From: Chondrosia reniformis
Taxonomy: Eukaryota > Porifera > Demospongiae > Chondrillida > Chondrillidae
Assembly (NCBI GenBank): GCA_947172415.1
Contig: OX359201.1
Span: 2,790,001 to 2,854,000 of the forward strand
DNA length: 64,000 nt
Direction of reading: 5' to 3'
Positions 1-64,000 of the stretch are shown here, piece after piece. Each line of letters begins with the position of its first letter. The stretch's first letter is position 1. The position numbers and the translations under genes are program-made. Below the pieces are notes generated by a model that was not told the DNA's origin, searched no databases, and was given only the letters and a program-made list of their open reading frames with translations.

Positions 1-355
1 AAACGTTCTATTCTTCTTTTGAATATTAACGTAGTATAATGATGAATTAAGGCCTACGTGACCGAAACGTTCTATTCTTCTTTTTTAATATTAACATAGT
101 ATAATCAAAAGGAAAATAAAACGTTTCGGTCACGTAGGCCTTTATGGGCCTTCCTCCGTCGTTGGCCTTCCTACGCTATACTATAATTTAACATCTATAA
201 CGACTAGTGATGAATGGTGACGTTTCAGTGCTGGGTGCTCCGCTTCACGCGCAGGTCACATGCTAAAGACACTTCCGCCTGGAATGTGACACTTCTGTAG
301 GCGATAATAAAACGATTTACAAAAATCGGAAATTCGTAGACATGTTCCACATGCG
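1..355 (+). mobile_element. Right end of a TIR element (third family copy, 5' part outside window)
   Basis: This non-satellite stretch is homologous to about 58835-59238. Both have the inverted repeat arms around the shared string GACCGAAACG, the GGCCTTCCTCCGTCGTTGGCC block, and the same terminus, GACATGTTCCACATGCG at 339-355. The 13-bp satellite starts at the next base. The terminal motif is the reverse complement of the left ends at 35997 and 58032, so I read it as the right terminal inverted repeat of an element whose left part lies outside the window. No coding sequence is visible in this piece. Confidence 0.6.
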
Positions 356-840
356 CACAATTAGTACATACAACTAGTACATGCAACTAGTACATACAAC
401 TAGTATATACAACTAGTAAATAGAACTACTTCTTTCAACTATAACTAGTACATATAATTTGTACATATAACTAGTAGGTTCAACTAGTACATATAACTAG
501 TACACACAACATGTTCCTACAACTACTACTTACAACTAGTCCATACCACTAGTACATACAACTAGTTCAAACAAGTAGTTTATACAACTAGTACATACAA
601 CTAGCACATGCAACAACTACACACAACTAGTACATACAATTAGTACATACACCTACTACACACAACTAGTACATATAACTAGAAGTACAACTGGTACATT
701 AAACAAGGCAATACAACTAGTACATATAACTAGAAGTACAACTGGTACATTAAACAAGGCAATACAACTAGTACATACAACTTGGATCGACAGCTACTAC
801 AAATAACTAGTACATACAAATATAACTAGCCACATATATA
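356..840 (+). repeat. 13-bp ACTAGT satellite, forward orientation
   Basis: Tandem degenerate copies of ACATACAACTAGT. A 51-bp stretch around 681 is repeated directly at 732. The block 490-840 continues after the LINE at 6001-6180, and both together match 6750-7180, which is the same higher-order unit without the LINE. Confidence 0.9.
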
Positions 841-847
841 TTATTAA

Positions 848-855
848 TATTACTA

Positions 856-901
<46 letters not shown>
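848..901 (-). repeat. (TAA)n microsatellite at LINE 3' end
   Basis: About 54 bp of ATT units on the plus strand, which reads as TAA/AAT repeats at the 3' end of the minus-strand LINE. Such simple-repeat tails are produced at the 3' terminus of some LINE clades during target-primed reverse transcription. Confidence 0.8.
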
Positions 902-1427
902 AATGCCCATGCATGTACATACATTGAGGTGTAGATATTTGCCAACCAGTTCTGGCTAAGGGCACTGGGCTATACCTGGACACGTATAAACCATCGCCAC
1001 TTAAGGCTACAAGGCCATCCACCCAGGTACATAGCCCGACGGCCTGGGCGCATTAAGCCCTCGCCACTTAAGGCTACCGGGCCGCAGTTCCCAAACAGTC
1101 ACATACACAAGCACTGCGTTCGGAGGTGGTGCATTATTTAGTTCAAGTGAAAAAAGGGTGAAGGGTCATTTACAGAGTGAGATGATATGGGTAATGTAGA
1201 TAATGTAGGTGCATGTATACACAAAGTAATAAGAAAGTAATAAAATAATAAAATATAAGTGAAATATACACAGGGGAGGGGGCCATGGGGTTATTATCCG
1301 AAGTAGTTTCGCCTTTTCCACATTTTTACTATTAAAAACCCGATTTTAGTACTCCTGCAAGCCCCGGTCAAAGCCACTATCGGCTTTTCACTATCTAGTT
1401 TACTATCAAATTCAGCAACCCACTCTC

Positions 1428-4400
1428 TTAACTCCTCAAACAAGCTACTTCTTCATTACTAATCTTTTCACACCTAAGAATGAAGTGGCTACTGTCTTCT
1501 ACTTCCTGTGATTCACAGTGCTGAGACAGATGCTCACTCCTCTCAATTCTAGACCATCTACCCTCTTCTACTCTCAGTCTAGCTGTACCTCCTCTTATCT
1601 TAGAAATAAGGCTTCTAACTTCTCTATTTCTAATATCAGTATTATAACTAGGTTCACTAATAGACAGTAGGCCAGCTAAGTCTTGCAATTTACTACTACT
1701 GTCTATACTTTCCTTCCATTCACTATGTAGCTCTCTCTTAAGGCAACTGAATACTACTGTTCTAAACTCATTGCTGGATAGGCTCTTACAGTCAGTAGGA
1801 TCCCCTAGCTTCAACTTATCAAATATGCTAACAATCTTTGACACCCATTCAACCTTTATATTATTAGCTAATATGCTATTGATTACTCTTTTAACAATTA
1901 CGGAATCTGGCCTGATTAAGAGCTTTCGCCAGTACAGCACTACTTTCATCCTAACTCTCCACCTTGCAGGAATCCAATTACTTTATGTCTCTAAGGCTGT
2001 GACAGGGTGGTGTGTTCCTACCCCTAGGAAGGCCCTTAAGGCCCTATTCTGTACCTTATCTACCCTCCTCTCAGGTGACCTAACCCCCCATACTTCAGCC
2101 TCATAATCCATGACTGGGGTTACTAAGGTATTATACAGTTTAGAAAACAATGCAAACTGAGGTTCAATATCTCTACATTTACATATAAGAGAGCTTAGGG
2201 CTCTATTACTGCTTGCTACTCGTTCTTCAATCATCTTGAAAAGGTCCAAGTGTTCTGTAATGGGGAGGCCTAAATAGCTGTATCTTTCAAGCACTTCTAT
2301 ACATCCTTTAATTGTAAGCCGGCTGTTAGTTCTCAGCTTCTTTCTAGGCCTGACGTGCAACACACCTGACTTTGAGTTGTTAACCACTAAGGCATTTGCC
2401 TCGCACCCATCCCCTACTAAATCTCTGTAGGTCTTCCTCACTAGATTCAATGAGAGCTAAATCATCTGCATATAACAGGTGAGCTATTCTTTCCTTTCCT
2501 AAGGCAACTCCTCTTTCGTTAGCCTTTAGTGCAGTCCTAATGTCATCAATAAAGAGGCTAAATAATGTGGTAGACAGGATACACCCTTGCCTAAGGCCTC
2601 TTTCTACACTAAATGATCCACTAGAGCCTTCACCCACTCTGACCTGGTATTGAACATCACGGTATATCTCCTTGAGCATGCCTAAGAAGCTGCCTTGGAC
2701 ACCTCTTAGCTCCAATTTTTCCATAAAAGATTTCTATCTACAGTGTCATATGCTTTCTTTAAGTCTATAAAGCACAAAAATGTATCCTTCTTCTCCTTCA
2801 GTCTCATTTCACCTAACAGGCTAAGAGCCAATACATGGTCAATGCATCCTCTATTACCCCTAATCCCATTTTGATCATCACTTAATAACTTCTCGCCTTC
2901 AATTACTCCCACTAGCCTATATCCTAGTATCTTACATAGGGCCTTGTACACCACCGAGAGTACTGTGATTCCCCTTGGCTTGGATCCAGTGGATCCTTGG
3001 TACATGCTTTAGGGATGGGTACTATTGTACCAATGCGCCATTGAGTTGGTATCAGTCTCAATTGGAAGCACTTTATAAGGAGTGCAGAGATGACAGGGAA
3101 GCATCTAGGATGTCTCAGCATTTCCATTATTACTCCATCTTTTCCAGCAGCCATACTAACACTAAGTTGCCTCAAGGCTATGGACACTTCTTCTTCTTCT
3201 ATATCTTTGCTGAGCTCTGTTTTGGCATTGCTGAGGCTTGCTCACAGTCTATACTCTGACTCCCTTGTTCCCTTTCCTGTGGTACTTGGTTATTCATATT
3301 AAGCAGCTTATCAAAGTACTTCCTCCATGTGTCTTCTACCTCGGCTCTACCACTTACAATTGAGCCGTCTTCTCCTTTTACTTCATTTGGGGGAGACCTA
3401 TGACCTTTCCCAGCTATTCCAACCTTCCTAAGCTCTTTCCATAGCTTTTGTGGGTTTGAGTGCAACTGTCTCTCAATGTATGCCTCTCTGTTTGCATTGT
3501 ATTTCCTTTTCTCCTGCCTAGTAGCTTTAGAGTAGGCCTTCCTCTTTAGAATGAATACACCTCTTAGTGTTCTCCTTTTGGCCTTATTCTTACTCTGCAG
3601 CCACACCCTTTCAGCTTTTCTGAACTCTTTTTTCATTTTCCACAAGTCTCTGTTCCACCAAGGCTGGTTCCTTCTGGCTCTAAATCTTCCCTTTTTAACA
3701 ATTCTTCTCTTTATGTTCTTTTGAGCATTATCTCTAAGTAGAACTGATAGTCTATTATACACATCATCTAGAGTTCCTTGATCACTATTTGTCAGGCTAT
3801 TAATGTCTTCCAGGATAGCTTCTAATTCCAGCTCATTGTTAACAAGGTGCTCCTCATTGATGGACAGGTGTACTCCTTTACTACTCTGCTCTTTCTTATT
3901 CATGTATGTTGGCACAGATCCATCTACTTCCCAGCTGATTATTGAATGATCAGGCAACCGCTCTGCTTCCACTATGTTATTCTCATCAAAAAACTCTGAT
4001 AGTGTTGTAACTGAAAAGTTAGTCACGTTATAGAAATAGTCACACTCAACTATACAGTAATCAACTACAGATCATCCCTTTGGGTACACACAAGTAAAGT
4101 TGTCCTTATCAGACCTTCCATTAACCTTACATAGCTTGCAGTCCCTTAAAAACTGCAGTAACATATCTCCACTAGGGTTCTTAACTTCATTAATTGACTT
4201 CCTACTGGGAATAATTCCAACATAGTCTTCATGGAGATCTACATCACAACCACATCTAGCATTTAGATCCCCACATATAACAACAGGGCCTAGACTATGA
4301 TACTGGTGTAAAGAGTCTATCATACTATCAAAAAAAGCATCAGGGTTGCCCCCCCTTGAACTACTGAGTGGTGGCAAATAGCACACACACACTACTAGGC

Positions 4401-4884
4401 TGTCTTCTCTATCCTCCTCCCTACTTGCATCAAGCAAGACCCACAGGATATCCTCATGTGAGTCATCTAATACCTGAATGTCATACTTGGTGGTTAGGCT
4501 ATTATTAATTAAGAGGCCCACTCCCCCTGACCCACGCAAGGCTCTTTGGTGTGTCTGCTTCCGATTATTCCCTACCCACTTATCTACTTTTACAGACTCA
4601 TCATTTTGTAACCATGTTTCAGTCATAGCAAATACATCAGGTTGCAACACAGAGATAGCTTGGGCCCTTATGTCATTGGTTCTAACTCCCCGTTCTACAG
4701 CCCCTTTATCACAATTGGACCACCCCTGTACATTCCAGTAAACAAATTTGAGATTGCGCTGTAACATCACCTGGCCAGAAGCATTACTTAAGTTATGTAA
4801 GTTACCTACACTATCTACTTCTACGGGGTTAGGTGACCTACGACTAGACTTACAATTAGACACTGGGGAATCTGAACTCCCCAC
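1428..4884 (-). pseudogene. LINE ORF2: endonuclease + reverse transcriptase, broken
   Basis: The endonuclease lies at the N-terminus (4884 to about 3900). Its landmarks are WNVQGW, TETW, CGDLNAR, SVVDYC and the PDHSIISW box, which correspond to the catalytic N, E, D/N and H positions of APE-type nucleases. The reverse transcriptase follows, with AAGKDGV, IVPIPK, FIDLKKAYDTVDR (motif A, ~2770), GLRQGC (motif B, ~2600) and LLYADDLALI (motif C, ~2480). The C-terminus ends near EVEDSSHFILRC. The frame is open from 4884 to 4075, then a TGA stop sits at 4072-4074 inside the conserved YPKG-x-SVVDYC stretch. Frameshifts follow near 3200-3260, near 2985 (beside a GGATCC duplication), at an A-run near 2715, near 2450, and there is a further stop or shift near 1960-1985. 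The protein would nick the target and prime cDNA synthesis; this copy cannot make it. Confidence 0.85.
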
Positions 4885-4901
4885 ATAGACCTGTATGCTG
4901 C

Positions 4902-5874
4902 CTAGGTTGGGGTCTGGCTCCCCTCCCCCTGACTTCCTAAAAAAGACTTTGACTTCTGGCCCTGCTTGGAGCTAAAGACTTTCTCTAATTTCCAGTGCTT
5001 GTGTTTCCATCTCGATTGCATTTCGGCTAAAATCGACTCATTTCCTGAGATTTCAAACCACCAGATTTCTTTTCCGTCACACTGCTTAAAATTTCTAACA
5101 ATAGATAGGTTTTCGGCTTTATCATACAAGTTTACATATCGAGTTTTGATTTGTTCTACATATTGACCTCTGCACATTCCCCATAGTTTCCTCACCTGCT
5201 TCTTTGTTGAGTGGTGGCCTTCACTTTCCATAGGCTTCCTGCTTTCTTGCTTCTCACTCCTCACTGCCTCTACTCCTGTTCTCACCCTTTTCTTCCCTTT
5301 CTTTACCACTTCAGTCCATGAAGCCTGCATTGGCTTATCTTCCTTCTTTAGCTCCTTCTTCTGCTCTTCCATGCCACACTGTAGTTGTTGTACTTCACAC
5401 CCTAATTTCACTGTCTTCTCCATGGTCTCCTTCTGCTCATGTATCAGCTCCTTTAGCTGTTCAATTTGCACATCCTTGGTGGAGAGCATTTCTTCCAGGT
5501 GCACTATTTGTATCTTCATCTCCTCATTCCTTGTCTTCAGGGCCTTCATTCCTCCACTTCTTTTTCATTCTTCTCCTGTCTCCCATGCTGCAGTGCAGTG
5601 TCCTCCTCTTCTCTGGCCATCCTCTCCATCACGCAGAAAAAGCATTAGAATTGCACATCGCGATAACGTTCGGCGCGATTCGGTAACACGACGGGTGTGA
5701 CCAACACTTAGAACGGTCGCACTGGACCCAATCTTTCTTGTCTCTTGCGGCCGACTCCCTTTTCCTCCGGCAGGTGAAGTTAACCACTTCTCTGGTCGTT
5801 GTGCTACCCTTTCTGCCGACTTCGGTCAACTCAACATTCACGGCGACGTTTGAAACTTCGTCACTTCTATGCAC
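4902..5874 (-). pseudogene. LINE ORF1: PHD-like zinc finger plus coiled coil, frame-shifted
   Basis: The N-terminal part (5874-5629) contains WVQCDRSKCWSHPSC preceded by a TCRR segment, which resembles a PHD finger (C-x2-C ... W-x-QCD-x2-C-x-W-x-H-x2-C) with an incomplete first knuckle. The next frame (5549-4902) begins with a heptad-rich coiled coil (MKALKTRNEEMKIQIVHLEE and onward) and continues into a basic region. The two parts are in different frames and separated by about 80 nt, so one frameshift or small rearrangement lies between them. PHD fingers and coiled coils occur in ORF1 proteins of several CR1/L2-like LINEs, where ORF1 binds RNA. ORF1 stops 18 nt before ORF2 begins, the usual tight spacing. 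Confidence 0.65.
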
Positions 5875-6000
5875 GGGTGTACTGTATCAACTAGAGGTCA
5901 TTGGAAGAGTTAATTTTACGCAACTTGTTGATTTTCGCAACATTTTCGAGCAGCGTTCTCCTTCTATTAGAACTTAAAAATTACCATGATAACCATCACA

Positions 6001-6232
6001 GCACAACTAGTACACACAACTGGTACATACACCTAGTACAAAGTACCAGTACACACAACTAGTTCACAAAACTAATACACACAACCAGTAAACACAACAA
6101 ATACATACAACAAGTACATATAACCAGTTCATACAACTAGACATACAACATCTACTTACAAATTGTACATATAACTAGAACTTCACATATAACTATTACA
6201 TAGCTAGAACATAAAACTAGTACATGAAAATT
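6001..6232 (+). repeat. 13-bp satellite, forward orientation
   Basis: Continuation of the array interrupted by the LINE; bases 6001-6140 match 7014-7130 closely. Confidence 0.9.
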
Positions 6233-6470
6233 CTAAGATACCATTTTCCTACATGCTATATGCCTCTTCTGTAAAAAGAGCCTATAGGGGAACTAAACCT
6301 AAAGAGAGCTTTAGATGAAGATACAGGAGTCTTTTCTTCCTTCTTTTCCCTTCTTTCATTTTCTTCTCCACTGGGTCAGACAGCGGTTTCTGGGAATTCC
6401 ACCCTTCATCAGTGATCCTGGGAGTCTTTGTCTTTTTCTTTATCTTGATCTTCTGTGAATCCTTGGCTCA
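6233..6470 (-). other. Non-satellite fragment, possibly the tail of a Penelope-like element
   Basis: About 240 bp of unique sequence inside the satellite with no reading frame. On the minus strand it carries CTGATGA, a GGG/CCC stem, GAAAC and GTC in the order of a hammerhead ribozyme (separate entry). A related but not identical motif occurs in the Penelope pseudo-LTRs of this window, so the fragment may come from the 3' end of another Penelope family. That origin is inference. Confidence 0.4.
6366..6424 (-). ncRNA. Hammerhead-ribozyme-like motif, type I layout
   Basis: Read on the minus strand: a stem I strand (6424-6413), CUGAUGA (6412-6406), stem II GGG/CCC, GAAAC (6390-6386), a four-base loop, and GUC (6381-6379) followed by the second stem I strand (6378-6366). 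The stem I strands pair as UCA/UGA, GG/CC and CUCC/GGAG with an A-C mismatch and an internal loop. Stem III would be only two pairs, as in the minimal type I hammerheads known from Penelope-like elements and retrozymes. The pair at the base of stem II, normally G-C, is A-A here, so activity may be lost. Confidence 0.45.
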
Positions 6471-9400
6471 ACTAGTACATACAACTATTACATACAACTT
6501 GTACTTACAACTAGTACATATAACAAGTTCATACAACTAGTTCAGACAACTAGTACATACATTTAGTACAAACAACAAGTACATCCAACTAGCACATACA
6601 ACTAGTACATTCAACTAGTCGATACAACTAGTATATACAACTTGTACTTGCAACTAGTAGATATAAATGGAACATGCACATATAACTAGTATATACATAG
6701 AAATACTACGTATGAGTATATACAACTAGCACATACAACTAGTACATACAACTAGTACACACAACAAGTACCTACAACTACTACTTTTAACTAGTCCATA
6801 CAACTAGTACATACAACTAGTTCAAACAACTAGTTCATACAACTAGAACATACAACTAGCACATGCAACCACTACACACAACTAGTACATATAACTAGAA
6901 GTACAACTGGTACATTAAACAAGGCCATACAACTAGTACATACAACTTGGACGGACAGCTAATACAAATAACTAGTACATACACATATAACCAGCCACAT
7001 ATATATAGTGAGCACAACTAGTACACACTACTGGTACATACACCTAGTACATACCACTAGTTCACAAAACTAATACACACAACCAGTAAACATAACAAAT
7101 ACATACAACAATTACATATAACCAGTAGATACACCCAGTACATACAACTTGGTTTATACAACTAGTACATAAAACTAGAACATAGACATATAACAAGTAC
7201 ATATAACTAGTATAAACAACTAGTACATACAACTAGTAAATACAACTATTTCAGACCACTAACACATACAAATAGCTCATACAACTAGTGCATACTACTA
7301 GTTCATACAGGTACTACATACCACTAGTACATACAACTAGTTCATACAACCAGTACATACAACTAGTACATGCAACTAGTACATGCAACTAGTAAATAGA
7401 ACTAGTTCTTACAACTAGTTCATACAACTAGTACATACAACTAGTACATACAACTAGTACATGCAACTAGTAAATAGAACTAGTTCTTACAACTAGTACA
7501 TATAACTAGTACATAAAACTAGTACATACAACGTGTACATACAACTTGTACATACAACTTCTACATATAAGTAGAATATTCACATAAAACTAGTACATAC
7601 AAATAGTACATATAACTAGTCCCTACAACTAGTACATGCCACTAGTTCATACAACTAGTACATACAACTAGTACACACAACTAGTACTTACAACTAGTAC
7701 ATACAACTTGTACTTGCAACTACTATATACATATAAATGGAACATACACATAAAACTAGTACATACAAATGCTACGTACGACCAGCATACACAACTAGTA
7801 CGTACACCTAGTTCATACAACTTGTACATACAACTAGTTCTAACAACTAGTTCATGAAACTAGTACATACAACTACCACATACAACAGCTACACACAACT
7901 AGTGTATAGAACTAGTACGTACACCTACTACACACAACTACTACATACAACTAGTACATGCAACTAGTACATATAACCCTTGCATAAAAACTAGTTCATA
8001 CAAATGGTATATTAAACTAGGACATACAACTAGTACATAAAACTTGGACGGAGAGTTAATAAGTACAACTAGTCCATACAACTAGTACATAGAAATAGTA
8101 CATACTACTAGTTCATTTACTAGTAAATACAACTAGTACATTCGACTAGTACATAAAACTGGTACATACTCCTAGTTCGTCCAACTTGTACATTGAACTG
8201 GTGCATACACCTAGTACATTCAAATAGTAAATACAAATAGTTCATACAAGTAGTACATACAAGTAGTACATACAACTTTTAAAAACAACTAGTACATACA
8301 ACTAGTTCATACAATTCTATAGTACATAAAACTAGTACATACAACTGGTGCATACAACTATTACCTTCAACTAGTACATACCACTATTTCGTACAGCTCG
8401 TACACACTATTAGAACATACAATTTATACATACAACTAGTAATTACAAATAGTTCATACAATTAATACATAGAACTAGAACATAACTACTACATATAAAT
8501 AGTACATACAACTAGTTCATATAACTATATAGTAAATACAACTAGTACATACAACCAGAACATTCAACTAGTATATAAGACTAATATATAGTACAAGTTC
8601 ATACAACTAGTACATATGACTAGTACATTCAACTAGTCCATACAACTAGCACATACAACTAGTACATACAACCAGTACATTCAACTCGTCCATAAAACTA
8701 ATAGATACTGCTAGTTCATACAACTAGTACATAAAACTAGTTCATACAACTAGCACATAAAACTAGTACATAAAACTGGTAAATACCATTACTTCTTAAA
8801 AGTCGTCCACAAAATTACAACATACAATTAATATATACAACTAGTGAATACAAATAGTTCATTCAAGTAGTACATACAACTGATACATACAACCAGTACA
8901 TTCAACTAGTACATAAAACTAGTACATACTACTAGTTCACACAACTTGTACATTCAACTGGTACATACACCTAGTACATTCAAATAGTAAGAACAAATAG
9001 TTCATTCCAGCAGTACAAACAACTTGTACATACAACTTTTATATGCAACTAGTGCAAACAACTACTACATACAACTAGTCCATAAAACTAGTACATATAA
9101 CTGGAACATACAAATAGTACATACAACTACTACATTCAATTATTACAAGCAACTAGTACATACAACTAGAACATACCACTATTTCGTACAACTCGTACAA
9201 ATTATTAGACCATACAATTAATACATACAGCTAGTAATTACAAATAGTTCATACAAGTAGTACATACCACTAGTACATAACTAGTACATATATCTAGTTC
9301 ACACATCTAGTACATGAAACTAGTACATTCAACTAGTCCATACAACTAGTTCATACAACTAGTACAAAGAGCCAGTACATTCAACTAGTACATACAACTA

Positions 9401-12351
9401 GCATATACAACTAGTACATACAACCAGTACATTCAACTAGTATAAACATAAAACTAATACATACTACTAGTTCATACAACTAGTACATAGAACTTGCACA
9501 TAAAACTTGTACATACAACTTGTACATACAACTAGTACATAGAAGCAGTACATACTACTAGTAGATACAAGTAGTACATATAACTAGGACATACACATAT
9601 AACTAAAACATACACATATAACTAGTACATAGAAAGAGTACATACGCTTAGTAGAGACAACTAGTAGATACAACTAATACACACAACTAGTTTGTGCAAC
9701 TAGCACATACAACTAGTACATAACTAGTACATATCACTAGTACATACAACTAGTTCATACCATTAGTACATTCAACTGTATAGTCCATACAACTAGTTCA
9801 TACACCCAGTATATATAGCTAGTACATACAACTAAACATACAACTAGTACATCCAAGTAGTACATCCAACTAGTACACACTACTAGTTCATACAACTTGC
9901 ACATACAACTTGTATAAACAACTATTACTTACAACTACTACCCTCTACTAGTTCATCCAACTAGTATATACAATTTGTACATACAACTAGTCCATCCAAG
10001 TAGTACATCCAACTAGTACATACTACTAGTTCACACAACTTGCACATACAATTTGTATAAACAACTATTACTTATAACTACTACCCTCTACTAGTTCATC
10101 CAACTAGTATATACAATTTGTACATACAACTAGTACATCCAAGTAGTACATCCAACTAGTACATACTACTAGTTCATACAACTTGCACATACAACTTGTA
10201 TAAACAACTATTACTTACAACTACTACCCTCTACTAGTTCATCCAACTAGTACATACAATTTGTACATAAAACTAGTACATACAACTAGTACATACAACT
10301 AGTACATCCAAGTAGTATATACAACTAGTACATATAAGTAGTACATACATGTAGCACATATAACTAGGATATACACATAAAACTTAAAGATACACATATA
10401 ACTAGTACATAGAAAGAGTACATACAATTATTACATACAACTAGTACGTACAACTAATACGTACAACTAGTTTATACAAATATAACTTAAAACTAATACA
10501 TAACTAGGACATATACTAGTACATACAACTAGTACATGCAACTAGTCCAAACAAATAGTGCTTACTACTAATTCATTCAACCAGTACATATAACTAGTAC
10601 AAACACCTGGTACATAAAACTAGTACATTCAACCAGTACATGCAACTAGTCCTTACTACTAGTTCATACAACAAGTATATACCACTTGTACATACAACTA
10701 ATACATACAACTAGTACATACAACTAGTAAAAACAAGTAGTACATATTACTAGGACATACCAATATAACTAGAACATATACATATATCTAGATCATAGAA
10801 ATAGTACATACAACTAGTACATACATATAGTACACACAGATATTACATACAACTGGTAGATACAACTTGTATATACAACTAGGACATACAACTAATAAAT
10901 ACAACTAGGACATACAACTAGTACATACAAGTAGTACATATCACTAGGATATTTGCTTTTATCTAGAACATTCACATATAACTAGAACATTGAAGTAGTA
11001 AATACAACTAGTATATACAAGTAGTACATACAAATAGTTCATACAACTAGTACCTTCAGCTACTACATATAACTCGTACATGCAACTAGTAAATAGAACT
11101 AGTTATTACAATGAGTACATACAACTAGTACATACAACTGGTACATAAAACTAGTACATTCAACCATTACATACAACTAGTCCTTACTACTAGTTCATAC
11201 AACAAGTATATACAACTTGTACATACAACTGTTACATAAAACTAGTACATAAAACGAGTACATTCAACTAGTACATACAACTATTACATATAACGAAAAC
11301 TTACACAAGTCACTAGAACATATAAATATTAATTACAACTAGTACATACCACTAGTACGTACAACTACTTCATACAACTAATATACAACTAGTACGTACA
11401 AATAGTACCTACAACTATTACATACAACTTGTACATACTACTATTACATATAACTAGAATATACTACTAATACTAACAACTTGTACATATAACTAGTATA
11501 TACAACTAGTACATACAACTAGTTCTTACAAGTAGTACAAACAAATAGTACATTCAACTAGTACATACCACTAGTCCATACAACCAGTACATACAACTAG
11601 TACAAACAATTAGTACAAACAAGTACTACATATTACTAGGACATACCAATATAACTAGAACATACATATATATCTAGAACATAGAAATAGTACATACAAC
11701 TAGTACATACATGTAGTACATACAGATATTACATACAACTGGTAGATACAACTTGTATATACAACTAGTATATACATGCAACTAATACATACAACTTGTA
11801 CATAAAACTAGTACATATAACTAGACCATACACCAGTAACTAGAACATATAAATAGTTAATACAACAAGTATATATAATTAGAATATACACCTAATACTA
11901 ACAACTTGTTCATACAAAGAGTTCACACAACTAATACAAAATTTGTACATATAACTAGTTCATACAACTAGTACAAAGTACTAGTACATAAAACTAGTAC
12001 ATACTACTAGTTCAAAGAACTAGTGAAAACAACGATTACACACAAGTAGTACATACCACTAGTATATACAACTAGTACATGCAACTATTACACAAAACTA
12101 ATACATACAACTCGTACATACAACTAGAACATAGAACTAGCACATACAAGTTGTAAATTTAACTGGGACATACACATATAACTACAACACACACATATAA
12201 CTAGTATATAGAAATAGTACATACAACTAGTTCTAAAAACTAGGACATACAACCAGAAGACACAACTAGTCCATTCAACTAGTAAATTCAACTAATACAT
12301 ACAACTAGTTCATACAATTAGTTCATAGAACTAGTACATAACTAGTATATA
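6471..12351 (+). repeat. 13-bp satellite, forward orientation
   Basis: Long uninterrupted array. A 78-bp (6 x 13) duplication lies at about 7394 and 7472. A recurring variant (ACATACACATATAACTAG followed by a GAAA-containing unit) appears near 9575, 10370, 10790 and 11650, which is evidence of higher-order copying. Confidence 0.9.
9846..10275 (+). repeat. 143-bp higher-order satellite unit, three copies
   Basis: The distinctive CCCTCTACTAGTTCATCC variant recurs at 9941, 10084 and 10227, a constant spacing of 143 bp, which is exactly 11 satellite units. The three copies are nearly identical, so the amplification is recent relative to the 13-mer divergence. Confidence 0.8.
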
Positions 12352-12592
12352 TAGAAATATTAAAAAATTTCTACAAAAATAGTGAAGATGTAGGGACGGC
12401 ACAAAAAGTAGAGAAACAAGAAAGGGATGTTACACTGTGAAGTATTAGCTATGCATGAATCATCCAACACCCTTGCTTGTAGGATTCATGTATAGCTAAT
12501 ACTTCACTGTGTAATATCCTTTCTTGTTTCTCTACTTTTTGTGCCATTCCTACATCTTCACTATTTTTTGTAGAAAATTTTTAATATTTCTA
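12352..12592. mobile_element. Long-hairpin (foldback) MITE-like element
   Basis: Two arms of about 110 bp (12352-12461 and 12483-12592) are inverted copies with a few mismatches, separated by a 21-nt loop. The outer ends read TAGAAATATT and AATATTTCTA. There is no coding capacity. A transcript would fold into one long hairpin. I see no certain target duplication. Confidence 0.65.
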
Positions 12593-13085
12593 GTTTCTGT
12601 ACTTTTATGAAGTATGGGCTAGGAATTATAATTTTATACCATTTTCGACTGATTATGACGTCATTAAAATGGCGAAAATATTGAGGCCTTTATGCTGGGG
12701 CCATGAAAACCGTCATACTCAATTATAGCGTTATTGCTCTCACTTCTACAAAAGAATACAGCTTGGAAAATTTGCAATAATTTCATTTAACAATTAGTCC
12801 AAAAGCTTGTATAGTTTTTTAGTTATGGCTGACGAAGAATAAGAAGAATAAGAAAAATAAGAAGAATATGAAGAAGACGAAAACGAGAATTTGAAATGTT
12901 TATTATTTCGATAGCGGGACATATTCACTTGCCTTTAAGGTCTATTTGGAGTATGTATATTATATATTTAGGTATACATAGCCTTTTTTTGTCGATTTTG
13001 GGCCTATTTCGGGATTTTGCTCCTATACCGATGTATGGGGAAAACGAAAAAAAACGCGTCATCCCTACATAGGACATACTACCGT
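12593..13085. other. Unique AT-rich DNA next to the hairpin, no gene seen
   Basis: Non-satellite sequence with a purine-rich GAA/GAAT stretch at about 12832-12890 and no open frame of note. It may belong with the hairpin to one larger insertion. I do not recognise it. Confidence 0.5.
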
Positions 13086-16000
13086 ACTCCCTGATAACTA
13101 GTCCCCACAGTAGTACATATAACTAGTACATACAACTATTTCGTACAACTAATACACACAATTAGAACATACAATTAGAACATACAACTAGTTCATACAA
13201 CTAGTTCATACAACTAGCAAATGCAACTAGTATATAACAAGTACATAAGACTAGTACATACAACCAGTACATTTAACTAGTACATTCAGCTACTAAATAC
13301 CACTAGAACATACAACTCGTACATACAACTAGAACATACAACTAGCACATACAAGTAGTAAATATAACTGGGACATAAACATATAACTATAACACACACA
13401 TATAACTAGTACATAAAAATAGTACATACAACTAGTACATACAACAAATACATATGACTAGTATATACAACTAGTACATTCAACTGGTACATTCAGCTAG
13501 TACCTACAACTAGTACATACAACTAGCACCTATAATAAGAACACACACATATAACTAGAACATAGAAATAGTACCTACAACTAGTCCATACAAGTAGTAC
13601 ATAAAACTAGTACATACAACTAGTACATAGAAGTAGCACATACTACAAGTTCATAAAACTAGTACATTCAACTAGTGCATATATCTAGTTCGTACAACTT
13701 GTACAAGCAACTAGTAAATACAATAGCACATAACTAGTTCATTTAACTAGTACATACGACTAGTACATACAACTTGTACATACAACTTCTTTATACAACT
13801 ATTATATACAACTACTACATACTACTAGTTCATACTACTAGTACAAACAACTTGTACATAAAACTAGTACATATAACTAGTACATATAAGTTGTACAAAT
13901 AACTTGTACATACACATATAAATAAGACATACCCATATAACTAGTATATAGCAAGAGATACAATTAATACATACAACTAGAATATTCAACTAATACTTAC
14001 AATTAGCTTGTAGAACTAGTATATACAACTAGTTCTTGACTAGGACATAAAACTAGTACAATCAACTAGCACATAGAAAGAGTACATACAACTAGTACAT
14101 ACAACTAGTAAATACAACTAGTACATACAACTAGTACCTACGACTAGAACTTACAACTAGTTCATTCAAGTAGTACATTTCACTATGACATACACATATG
14201 ATTAGAACATACACATATAACTACAACATACAAGTAGTACATACAACTAGTACATTCATCAAGTACATACACCTAGTATATACTACTAGTACATACAACT
14301 AGTACATACAACAAGTTCATACAACTTGTGTATACAACTAGTACATACAACTAGTACGTACAATTAGTACATACAACTAGTACATACAACTAATACATAC
14401 CACTAGTACATACAACTATTCCATACAACTAGTACTTAAACCTAGTACATATAACTATATAGAACATACACATGTAACTTGAACATATAAAAAGTACACA
14501 CAACTAGTACTAACAACCAGGACATACAACTAGTACACAAAGTTAGTAAAATCAACTAGTACATTCGACTAATACAAACAACTAGTTCATACATTAAGTA
14601 AATAGAGCTTGTACATTACTAGTACATATAACTAGTCCAAACAACTAGTACATACACCTAGTAAATACAACTAATTCGTACAACTGGTACACACAATTGG
14701 AAAATTCAATTAGTACATACAACTAGTTTATACAACTAGTCCATACAACTAGTACATTCAACTAGTACATACAACTAGTTCATTCAACTAGTTCATTCAA
14801 CTAGTACTTATAACAAGAACATACACTTATAACTAGTACATAGAAATAGTACAATCAACTAGTACATACAATTAGTACAAACTACTAATTCATTCAATTT
14901 GTACATACAACTTGTATATGCAACTATGATATACAACTAGTACATATTACTAGTTCATACAACTAGTAGATACAACTTGTACATAATACAAGGACTTACA
15001 AATATTTCGTACAAATAATGCACACAATTGGAAAATACAATTAGTACATACAACTAGTTCATACAACTAGTTAATACAACTAGTAAATATAACAACAACA
15101 TGCACTTAAAACTAGTACATAGAAATAGTACAATCAACTAGTACATACAACTAGTACAAGCCACTAGTTCATACAACTAGTTCATACTACTTGTACATAT
15201 AACTAGTACATTCATGTAGTACATATAACTAGGACATACCACTAGTTCTTATCTAGGACATATAACTAATACATTCACCTAGTACATAGAAAGAGTATAT
15301 ACAACTAGTTCATACACCTAGTTCATACAATTAGTATATACAAATAGTAAATGCAACTAGTACATAACTAGTTCATATAACTAGTACATACAACTAGTAC
15401 ATACAAGTAGTACATACACCTAGTACATAAAACTAGTACATACAAGTTGTACAATTAACTAGGACATACACATATAACTTCTACATAGAAAGAGTACATA
15501 CATCAATAAATACTTACAAGTAGTTCATACAACTAGTTTATACAGCTAGTAAATACAACTAGTACTTGTCTAGGACCTATAACTACTACATTCAACCAGT
15601 AAATAGAAAAAGTACATACAACAAGTATATAACTTGTACAAACAACTAGTATATACAACTAGTGCATATATCTAGTTAATACAACTAGTACATAAAACTA
15701 TTACGTACAACTAGTATATACAACTAGTTCATACAACTAGTTTATACAGCTAGTAAATACAACTAGTACTTGTCTAGGACCTATAACTACTACATTCAAC
15801 CAGTAAATAGAAAACGTACATACAACTAGTACATAACTTGTACATACAACTAGTATATACAACTAGTGCATATATCTAGTTCACACAACTAGTACATAAA
15901 ACTATTACATACAACTAGTACATACAACTAGTTCATACAACTAGTATATACAACTAGTGCATATACTTATAACTAGAACATATAAATAGTACATACAACT

Positions 16001-16126
16001 AATACAAACAACTAGGACATACAACAAGTACACACATATAGTACCTTCAAGTAGTACCTTGAACTAAAACATACAACTAGTTCATACAACTAGTACATAC
16101 AACTAGTACATACAATTATTTCGTAC
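13086..16126 (+). repeat. 13-bp satellite, forward orientation
   Basis: Degenerate ACATACAACTAGT units throughout, with no gene. Confidence 0.9.
15537..15944 (+). repeat. 204-bp satellite duplication, two copies
   Basis: The variant TTTATACAGCTAGTAAATAC occurs at 15537 and 15741, and the following ~200 bp agree closely. The 204-bp period is not a multiple of 13, so single units inside have lost or gained bases. Confidence 0.7.
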
Positions 16127-16637
16127 AACAAAAGTCAGGATGGAGGAGCACAAACATGCCGTCAGAATGGGGGGATGTGAACAATTGCTTAGCTGTTCAC
16201 TCCCTATAAACTGGCCATCCAATGGAGTGGAGCCAAGCCTGAGTGGTGGAGAGGGAAGAGAACTGGTACAGAAGAAGGATTAAGGAAGCCCTGAAGTTCC
16301 AACAATGTCAGGTAAGAATGAACTTAGATCAAGGGATTGTATTAAGAAGTGGTTGGAAACCCTTTTTTATGAATACTCCCTTCACCTCTCCTTCCTCCCG
16401 AATTGATGTAACCAATGATATCACTGATGAAGTTATCGAAAATGGCGGGAAAAGATGGCTATAAAGGAAGACACCTTGAAGACAAACATCAGTCACTGAA
16501 GAAGACCCCCAGGTTTGAAATGTTTTTCAGAGAGAAGAATCGAAAAAACTGCGTCTCTAGACACTCTAAAAGTCGAAAGATGAACCTTTCAAAAGATAAG
16601 TTTGACCCAGTTAGAAGAAATCCTTATTCTATTATAA
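16127..16637 (+). mobile_element. Penelope-like element, 5'-truncated 3' fragment
   Basis: Homologous to 47330-47825, starting inside the GIY-YIG endonuclease region. The C-terminal endonuclease part (VEREENWYRRRIKEALK, then a conserved GWKPF) is readable at 16243-16464. The pseudo-LTR region follows, and the fragment ends at the same base as the 47.8-kb copy (…TTATTCTATTA). It is more diverged than the other copies, so probably the oldest one here. Broken fossil. Confidence 0.75.
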
Positions 16638-17676
16638 CTAGTACATACAACTAGTACATTCAAATAATATCTAGTACATTCAAGTAGTACCTACTTAGTT
16701 CCTAGTATAAATAGTACTGGAACCTACAACTAGAACTTACAACTAGTACATACAACTAATGCATACAACTAGTACATAACACTAGTACAAAAAATTACTA
16801 CATATAACTAGTACATACCCATATAACTAGTATATATAAATAGTACATATAACTAGTACATACAACTAGTATTCACAATTTGTTCATACAACTAGTACAA
16901 ACAACTAGGACATACAACTATTACTAACAATTAATTCATACAATTAGTAAAAACAACTAGTACTTAATTAGTACATATAACTAGTCCAAACAACTAGTTC
17001 ATACGACAAGTACATATAACAAGAACATACACTTATAACTAGTACATACAACTAGTTCATACAACTAGTACATACAATTTGTACATATAACTAGTACATA
17101 CATGTAGTGCATATAACTAGGACATACATATAAAACTATAACATACACATATAACTACTACATAGAGAGAGTACATACAATTAGTACATACAACTAGTAC
17201 ATACAACTAATACATACTAGTAGTTCATACAACTACTAAACATAACTAGTACTTGTCTAGGACATATAACTAGGACATTCAACTAGTACATAGAAAGAGT
17301 ACATACAACTAGTACATACAACTAGTACATACAACTAGTACATACAACTATTTTGCACAACTAGTACACACAATTGGAACATTCAATTAGTACCTACAAC
17401 TAGTTCATACAATTAGTTCATTCAGCTAGTACATGCAACTAGTACTTATAACAAGAACATATATACACTTATAAATAGTACATACAACTAGTACATACAA
17501 CTAGTACATGCAACTAGTACATACAACTAGTTACTAGTACATGCAAGTATTACATACAACTAGTTACTAACATTAGTAAATATAACTAGTACATCAAACA
17601 ATTACACACAACTAGTACATACAACAAGTACTTACCACTAGTACATACAACTAGTAGATACCACTACTACATACAA
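16638..17676 (+). repeat. 13-bp satellite, forward orientation
   Basis: Satellite units. Near 16690-16725 the variant CCTAGTATAA…ACCTACAAC appears, the complement of a marker common in the reverse-orientation arrays. Confidence 0.9.
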
Positions 17677-17781
17677 TTTCAACAGAGTTATAGTAAGAAA
17701 ATGTAAAGGGGAGTTTTTCCACATAAGCCTGTGCTGGGGTATCATTGCAAATAATAAACACCACCGGATATTACGGATAGT
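17677..17781. other. Short unique insert, unidentified
   Basis: About 105 bp of sequence unrelated to the satellite, with no frame and no terminal repeat that I can see. It could be a fragment of a larger element. Confidence 0.4.
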
Positions 17782-18720
17782 TCTAGTACATACAACTAGT
17801 TAATACAAGTAGAACACACAACTAGTAAAAAAACTAGTACATACAACTAATACAAACAACTAGTACACACAATGCGTATCTACCTAGTACCTAGTATAAC
17901 TAGTACTAGAAACTACAACTAGTACATACAGGTAGTACTTACAACTAGTACATATAACTAGTACATACAACTAGTACATATACTTAGGACATATACATAT
18001 AACAAGTGCATATAAGAAGTACATACAACTAATACACACAACCAGAACAATATACAACTAGTACAGAGAGATAGTACATAAAATTAGAACATCCAACTAG
18101 TCCATAAAACTTATTCATACAATTAATACAAACATCCAGTACATATTACTATTACATGCAAATAGAACATACAAGCAGTTTATACCACTAGTAACTAGTA
18201 CATACAACTAGTACATACAACTAGTACCTACAACTAGTACCTACAACTAGTACATATAACAAGAACATACACTTATAACTAGTACATAGAAATTGTACGT
18301 ACAACCAGCAGATACAACTAGTACATACTACTAGCTAATGCAACTAGTACAAACAACTTGCACATATAACTAGTACATACATGTAGTACATATAACTAGG
18401 ACGTACACATAAAACTAAAGCATACACATATAACCAATACATAGAAAGAGTACATACAATTTGTACCTACAACTAGTTTATACAATTAATACTTATATCC
18501 AGTACATATAACTATTACATGCAAATAGAACTTACAAGTAGTTTATACCACTAGTAACTAGTACATACAACTAGTACATACAACTAGTACCTACAACTAG
18601 TAAATATAACTTGTACTAGTACATACAAATAGTACATACAAATAGCACATACAACTAGTAAATACAACTAGTAAATACAACTAGTAAATACAACTAGTAC
18701 ATACAACTAGCACATACAAG
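17782..18720 (+). repeat. 13-bp satellite, forward orientation
   Basis: Satellite units up to the inversion point. Parts near 18180-18240 and 18540-18600 are copies of each other. Confidence 0.9.
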
Positions 18721-18735
18721 TATATGTGGTAGTTG
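18704..18735. other. Satellite inversion junction (palindromic tip)
   Basis: CAACTAGCACATA (18704-18716) and TATGTGGTAGTTG (18723-18735) are inverted copies with one mismatch around a six-base centre. The array changes strand here and stays in phase on both sides, so several kilobases on each side form one long imperfect inverted repeat. Confidence 0.75.
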
Positions 18736-21700
18736 TATGTTCTAGTTGCATGTACTCGTTGTACGTACTAGTTGTGTGTAATTGTTGTATGTACTAGTTA
18801 TATTTACTAGATGTAGTTACTAGTTGTATGTACTAGCTGTATGTACTAGTTGTATGTACTAGTAACTAGTTGTATGTACTAGTTGTTTGTACAAGTTGTA
18901 TGTACTAGTTTCATGTACTAGTTGTAGGTACCCATTGTATGTACTAGTTGTGAGGAATAGTTGAATGTACCACTTGTATGTAGTACATGTATTTACTAGT
19001 TGTATGTACTAGTTGTATGTATTAATTGTAAGGACTAGTTCTATGAACTAGTTTTATGTAGTAGAACTAGTTATATTTACTAATTGTAGGTACTAGTTGT
19101 GTGTACCAATTGTATTTAGTAGTTTAATGTAGTAATTCTATGTACTAGTTGTATGTACAAGTTGTATGTACTAGGTATATGAACGAGTTTTATGTACTTG
19201 TTCCATGTACTAGATCTATATACTAGTTTTAGTACTAGTTAAAAGTACTTGTTGTATGTACTAGTTGTTTGTAATAGTTGTATGTATGAGTTGCATGTAC
19301 TAGTTTTATGTACTACTAATATTTACTAGGTATATGTACTAGTTATATTTGTATGAACTAGTTCTAAGTACTAGTTGTAGTCCTAGTTGCATGAACTAGT
19401 GGTATGTACTAGTTGTATGTACTAGTAATATGTACTAGCTGTATGTACCAGTTGTATGCACTTGTTGTATATATGTTGTAGTAGTATGTTCTATTTATAT
19501 GCACTAGTTGTATGTACTAGTTGAATGTACTAGTAACTAGTTGTATGTCCTAGTTGTATGTACTAGTTGTATGTACTAGTAACTAGGTGTATGTACTGGT
19601 TGTATATACTAGAAACTAGTTGTATGTACTAGTTGTGTACTGGTTATATGTGCTAGTTGTAAGTACAAGTTGTATGTACTAGTACTGGTTATATTTACTA
19701 GTTGTAGGTATTAGTTTAATGTACTAGTTGTATGCACTAGTTACTAGTTGTATTAGCTAGTTATTAGTTGTATGTACTAGTTCTTAGTTATAGTGTTATG
19801 TCTAGTTATATGTACTGGTTTTATGTACTAGTTATATGTACTAATTTTATGTACTAGTTTTATGGACTAGTTGTATGTACTAATTGTATGTACTAGTTTT
19901 ATGTACTTGTTGTATGTACTAGTTTCATGTTCTAGTAACTAGTTGTATGTATTAGTTGTATGTACTAGTTGTATGTACAAGTAACTAGTTGTATCGTACT
20001 AGATGCACGTACTAGTTTTATGTATCAGTTGTTTGTACTAGTTGTATGGGTATGTACTAGTTCTTTACACTATATAGTTGTAGTATTAGTTGGAAGTACT
20101 TGTTGTATGTATTAGTTGTATGTTCTAGTTGTATGTACTAGTAACTAGTTGCATATACTAGTTGTATGTACTAGTTGCATGTACTTGTTGTATCTACTAT
20201 TTATATGGACCAGTTATATGTGTATGTACTCGTTATAGTAGTAGTTGTCTTCACTGGTTATATCTACTAATATTATGTACTAGCTGTATGTTCTAGTTGT
20301 ATATGCTAGGTTTATGTACTAGTTCTGTGTACTAGTTGCAGGCACTAGTTGTATGTACTAGTTGTATGTGCTAATTGTATGTACCAGTTTTATGTACTAG
20401 ATTTATGTGTATGTTTTAGTTACATGTAGTAGTTGTGTGTTTTAGTTATATTTATTAGTAGTGTGTTTTAGTTCTATGTACTAGTTGTTTGTATTAGTTC
20501 CATGCACTAATTGTAAATGTGTGCAAATGTTGTATGCACTAGTTATATTTACTAGTTATAGTTACTAATTTTATGTAATAGTTTTATGTACTAGTTGTAT
20601 GTACAACCTGTATGTACTAGTTGTATGTACCAGTTGTATGTACTAGTTTTATGTACTAGTTGTATGAACTAGTAGTAGTTATATTTACTAGTTGTAGGTA
20701 CTAGTTTTATGTACTAATTGTATGCAATAGTTTTATATACTTATTTTATGTACTAGTTGTTTGTAGTAGTTGTATGTACTAGTTGTATGAACTAGTTGTA
20801 TGTACTGGTTGTATGACTATTTCTATATTATATTTGCATGGTCTATTTCTTTGTACTAGTTATATGTGTATGTACTTATTCTGTTTTGACTTACTAGTTG
20901 TATGTACTAGTTGTGTGGACTAGTTATATTTACAAGTTGTAGTTACTAGTTGTATATACTAGTTTTAGGTACTAGTTGTATGTACAAGTAACAAGTTGTT
21001 TGTACTAGTTGTATGTACCAGTTGTATGTACTAGTTTTGTGGACTAAGTGTATGTACTACTTGTATGTAGTAGTTGAATGTACTAGTTGAATGCACTAGT
21101 TGTATGTACTAATTGTGTGTACTAGTTGTATGTACTAGTGGTAAGTACTACTACTAGTTATATTTGCTAGTTATAGGTACTAGTGGTTTGGACTAGTTTT
21201 ATGTACCAGTTGTATGTACTAGTTGTATTTGTTAGTTTTATGTACTACTTGTATGTACTAGTTGTATTTACTAGTTGCATGTATATTTATATGTTCTTGT
21301 TATATGTGTATGTGGTAGTTATAGGTAGTAGTTGTGTGTTTTAGTTATATTTACTAGTTGTGTGAACTAGTTGTATCCACTAGTTGAATGTACTAGTTGC
21401 AAGTCCTAGTTGTATGTACTAGTTATATGTGTACTATTTATATGTACTAGTTATATGTGTATGTACTAAGTATATGTACTAGTTGTATGTACTAGTTATA
21501 TGTAATAGTTGTATGTACCAGCTGTATATACTATATAGTTGTATCTAGTACTAGTTATACTAGGTTCTAGGTAGGTTATAGTCGTATGTACTAATTGTAT
21601 GTACTAGTTTTATGTACTAGTTGTATGAACTAGTTGAATGTACTAGTTGCATATTCTAATTGAATGGACTTTTTCTATGTACTAGTTATATGTGTACGTA

Positions 21701-24159
21701 CTTGTTATATGTTGCAAGTACTAATTGTTAGTTATAGTAGGTACTAGGTAGGTAATAAGTAGGTAGTACTAGTTGTATATACTAATTTTATGTACCCCTT
21801 TTATGTACTAGTTGTGTGGACTAGTTATATTTTCTAATTGTAGTTATTAGTTGTATGTACTAGTTGTATGTACCAGTTGTATGTACTATTAACTAGTTGT
21901 ATTTACTAGTTGTATTTACTAGCTGTATGTACTATATAGTTGTAGGTTCTAGTACTAGTTATACTACATACTAGGTAGGTAATAGTTGTATGTATATACT
22001 AGTTGTTTGTACTAGTTGCAAGTGCTAGTACTAGTTATATTTACTAGTTGTAGATACTAGTTGTGTGTACTAGTTGTATGAACTAGTTGTAGTTTTATGT
22101 ATATTTTTATGTACCAGTTTTATGTGTATGTGTTAGTTATATGTAGTAGTTGTGTGTTTTAGTTATATGTACTAGTATTGTGTTTTAGTTAAATGTACTA
22201 GTTGTTTGAAGTAGTTCCAAGTACTAATTGTATGATACTAATTATGTGCAATTGTCGTATGTACTAGTTTTATGTACTAGTTGTATGTACTAGCTGTGTG
22301 TACAATATAGTTGTAGGTTCTAGTACTAGTTATACAAGGTACTAGGTAGGTATTTGTTTATGTACTAGCTGTTTGTACCAGTTGTATGTACTAGTTGTAT
22401 GTACTAATTGTATGCAATAGTTTTATATACTAATTGTGAGTACTAGTTGTGTGTAGTAGTTGTATGTATATACTGGTTATGTACTACTTGTATGTACTAG
22501 TTTTCTATGTACTAGTTCTATGTACTAGGTGTAGTACTAGTTGAAAGTGCTACTTGTATGTAATAGTTTAATGTACTAGTTGTATGTAATAATTGTTTGT
22601 ACCAGTTGTATGTACGAGTTGTGTTGGCTAGTTAAATATATATTTATTGGTTGTAGTTACTAGTTTTATGTACCAGTTTTAAATACTAGTTGTATGTCCT
22701 AGTAAATAGTTGTATGTACTAGTTGTATGTACTAGTTGTAAGAAATAGTTGTATGTACTAGTTGTATGACTACTTGTATATTATAGTTGTATGGTCATTT
22801 TTTTGTACTAGTTATATGGGTACGTACTTGTTATATGTAGTAGTTCTGTGTACCAGTTTGACTTACTAGTTGTATGTACTAATTGTATGTAACAGTTGTA
22901 GGTACTAGTTGTGTGGACTAGTTATATTTACCGGTTGTAGTTACTAATTGTATGTACTAGTTTTATGTACTAGTTGTATGTACAAGTCACAAGTTGTATG
23001 TACTTGTTGTATGTACTAGATTTATGTACTAGTAGTAGTTATATTTACTAGTTGCAGGTACTAGTTTTATGTACTAATTGTATGCAATAGTTTTATATAC
23101 TAATTGTGAGTACTAGTTGTATGTAGTAGTTGTATGTACTGGTTATATACTACTTGTATGTACTAGTTTTCTGTACTCGTTCTATGTACTAGTTCTATGT
23201 ACTAGGTATAGTACTAGTTGCAAGTGCTACTTGTATGTACTAGTTTAATGTACTAGTTTAATGTACTAATTGTGTGTACCAGTTGTATGTACCAGTTGTG
23301 TTGACTAGTTATATATATATATTAGTTGTAGTTACTAGTTGTATGTACTAGTTGTGTGAGCTAGTTGTATGTACTTATTATATGTCCTAGATATATGTAC
23401 TAGTTTATATGTACTAGTTGTGTGTAATTGTTGTATCTATTAATTTTATTTACTAGTTGTACTTACTAGTTGTAGTCACTAGTTTTATGTACTAGGTGTA
23501 TGTACTAGTAGCTAATTGTATGCATTAGTGGTATGTACTAGCTGGATGTACTATATAGTTGTAGGTTCTAGTACTAGTTATACTATATAAGAACTAGGTA
23601 GGTAATAGTTATATGTGCTAGTGGTTTGTACTAGTTTTTTGTACTGGGTTGTATGTACTAGTTGTGTGGACTAGTTGTATGCACTACTTGTATATACTGG
23701 TTGTATGTACTAGTTGTATGTACAAGTAACTAGCTGTATGTACTAGTTGTTTGTACTAGCTGCATGTACTATATATTTATAGTTTCTTGTACTAGTTATA
23801 CTAGGTACTAGGTAGGTAATAGTTGTATGTAATAGTTGTTTGTACTAGTTGTATGTACTAGTTGTATGTACTAGTTGTATGTACTAGTTGTATGTACTAA
23901 TTGTATGTACTAGTTGTATATACTAGTTGTAAGCACTAGTATTAGTAATATTTACTAGTTGTAGGTACTAGTGGTTTGTACTAGTTGTAGGTACTAGTGG
24001 TTTGTACTAGTTGTATGTAATAGTATTATTACAAGTTGTATGTAACAGCTGTATATACTCCATATATGTAGGTCCTGGAACTAGTTATACTAGGTACTAG
24101 GTATGTAATACTTGTATTTACTAGTTGTTTGTACTAGTTGCATGTACTAGTTGTATGTA
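18721..24159 (-). repeat. 13-bp satellite, inverted orientation
   Basis: The same satellite as before but read as TAGTTGTATGTAC on the plus strand. A marker variant reading GGTTCTAGTACTAGTTATAC with a following AGGTACTAGGTAGG recurs (for example near 21540, 21955, 22316, 23570 and 23790) and also occurs in the 39-62 kb array, so the two share ancestry. Confidence 0.9.
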
Positions 24160-24473
24160 CTGCTGTAATTCCGGAAATTTTCGTTGTTAAAATATTTTCG
24201 TGGTTGGCTCAAGCCACAACAATTTATCACATGAAATATTTTTAACAACAAATAATAACATGTTGTACAATCTACGTATATGTAAATGCAACACAGCTGA
24301 GTGTGGCTAAAATGGCTCTATTGCGAAACCTAGAGCGCAAAGACTGTTTACCGACACCAAATGGGTGACTTTTGTCCGAAGTACCTAATCGCAATAATCG
24401 CTCGTGTGACCAAGACCACAAAAATGTATTAACACGAAAAATTTTCCCACGAAAATTTCCCGAACTACGGTAG
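24160..24473. mobile_element. MITE with ~27-bp TIRs and TA target duplication
   Basis: 314 bp flanked by TA at 24158-24159 and 24474-24475. The left end CTGCTGTAATTCCGG and the reverse-complemented right end CTACCGTAGTTCGGG agree over about 25 bp, both continuing AAATTTTCGT. There is no open frame. TIRs plus a TA duplication point to a Tc1/mariner-type or similar TA-targeting transposase acting in trans. Confidence 0.75.
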
Positions 24474-25530
24474 TAACTAGTTGTATTTACCAGTTGTATG
24501 TACTAGTTATATGTACTAGTTGTATGTACTGGTTGTATATATGTACTAGTAATTAGATGTATGGAGTAGTTGTATATATGTGCTAGTAACTAGTTGTATG
24601 TACTAGTTGTATATATGTACTAATAACTGCATTTATGTACTTGTTGAATGTACTAGTTCTATATACTAGTTGTATGTATTAGTTGTATGTACTAGTTGCA
24701 TGTACTAGTTGCATGTACTAGTAACTAGTTGTGTGTACTATTTGTATGTACTAGTAACTAGTTGTATGTACTATTTGTATGTACTAGTAACTAGTTGTGT
24801 ACTATTTGTATGTACTAGTTGCATGTACTAAGAACTAGTTGTATGTATTAGTTGTATGTACAAGTTGTATGTACTAGTGATATGTACTTGTTGTATGTAC
24901 TAGTACTGGTAATATTTACTAGTTGTAGGTACTAGTTGTCTTAAGTAGTTGTATATACTAGTTGTACGTACTAGTTGGATGTACTAGTACTGGTTATACT
25001 TAGTAGTTGTAGATACTAGTTGTATATATAGTAGGTGTATGTACTAGTGCTAGTTATATTTACTAGTTCTATGTACTAGTTACTAGTTGTATGTACTAGT
25101 TGTATATACTGGAAGTATTGACTAGTTGTATATACTAGTTGAATGTCCTAGTTCTATGTACTAGTTGTATATAGTACTAGTCATATGTACTAGTTGTATG
25201 TACTAGTTGTATGTACCAGCTTTATGTAGTAATTCATTGTACTAGTTCTTTATACTAGGTGTAGTTCTAATTTAATGTACTAGTTGTGTACTAATTGTAT
25301 GCACTAGTTGTATGTTCTAGTTACATGTTCTAGTTACATGTACTAGTACTAGTTATATTTACTAGATTTAGGTACCAGTTTTATGTACTAATTGTTGGTA
25401 ATAGGTTTACATACTAAGTGTATGTACTAGTTGTATGTAGTAGTAGTATGTACTGGTTATGTACCAGTTGTATGCACTAGTTTTATGTACTCGTTCGATG
25501 CACTAGTTCTATGTACTAGGTATAGTTCTT
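24474..25530 (-). repeat. 13-bp satellite, inverted orientation
   Basis: Continuation of the inverted block up to a second orientation switch near 25520-25540, which is less clean than the first. Confidence 0.9.
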
Positions 25531-25871
25531 GTAAGTATTACTATTACATACAACTAGTACATAAATCTAGTACAACTAATACATACATAAATCAAGTACA
25601 ACTAATACATACAACTAGTATATGCAATTACTACATACAACTAGTATATACTTATAAGAAGACATACCACTGTTACATACATAAGAACATAAATCTAGTT
25701 CATATAACTAGTACATATAACTAATGCACACAACTAATACACACAACTATTACATACAACTTGTTTATACAACTAGTACAATAAACTAGTACATAAAACT
25801 TGAACATACACATAATACTAGTACATGTAAATAGTATATATAAGTAGTCCATACAACTAGTATAAATAAGT
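25531..25871 (+). repeat. 13-bp satellite, forward orientation
   Basis: Satellite returns to the ACTAGTACATACA orientation after the switch. Confidence 0.85.
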
Positions 25872-26197
25872 AGTTCGAGTATAAAAACTCGTGATGCTGC
25901 CACCTCCCGAATTTTCTCGAACTACGTCGCTGCATGGTTGGGCTTTGATATACTATTCTTAATCCTAATGATTGAGTTTCTTAAAAATTATAAGTAGCGA
26001 CAGAAAAGCTTCGTTAACTAAAGATTCCTGAACGCCGCCATTTGCAAAAACGATGTATTGATGTATAAATGAAGTGTTACAATAGTTGTGTATGAACTCG
26101 TATTATACATATATCGAAGTATAAAATGTATTATAATAGTTGCGTATGAACTTGTATTATATATATCCCTAACATAAAGCCATACTTAAATCGCGTT
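25872..26197. other. Unique insert with internal hairpin and short duplication
   Basis: Non-satellite DNA. GTAGTTCGAG near 25871 and CTCGAACTAC near 25917 are inverted copies. A ~45-bp segment (containing ATAGTTG then GTATGAACT) is repeated in tandem with changes near 26080 and 26140. There is no gene. I do not recognise the family. Confidence 0.45.
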
Positions 26198-28646
26198 TAC
26201 AACTTGTACATATACATAGAACATGCAAATATAAGTCGTTCATAGAACTAGGACATGCAACTAGTACACACAGCAAGTACACACAAATAGTTTATACAAC
26301 TAGAACTACTACATACAACTAGAACGTACATCTATTACTTACAACTTGTACATACAACTAGTACATAGAACTAGTACATACAACGAGTGCACACAACTAG
26401 TACATACAACTAGTACATACAACTAGTATGCACAACTAGTACATACAACCAATACATAAATCTAGTATATAACTAGTTCAAATAACTGCTACTTACAACT
26501 AGTACACACAGCTAGTTCACAACTAGTACATACAGCTGGTACATACAACTAGTGCATGTAACAATTTCATACAGCTAGTACATCACAAGTACATATAACT
26601 AGTACATACAACTAGTACATTTAACTGGTACACACAACTACTACACACAAGTAGGACATACAACAAGAACATACAATTAAAACATACAACTAGTTCATAC
26701 AACTAGAACATACAACTAAAACATAAAACTAGTACATACAACCAGTACTTACAACTATATAGTTCATACAACTAGTAAAAACAACTAGTACATACAACTA
26801 GTACACACAACTAGTACACAACTAGTACATACAACTAGTATATACAACTTGTACATATAACTAGAACATACACATAAAACTAGTACATATATAGTACATA
26901 CAACTAGTAAATACAACTAGTACATAGAATTAGTACATACAACTAGTACTTAAAACTAGTATATACAACTATTACATACAACTAATACATACAACTAGTA
27001 CATACAATGGGTACACACAACTTTTATATACAACTAGTATATAGAACTAGTACATAAAATTAATGAAAAATCTAAAACATAACAAGTTCATAAAACTAGT
27101 ACATACACCTATTACACGCAACTAGTTCATAAAACATGTATATATATACACCTTGTAGATACAACTAGTACATATAACTAGTATATACAACTAGAACTTG
27201 AAACTATTATATACAACTAGTACAGCATTTACAACTAGTACATAATACTGGTACATACAACTAGTACGTACAAATAGTAAATGACTAGTATATATAACTA
27301 GTACATACAACGAGAACTTAAAACTAGAAAATACAACTGGCACATACAACTGGTACATACAACTAATACATAAAACTAGTATATACAAAGAATACACAAA
27401 ACTATATACAACTAGCAACTAGTATATACAACTAGTCCTTATAAAAAGTACATACAACTATTACATACAACTAGTATACACAACTAGCACACATAACTAA
27501 TACACACAATTAGTACAGACAACTACTACACACAACTAGTGCACACCACTTGTACATACAACTAGAACTTACAATTGGTTGATACAAATAGTACACACAA
27601 CTACTAAGGACAATTAGTAATTACAACTAGCACTAGTAAATACAACTAGTACGTAAAACTTGGACATACAGCTAGTAAATATAACCAGAACTAACACATA
27701 TTACTAGTACATATAAATAGCTTACAACTATACAACTAGAACACCCAACTAGTACATGCAACAAGTTAAAAACAACTAATACACACAACTAGTACATACA
27801 ACCAGTACATACAACGAGTACACACAACTAGTACATATAACTAGTAGATGCAACTAATACCCATAACTAGAACATAACACTAGTAGATACAACTGGTACA
27901 TACAACTAGTTCACACAATTTATACATATAGCTAGTACATATAAGTAGAACATACACATATAACTAGTACATATATATAGTTCATACAACTAGTACATAC
28001 AACAAGTACATACAACGAGAACTTACAACTTGTAAATACAACTAGAACATACAACTGGTACATACAACTAATACATACAACTAGTGTATACAACTAGTAC
28101 ATACAACTAGTACATACAACTAGTACATATAACTAGAACATACAAACATAACTAGTACATGTAGATAGTACATACAAGTAGTACATACAATTAGTGCATA
28201 TAACTAGTACATAAAACTAGTACATAAATCTATTACATTCAACTAATACATAAATCTAGTATATAACTAGTTTAATGAACTAGTGCATACAACTATTACA
28301 TACAACTAGTACAAAAAGCATGTATATATTTACAACTTGTACATACAACTAGTACATACAACTAGTACTTACAACTAGTACATAATACTTATACATACAA
28401 CTAGTGTATACAACTAGTACACAAAACTGCGTATATAGAACTTACAACTAGTAAATACAACTAGTAAAAACATGTGGTCTATACAACTAATTCATAGAAC
28501 TAGTATTTACAAGTAGCACATACAACTAGTACATACAACTTGTACATATAACCTGAACATAAAACTTTTACTAGTACATGGAAAAAGCACTCACAAGTAG
28601 AAATTACAACTAGTACATAGAAATAGTACTTACAACTCTAACACAC
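26198..28646 (+). repeat. 13-bp satellite, forward orientation
   Basis: Satellite units. The last 12 bases, ACTCTAACACAC (28635-28646), are one copy of the target duplication of the adjacent LINE. Confidence 0.9.
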
Positions 28647-31600
28647 TTACTTTAGAAACAAAAGCCTTAATGGAGAACCCTGTTACTTCTTGCCTTAGTT
28701 TACTAAGGCAAGGAGTATCTGGCTTGGACAACCCTCAGTCAGTTATGTTTTCCTTTCTTTGGGTTTTCAGCCGGAAGCCTCGGCTTTGCCTCCTTCCAGA
28801 AGCTAGCAGACAGGCGCACGTCGGGCCAAAGTTGGCCGTCATAATAGGAGGGAGTACCTCCATACACAAATCCACCACTACTTTCCAGAGATCAACAGGC
28901 AAGGACTGGGACAGGACTACTTATCGTCCAGGCCCCAATCCCTCAACAGATAGATGTCGCTTCAAAATCCTTACAGCCGAGCAGAGAACAGTTCTCTGCA
29001 TCGCTCTCATCACTTCTACTGCACCTTTTGACAGCTTTGGAATTACCCTAACGGTCTTCCAGGAGCGTGTCCACTGTCCCCAAAGCACCAATTATTATCA
29101 GGACTACCTTAATTCGGTAGCCCCTACATTGTTTCCTCATATCAGCCGCCAGCTTCTGGTACTTTTGGAACTTCTCTTGCCATCTTCCATTAATATTGGT
29201 GTCAGTAGGAACTGACATCTCAATAATGTAGATGGACTTACATAGCCGATCCTCAACCACTAAGTCTGGCCTTCTTTCAGTCATTTCTTCATCTGTAGGG
29301 ATACTAGGATCCCACAAGATTTTGAGAGCCCTATTCTCATAGACTGGTTTTGCTTCTAGTTTGTACCAAGGCTCTTCCTGCTTGAATCCATATTCTTTCA
29401 ACAGTCTCCACAACACTATCAGTATTGCCAGGTCATGTCTCTCTTTGTAGAGAGAAAATCCCTTGGGCTCACACATGTTTAGTATGTGTTTGACCGTTTC
29501 CATAGCCTTGCCACATTCTCTGCACATTAGGAGGCTAGAATTCCTCAGAATCCTATTTTGGTACCACCTAGTTTGCAGCACATCATCTTGGGCTGCAAGA
29601 ATCAGAGCCTCAGTTTGAGGTCTGAGTCTCCCCTCAGAAAGCCACACATAAGACTCCCTATTTGTGACTTGTCTGTGGTATGAGCCCTGGTGAGACTTTT
29701 TGGCTAGGTTACTTTTTAACCTTTCAGTCTGAGCCTCCCGGAGCTCACGTGCCACTCTCCTCCATTCTCTTGCACTATTTTGTGAGGGATCTGTCTTCAG
29801 CCACATTTCCGGTTCTAGCTCTATTCCGTGGCTTCTCAGTATCAATCTGGCTTCTTTCAAGACAGTCCTCCTCTGCTTTGAGCAATCCAGCCACTTATGT
29901 TGTTTAACCACAACAGCTATGAGTGGATAATTGGCAGTATGGAGGTATCTTGCCAGATTCACAACAGCCCTGTTGTGATCCAAAGGAAAACTACAGAGCC
30001 CTCTACCACCTTGAGAGCGAGGCAAGTTCACTCTTTCAATGGCAGAGTTATAGTGATGACACTGGTACTTTCTCATGATCTTTCTCACCATTCGGTCCAG
30101 TTTTGGAAGCTCACTTTGGGTCCACTTCAAAACTGGGTAAGAGTATCTCAATAGAGAGGCACACAACATGTTAGAGGCTTCTGCAGCATTCTTACCATTG
30201 AGGTGCGAGCCCCACACTTTGTGGAGTCTCCTCCTCAATTCGTTGATCAAGCAAGCTTTGACCTTGCTGTCATCTACCTCAAACAGTTGTTCTAGTCCTA
30301 GGTACTTATAGGTAGTACCTTTTTCAAGGCTCCTTATGGATTCTTCACTGCATTCAGGGTTGTCTGGGCCAGCCAGAACTTTCCCTTTTTGAATGTGAGC
30401 TGTTCCACACTTTCTCACTCCAAACCTCATGCCAATGGCATTTGAGGTTTTCTCCACACATTCCATGGCTTCCCTGAGTTTATCAGGCCCTCCAGCATAT
30501 ATCTTAAGGTCATCCATGTACAGCAAGTGTGATATGGTGTTCCTTTCCCCATTATGCCAGAGGGTATATCCCTTGGTTCTGTTAACAACTTGGGATATGG
30601 GAGCTATGGCCAGACAAAAGAGGAGTGGCGATAAGGAGTCTCCTTGGAAGAGTCCCCTGTTATATTTAACAGGGGTGCTCCTAACCACCTTTCCCGCAGT
30701 CTCAACTCAAGCACAGTAGCCCAGTGTTTGGAGAAGAGCTCTATAGACCTCCGGATCCAACCTTGGCACTTGATGGTTTTTAGCACCTTCATCACCCACT
30801 TGTGAGGGACTCTGTCATATGCCTTCTCATAATCGATCCATGCCACACTAAGTGGCTTGTCCATAATTTTGGCATCTAGACCAATTGATTGATCCAGCAG
30901 TAGACAGTCCACACAGCCCCACCTCCCTTTTCTCATGGCCCTTTGGGCCATAGGCAAAAGATCATTAGTGTAGGTGTAAGTGAGTAGTTCTGATGCAATG
31001 TATGCTGTGACAGCCTTGTACATTGTGTTGAGACACGCAATAGGTCGGTAGTTGGCCGCACTATTCGTTTCACCCTTGGGGATGAGTAGAGTGCGACCCC
31101 TTGTAAGCCAGTCTGGGACTGACAGATCTCTGCTCACCACCCTCCGTAGTACATCTGCCAAGGCAGACTGTGCAGAGGGGAGTGCTTTCCACAAAAAGTG
31201 TGAATGCCATCCGGCCCAGGGGCTGACCAGATTTATGCCCTTTTCAAGGCTTTTCTCAGTTTGGTCTCATCAATGCTATCGGGACCTTCAGAGGAGGTTC
31301 TACCCACCCTCTTTTTGGTTTCCTTTAGCCATTCTTTCATCCCTGGGTCGTCTTTGTTGACCTTACCAACAGTACCTACAATCTTTGTCCAAAAGTCTCT
31401 TACTAACTCAATTGAGGGAGCTTCATTGGAGGTTGAAACATTGCCATTCATCCGGAACTTCCTTTGGGTATTCCAAAGGTGGTTTTGTTCCTGGAATTTC
31501 CTGCGTTCAGCCGATCTTCGCTCTTGTAGGGTCCAGACCCTGAGTTTCCCCAGTGTCTGTTCCCGAGCTCTGATCAGCACATTCAGGTTTAATGAATGGA

Positions 31601-33007
31601 ACTCCCTCCTAAGCTTTCTTCGGAGTACTTTCTGGCGTTTGGTCATAGGATTATTATTCTGTTGACGCGCTATTTCCACATTCAACCGGGCAAGCAGTCT
31701 TCTAAACCTAAGGCCCTTGGCCTTCCTGTCACTTTTATGACCTTCCTGTCTCTTACTTCCTTTCTGATTATCTGATTTCCTTCCCTGGTTGCATGGCTGC
31801 GATTCGTAGGTTGTTTTTCCCCTCACAGCCATAGCAACAAAGTAGACCAGGCAGTTCAGGTGCCAGGCCGACCTAGGGCCTTCCAGCCATTCTTTCTCCA
31901 CCCAATCATTGGCCTCCTGAAGCAGTGCCATATCAACATGGTTGAACCGCACCGCCCCACAGGGTTTTCTATCAGAGAAATCTCCAGGTTTCTTTCGGAG
32001 ACAGGCATCTTTTGCTTTGCCTAAAAGTTGCATCAGTTGATCATTGCCACTTGTCCTGGGACTAGGATGATCATTTGTAGGAGATTCAGCAGCGGCTGCA
32101 GGCAGCTCACCATTTTGTTCAGTCACAGCCTGAACTTGGTGAAATTCCCCTTCTCCCTGGGCTCCCACACCTTCCTCCACAGTCTCAGTTAGGGTGGCTA
32201 AACCACGAGAGTCAGGTTCCACAAGGTTTAGTCTCGAGAGACCTTGACCTCTTCGGATTCTACTAGTTCTCGTAGTTAGCGCTACCTTTGTGGTTTTATG
32301 GTCTGGCATTGCAGCATTCCAAGCCTGGTACAACCGCTCGGCATACCCCTTTTCTATGGGCTTACTTTCTCGGTAGAGCTCCATGAGGATATTATCCCTC
32401 TGAAGGTTCCAGATCACCCCTTGGATCCTTCTCCTTCTAGAGGCACCTTGCGGTGCATCATTAACCAAATCTAAATCTCGGCTACCCGTTACTTGCAGCA
32501 CTCCGTCTCCTACCAAGTTCCTTTTGGCTTGGAAGGCAAGGGTTCGACCGGTCTGAGGCAAATGTGGGTATTTGCTCAGCCATTCCCGCTCTAAACGCTT
32601 CTGATAGCCACCTGTTTTGGGTTCAGATCGCTCATAGCAATCAAATAGTGCCCTAACCATTTCCTCGGTCTAGAGGGCTGGTTGGCCTGTCATGGGGACC
32701 GAAGAAAGGCTATTATATTCAGGTACATCTACCTGTGAGGCACCAGTGGAATCACCTATTCTGGTTGACCCAGGGTTTTCTTCACCACTGGTGCACCCAG
32801 GCCACAGCCTGTCTTGAAAATTTTCATTGTTATGACGTAACGTAACCCAGTGAAGCTGCCAGACGGGGGGTTAGCCCATACTGGCAAGGAGGCTGATTTA
32901 GCCACAGGATGCCACATGAAGTGCTAAGCACCCTGCCCCGTCAGGGGGTTGAACTGGACAATACCCATCCTCTTGTCAGCTCGGAACCTCTGCCTCCGAT
33001 TCCCACG
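28647..33007 (-). mobile_element. R4/Dong/Rex6-type LINE with restriction-like endonuclease, near complete
   Basis: A 4.36-kb non-LTR element on the minus strand flanked by a perfect 12-bp duplication, ACTCTAACACAC, at 28635-28646 and 33008-33019. Its 5' end starts GTGGGAATCGGAGGC and matches the second copy at 62770. There is one long coding region (29048-32693), a ~340-bp 5' leader and a ~400-bp 3' UTR. The YMDD reverse transcriptase box and a C-terminal CCHC plus PD-(D/E)xK-type nuclease place it with R4-like elements rather than APE-type LINEs. A full-length copy with an intact target duplication suggests a fairly recent insertion, but the reading frame is already damaged. Confidence 0.85.
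29048..32693 (-). pseudogene. R4-type LINE polyprotein (RT + restriction-like endonuclease), broken
   Basis: The N-terminal part (32660-31233) is a basic region with a conserved RLEREWLSKYPHLPQTGR stretch. The reverse transcriptase follows with PGPDGIH near 31210, YRPIACLNTMYKAV, AWIDYEKAYDRVP (motif A, ~30830), GLFQGDSLSPLLF (motif B, ~30640) and YMDDLKIYA (motif C, 30520-30494). The C-terminus has a CRECG…H…C knuckle (~29520) and RRPDLVVED…IIEMSVP (~29270-29210), the hallmarks of the restriction-like nuclease. The last 546 codons are one open frame. Lesions: a TAG at 32670-32672 just after an upstream ATG at 32691-32693 (the other copy has TGG there), a shift around 31190-31250 including a T-run, and a shift near 30690-30715. 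The upstream ATG is probably the ancestral start. Confidence 0.85.
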
Positions 33008-35282
33008 ACTCTAACACACAACAAGTAAACACAACTAGTTCATACAACTAGTATTTACAACTAGTACATGCAACTAGTACATGCAACTAGTATGTCCAAC
33101 TAATACATAAAACTTGTACATCCAACTAGTTCAAACAACTAGTGCATATATATAACTAGTGCAAGCAACTAGTGCATACAACAAATTCATAAATCTATTA
33201 GAAATAATATGAACGTACAAATATAATTAGTACATATATATAGTACATACAATTAGTACATACAACTAGGACATAACTAGTACATAACTAGTATATACAA
33301 CTAGAACTTACAACCGGTACATCAAACTAGTACATACAACTGTTACATACAACTAATACATACAACTAGAATACACAACTATTACATACAGCTAGTACAT
33401 ACAACTAGTACATACAACTAGCGCATAAAACGGGTTAACACAACTAGTTCACACAACTAGTACAAACAACTAGAACATACAACCAGTACATATAACTAGT
33501 ACATTGAACTAGAATATAAATCTAATACATTATTAGTACATAGAACTAGTACATACAACTTGTACACTAAACTAGTCCATGCCATTAGTACATACAATTT
33601 GTACATACAGCCGTTACATATAACTAGCACACAAATAATATAATTAGTACATATAAATAGTACATACAACTAGGGCATTCAACTAGTACATACAACTAGT
33701 ACAAACAACTAGTACACACTGCTAGTTCATACATCTCATACCTGCAGCTAGTTCATACAACTATTACATACAAATAGTACACACAACTAGTACACACTGC
33801 TAGTTCATACAGATAGTACGAACAACTAGTACATACAACTATTACTTACAACTTGTACATATAACTTGAATATAAACACATAACTAATACTTATAAATAG
33901 TACATACAAGTAGTATATACAACCAGTACATATAACTAGTACATAAAACTAGTAAATGCAACTTGTGCGTACAACAAGTACATGGAACTAGTACACACAA
34001 TTAGGACGTACTACTAATAACTACAACTACTATATACAACGAATACTTACAACTAGTGCATACAACTAGTACATATAACTTGAACATTCACTTATAACTA
34101 TTACATATAAATAGTACATACAAGTAGTACATTCAACTATTACATACAACTAGTACATACAACTAGTACATACAATTAGTGCATACAACTTGTATATATA
34201 ACTAAAACATACAGGAATAGCTACTTCATAGAACTAGTGCATACAACTAGTCCATACAACTTGTACATACAACTAGTACATACAACTAGTTGATGCAACT
34301 AGTACTTACAACTAGTACATATAACTAGTTCATACAACTAGTGCGAAAACTAGTTTATACGACTTGTACATACAACCAGTACAAATAACTAGTACATACA
34401 ACTAGTGTATACAACTAATACATACAACTAGTACATAAAACTAGTACACACAACTAGTAAATACCATAAATATAGTCAACTAGTACATACAACTAGTACA
34501 TAAAACTATTTGATGCAACTAGTACTTACAACTAGTACATATAACTAGTTCATACAACTAGTACGAAAACTAGTTTATACGACTTGTACATACAACCAGT
34601 ACAAATAACTAGTACATACAACTAGTGCATACAACTAATACATACAACTAGTACATAAAACTAGTACACACAACTAGTAAATACCATAAGTATACTCAAC
34701 TAGTACATACAACTAGTTCATAGATATAATACATACAACTAGTACACACAACTATTACACACAACTAGTACATATCGCTAGTACATACAACTAGTACATA
34801 CAACAAGTACAAACAACTAGTACGTACTATTAGTACATACAACTTGTGAATACACCTAGTATGTATTACTAGTCAATGCAACTAGTACATGCAACTAGTA
34901 CACAAAACATGTACATACAACTTTTACATAAAACCAGTCCTTTCAACTAGAACATACAACTAGTACAAAATACCTGTACATACAAGTAGCACACACAACT
35001 AGTACATTCAACTAGTACATATAACTAGTACATACAACTAGTATATACAACTAGTCCATACATCTACTACATACAACTAGTACATTAAATTAGTATATAC
35101 AACAAAAACATACAACTTGTACATACAATTGGTACATATAACTAGAAATTACACCTATAACTAGTACATGTATATAGTACTTATAAATAGTACATAAAGC
35201 TAGTGCTCACAGCTAGTACACACAACTAGTACATACAACTAGTACACACTACTAATACATACAACTAGTATATACAACTATT
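33008..35282 (+). repeat. 13-bp satellite, forward orientation
   Basis: Satellite array beginning with the second copy of the LINE target duplication (33008-33019). Confidence 0.9.
34270..34710 (+). repeat. 220-bp satellite duplication, two copies
   Basis: TGATGCAACTAGTACTTACA occurs at 34291 and 34511, and the whole 220-bp stretch, including an unusual ATACCATAA variant, is repeated with few changes. Recent local duplication. Confidence 0.8.
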
Positions 35283-35912
35283 ATTATAGAATATGTGTCA
35301 CAAGAATATGTGCATGATTATCATCTCTTCATCAGGGAATAACATATGAAATAAGGATAAGGAGTTATTATTCACTTTGTTCTAGTTATACTTTTTTCGA
35401 TGTAATCTTTTTCTGTGTCTACTGTCATCTTAATTTTCACGATTTTCGTTTTGGCTCTATTTTGGTCTTTTTCAGCTGTAATGTTAGTCCAAATAACCTA
35501 TAAATGGTTTCAATTCCTTTTAATGTTATGCCTTCACCTTGAAATAAAACATTATCAGCCTTAAATGCTTCTACACTGCTAAAAAGCTTAAAATGTATAG
35601 GATCTTTGTTTGTTAATTTTCTGGCAACCATTTTGTGATAATAGTTATACGCATTTAAATGGCGTAGTAACTAGTTTTGCACCTCATTTTTATGCAAATG
35701 TGCTGGAACTAAGCGATTTGATTAGCTGAAACAGGTATGGTCTTTCAATAAGGCGTGTCTGCTAAACGGTATGAGCTATTGTAAAACCGAAAAAAGGTAC
35801 GGATTCCTTAGATGTACATCCTTTCTTTTGATGCCAAACTTGAAGATGTTACAATATATAAAAGTAGAAGAGCCTTTAAAGAAAATTGCACATTTATGGT
35901 GATTTTCACTAT
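35283..35912. other. Unique insert in satellite, unidentified
   Basis: About 630 bp of non-satellite DNA with one small open frame on the minus strand (separate entry) and a TATATAAAAG string at 35855-35864 on the plus strand. I find no terminal repeats or target duplication, and I do not recognise it. Confidence 0.5.
35437..35631 (-). CDS. Hypothetical 64-residue ORF, possibly an exon or gene remnant
   Basis: The frame begins MVARKLTNKDPIHFKLF and ends in a lysine-rich tail (KKTKIEPKRKS). It has a mixed, protein-like composition unlike the satellite translations nearby. No known domain is recognisable to me. There is no convincing promoter or splice signal around it. It may be a chance frame or part of an old transposon gene; low confidence. 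Confidence 0.25.
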   Translation of the reverse strand: MVARKLTNKDPIHFKLFSSVEAFKADNVLFQGEGITLKGIETIYRLFGLTLQLKKTKIEPKRKS

Positions 35913-35996
35913 ACATACAGCTTGTACATACAACTAGTTCATAAAGCTATTACATACAACTAAAACATACAACTTCTACACACAGCTAGTCCATAT
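35913..35996 (+). repeat. 13-bp satellite, forward orientation
   Basis: Short satellite stretch ending exactly at the left end of the TIR element. Confidence 0.8.
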
Positions 35997-36017
35997 CGCA
36001 TGTGGGACATGTCCGCA
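35997..36017 (+). repeat. Left terminal inverted repeat
   Basis: CGCATGTGGGACATGTCCG and two further bases. It pairs with 39340-39360 at 19 of 21 positions. Confidence 0.75.
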
Positions 36018-36522
36018 TTTCTGGAAAATCAAGTAGAAGAATATTTAACTAACACTTTTTTAATTGTCTTTTATTTTAGTGTAGAATTATTTTATATTTA
36101 AACGAATTGTATAGAATTGAAGCGCTATGCACGCTTAATACGTTAGTAAAATCAGCGCTTGGATTGCATGCTTAATGGCTGAGATATTCAGCCGTAAGTG
36201 ATAGTTACTTAATTTCCGAAAATGCCGTATTAGACATTGGAAATTACAAAAATGGAGTAAATAGTGACACCATTCAATGCGCAATAATAATATCTAACGA
36301 TTGTGTGTATACTCCTTTTAAATTCCTTTTAGTTTTCGAATAATAAGTGAAAATGTATTTTCTTACCTTTCTCTCAGGTCTTCAACACTTCAGATCTCAG
36401 CGAAACAAGAGAATATTGCAGGAGTACACATGGAACTCTTAGGCTGTTACCTTTTGAAGAGAATGAAATCATCCTCCATTGTCTGATAGTCATTTTCTTG
36501 TTAATTTCGTCAATTTGATCAA

Positions 36523-36735
36523 TTGCGGTGTATGTATAAGCAAGGAGATAGGCATATGTTGCCTTCTCAGAAGGGAAGGTATCATTCACTAGCCCGTTAC
36601 TTTAGGAAAAAGATCTCAGCTAAGAAATGTAGTTTAGATCTCCAAATAGCCCAAGTATCTCCCAATAATACCAAGTACAGTAAGTATGCTAAGGACATAA
36701 AGCTTTGCTTGAAATTGGTATGTAATCTTCATTAG
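36523..36735 (+). CDS. Hypothetical 70-residue basic ORF
   Basis: Open frame rich in K, R and Y (for example KGRYHSLARYFRKKISAKK). It is followed immediately by the 25-bp hairpin array and then a histone-type stem-loop at 36864. It is not a histone and I recognise no domain. A GT donor-like string (GTAAGTATG) inside at about 36680 could mean it is an exon. Whether it is expressed is unknown; it may be a chance frame. Confidence 0.25.
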   Translation: MRCMYKQGDRHMLPSQKGRYHSLARYFRKKISAKKCSLDLQIAQVSPNNTKYSKYAKDIKLCLKLVCNLH

Positions 36736-36860
36736 AGAGTCGTTGTGTGGCTCTATTATAAGAGTCGTTGTGTGGCTCTATTATAAGAGTCGTTGTGTGG
36801 CTCTATTATAAGAGTCGTTGTGTGGCCCTATTATAAGAGTCGTTGTGTGGCTCTATTATA
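36736..36860 (+). repeat. 25-bp tandem repeat, five copies, hairpin-forming
   Basis: Five copies with exact 25-bp spacing (36736, 36761, 36786, 36811, 36836), one base different in the fourth. Each copy can pair AGAGTC with GGCTCT. Across unit borders GGCTCT-ATTATA-AGAGTC resembles the histone stem-loop that follows at 36864 but with a six-base loop. Confidence 0.9.
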
Positions 36861-36863
36861 AAA

Positions 36864-36879
36864 GGCTTTTTTCAAAGCC
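36864..36879 (+). terminator. Histone-type 3' stem-loop 1
   Basis: GGCTTT-TTTC-AAAGCC: a six-pair stem with the UUUC tetraloop, matching the metazoan replication-dependent histone mRNA 3' end (GGYYYU-UNUN-ARRRCC). It is preceded by AAAA and followed by GTCAC, then TCAGAAGATT about 9 nt later, which sits where a histone downstream element would be. No histone gene is upstream; the nearest frame ends at 36735. Confidence 0.65.
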
Positions 36880-37104
36880 GTCACTTCTCAGAAGATTGGC
36901 CATGCATATGCTAATGAGTCTATCTGTTCAGATCAACATTCTACCCAGCCATGCATATTCCACTTCATTGTTATGCTGAAATGTATGTCAGTCATTAGTA
37001 CATACTTCACTAATTTACTGGTAATGAGGATGCATGAAAGACTTAACAAAGTCTAGGTATCCCTCTTTGCTGGCTGGTTAGTGTTCAATGTACATAACAT
37101 CAAG

Positions 37105-37965
37105 TCATTTTAAATTTCCCAACACAATACATACAGTTAAAGGATTTGTCCATATGGCTTCATTTCTAGGAACACCATCAAATGTCCCTGAATGGACAAT
37201 TTCTTTGGTGCTGGTCCCAATAGTGAACCACATATGGAACAACATAGATGAACAGACAAATACAGCTAAAGTTCCTTACATGTGCAAAATCATTTTAGCA
37301 AAAGTTTAGGTGACACAACACAATGCATACAATTAAAGGACTTACCTCAAAAGTATGGCTTCCCAAAGTGCTGAAGATTTGTCCATATGGCTTCATTTCT
37401 AGAAACACCACCTAATGTCTTTGAATGGACAATTTCTTTGGTGCTGGTCCCAATAGTGAACCACATATGGAACAACATAGATGAACAGACAAATACAGCT
37501 AAAGTTCCTTACATGTGCAAAATCATTTTAGCAAAAGTTTAGGTGACACAACACAATGCATACAATTAAAGGACTTACCTCAAAAGTATGGCTACCCAAA
37601 GTGCTGAAGATTTGTCCATATGGCTTCATTTCTAGAAACACCACCAAATGTCCTTGAATGGACAATTTCTTTGGTGCTGGTCCCAATAGTGAACCACATA
37701 TGGAACAACATAGATGAACAGACAAATACAGCTAAAGTTCCTTACATGTGCAAAATCATTTTAGCAAAAGTTTAGGTGACACAACACAATGCATACAATT
37801 AAAGGACTTACCTCAAAAGTATGGCTTCCCAAAGTGCTGAAGATTTGTCCATATGGCTTCATTTCTAGGAACACCACCAAATGTCCTTGAATGGACAATT
37901 TCTTTGGTGCTGGTCCCAATAGTGAACCACATATGGAACAGCATAGATGAACAGACAAATACAAT
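37105..37965 (-). repeat. 233-bp tandem repeat, about 3.7 copies, each containing an exon-like segment
   Basis: The string CTGGTCCCAATAGTGAACC recurs at 37211, 37444, 37677 and 37910, exactly 233 bp apart. The leftmost copy lacks ~37 bp. On the minus strand each full copy contains a 153-nt open segment (37346-37498, 37579-37731 and 37812-37964) followed by a consensus 5' splice site (GAG|GTAAGT). In the first two it is preceded by a 3' splice-like site (TTTAG|CTG). Its 51 codons keep phase. The peptide includes HLCCSICGSLLGPAPKKL; I do not recognise it. In the 37812 copy the AG acceptor is gone, and in the leftmost copy the donor is missing. Exon status is inference. Confidence 0.7.
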
Positions 37966-38129
37966 TAAATGATACTAATTTACAGGCAAGACAATAACAA
38001 TAAAGTGAAAACAAGGTAACAATTTGTTGATAATAAGGTCATATCTTCACCTTGAGTGCAAGGTTAAGGTGGTGAGAAAGTGAGTAAGCAGCCTATAATG
38101 GACGTGATGACACACCCTCCAACTAACAG

Positions 38130-38137
38130 TATAAATA
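38130..38137 (+). promoter_or_regulatory. TATA box of the CCCH gene
   Basis: TATAAATA lies 49 nt before the ATG at 38179. Initiation 25-30 nt downstream would give a leader of about 20 nt. Confidence 0.6.
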
Positions 38138-38178
38138 GACTTTACCCAGCATAGTTACAACAGCTGATACAGCAAAAA

Positions 38179-38505
38179 ATGGCAACCTTCAACTTCAGAA
38201 ATCTTGACAAATGCCAGATAACTATAATAAACCCTAAAGAAAACGGAGGAAAAGGAGGAAAAGGAGAAAAGAGAGCCAAGACCAAGAAGCCAGGGAACCT
38301 ACCAATGCTGTGTAGGTTCCAAGAAAAATGTAAAAAAGGTCCTGGAGAGTGTGAATACAGGCATGTGGAACCTTACCTGCTTGAGGGCTGCAAGAGGCCA
38401 TTCATGTTGTGTTGGGGGAGGCCCTGTACAAACCCGAAGTGCAGGTTTGTACATCTGGAGGAGGAAAAGGAACCAGCTGCAAAAAAGAGAAAAGAAGAAA
38501 AATAA
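38179..38505 (+). CDS. Small two-CCCH zinc-finger protein with histone-type 3' end
   Basis: A 108-residue intronless frame. Residues ~20-38 are Gly/Lys-rich (KENGGKGGKGEKRAK). Finger 1 is C-x5-C-x6-C-x3-H (from CRFQEKC to YRH, ~45-62). Finger 2 is C-x4-C-x4-C-x3-H (CWGRPCTNPKCRFVH, ~78-92). The C-terminus is charged and NLS-like (AAKKRKEEK). CCCH fingers usually bind single-stranded RNA, so a small nuclear RNA-binding protein is plausible, but no family is recognised. The start is supported by the TATA box 49 nt upstream and the A-run before ATG. The stop (TAA, 38503-38505) is followed after 22 nt by a histone-type stem-loop and no poly(A) signal is needed. The layout (TATA, very short leader, no intron, short trailer, stem-loop) copies a replication-dependent histone gene. 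It lies inside the TIR element. The frame is intact. Confidence 0.7.
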   Translation: MATFNFRNLDKCQITIINPKENGGKGGKGEKRAKTKKPGNLPMLCRFQEKCKKGPGECEYRHVEPYLLEGCKRPFMLCWGRPCTNPKCRFVHLEEEKEPAAKKRKEEK

Positions 38506-38527
38506 ATAAAAAGAAGAACTAACAAAC

Positions 38528-38543
38528 GGCTTTTTTCAAAGCC
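38528..38543 (+). terminator. Histone-type 3' stem-loop 2 (CCCH gene)
   Basis: The same 16 bases as stem-loop 1, here with the canonical flanks AAAC before and ACCACA after, then TCAAAAGATT where U7 snRNA would pair in histone pre-mRNA. It is 22 nt after the CCCH stop codon, a normal histone spacing. Confidence 0.75.
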
Positions 38544-38584
38544 ACCACATGTCAAAAGATTTCAACAATCTAAACAAACTAAAA

Positions 38585-38980
38585 TGAAACGCTACATTAC
38601 ACAAATCATCTGAAGAGTCTATATTAAAACACTACGTTACACAAATCAACTAGAAAGTCTAAAATGATACATTACACAAAAGTCTAAAATGATACATTAC
38701 ACAAAAGTCTAAAATGATACATTACACAAAAGTCTAAAATGATACATTACACAAAAGTCTAAAATGATACATTACACAAAAGTCTAAAATGATACATTAC
38801 ACAAAAGTCTAAAATGATACATTACACAAAAGTCAAAAATGATACGTTACACAAAGGTCTGAAATGCTACGTTACAACGTAGCATTTCAGACTTTCTAGA
38901 TGATTTGTGTAACGTCAACTAGAAAGTCTAAAATGATACCTTACACAAATCATTTAAAAAGTCTAAAAGGAAATGTTACG
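38585..38980 (+). repeat. 25-bp tandem repeat array with flanking degenerate copies
   Basis: The core at about 38657-38850 has around eight nearly identical 25-bp units (ACACAAAAGTCTAAAATGAT plus ACATT). Diverged copies extend on both sides, some reading CATCTAGAAAGTCT. An internal palindrome reverses the unit at 38857-38892. Confidence 0.9.
38857..38892. repeat. Perfect palindrome with 17-bp arms
   Basis: GTCTGAAATGCTACGTT (38857-38873) and its exact complement (38876-38892) are separated by AC. It could form a cruciform or a very stable RNA hairpin. Confidence 0.9.
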
Positions 38981-38996
38981 TTACATAAAACATCTA

Positions 38997-39173
38997 ACCT
39001 TCTCGTTCTTCTACTGAGGATTTTTGATTTCTATTCTTTCGCCGACCCTCGCCGTACCTTCTCGTTCTTCCACTGGAGATTTTCGATTTCTAGTCCTTCG
39101 CCAACCCTCGCCGTACCTTCTCGTTCTTCCACTGAGGATTTTCGATTTCTAGTCCTTCGCCGACCCTCGCCGT
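38997..39173 (+). repeat. 59-bp tandem repeat, three copies
   Basis: Copies start at 38997, 39056 and 39115 with a constant 59-bp spacing and a few substitutions. Each begins ACCTTCTCGTTCTTC and ends CCCTCGCCGT. Confidence 0.9.
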
Positions 39174-39339
39174 ACAAGGGGACTAATGAATCGATTACGT
39201 TTTCCACTCTGCTGCGTCATCATGACAGTAAATTATAATATCATTAACTTCTTGTGCGAGTCACATGACCTTCACGCTACTTCCTGTAAAATGTTCAAAT
39301 ATTTCGCACCTAAAAGGGGCTTCAAAAAATCGGAACTAT

Positions 39340-39360
39340 TACGGACATGTTCCACATGCG
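39340..39360 (-). repeat. Right terminal inverted repeat
   Basis: Reverse complement of the left end at 35997 with two mismatches. The satellite begins at 39361 with TTAGTTG, the same junction as at 59239. Confidence 0.75.
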
Positions 39361-39909
39361 TTAGTTGAATACACTAGTTGTATGAACTAATTGTGTATAC
39401 TAGTTGTATGTATTAACTGTATGTATTAGTTATGTACTAGTTGAATATACTAGTCCTAATAACTAGTTGTATGTACTAGTACTAGTAATATTTACTAGTT
39501 GTAGGTACTAGTTTTTTGCACTAGTTGTATGTTCTAGTACAAGTTAAATTTAGTAATTATAGGTATTAGTTGTATGTAGTAGTTGTATGTTATATATAAT
39601 TGTTTGAACTAGTTGCATGTACTAGATGTATGTACTAATTGTATGTAATAATTCTATGTACTAGTTGGAGTTCTAGTTTAATGTAGGTACTATTTATATA
39701 TACTAGTTATATGTGTATGTACTAATTATATGTACAAGTTATTGTACTAGTTGTATATACTAGTTGGGTGTACTAGTCGTGTCTACTACTTGTATGTTCT
39801 AGTTTTATGTACCAGTTGTATGTACTAGTTGTATTTACTAGTTGTATGCACTAGTTGTATGTACGAGATGTATATACTTTTTATGTACTAGTTACATATT
39901 GTAGTTTTT
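39361..39909 (-). repeat. 13-bp satellite, inverted orientation
   Basis: Start of the long right-hand array. It carries the higher-order marker AACTGTATGTATTAGTTATG at 39415. Confidence 0.9.
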
Positions 39910-40290
39910 GGGGCACTGCAGGGGCCCCTATATTGTTTTCAGAAATTCGGTTAACGTATGTCTTCCTGTTCGTAGTCTTGTATATATATATATATGTATA
40001 TATATCTGTCAAAAAATGGCGGACGTTCGGCTAGCTTTCATTTTCTAGCTTAAAATTAGCTTTCTCTTCCTTAGCGTAGAACATTGGACAAACGAAATGG
40101 ACTTAAAAACCACCCTTACTAATACTATGTAACGTAAAGCTTGCGCAAAAACGTTTTCTACGAGATACGGCCTTGAAAAATTGAGGGCCAACAAGAGTCA
40201 ATCGGAAATCGGTTAACCGTATATCTATGAGAACCAGCCAAGGAGTTCGAGTTTACTTACTTTTTTAAACTCGAACTCATTGTTTTGTAA
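39910..40290. other. Unique insert with GC-rich start and 12-bp hairpin
   Basis: Non-satellite DNA starting at a GGGGCACTGCAGGGGCCCC stretch, with a TA microsatellite at ~39979-40004 and a perfect inverted repeat GAGTTCGAGTTT / AAACTCGAACTC (40243-40254 and 40267-40278). No frame. Comparison with 43620-43740 and 57720-57860 shows that it replaced about 70 bp of the higher-order satellite unit. Not recognised. Confidence 0.5.
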
Positions 40291-43200
40291 ATTTTGTATG
40301 TACTATTAGTATTTACTAGGGTTATGTACTGGTAATATTTACTAACTTTATCCACTAGTTTTATGTACTAGTGTTATGAACTAGTTAAAGTTATATTTAC
40401 TAGTTATATGTGTATGAACTAGGTATATGTACTAGTTTAATGAACTGGTTGTTTGTACTAGTTGTATGAACTAGGTATATGTATTAGTTTAATGAACTGG
40501 TTGTATGTACTAGTTGTATGTACTAGTTGTGTGTTCTTGTGTCTACTACTTGTATGTACAGGTTGTATGGGCTAGTTGTATGTACTGGGTGTATTTACTA
40601 GTTGTATGCACTAGTTGTATGTACTAGTTGTGTGCACTAGTTGTGTCTACTTCATGTATGTCCTAGTTGTATGTACTAGTTATATGTAGTTGTTGTATGT
40701 ACTAGTTGTATGTGCTAGATACTAGATGTATGTAGGAGTTGTATGGACTAGTTCTATGTACTAGTTGTATGTACTATGTGTATCTACTATTTATATGTAC
40801 GAGTTATATTTTATGTATTAGTTATATATACTAGTTGCAAGTACTAGTTGTATGTACTAGTTGTTTGGACTAGAATTAGCTATTTTACTAGTTGTAGGTA
40901 CTAGTTGTATGTGGTAGTTGTATGTAGTAGTTGTATGTACAAATTGTATGTATTAGTAGTGTGTACTAGTTGTATGTATATATTAGTTGAATGTAGTAGC
41001 TATGTACTAGTTGAATGTTCTAGTTGAAGGTACTAGTTTTATGAACTAGTTGTAGGTACTAGTTGTTTGTACTAGTTGTATGTAATAGTTGTATTTACTA
41101 TTTGTAAGTACTAGTTATATGTTTGTGACCTAGTTATATGTACTAGTTGTATACACTATTATAATTACTGGGTATATGTGTATGTACTAGTTATATTTAG
41201 TAGGTGTATATACTAGTGATATGTCCTATTCATTTGAACTAATTATATGCAGTAGCCATGTACTAGTTCTATATACAAGTTGTACGTTCTAGTATTAAGT
41301 ACTCGTTCTATGAACTAGTTGTATGTACCAGTTTCTAGTTGTATGTACTAGTTTTATCAACTAGTTGTATGTACTATGTGTATGTACTATTTATAAGTGC
41401 CAACTTTATGTTTGTGTACTAGCTATATGTACTAGTTGTATTCGCTAGCTGTGTGTACTAGTTGTATGTACTATATATAATTTCTAGGTATATGTGTATG
41501 TAGTAGTTATATGTAGTAGGTGTATGTACTAGCTATATGTCCTAGTTGTTTGTACTAGTTGTATATACTAGTTGTATTTACTAGTTGTGTGTACTATTTG
41601 GTTGTACTAGTTGTATGTACTAGTTGCATGTACAAGTTGTATGCAATAGTTTTATGTGCTAGTTCTAGTTATATTTACTAATTGTGGTAGTTATGTTGGA
41701 GTTGTACATACTAGTGTTACGTATAAACAAGTTGTATGTAGTAGTTATATGCTAGTTGTATATACAAGTTGTAATTTCTAGTATCATGTACACGTGCTAT
41801 GAAGTAGTTGTAGGTACTAGTTTCTAGTTGTATGTACTAGTTGTATGCACTAGTTGTATCTACTCGTTGTATGTACTATGTGTATGTACTGGGTATAAGT
41901 TTGTGTACCAGTTAAATGTACTAGTTGTATGTACTAGCTGTATGTACTAGTTGTATATTCTATTTATATTTACAAGGTATATGTGTATTTACTAGTTATG
42001 TGTAGTAGGTGAATGTACTAGTTATATGTCTTAGCTGTTTGTCCTAGCTGTATGTACTACCTGAAGGTACAAGTTGGGTGTGCTAATTGTATATACCAGT
42101 TGTGTGTACTATTTGTCATGTACTAGTTGTATATACTAGTTGCATGTATTAGTTGTATGTAGAAGTTGTATGTAGAAGTTGCATGTACTAGTTATGTACT
42201 AGTTGCATATACAAGTTGTATGTTCTAGTTGTATATACTAATTGTTGATTCTTGTGCTAGTTATGCTAGGTACTAGATAGGTTCTAGTTGAATGTACTAG
42301 TTGAATGTTAAAGTTGTATGAATTAGTTGTATGTACAAGTACAAGTTATATTTACTAGTTATAGGTATCAGTTGTATGTACTAGTTGTATGTAGTACTTG
42401 TATGTTCTAAATGCATGAACTAGTTGTGTGTAGTAGTTGTATATACTAATTGTATACTACTTGAATGTACTAGTTGTATGTACTATTTATAGGTACCAGT
42501 TATATGTGTATGTACTAGTTATATGTAGTACTTGGGTACTAGTTATAGGTACTAGTTGTAAGTTCTAGTACTTGTAAAAGTAGGTACTAAGTAGGTACTT
42601 GTTGTCTGCACCAATTGCATATACTAGTTGTATATACTAGTTATGTACCAGTTGTATGTACTAGTTGTATGTATTAGAACAAGTTATAAAAAATAGTTAC
42701 ATTTACTAGTTGTATATAAAAGTGCAAGTTATATTTATTAGTTATGTTTATTAGTTGTATTTACTAATTGTTTGTACTGGTTTTATGTACTAGTTGTATG
42801 GACTATTTATATGTACTAGTTTTATGTGTATGTTATAGTGATAGGTACTAGTTGTATGTGCTAGTTGTATGAACTAGTGGTATGCACTAGTTATATGTTC
42901 CAGTTCCATGCACTAGTTTCTAGTTCTATGTAGTAGTTGTGTGTAAAATTAAAATGAACTAGTTGTATGTACTAGCTCTATGTGTATGTACTAGTTATAC
43001 GTAGTAGTTACTTGTACTAGTTATATGTATTAGTTTTATATACTAGTTGTATATACTAGTATATGTATTAGTTGTATATACTAGTATATGTACTACTTGT
43101 AGGTTCTAGTACTAGTTATACTAGGTACTAGGTGGGTGCTAGTTGTATGTACTAGCTCTAGTTATATGTACTAGTTCTAGGTACTAGTTGCATGTACTTG

Positions 43201-43972
43201 TTGAATGTTATAGTTGTATTTACTAATTCTATGTACTGGTTGTAGGTACTAGTTGTATGAACTAGTTATGTACTATATAGTTGTATGTACTATTTGTATG
43301 TACTCATAGTTTGTACTAGGTGTATGTACCAGTTATGAACAAGTTGTATGTACTAGTAATATTAACTAGTGGTATGTACTAGTACTGGCAATACTTACTA
43401 ACTGTAGCCACTAGTTTTATGTCCTAGTTGGACGTACTAGCATTTGTTTTATTTACTATTTGTTTGTACTAGTTATATGTACTAGTTGAATGTACTAGTT
43501 GTATGTACTAGTTGTGCGTACTAGTTGTGTCTACTACTTTTATGTACTAGTTGTATGTACTAGTTGTATGTACTAGTTGTATGCACTAGTTGTATGTACG
43601 AGATGTATGTACTTTTTTGTACTAGTTATATAGAGTAGTTGTTTGTACTAGTTATATATACTAGTTATGTAGTAGTTATATCTACTTGTTGTATGTACTA
43701 GTAGTTTTAACTACGGTTATGTACTAGTACTGGTAATATTTACTAACTGGAGCCACTAGTTGTTTGAAATAGTTGTACGTAATAGCACTTGTTATATTTC
43801 TCAATTGTAAGTACTAGTTGTATGAACTAGTTGAATGTACAAGTATAAGGTATATTTACTAGTTGTAGGTATTAGTTGTATGTACTAGTTGTATGCATTA
43901 GTTGTATGTTGTTCTTTTATGAACTTGTTTTATGTACTACTTGCATGTACTAGTTATATACTAGTTGTATGT
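40291..43972 (-). repeat. 13-bp satellite, inverted orientation
   Basis: Array with recognisable higher-order copying. For example, 42190-42400 matches 52350-52610 and 61345-61600. Confidence 0.9.
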
Positions 43973-44310
43973 ATCTTTGTAAAGGTTCATATTTCGACTT
44001 TTAAAGCGTCTAGAGACGCAGTTTTTTCCAATTCTTCTGTCTGCCAAACGTTTCGACCCTGGGGGTCTTCTTCAGTGACTGGTGGTGGTCTTCAAGGTGT
44101 CATTTATATGCATCTTTTCCCGCCATTTTAGATTACCTCATTAGTGATGTCATCAGTTACATCATTTCTGGAGGAAGGAGAGGTGAAGGGAGTATTCATA
44201 GAAAAGGGTTTCCAACCACTTCTTAGTACAAATCCCTGATCTAAGTTCATTCTTACCCGACATTGTTGGATCTTCAGGGCTTCCTTAATTCTTCTTCTGT
44301 ACCAGTTCTC
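43973..44310 (-). repeat. Penelope 3' pseudo-LTR
   Basis: Direct repeat of 46577-46912. It includes the end of the endonuclease region, a hammerhead-like core (CUGAAGA at 44075-44069 on the minus strand, then a GACCC/GGGUC stem, then GAAAC) and the terminal CTTTACAAAGATA. Hammerhead motifs in Penelope pseudo-LTRs are known. Confidence 0.75.
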
Positions 44311-44517
44311 TTCCCTCTCCACCACTCTGGCTTGGCTCCACTCAATTGGATGGCCGGTTTTTAGGGAGTGAACAGCTGAGCCATTGTTCACATCCCCCAT
44401 CCTGACGGCACATTTGTGCTCCGCCATCCTGACTTTTAGCGTTCTTCCAGTTTCTCCAGTGTACACTGCAGGGTAACTAGAACAGGGGATCTGGTAAACG
44501 ACACCTTTAATATCCAT
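44128..44517 (-). pseudogene. Penelope GIY-YIG endonuclease region
   Basis: This section reads as the C-terminal nuclease of Penelope-like retroelements: GVVYQIPC and VYTGETGR form the GIY-YIG core, followed by VEREENWYRRRIKEALK and GWKPF. The nuclease is thought to nick target DNA for priming. The same segment is present in inverted orientation at 47243-47632 and in part at 53140-53421 and 16243-16464. It is treated as part of a fossil element. Confidence 0.8.
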
Positions 44518-45477
44518 GGTAGGCTGGGGTTATTTAGGCCTAGGGAAGATACTCCTCAGTGATCTCTGCTTTGTGAAGATGGTTTCAATGTTCATCTTCC
44601 GGCATGTTCTGGATATCATTTCACTGAGGCCTTTCACATATGAAATAAAAAGTTTACGTTCACCATCTACCCTACTTCCCTGGTTCCGTTGTCTCTTCTT
44701 CATGTGCCTAGCAGCAACCTTACTGGGGTATCCGTTGGCCTGGAGTACCCCTTTCAGGTGCTCTTTTTCCTCTTGGAGGACACTGGATCCAGCACCACAG
44801 ATCTTCTTCGCTCTGACCCTGAGGAAAGGGCAATGCCAGCTTTCACTTTAGGATGGTGATGTGACGAGAAGTGAAGGTATCTATCCATGTGGGTTGGTTT
44901 TCTGTTCACAGATGTACTCAAACTTCATTTGTTCTTCTTCACTAGCACGTCAAGAAACGGGATAGAGCCATCTGTCTCCTCCTCCATGGTGAACTGGATG
45001 TTTCCGTGTCTTCCATTAAGGAAAGACAGAAAATCCTCCAGCTGATCCCTACCTTGGCTCCAGATGACAAAGGTGTCGTCTACATAACGTAGTCAGAGCC
45101 TAGGTTTGGAGCCAGCCTCCTGGAGGGCTTCGTTTTCAAACTCTTCCATGAAGATGTTTGCCACCACTGGAGAGAGAGGACAGCCCATGGCTGCCCCATC
45201 CTTCTGCTCAAAGAACTCGTTACCGTACTGGAAGTACGTTGTCCTTAGACAGAGTTCTGTGAGCATCATGATGGTGAGAGGGTCCAGAGTGGTCCGGTCT
45301 GATAGGGTGTTGTCTTCCCTCAGCCTCCTATCAATGATGTAAGGAGAGATCTATAGGCACCTTCGTAAACAAGCTCTTCACATCAAAACTGATTAACTTA
45401 TCTTCATTCTCTACTTGTAATCCCCTGATTGTCTTCACAAAGTCCTCCGAGTTCCTCACAAAGTGAGGAGTGTTCCC

Positions 45478-46287
45478 TCACAAAGGTGACAGGATATTTG
45501 CCAGATATCTGGATAGGTGGTAGGTAGGGGAGTTTATAGAGGAAACAATAGGTATCAAGGGGCAACTGGCCTTAGGGATCTTTGGGAGTCCATATAACTG
45601 GGGGGTGGAGCTCTGTTGGTTCTCAACCCTCTTCCTCAGATCATTGGGGAGTTTGCCATTTCTTTCCAGTGACCGGAGAACTTCAGTTACCTTCCGTTCT
45701 ATTTTCAATGTTGGGTTCTTTTTGATTGGTTGATAGCTTGAATCATCCAAAAATTCCCTTACTTTGCAGTCATACTCTTCTTTGTCCAGGAGGACTGTGG
45801 CATTTCCCTTGTCTGCTGGAAGAATGATGGTTTCAGGATCCACCTTGAGCTCCTTGATGGCTGCTGTCTGACATTTGGTCAGATTAGGGCTCGGGACCCC
45901 AGCTTTTGACAGGCATCATTGGACTTCACTCCTGAGTTGTTCTCCCTGGTGACCAGGTAAGTAACGAGCTAAGGATTCTGTCCCTGCAATGATGTCAACC
46001 TGTGGAATGTGACGAGGAGTTGGTATAAAATTAAGGCCAAGGGTAAGAACCTGTCTCTGTTGTGGTGTCAATTCCCTCTTAGAAAGGTTGATGATCACTT
46101 TTTCTGGGTCAATGGGAGTGAACCTGTTGACCACGATGTTCCTGTTCAGCAGAGACTGGAACTTCACCCTATGCCTCTCCTTGGTTTCCTGGAAGGTCCT
46201 TTCGGCAATGTTGTCACTCCATTCCTTCAGTTTAGAGAAGGATTCCCTGCTGACCAACTTCATTAAGGAAGCTTTACAGAATTCCAA
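45478..46287 (-). pseudogene. Penelope N-terminal region and start of reverse transcriptase
   Basis: Contains the family's N-terminal signature (IINLSKRELTPQQRQVLTLG) and, further on, ILPADKGNATVLLDKEEYD and STPQLYGLPKIPKA…PLIPIVSSI, which are typical of Penelope-type reverse transcriptase. The element is broken and the rest of the RT lies between here and the endonuclease. Confidence 0.8.
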
Positions 46288-46576
46288 AGCATTCGGGAGT
46301 GATGTAATGTCCTACGAACCGCGCCAATACGTTCACGTACTAGAGCCATTGATGTGTGAAACGCTAATCGTTTAGCCTTTTCTGTGATGATTCGGAGCCA
46401 TATTTAAAGTCCTTTCGGCACGATCTTCTCGTCCCTACATCTGAGGAAGAAAACTAGATGGTTACAGTAACGGGCGATGCATTCTTTGATGTTCCTAAGT
46501 TGGGAGCACACGGCGATTGCAGTTCGTTTTGAGCGATCAATAATGGAATAAGGCTTTCTTCTAACTGCGTCGAACT

Positions 46577-46912
46577 TATCTTTGTAAAGGTTCATCTTTC
46601 GACTTTAAGAGCGTCTAGAGACGCAGTTTTTTCCAATTCTTCTGTCTGCCAAATGTTTCGACCCTGGGGGTCTTCTTCAGTGACTGGTGGTGGTCTTCAA
46701 GGTGTCTTCATTTATAGGCATCTTTTCCCGCCATTTTAGATTACCTCATTAGTGATGTCATCAGTTACGTCATTTCCGGAGGAAGGAGAGGTGAAGGGAG
46801 TATTCATAAAAAAGGGTTTCCAACCACTTCTTAGTACAAATCCTTGATCTAAGTTCATTCTTACCCGACATTGTTGGATCTTCAGGGCTTCCTTAATTCT
46901 TCTTCTCTACCG
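46577..46912 (-). repeat. Penelope 5' pseudo-LTR copy
   Basis: Nearly identical to 43973-44310, in the same orientation. It abuts the inverted partial copy at about 46913. Confidence 0.75.
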
Positions 46913-47827
46913 GGTGAAAGCTGGCATTGCCCTTTGCCTCAGGGACAGAGCGAAGAAGATCTGTGGCCCTGGATCCAGTGTCCTCCAAGAGGAAAAAGAG
47001 CACCTGAAAGTGGTACTCCAGGCCAACGGATACCCCAGTAAGGTTGCTGCTAGGCACATGAAGAAGAGACAATGGAACCAGGGAAGTAGGGTAGAGGGTG
47101 AACGTAAACTTTTTATTCCATATGTGAAAGGCCTCAGTGAAATGATATCCAGAACATGCCAGAAGATGAACATTGAAACCATCTTCACAAAGCAGAGATC
47201 ACTAGGAGTATTCTCTCTAGGCCTAAACAACCCCAGCCTACCATGGATATTAAAGGTGTCGTTTACCAGATCCCCTGTTCTAGTTACCCTGCAGTGTACA
47301 CTGGAGAAACTGGAAGAACGCTAAAAGTCAGGATGGCGGAGCACAAATGTGCCGTCACGATGGGGAATGTGAACAATGGCTCAGCTGTTCACTCCCTAAA
47401 AACCGGCCATCCAATTGAGTGGAGCCAAGCCAGAGTGGTGGAGAGGGAAGAGAACTGGTACAGAAGAAGAATTAAGGAAGCCCTGAAGATCCAACAATGT
47501 CGGGTAAGAATGAACTTAGATCAAGGATTTGTACTAAGAAGTGGTTGGAAACCCTTTTCTATGAATACTCCCTTCACCTCTCCTTCCTCCGGAAATGATG
47601 TAACCGATGACATCACTAATGAGGTAATCTAAAATGGCGTGAAAAGATGCCTATAAGTGAAGACACCTTGAAGACAACCACCAGTCACTGAAGAAGACCC
47701 CCAGGGTCGAAACATTTGGCAGACAGAAGAATTGGAAAAAATTGTGTCTCTAGACGCTCTAAAAGTCGAAAGATGAACCTTTGCAAAGATAAGTTCGACG
47801 CAGTTAGAAGAAATCCTTATTCCATTA
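46913..47827 (+). mobile_element. Inverted 3' portion of the Penelope-like element
   Basis: Plus-strand copy of the segment between the RT and the 3' end, including the endonuclease region (47243-47632) and the pseudo-LTR with hammerhead-like core (47688-47713). Together with the minus-strand body it gives the element inverted outer ends. Confidence 0.75.
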
Positions 47828-50800
47828 GTTTTATGTTGTTTGTATATACTAGTTGCATGTACTAGTTGTGTGTACTAGTTCTATGTATTAACTGTATGTA
47901 TTAGTTATGTACTAGTTGAATATACTAGTTCTAATAACTAGGTGTATGTACTAGTACTGGTAATATTTACTTGTTGCAGGTACTAGTTTTATGCACTACT
48001 TTTATGTACTAGTAAAGTTAAATTTACTAATTATAGGTGTTAGCTGTATGTAGTAGTTGTATGTTATAATTGTTTCAACTAGTTGTATGTACTAATTGTA
48101 TGTGCTAGTTTTATGTACTAGATGTATGTACTAATTGTATGTAATAATTCTACGCACTAATTGGAGTTATAATTTAATATACTAGTTGTATGTACTATAT
48201 ATATGTTCTAGTTATATGTGTATGTTCTTGTCATAGGTACTAGTTGTAAGTACAAGTTGCATGAACTCGTGGTATGTACTAGTACTGGTAATATTTACTA
48301 ACTTTAGGCACTAGTTGAATGTACTAGTTGTATGTACTAGTTCAAGTTATATTTACTAGTTAAATTTACTAGTTGTATGTCCCAGATGTATGTACTAATT
48401 GTATTTAATAATTCTATATACTAGTTGTAGTTCTAGTTTAATGTACGTACTATTTATATATACTAGTTAGATGTGTATGAACTAGGTATATGTACTAGTT
48501 GTACGTACTAGATGTATGTGCTAGTTGTATGTACTAGTTGTGTGTACTAGCTGTGTGTACTAGTTTTATGTATTAGTTGTATGTAGTAGTTGTATTTACA
48601 TGTTTTAGGCACTAGTTGTATCTACTAGATGTATGTACATTTTATGTTTTAGTTATATGTTGTAGTTGTTTGTACTAGTTATATGTACTAGTGGTATGTA
48701 CTAGTTGTTTATGCTAGATACTAGTTGTATGTAGTAGTTGTATGTACTAGATGTATATAGTATATGTATGTACTAGTTATATGTTCTAATTATTAGTTGT
48801 ATGAACAAGTTATATGTACTATTTGTATGTACTAATTGTACTACATGTGTGTACTACATCTATGTACTAGCTATATGTAGTAGTTGCATGTTCTAGTTGT
48901 ATATACTAGTTGTATGTACTAGTTGTTTGGACTAGTACTAGCTATATTTACTAGTTGTAAGTACTAGTTGTATGTGGTAGTTGTATATAGTAGTTGTATG
49001 TACAAATTGTATGTATTAGTTGTGTGAACTAGTTGTATGTATATATGTATTAGTTGAATGTTCTAGTTGAAGGTACTAGTTGTTTGTACTTGTTGTAGGT
49101 TCTTGTACTAGTTATACTAGGTACTAGCCAGGAATTATTTTATGTACTAGCTGTATGTACTGGTTTTATGAACTAGTTGTAGGTACTAGTTGTTTGTACT
49201 AGTTGTATGTAATAGTTGTATTTACTATTTGTATGTACTAGTTATATGTTTGTGAACTAGTTATATGTACTAGTTGTATACACTAGGTGTATGTATATAC
49301 TATTATAATTACTAGGTGTATGTGTTGTACTAGTTATATGTAGTACTAGTTGTATGTCCTAGTTGTATGTCCAAGTTGTTTGTACTAGTTGTATGCAGTA
49401 GCTAGGTACTAGTTTTATATACAAGTTGTTACGTTCTATGAACTCATTGTATATACCAGTTTCTAGTTGTATGTACTAGTTGTATGTACTATGTGTATGG
49501 ACTATTTATAATTACCAACTTTATGTTTGTGTACTAGCTATATGTACTAATTGTATTCACTAGCATTGTGTACTAGTTGCATGTATTATTTATAATTTCT
49601 GGGTATATGTGTATGTAGTAGTTATATGTAGTAGGTGTGTGTACTAGCTATATGTCCTAGTTATTTGTACTAGTTGTATGTAGGAGTTATGTACGAGTTG
49701 TACGTATAAACAAGTTGTATGTAGTAGCTTTGTTCTAGTTGTATATACAAGTTGTAATTTCTAGTATTATGTACTCGTTCTATGAACTAGTTGTATGTAC
49801 TACTTTCTAGTTGTGTGTACTAGTTGTATGTACTAGTTGTGTATACTATTTGTATGGACTAGTTATATACTAGATGTAAGTACTAGTTGTATGTGCTAGT
49901 TGTATGTCCTAGTTGAATTTACTACTTGTGTGTACTAGTTGTATGTACTCGTAGTATGTACTAGGGGTATGTACCTGTTATATGTACTAGTTGTAGGTTC
50001 TAGTACTACTAATACTAGATACTTAGTAGGTATTAGTTGTATGTAGAAGTGCCAGTTATATTAATTAATTATATTAGATGGATGTACTAGTTATGTACAA
50101 GTTGTATGTTCTAGTAGTATTAACTAGTGGTACGTACTAGTACTGGTAATATTTACTAACTGTAGCCACTAGTTGTATGTATTAGTTGTATGTAATAGCA
50201 CATGTTATATTAACTAGTTGTATGTACTAGTTGAATGTAATAGTTGTATGAATTAGTTGTATGTACTAGTACAAGTTTTACTTACTAGTTGTAGGTATTA
50301 GTTGTATATACTAGTTGTATGTGGTAGTTGTATGTTGTACTTGTATGAACTAGTTTTATGTACTAGTTGTATGTACTAGTTATATACTAGTTGTGTGTAT
50401 TAGTTGTATATACTAGTTGTATGTACTAGTTGTGTGTATATACTAGTTGTATGTATTAACTGTATGTATTATTTATGTACTAGTTGCATATACTAGTTCT
50501 AATAAGTAGTTGTATGTACTAGTACTGGTAATATTTACTAGTTGTAGGTACTAGTTTTATGCACTAGTTGTATGTACTAGTACAATTTAAATTTAGTAAT
50601 TATAGGTATTAGTTGTATGTAGTAGTTGTATGTTCTAATTGTTTGAACTAGCTGTATGTACTAATTGTATGTAATAATTCTATATACTAGTTGGAGTTCC
50701 AGTTTAATCTACTAGTTGTAGGTACTATATTTATGTACTAGTTATATGTCTATGTTCTAGTCATAGGTACTAGTTGTAAGAACAAGTTGCATTAACTAGT

Positions 50801-51690
50801 GGTATGTACTAAAACTGGTAATATATACTAACTGTAGGCACTAGTTGCATGTACTAGTTGTGTGTTCAAGTCTATAGTATATTTACTAGTTGTATGTCCT
50901 AGTTCTTTGTACTAGTTGTATGTACTAGTTGGATGTACTAGTTGTATGTACTAGTTGTGTGTTCTAGTTGTGTCTACTACTTGTATGTACAGGTTGTATG
51001 TACTAGTTGTATGTACTAGTTGTATGTACTAGTTGTATGTACTAGTTGTGTGTTCTAGTTGTGTCTACCACTTGTATGTACAGGTTGTATGTACTAGTTG
51101 TATGTACAAGTTGTATTTACTAGTTGTATTTACTAGTTGTATGTACTAGTTATATGTCCTAGTTGTATGTACTAGTTGTGTGTACTAGCTGTGTCTACTA
51201 CATGTATGTACTAGTTGTATGTACTAGTTGTATGTACTAGTTGTGTGTACTAGTTCTGTCTACTACATGTATGTACTAGTTGTATGTTCTAGTTGTATGT
51301 GCTAGTTGTATTTACATGTTTTAGGCACTAGTTGTATCTACTAGATGTATGTACATTTTATGTACTAGTTATATATAGTAGTTGTTTGTACTAGTTATAC
51401 GTACTAGTTGTATGTAGTAGTTATATGGACCAGATGAATGTACTAGTTGTATTTAATAGTTTTATGTACTAGTTATATGTGCTTGTTTTATGTAGTAGTA
51501 TATGTACCAGTTGTATGTACTATTTTTATGTACCAATTAAATGTACTAGTTTTAGGTTCTAGTACTAGTTTATTAAATCCTAGGTAGGTACTAGTTGTAT
51601 GTACTCTTTGTGTGTACTAATTGTAGGCATTAGTTGTATGTACTAGTTGTATGTACTGGTTGTATGTACTACTTTAATGTACTCGTTATA
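47828..51690 (-). repeat. 13-bp satellite, inverted orientation
   Basis: Array with higher-order markers AACTGTATGTATTA… at 47890 and 50458, 2.57 kb apart. Confidence 0.9.
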
Positions 51691-52228
51691 CAGTGAAAAC
51701 TGGTTAACACGAAGTCGCTTTACACAATAAATTGCTTAACACAAACAAATTGCCGAGACGAAGTTATTTACCACACTAAATATACTCTTTTACGCAAAAA
51801 GTGCCTGTTAATGCGAAGGCATTAACACAAGTAATGTGTTCGCGAAGACAAATTTCCGACTTAGAGAGCCTTTTGGCGTCAATCTTTTCGATCTTGAAAT
51901 CTATCGAGTAGCTTCGTTGCTTATAAAATGTACGACATTCCCAATTCGACACTGTCTACTTTCTTGAAGAACAGGACTAAAGTCGAGGGAAAAAACTCCA
52001 GCACCAACAGGAGTAGTAAACGCCTTCGCGAAGCAGCCTACTCTGATATCGACGAAGCTCTCTCTTGCGTATGCAGTTCATTTTTAGTGTATCAATGTGT
52101 TTATATCCATATATATATATACACCCTGGATCATTACATTACATGTATGGAATCGGATAACAAGAAATACTCTTAACGAGAAATGATTTGGCCTGCACCG
52201 TGAATTTCTCGTTAACTAGTTTTCACTC
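51691..52228 (+). mobile_element. Internally deleted Tigger/pogo-type DNA transposon
   Basis: Starts with CAGTGAAAACTGGTTAAC right after a TA (51689-51690) and ends with GTTAACTAGTTTTCACT near 52228. The two ends are inverted copies at about 20 of 24 positions. TIRs starting CAGT plus a TA duplication and a CENP-B-like N-terminal domain inside identify the pogo/Tigger group. At 538 bp against the 2-3 kb usual for Tigger, the catalytic DDE part is gone. The right-hand TA is no longer clear. Confidence 0.8.
51928..52176 (+). pseudogene. Tigger transposase N-terminal remnant (CENP-B-like HTH)
   Basis: The first ~48 residues (YDIPNSTLSTFLKNRTKVEG … KRLREAAYSDIDEAL) match the CENP-B/Tigger N-terminal helix-turn-helix and the start of the second DNA-binding part, where IP-x-STLSTFLKN and the final EAL are typical. 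After that the frame runs into TA-rich sequence (YIHIYIYTLDHYI) and stops. The second HTH half and the DDE domain are missing. It could bind its own TIRs at best. Confidence 0.75.
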
Positions 52229-52610
52229 AATTTGTATGTACTAGAGATATATACTAGTTTTATGTACTAGATATATGTAGTAGTTGTTTGTACTAGTAAT
52301 TCGTACTAGTTGTACTTACTATTTATATGTACTAATTGTATATACTAGTTGTATTTACTAGTTGTATGTAGAAGTTGTATGTAGTAGTTGCATGTACTAG
52401 TTATGTACTAGTTGCATATACAAGTTGTACGTTCTAGTATTATGTACTCGTTCTATGAACTAGTAGTATGTACTAGCTTTATGTACTAGTTGTGTATACT
52501 AGTTGTTGATTCTTGTGCTAATTATTCTAGGTACTAGGTAGGTTCTAGTTGTATGTACTAGTTGAATGTAATAGTTGTATGAATTAGTTGTATGTACAAG
52601 TACAAGTTAT
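52229..52610 (-). repeat. 13-bp satellite, inverted orientation
   Basis: Higher-order unit matching 61345-61595. It ends with AAGTACAAGTTAT (52598-52610), the left copy of the Penelope target duplication. Confidence 0.9.
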
Positions 52611-53555
52611 GGAATAAGGATTTCTTCTAACTGCGTCGAACTTATCTTTGTAAAGGTTCATCTTTCGACTTTTAGAGCGTCTAGAGACGCAGTTTTTTTG
52701 CCTCAGGGACAGAGCGGAGAAGATCTGTGGTGCAGGATCCAGTGTCCTCCAAGAGGAAAAAGAGCACCTGAAAGGGGTACTCCAGGCCAACGGATACCCC
52801 AGTAAGCTTGCTGCTAGACACATGAAGAAGAGACAACGGAACCAGGGAAGTAGGGTAGATGGTGAACGTAAACCTTTTATTCCATATGTGAAAGGCCTCA
52901 GTGAAATGATCTCCAGAACATGCCGGAAGATGAACATTGAAACCACTACACAAAGCAGAGATCACTGAGGAGTATTCTCTCTAGGCCTAAACAACCCCAG
53001 CCTACCATGGATATTAAAGGTGTCGTTTACCAGATCCCCTGTTCCAATTGCCCTGCAGTGTACACTGGAGAAACTGGAAGAACACTAAAAGTCAGGATGG
53101 CGGAGCACAAATGTGCCGTCAGGATGGGGGATGTGAACAATGGCTCAGCTGTTCACCCCCTCAAAAACCGGCCATCCAATTGAGTGGAGCCAAGCCAGAG
53201 TGGTGGAGAGGGAAGAGAACTGGTACAGAAGAAGAATTAAGGAAGCCCTGAAGATCCAACAATGTCGGGTAAGAATGAACTTAGATCAAGGATTTGTACT
53301 AAGAAGTGGTTGGAAACCCTTTTTTATGAATACTCCCTTCACCTCTCCTTCCCCCGGAAATGATGTAACCGATGATATCACTAATGAGGTAATCGAAAAT
53401 GGCGTGAAAAGATGCCTATAAATGAAGACACCCTGAATACCACCACCAGTCACTGAAGAAGAACCCCAGGGTCAAAACGTTTGGCAGACAGAAGAATTGG
53501 AAAAAACTGCCTCTCTAGACACTCTAAAAGTTGAAATATGAACCTTTACAAAGAT
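52611..53555 (+). mobile_element. Short Penelope-like element with inverted ends and 13-bp target duplication
   Basis: The first ~87 bp (52611-52697) are an inverted copy of the 3' terminal region. The rest is a plus-strand 3' portion including the endonuclease region (53140-53421) and the pseudo-LTR. It is flanked by AAGTACAAGTTAT at 52598-52610 and 53556-53568. Satellite paralogs at about 42340 and 61590 show the uninterrupted site, confirming the duplication. It is 5'-truncated and broken, and the coding remnants are close to those at 47 kb. Confidence 0.8.
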
Positions 53556-56500
53556 AAGTACAAGTTATATTTACTAGTTGTAGGTATCAGTTGTATGTAG
53601 TACTTGTATGTTCTAATTGCATGAACTAGTTTTATGTACTAGTTGTGTGTACTAGTTATATACTAGTTGTATGTAATAGTTGTATACTATTTGTATGTGT
53701 TAACTGTGTGTATTAGTTATGTACTAGTTGCATGTACTAGTTCTAATAACTAGTTGTATGTACATACACTGGTAATATTTACAAGTTGTAGGTCCTAGTT
53801 TTATGCACTAATTGTACATACTAGTACAAGTTAAATTTACTAATTATAGGTATTAGTTGTATGTAGTAGTTGTATGTTTTAATTGTCTGAACTAGTTGTA
53901 TGTACTAGTTATGCACTAGTTATATGTATAGTTTTATGTACTATTTCTGTGTACTAGTTGTTTGTACTAATTGTATACTACTTGTATGTACTATTTGTAG
54001 GTACTTATTGTATGTACTAGGTGTATGTACTATTTATAGGTACCAGTTATATGTGTATGTACTGGTTATATGTAGTAGTTGGGTACTAGTTATAGGTACT
54101 TGTTTGATGTACTAGTTGTATATACTGGTTTTATGTACTAGTTGCAGGTTCTAGTAATAATAAACCTACGTACTAAGTAGGTACTCGTTGTATTTACTAG
54201 TACTAATTAAATTAACTAGTTGTAGGTACTAGTTATATGTACTAGTTGAATGTAATAGTTATATGTACTAATTGCATATACTATTTGAGTGTACTAGTTG
54301 TATGTACAAGTTTTATGTACTAGTTTAATGTACTAATTATCTACCATTTGTAAGTACTATTTGTATGTTCTAATTGTATGTCCTAGTTGTTTGTACTAGA
54401 TGTATGTACTAGATGTATGTACTAATTGTATGAAATAATTCTATATACTAGTTGGAGTTCCAGTTTAATGTACTAGTTGTATCTACTAGTTGTGTATACT
54501 AGATGTATGTACTAGTTGTGTACTAGTTGTGTTTACTACTTGTATGTACTAGTTGTATGTCCTAGTTGTTTGTACTAGTTGTATGTACTAGATGTAGGTA
54601 CTAATTGTATGAAATAATTCTATATACTAGTTGGAGTTCCAGTTTAATGTACTAGTTGTATGTACTATATTTATGTACTAGTTATATCTCTATGTTCTAA
54701 TCATAGGTACTACTTGTAAGTACAAGTTGCATAAACTAGTGCTGGTAATATTTACTAACTTTAGGCACTTGTTGTATGTACTAGTTGTATGTGCTGGTCC
54801 AAATTATATTTACTAGTTGTATGTACTAGTTGTATGTACTAGTTGTATATACTAGATATATGTACTAGTTGTGTACTAGTTGTGTCTGCTACTTGTATGT
54901 ACTAGTTGTATGTACTAGTTGTATTTACTAGTTGTATTTACTAGTTGTATGCACAAGTTGTATGTACGAGACGTATGTACTTTATTTATTAGATATTTAT
55001 AGTAGTTGTTTGTACTAGTTATATGTACTAGTTAGGTACTAACTGAATGTACTAGTGTTATGTACTAGTTGTATGTGCTGGTCCAAATTATATTTACTAG
55101 TTATATTTACTAGTTGTATGTACTAGTTGTATATACTAGATGTATGTACTAGTTGTGTACTAGTTGTGTCTACTACTTATATGTACTAGTTGTATGCACT
55201 AGAAGAAGTTATATTTACTAGTTTTAGGTATCAGTTGTATGTACTAGTTGTAGGTAGTACTTGTATGTTCTAATTGCTTGAACTAGTTTTATGTACTAGT
55301 TGTTTGTACTAGTTATATACTAGTTGTATGGACTAGTTGTGTCTACTATTAGTATGTATTAACTGTGTGTTTTAGTTATGTACTAGTTGCTGGAACTAGT
55401 TCTAATAACTAGTTGTATGTACTAGTACTGGTAATATTTACTAGTTGTAGGTGCTAGTTTTATGCACTAGTTTCATGTACTACTTGTATGTACTAGTTGT
55501 GGGTACTAGTTTTATGCACTAGTTTTATGTACTAGTTCAAGTTATTTTTACTAATTATAGGTATTAGTTGTATGTAGTAGTTGTATGTTCTAATTGTTTG
55601 AACTAATTGTATGTACTAATTGTATGTACTAGTTATATGAACTAGTTTTAAGTACTAGGTCCATGTACTAGTAGTATGCACTAGTTTTATGTACTACTTG
55701 TGTGTACTATTTGTATGTACTATTTGTATGTACTAGGTGTATGTAATATTTATATTTACCAGTTATATGCGTATGTACTAGTTATATGTAGTAGTTCGGT
55801 ACTGGTTATAGGTACTAGTTGTAAGTTCCAGTACTAGTAAAACTAGGTACTAAGTAGGTACTGATTGTATCTACTAGTTGTATCTGCTAGTACAAGTTAT
55901 ATCTAATAGTTACATTTACTAGTTGTATGTACTAGTACAAGTTATATTTATTAGTTATATTTACTAGTTGTATATACTAGTTGTTTGTACTGGTTTTATA
56001 TTCTAGTTGTATGTACTAGTTGTAGTACTAGTTGTAGTACTAGTTGTATGTACTAGTTGTATGAAATAATTATACGTCACAATTGAAGTTCTAGTTTAAA
56101 GTACTAGTTGTATGGACTATTTATATGGACTAGTTATATGTGTATGTTATAGTCATAGGTACTAGTTGTATGTGCTAGTTGTATGAACTAGTGCTATGTA
56201 CTAGTTATATGTTCTAGTTCCATGCACTAGTTTCTAGTTGTATGTAGTAGTTGTATGTACAACTAATATGAACTAGTTTTATGGACTAGTTGTATGTACT
56301 ATGGTATGTACTATTTATATGTACTAGCTATATGTGTATGTACTAGTTATACGTAGTGGTTGCTTGGACTAGTTATATGTACTAGTGGTATTTACTAGTT
56401 GTATGTACTATTAATGGTAATATTTACTAGTTGTAAATACTAGTTGTATGTTGAAGTTGTATGTACTAGTACAAGTTATGTTTACTAGTTGTAGGTATTA

Positions 56501-58031
56501 GTTGTATGTACTAATTGTATGTAGTAGTTGTATGTTGTAATTGTATGAACTAGATTTATGTCCTAGTTGTATGTACTAGTTATATACTAGTTGAATGTTT
56601 TAGTTCTCTATACTAGTTGTATGTACTAGTTGTGTGTACTAGTTGTATGTATTAACTGTATGTATTAGTTATGTACTAGTTGCATATACTAGTTCTAATA
56701 ATAGTTGTATGTACTAGTACTGGTAATATTTACTATTTGTAGGGAGTAGTTTTATGTACTAGTTGTATGTACTATATAATATAAGTTAAATTTACTAATT
56801 ATAGCTATTAGTTGTATGTAGTAGTTGTGTGTTCTAATTGTTTGAACTAGTTGTATGTACTAATTGTATGTACTAGTTAAGAACTAGTTATATGTATAGT
56901 TTTATGTACTATTTCTGTTTAGTAGTTGAATGTACTAATTGCATACTACTTGTATGTACTAGTTGTATGTACTATTTGTAGGTTCCTATTGTACAAACGA
57001 GGTGTATGTACTATTTATATGTACCAGTTATATGTGTATGTACTAGTTATATGTAGTTGTTGGGTAGTAGTTATCGGTACTTGTTTGATGTACTAGTTGT
57101 ATATACTGGTTTTATGTACTAGTTGCAAATTCTAGTATTAGTAAAACTAAGTACTAAGTAGGTACCCGTTGTAAGTACTAGTACTAATTAAATTAACCAG
57201 TTGTTGGTACTAGTTATATGTACTAGTTGAATGTAATAGTTGTATGTACTTATTGCATATACTATTTGTGTGTACTAGTTGTATGTACCAGTTGTGTGTA
57301 CTATATTTATGTAATAGTTATATGTGTATGTTCTAGTTCTAGGTACAAGTTGTAAGTACAAGTTGCATGAACTAGTGGTATGTACTAGTACTGTAATATT
57401 TACTAACTTTAGGCCCTAGTTGTATGTACTAGTTTAAGTTATATTTACTAGTTATATTTACTGGTTGTTTGTCCTAGTTGTTTGTACTAGTTGCATGTAC
57501 TAGATGTATGTACTAATTGTATGTAATAATTCTATGTACTAGTTTGAGTTCTAGTTTAATTTACATACTATTTATATATACTAGTTATATGTGTATGTGC
57601 TAATTATATGTACAAGTTGTATGTACTAGTTATATGAACTAGTTGTATGTACTAGTTTTGTGTAGTAGTTGTATTTACTAGTTGTATGTACTAGTTGTAA
57701 GCACTAGTTGTATGTACGAGATGTATGTACTTTTTATGTACTAGTTACATATAGTAGTTTTTTGTACTAGTTATATGTACTAGTTATGTACTTGTTGTAT
57801 GTTCTAGTTGTATGAACTAGAAGTATTAACTAGTGGTATGTACTATAACTGGTAATATTTACTATCTCTAGCCACTAGGTGTATGTACTAGTTGTACATA
57901 CAAGCACTTGTTATATTTACTAGTTGCAGGTACTAGTTTTATGTACTAATTGAATGTAATAGTTTTATGTCCTAGTACAAGTTATATTTACTAGTTGTAG
58001 GTATTAGTTGTATATACTAGTTGTATGTATT
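53556..58031 (-). repeat. 13-bp satellite, inverted orientation
   Basis: Array with the higher-order marker at 53702, 55361 and 56654. No gene. Confidence 0.9.
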
Positions 58032-59238
58032 CGCTAGTGGAACATGTCAACACTTCCGCAAATTTTCAAAAAAACTCGCTAACTAAGACTCTTTTTTATT
58101 TATTCTATTTTACTTTAGAAACATCGTATCGTTAAACAAATTATATAGAATTGAAGAGCTATTCTTTCTTAATATTTTGGCTACAACAGCGTCACTATTG
58201 CAGGCTTAAAGGAGAAGGGAAGCGGCCGTAAGTGATAGGTGCCAAATCGGCAAAAACGTTTTACCAGACAGTGGAAAATACGTAAATAGAATAAATGGTG
58301 ACACCAATCTATGAAGGACAATGATATCTAACGATTGTATATATACTCCTTTTAAATTCCCTTTAGTTTTTGAATTATAATCGAAAACGTGTTTTCTTTC
58401 CTTAATCAGGCGCCTCTAGTACTTCATATCTCAGTTAAACAAGGGAATATTCCAGGAGTATAAATACAACTTTTAGGCTGTTACTTACTGAAGAGATTGT
58501 TGTCAAAAAATGGTTTGATATGCAATCCTCCACTGTCTGGTAATCGGTTCGTTTTCCATTTGTCTCTTCTCCTTCAAATAACGGTATTGTCATGTGACAG
58601 TCAGCCTAATACTGGTAGTGTTGCAATCATACAATGACGTCTTATGACGTTGCATATGCACCCAAATATTTGGTAATACGTTGATATGTCAAGTATGGCT
58701 TCTCGGTAGCGCCCCTTGATCGAAGTTTTTTGTTGTCGTAAGAGGTAAGTGGAAACAGTAAGCATATTGCATGTCTACTAATATCTATGTAATTATCAAT
58801 GGCGAGAATGTATGAACAATTAACAAAGTATAATCAAAAAAATAGAACGTTTTGGTCACGTATAGGTCTTACTTCTTCAGCTATTATACGACGTTAATAA
58901 TAGCTGAGGAATTAAGGCTTACATGACCGAAATGTTCTATTCTTCTTTTGATTAATAACTTGGTATAATCAAAAGAAAAATAGAACGTTTCGGTCACAAA
59001 GGCCTTTATTGGCCTTCCTCCGTCGTTGGCCTTCCTCCGCTATACTATCAGAATTTTTCACAATTGATAATTTAACATCGATAACGAGTAGTGATGCCTC
59101 GTGATGTTTCAGTGGCTGTTGCTCCACTTCACGCGCAGGTCACATGCTAGAGAAACTTCCACCTGGAATGTGACACCTCTGTAGGCGCTAATATAACGTT
59201 TACAAAAATCGGAAATTCGTAGACATGTTCCTCATGCG
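58032..59238 (+). mobile_element. 1.2-kb TIR element, relative of the 36-39 kb element
   Basis: The left end CGCTAGTGGAACATGTC and the right end (ending GACATGTTCCTCATGCG, 59222-59238) are inverted copies with a few changes. Bases 58032-58560 are homologous to 35997-36490 and bases 58835-59238 to 1-355. It lacks the CCCH gene and the tandem arrays. Inside is an inverted repeat with 40-bp arms (58914-58953 and 58968-59007). The flanks can be read as a 28-bp duplication of satellite, or as a 2-bp TT, because the target itself is repetitive. No coding sequence of note. Confidence 0.6.
58914..59007. repeat. Inverted repeat with 40-bp arms inside TIR element
   Basis: Arms 58914-58953 and 58968-59007 agree at about 34 of 40 positions. 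The same structure is found near 51-145 in the first copy. It would form a hairpin around the shared GACCGAAA core. Confidence 0.7.
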
Positions 59239-62200
59239 TTAGTTGTATGTACTAGTTGTATGTATTAGTTGTATGTTGTACTTGTATGAACTAATTTTTT
59301 GTACTAGTTGATGTACTAGTTATACACAGGTTTTAAGTATTAGTTGTATACACTAGTTGTATGTACTAATTGTGTGTACTAGTTGTATGTATTAACTGTA
59401 TGTATTAGTTATGTACTAGTTGCATATACTAGTTCTAATAACTAGTTGTACTAGTACTGGTAATATTTACTAATTGTAAGTACTACTTTTTTGCACTAGT
59501 TGTATGTACTAGTACAAGTTAAATTTAAAAATTATAGGTATTAGTTGTATGTAGTAGTTGTATGTTTTAATTGTTTGAACTAGTTGTATGTACTAATTGT
59601 ATGTACTAGTTATGCATTAGTTATATGTATAGTTTTATGTACTATTTCTGTTTACTGTTTTATGTACAAATTGTATGCTATTTGTAGGTACTAGTTGTAT
59701 GTACTATTTGTAGGTACTTATTGTATGTACTAGGTGTATGTACTATTTATAGGTACCAGTTATATGTGTATGTGCTAGTTATATGTAGTAGTTGGGTACT
59801 AGTTATAAGCACTTGTTTGATGTACTAGTTATATATACTGGTTTTATGTACTAGTTGCAGGTTCTAGTATTAATAAACCTACGTACTAAGTAGGTACTCG
59901 TTGTATGTACTAGTACTAATTAAATTAACCAGATGTAGGTACTAGTTATATGTATGAGTTGAATGTAATAGTTGTATGTACTTATTGCATATACTATTTG
60001 TGTGTACTATTTGTATGTACATGTTTTATGTACTAATTAAATGTACTAATTACGTACCAGTTGTATGTACTATTAGTATGTTCTAGTTGTATGTCCTAGT
60101 TGTTTGTACTAGTTGTTTGTACTAGTTGCATGTACTAGATGTATGTACTAATTGTATGAAATAATTCTATGTACTAGTTGGAGTTCTAGTTTAATGTATG
60201 TACTATTTATATATACTAGTTATATGTGTATGTACTAATTATATGTACAAGTTATTGTACTAGTTGTATGTACTTGTAGTATTAACTAGTGTTATGTACT
60301 AGTACTGGTAATATTTACTAACTGTAGCCACTAGTTTTATGTACTAGTGTTATGTACTAGTTCAAGTTATATTTACTAGTTATATGTGTATGAACTAGGT
60401 ATATGTACTTGTTTAATAAACTGATTGTATGTACTAGTTGTATGTACTAGTTGTATGTACTAGTTGTGTGTTCTAGTTGTGTCTACTGCTTGTATGTACA
60501 GGTTGTATGTGCTAGTTGTATGTACTAGTTGTATTTACTAGTTGTATGCACTAGTTGTATGTACTAATTGTATATGCTAGTTGTATGTACTAGTTATATG
60601 TACTATTTGAATGTACTAGTTGTATGTGCTAGATACTAGTTGTTTGTAGTAGTTGTATGGACTAGTTCTATGTACTAGTTGTATGTACTATTTGTATGCA
60701 CTATTTATATATATTAGTTATATATTTTGTATTAGTTATATATATTAGTTTCAAGTACTAGTTGTAGGTACTAGTTGTTTGGACTAGAACTAGCTGTATT
60801 TACTACTTGTAGGTACTAGTTGTATGTGGTAGTTGTATGTAGTAGTTGTATGTTTATATTAGTTGTATATACTAGCTAGGTACTAGTTGAATGTTCTAGT
60901 TGAAGGTACTAGTTGTTTGTACTTGTTGTAGGTTCTTGTACTAGTTATACTAGGTGCTAGCAAGGTACTAGTTGTATGTACTAGAAACTAGCTGTATGTA
61001 CTAGTTGTATGTACTAGTTTTATGAACTAGTTGTAGGTACTATTTGTATGTACTAGTTATATGTTTGTGAACTAGTTATATGTACTAGTTGTATACACTA
61101 GGTGTATGTCCTAGTTGTATATACTATTATAATTAGTAGGTATAGGTGTATGTACTAGTTATATGTAGTAGGTGTATGTACTACTTATATGTCCTAGTCA
61201 TTTGTACTAGTTGTATGCAGTAGCCATGTACTAGTTGTATATACAAGTTGTACGTTCTAGTATTAAATACTCGTTCTATGAACTAGGTGTATGCACTAGT
61301 TATATGTACTAGCTCTAGTTATATTTACAAATTGTAGGTACTATTGTATGTAGAAGTTGTATGTAGTAGTTGCATGTACTAGTTATGTATTAGTTGCATA
61401 TACAAGTTGTATGTTCTAGTATTATGTACTCATTCTATGAATTAGTAGTCTGTACTACTTTTATGTACTAGTTGTATATACTAGTTGTTGATTCTTGTGC
61501 TAGTTATATAAGGTACTAGGTAGGTTCTAGTTGTATGTACTAGTTGAATGTAATAGTTGTATGAATTAGTTGTATGTACTAGAACAAGTTATATTTACTA
61601 GTTGTAGGTATCAATTGTATGTACTAGTTGTATGTAGTACTTGTATGTTCTAATTGCATGAACTAGTTTTATGTACTAGTTGTATGTACCATTTATATAC
61701 TCGTTGTATGTAATAGTTGTTTTTATTATTTGTATGTATTAACTATGCGTTTTAGTTAATTACTAGTTGCTTGTACTAGTTCTAATAACTAGTCGTATGT
61801 ACTAGTACTGGTAATATTTACTAGTTGTAGGTACTAGTTTTATGCACTAGTTGTATGTACTAGTACAAGTTATATTTACTAATTATAGGTGTTAGTTGTA
61901 TGTAGTAGTTGTATGTTCTAATTGTTTGAACTAGTTGTATGTACTAATTGTATGCACTAGTTATATGAACTAGTTATAAGCACTAGTTCTGTGTACTAGT
62001 TGTATGCACTAGTTTTATGTACTACTTGTATGTACTATTTGTATGTACTAGGTGTAAGTAATATTTATAGGTACCTGTTGTATGTGTATGAACTAGTTAT
62101 ATGTAGTAGTTCAATACTAGTTATAGGTACTATTTGTAAGTTCAAGTACTAGTAAAACTAGGTACTAAGTAGGTATTAGTTGTATCTACTAGTTGTATCT

Positions 62201-62769
62201 GCTATTACCAGTAATATTTAATAGTTACATTTACTAGTTGTATCTGCTAGTACAAGTAATATTTTATAGTTATATTTACTAGTTGTATTTACTAATTGTT
62301 TTTACTGGTTTTAAGTACCAGTTATATGTACTATTTGTAGAACTAGTTGTATATACTAGTTGTATGAAATAATTATACGTCACAGTTGGAGTTCTAGTTT
62401 AATGTACTAGTTGTATGGACTATTTATAGGTACTAGTTATATGTGGATGTTATAGTCATAGGTCCTAGTTGTATGTGCTAGTGGTATGAACTAGTGGTAT
62501 GTACTAGTTATATGTTCTAGTTCCTTGCACTAGTTTCTAGTTGTATGTAGTAGTTGTATGTATAACTAATATGAACTAGTTGTGTGTACTAGTTGTAGGA
62601 ACTATGGTATGTACTATTTATATGTACTAGCTATATTAGCTAGCTGTACTAGTTATACGTAGTAGTTATATGTACTAGTGGTTTGTACTAGCTATGTACT
62701 AGTTTTATGTACTAGTTGTATATACTAATTGTATATACTAGTTGTATTTACTAGTTTTATGTACTGGTT
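59239..62769 (-). repeat. 13-bp satellite, inverted orientation
   Basis: Array with the higher-order marker at 59394 and 61741, 2.35 kb apart. Confidence 0.9.
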
Positions 62770-64000
62770 GTGGGAATTGGAGGCTGTGGTTCCGAGCTGA
62801 CAAGAGGATGGGTATTGTCCAGTTCAACCCCCCGACGGGGCAGGGTGCTTAGCCCTTCATGTGGCATCCTGTGGCTAAATCAGCCTCCCTGCCAGTATGG
62901 GCTAATCGCCCGTCTGGCAGCTTCACTGGGTTACGTTACGTCATGACAATGAAAATTTTCAAAACAGGCTGTGGCCTAGGTGCACCAGTGGTGAAGAAAA
63001 CCCTGGGTCAACCAGAATAGGTGATTCCACTGGTGCCTCACAGGTAGATGTACCTGAATGTAATAACCCTTCTTCGGTCCCCATGACGGGCCAACCAGCC
63101 CTCTGGACCGAGGAAATTGATTGCTTTGAGCGATCTGAACCCAAAAGAGCTGGCTATCAAAAGCGTTTAGAGCGGGAATGGCTGAGCAAATACCCACATT
63201 TGCCTCAGACCGGTCGAACCCTTGCCTTCCAAGCCAAAAGGAGCTTGGTAGGAGACGGAGTACTGCAAGTAACGGGTAGCCGAGATTTAGATTTGGTTAA
63301 TGATGCACCGCAAGGTGCCTCTAGAAGGAGAAGGATCCAAGGGGTGATCTGGAACCTTCAGAGGGATAATATCCTCATGGAGCTCTGCCGAGAAAGTAAG
63401 CCCATGGAAAAGGGGTATGCCGAGCGGTTGTACCAGGCTTGGAATGCTAAAATGCCAGACCATAAAACCACAAAGGTAGCGCTAACTACGAGAATTAGTA
63501 GAATCCGAAGAGGTCAAGGTCTCTCGAGACTAAACCTTGTGGAACCTGACTCTTGTGGTTTAGCCACCCTAACTGAGACTGTGGAGGAAGGTGTGGGAGC
63601 CTAGGGGCAGGGGGAGCTTCACCAAGTTCAGGCTGTGACTGAACAAAATGGTGAGCTGCCTGCAGCACCTATTGAAACTCCTACAAATGATCATCCTAGT
63701 CCCAGGACAAGTGGCAATGATCAACTGATGCAATTTTAGGCAAAGCAAAAGATGCCTGTCTCCGAAAGAAACCTGGAGATTTCTCTGATAGAAAACCCTG
63801 GGGGACAGTGCGGTTCAACCATGTTGATACGGCACTGCTTCAGGAGGCCAATGATTGGGTGGAGAAAGAGTGGCAGGAAGGCCCTAGGTCGGCCTGGCAC
63901 CTGAACTGCCTAGTCTACTCTGTTGCTGTGGCTGTGAGGGGAAAAACAACCTACGAATCACAGCCATGCAACCAGGGAAGGAAATCGGATAATCAGAAGG
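62770..64000 (+). mobile_element. R4-type LINE, second copy, 5' part (runs off the window)
   Basis: Starts GTGGGAATTGGAGGC exactly as the copy at 33007 does on the other strand, and stays closely similar to the window end, covering the 5' leader and the first ~300 codons. The satellite upstream ends ACTGGTT, the same phase and relative orientation as for the first copy. Confidence 0.85.
63083..64000 (+). pseudogene. R4-type LINE polyprotein N-terminal part, broken
   Basis: The frame begins MTGQPALWTEE and joins RLEREWLSKYPHLPQTGR as in the first copy. A ~16-bp deletion removed the internal ATG region present at 32660, so the upstream ATG is the only start here, which supports it as the ancestral one. 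A TAG replaces CAG just after GVGA (63602-63604). A one-base deletion lies near 63733 in the stretch matching QLMQLLGKAK. The reverse transcriptase lies beyond the window. Confidence 0.8.

Follow-up and report, generated by a model that had tools for sequence, protein, structure and literature searches.

The histone stem-loop has the consensus GGYYYU-UYUN-ARRRCC. Replication-dependent histone mRNAs are described as a unique class of transcripts without poly(A) (PMC8178370). The histone genes of C. elegans (PMC1924863) and Oikopleura dioica (PMC3156773) bear both a stem-loop and a poly(A) signal, and the latter source describes the U7-type downstream element, present in the element reported here, as absent in Oikopleura. 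For Ciona intestinalis it gives a total of only 27 histone genes, most of them interspersed (PMC3156773). Among the matches listed in a search of open-access PMC titles and abstracts, we found no earlier report of a histone stem-loop in a transposon.

The family A element described here shares with replication-dependent histone genes a 6-bp stem and 4-nt loop, CAAAC before and ACCAC after its second stem-loop, an AAAGAT-type element about 10 nt further on, a TATA box and a short uninterrupted frame, here for a CCCH zinc-finger protein. Unlike those genes, it encodes no histone, is a multicopy transposon and has AATAAA at the stop codon; its loop is UUUC, whereas the 14 host histone genes read have UCUA, UUUU, UUUA, UCUU or UAUA. 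Inverted ends, 2-bp duplications, a long transposase-like frame and deleted derivatives are features of cut-and-paste transposons that have terminal inverted repeats and an accessory gene, but the histone-type gene ends, the CCCH accessory protein and a long protein lacking any Pfam or PDB match set the element apart from these. As in C. elegans and O. dioica histone genes, a hairpin lies near an AATAAA; in the element the gene is not a histone gene and the AATAAA precedes the hairpin.

The window, the whole stretch of 64,000 nucleotides analysed, is C13:2790001-2854000 of a 117-Mb genome in 15 contigs. It contains a 3.36-kb copy of the element from which most of the first (transposase) gene has been deleted, with the following features:

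35997..39360, + strand: internally deleted copy of a family A transposon, ends placed by comparing copies
35997..36015, + strand: left terminal inverted repeat, CGCATGTGGGACATGTCCG, from the copy comparison
36513..36735, + strand: C-terminal remnant of the gene for a putative transposase of 1183 aa, from alignment to other copies
36864..36879, + strand: histone-type stem-loop 1, 128 nt after the transposase stop (Rfam RF00032 and pattern search)
36890..36896, + strand: downstream element AGAAGAT of stem-loop 1, at an offset equal to that in host histone genes
37143..37963, + strand: 3.5 copies of a 233-bp tandem unit, between stem-loop 1 and the CCCH promoter
38130..38137, + strand: TATA box, TATAAATA, its first base 49 nt before the CCCH ATG
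38179..38505, + strand: uninterrupted ATG frame of 108 aa with two CCCH zinc fingers, by frame reading and purifying selection
38501..38510, + strand: AATAAATAAA, two overlapping poly(A)-signal hexamers at the CCCH stop codon
38528..38543, + strand: histone-type stem-loop 2, GGCTTT-TTTC-AAAGCC, 22 nt after the CCCH stop (RF00032, 32.1 bits)
38554..38560, + strand: histone downstream element AAAAGAT of stem-loop 2, with ACCACA between hairpin and element
38654..38876, + strand: 25-bp tandem unit downstream of the CCCH gene
39342..39360, + strand: right terminal inverted repeat, CGGACATGTTCCACATGCG, complementary to the left end at 18/19 positions

The original prediction had described a non-histone CCCH gene in a mobile element, built like a histone gene, and this description stands. 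The two-finger frame runs intact and continuous from ATG to stop, the TATA box lies at the predicted distance upstream, and the perfect hairpin, the ACCACA and the purine-rich element follow the stop, completing a histone-type 3' signal of stem-loop, flanks and downstream element at host spacing. Three things go beyond that prediction: a second identical hairpin at 36864-36879 together with AATAAA at the CCCH stop, a putative transposase gene that also carries the signal, and further repeat families that do so.

By reading, the two CCCH fingers are C45-x5-C51-x6-C58-x3-H62 and C78-x4-C83-x4-C88-x3-H92, both fitting C-x(4-6)-C-x(4-6)-C-x3-H. Diverged homologues retain most of these positions, and degenerate copies have lost single ones. 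The protein resembles CPSF30/Nab2-type proteins in having two such fingers in tandem, with weak similarity to the CPSF30/Nab2 fingers (E 0.14-1.5); unlike them, it scores below every curated Pfam cut-off. Its structure model is uninformative (mean pLDDT 48). The protein is likely to be RNA-binding. The gene itself was rejected as a histone gene, given its CCCH fingers and the absence of any histone family among the Pfam matches.

Further genomic copies of the frame, which the prediction had proposed as a check, were found: 15 near-full matches to region 38000-38700 besides the window copy, giving 16 on several contigs at 85-100% identity. The TATA box is identical in 15 of the 16 copies as aligned. 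Full copies (L010, L011 and L020) measure about 7.3, 7.5 and 7.9 kb. The 19-bp terminal inverted repeats are accompanied by 2-bp target duplications (TG, TG, AC, TC) in four of the five copies with both ends read; the window copy, flanked by AT/TT, differs from these four. The element's left 160 bp matches at least 40 genome places (best 40 of 158 candidates), many at 74-78% identity; these may belong to an older group of elements, larger in number, whose ends are related.

Upstream of the CCCH gene, L011 and L020 contain an unbroken 1183-aa frame. Its product matched no Pfam family and no PDB sequence, its AlphaFold2 model is of low confidence (mean pLDDT 37), and homologues occur elsewhere in the genome at 30-42% identity. 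Because the assignment is based on position, size and copy structure, we call this protein a putative transposase. A viral origin was considered and rejected, as back-translated patterns found no relatives of the transposase or the CCCH protein in viral contigs.

Both genes of the element end in one identical 16-nt hairpin, GGCTTTTTTCAAAGCC, which matches the histone consensus exactly at 36864 and 38528 and is followed about 10 nt beyond by AGAAGAT or AAAAGAT. Stem-loop 2 was matched by RF00032 at 38523-38562 (32.1 bits, E 2.8e-7) at a relaxed threshold, the gathering cut-off being 34 bits, and an Rfam scan of the whole window at the gathering cut-off gave no match. Stem-loop 1 scored 19.6 bits in the window copy, also under the cut-off, and 25.4-29.2 bits at other sites among the matches listed. 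Among the best 75 of 23939 genomic candidates, which were the ones scored, two other family A copies (36.7 and 34.2 bits) and 11 family B copies passed the cut-off; matches at host histone genes ranged from 29.2 to 35.6 bits, with 13 of 15 under it. Folding energy by itself is ordinary, with z of -1.44 (38506-38565) and a second value of -0.67. It is the sequence match and the spacing that carry the case.

Among the 18 family A loci read (L009-L026), stem-loop 1 is present in 17 and deleted in L011; an eighteenth site lies in L053, and the stem pairs are intact at all 18 sites, with loop differences in two. Stem-loop 2 is exact in 13 of the 18 loci, has one change in L016, L021 and L026, and is degraded in L017 and deleted in L024. 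Wherever stops were read, in families A, B and D, the signal lies on the gene strand, 12-134 nt past the stop.

Comparison with the host covered 14 of 15 histone 3' ends (H3, H2A/H2B, H4 and H1), which typically read caaac-GGCTTT-loop-AAAGCC-ACCAC-...-AAAAGAT. The AAGAT motif begins 12-13 nt after the stem in 12 of these 14 genes, and at an offset of 12 in 18/18 stem-loop-1 and 15/16 stem-loop-2 sites, the rows having been sorted between the two by eye. Given this host-like spacing, the element therefore carries the bipartite histone signal and not the hairpin alone. A separate group of histone-domain matches at C4:2369649-3003685, with no stem-loop among the matches listed, may comprise replacement variants or other histone-fold proteins.

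The host encodes SLBP, seen as two adjoining PF15247 matches at C11:6546995-6547301, one of which contains a stop that is probably an exon border. For U7 snRNA, Rfam RF00066 gave no match over its cut-off in the genome; two U7 matches, at C6:4740682 and C8:3674133, fall within or next to transposase-related sequence and were set aside as chance. A U7-like pattern has a single genome match, L081 (C7:1515585), whose 3' hairpin is poor and which Rfam U7 does not match. Its 5' part is complementary, by eye, to AAAGAT and ACCAAT blocks that occur in the downstream elements of several host histone genes. Pairing with the stem-loop-1 element reaches -12.1 kcal/mol, a strength equalled by 4% of shuffles, and pairing with the stem-loop-2 element is no better than shuffles (0.30). 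Besides having this poor 3' hairpin, it pairs more strongly than 95% of shuffles with only 5 of 14 host elements. We therefore regard it as a tentative candidate for the host U7 and do not rely on it.

In each gene, then, a 6-bp stem with a UUUC loop, its flanks and AGAAGAT or AAAAGAT at host spacing follow on the gene's own strand. On this basis we consider it likely that several transposons have taken the whole histone 3'-end signal for their own use, and that their mRNAs are processed by SLBP/U7, lack poly(A) and are probably confined to S phase. We read the element as a DNA transposon that ends in inverted repeats, makes 2-bp target duplications and encodes a putative transposase and a small CCCH protein. 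Its nascent transcripts would be cut beyond the hairpin by the host SLBP-U7 snRNP-CPSF73 machinery, leaving mRNAs that carry SLBP in place of poly(A) and that accumulate and are translated mainly during DNA replication. The transposase and CCCH protein would thus appear in cells that are in S phase or dividing rapidly, as in the germ line and early embryo, and a possible gain for the transposon would be messages present in replicating germ-line or cleavage-stage cells.

Some features argue against histone-type processing. AATAAA lies over the CCCH stop and, in L020, directly before stem-loop 1, and the transposase gene may have a 5'-UTR intron (by reading, GTAAGT...TTTTTAG before the ATG), unlike histone genes. 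It is thus possible, though we hold it fairly unlikely, that transcripts of the genes receive a poly(A) tail at the AATAAA close to the gene ends, and that the stem-loop is either secondary (a back-up, or a determinant of stability or cell-cycle regulation) or a relic. The hexamers at 38501 and 38505 start 27 and 23 nt before the start of stem-loop 2, with the end of the overlapping pair 17 nt before it, ATTAAA occurs at 37332 and 38623, and the C. elegans and Oikopleura histone genes cited above offer a precedent for such a combination. Against this, chance alone makes AATAAA common in sequence this rich in A, and the hexamer is absent both from the window copy between the transposase stop and 37400 and at the CCCH stop of L022. 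Furthermore, the downstream element at U7-type spacing has been kept together with the hairpin, and a polyadenylated gene does not need it.

Purifying selection has acted on the CCCH frame. Comparison of L009-L012 with L018/L020/L024 gives a dS of about 0.27 and a dN of 0.040-0.054, a dN/dS of 0.15-0.19 (Fisher p 7e-5 for L009 vs L020), and the ratio is 0.22-0.31 for L009-L012 against L017 and L022. The transposase gives a dN/dS of 0.29 (p 1e-5, L011 vs L020). The frame-shifted copies L013, L014, L019 and L023 were dropped from these pairs as not meaningful, and within-group pairs have too few changes; a pooled CCCH ratio over all pairs, frame-shifted ones included, is 0.55 and means little. 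Within L018/L020/L024 there are 0 synonymous and 4-6 non-synonymous differences, as in dead copies.

Decay of the hairpin beside a conserved frame, which the prediction had named as evidence against itself, is seen in single copies (deleted in L024, degraded in L017) but not at the level of subfamilies, where both are conserved. Among copies with an open CCCH frame the hairpin is exact in 8 of 10; L013, L014, L019 and L023 retain it despite a shifted frame. The CCCH frame of L018 continues across the hairpin, and L011 combines an unbroken transposase frame with a deleted stem-loop 1. Across the 16 copies the hairpin has a diversity (pi) of 0.042, with 5 of 16 columns varying, and the frame 0.059. 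The hairpin is thus not exceptionally invariant across single copies, as expected if most are dead, and the subfamily comparison is the better test. Between the subfamily consensuses (L009-L013 vs L018-L020), all 92 aligned positions from the stop to 38600 are identical, compared with differences at 23/324 in the frame, 5/70 upstream, 2/40 in the 5' UTR and 4/40 further downstream. Set against 14 differences at 62 synonymous sites (L009 vs L020), the 92-nt block stands out (Fisher p 1e-6), although it could be a recombination tract.

Across the genome, the strict 16-nt pattern GGYYYTTYTNARRRCC has 95 matches, compared with 10 for a reversed control. By position, 13 of the 95 fall at histone genes, 32 in family A, 13 in family B, 12 in C-type sequence (four in family C and eight with the same 16-mer whose surroundings are unread) and three in family D. 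The other 22 are unassigned, and about 10 would be expected by chance; four were read (L047, L078-L080) and show no clear gene, although L079 matches L076 at 93% identity across 56 nt surrounding the hairpin.

Family B (L035-L046 and L048) is repeated in the genome and has exon ends that look like splice sites; according to a gene model made by reading rather than prediction, the final frame of L036 stops 76 nt before the hairpin. Families A and B have in common a downstream block of about 180 bp at roughly 80% identity. Between them the stem-loop and downstream element agree at 28 of 33 nt, with the hairpin itself at 16/16, whereas the sequence adjoining this signal is unalignable by eye. Family D (L049, L076 and L077) has a spliced gene that looks transposase-like by eye and lacks a Pfam match; its last exons are 71-72% identical and the hairpin follows the stop by 61, 23 and 36 nt, the L077 frame having an internal stop. 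Three of the four copies of family C (L050-L052 and L054) have two hairpins, 129 nt apart in L051; the loop of the second is 3 nt long and its downstream element is good. No convincing gene was seen in the four copies read, and family C and the eight unread C-type hairpins provide weak evidence. L050-L052 lie close to the 13-bp satellite described below.

The six 3' regions read from distant relatives (L055-L060) have no histone-type hairpin: L055 and L056, relatives of the transposase, have AATAAA 297-299 nt after the stop with no hairpin in the stretch read, and L057-L060 are four CCCH homologues. Acquisition of the signal therefore probably took place in the A/B lineage. It is improbable that the element simply picked up functionless histone 3' ends through recombination or gene conversion and that copies share them by descent. 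The copies are young, many are broken and single ones have lost the hairpin, as such a pick-up would allow, but each element has two sites, families B, C-type and D carry the signal in diverged or unrelated surroundings, and it is conserved both across the A/B split and between subfamilies. A decoy role, in which the hairpins titrate host SLBP or U7 rather than forming mRNA ends, is very improbable: some 60 repeat-associated strict matches (eight of them unread), as against 13 at histone genes, would suit a decoy, whereas wherever genes are readable the hairpins stand on the coding strand shortly after stops. A chance hairpin in AT-rich sequence, with which the unexceptional folding energy alone would agree, has next to no probability and is rejected because of the reversed-pattern control (95 vs 10 in 117 Mb, so that about 6e-6 matches are expected within 150 nt of a given stop) and the fixed spacing of the downstream element.

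That the related family B and the spliced gene of family D carry the signal too points to repeated use of the histone mRNA pathway by transposons of this genome. We lean slightly towards the wider proposal that several transposon lineages have taken over the SLBP/U7 pathway, in which case their transposase and accessory mRNAs, spliced ones included, would lack poly(A) and be restricted to S phase, and transposition would be coupled to replication. If borrowing of the histone signal is true, histone-type ends are not exclusive to histone genes, most such hairpins in this genome belong to selfish DNA, and a mobile element has a direct route to sense S phase. The transposons would also provide dozens of natural variants of stem-loop and downstream element, and the same genome offers a contrast in the diverged relatives of the transposase and CCCH proteins whose 3' regions, as read, are without the signal.

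The surroundings of the element are themselves repetitive. Arrays of a 13-bp satellite (ACATACAACTAGT type) flank it in opposite orientation at 33014-35280 and 39362-43973, and five of the 20 loci fetched (L009, L012, L014, L021 and L025) are ACTAGT-rich, which suggests an insertion preference or a shared history. Two near-identical frames in opposite orientation, at 44128-44517 (-) and 47243-47632 (+), contain the motif VYTGETGR and are, by eye, GIY-YIG-like, presumably as in Penelope-type elements. Reverse-transcriptase-like frames of non-LTR type, again by eye, occupy 29048-32660 (-), 1428-5549 (-) and 63083-63604 (+), the last being a truncated near-copy of part of the 31233-32660 frame.
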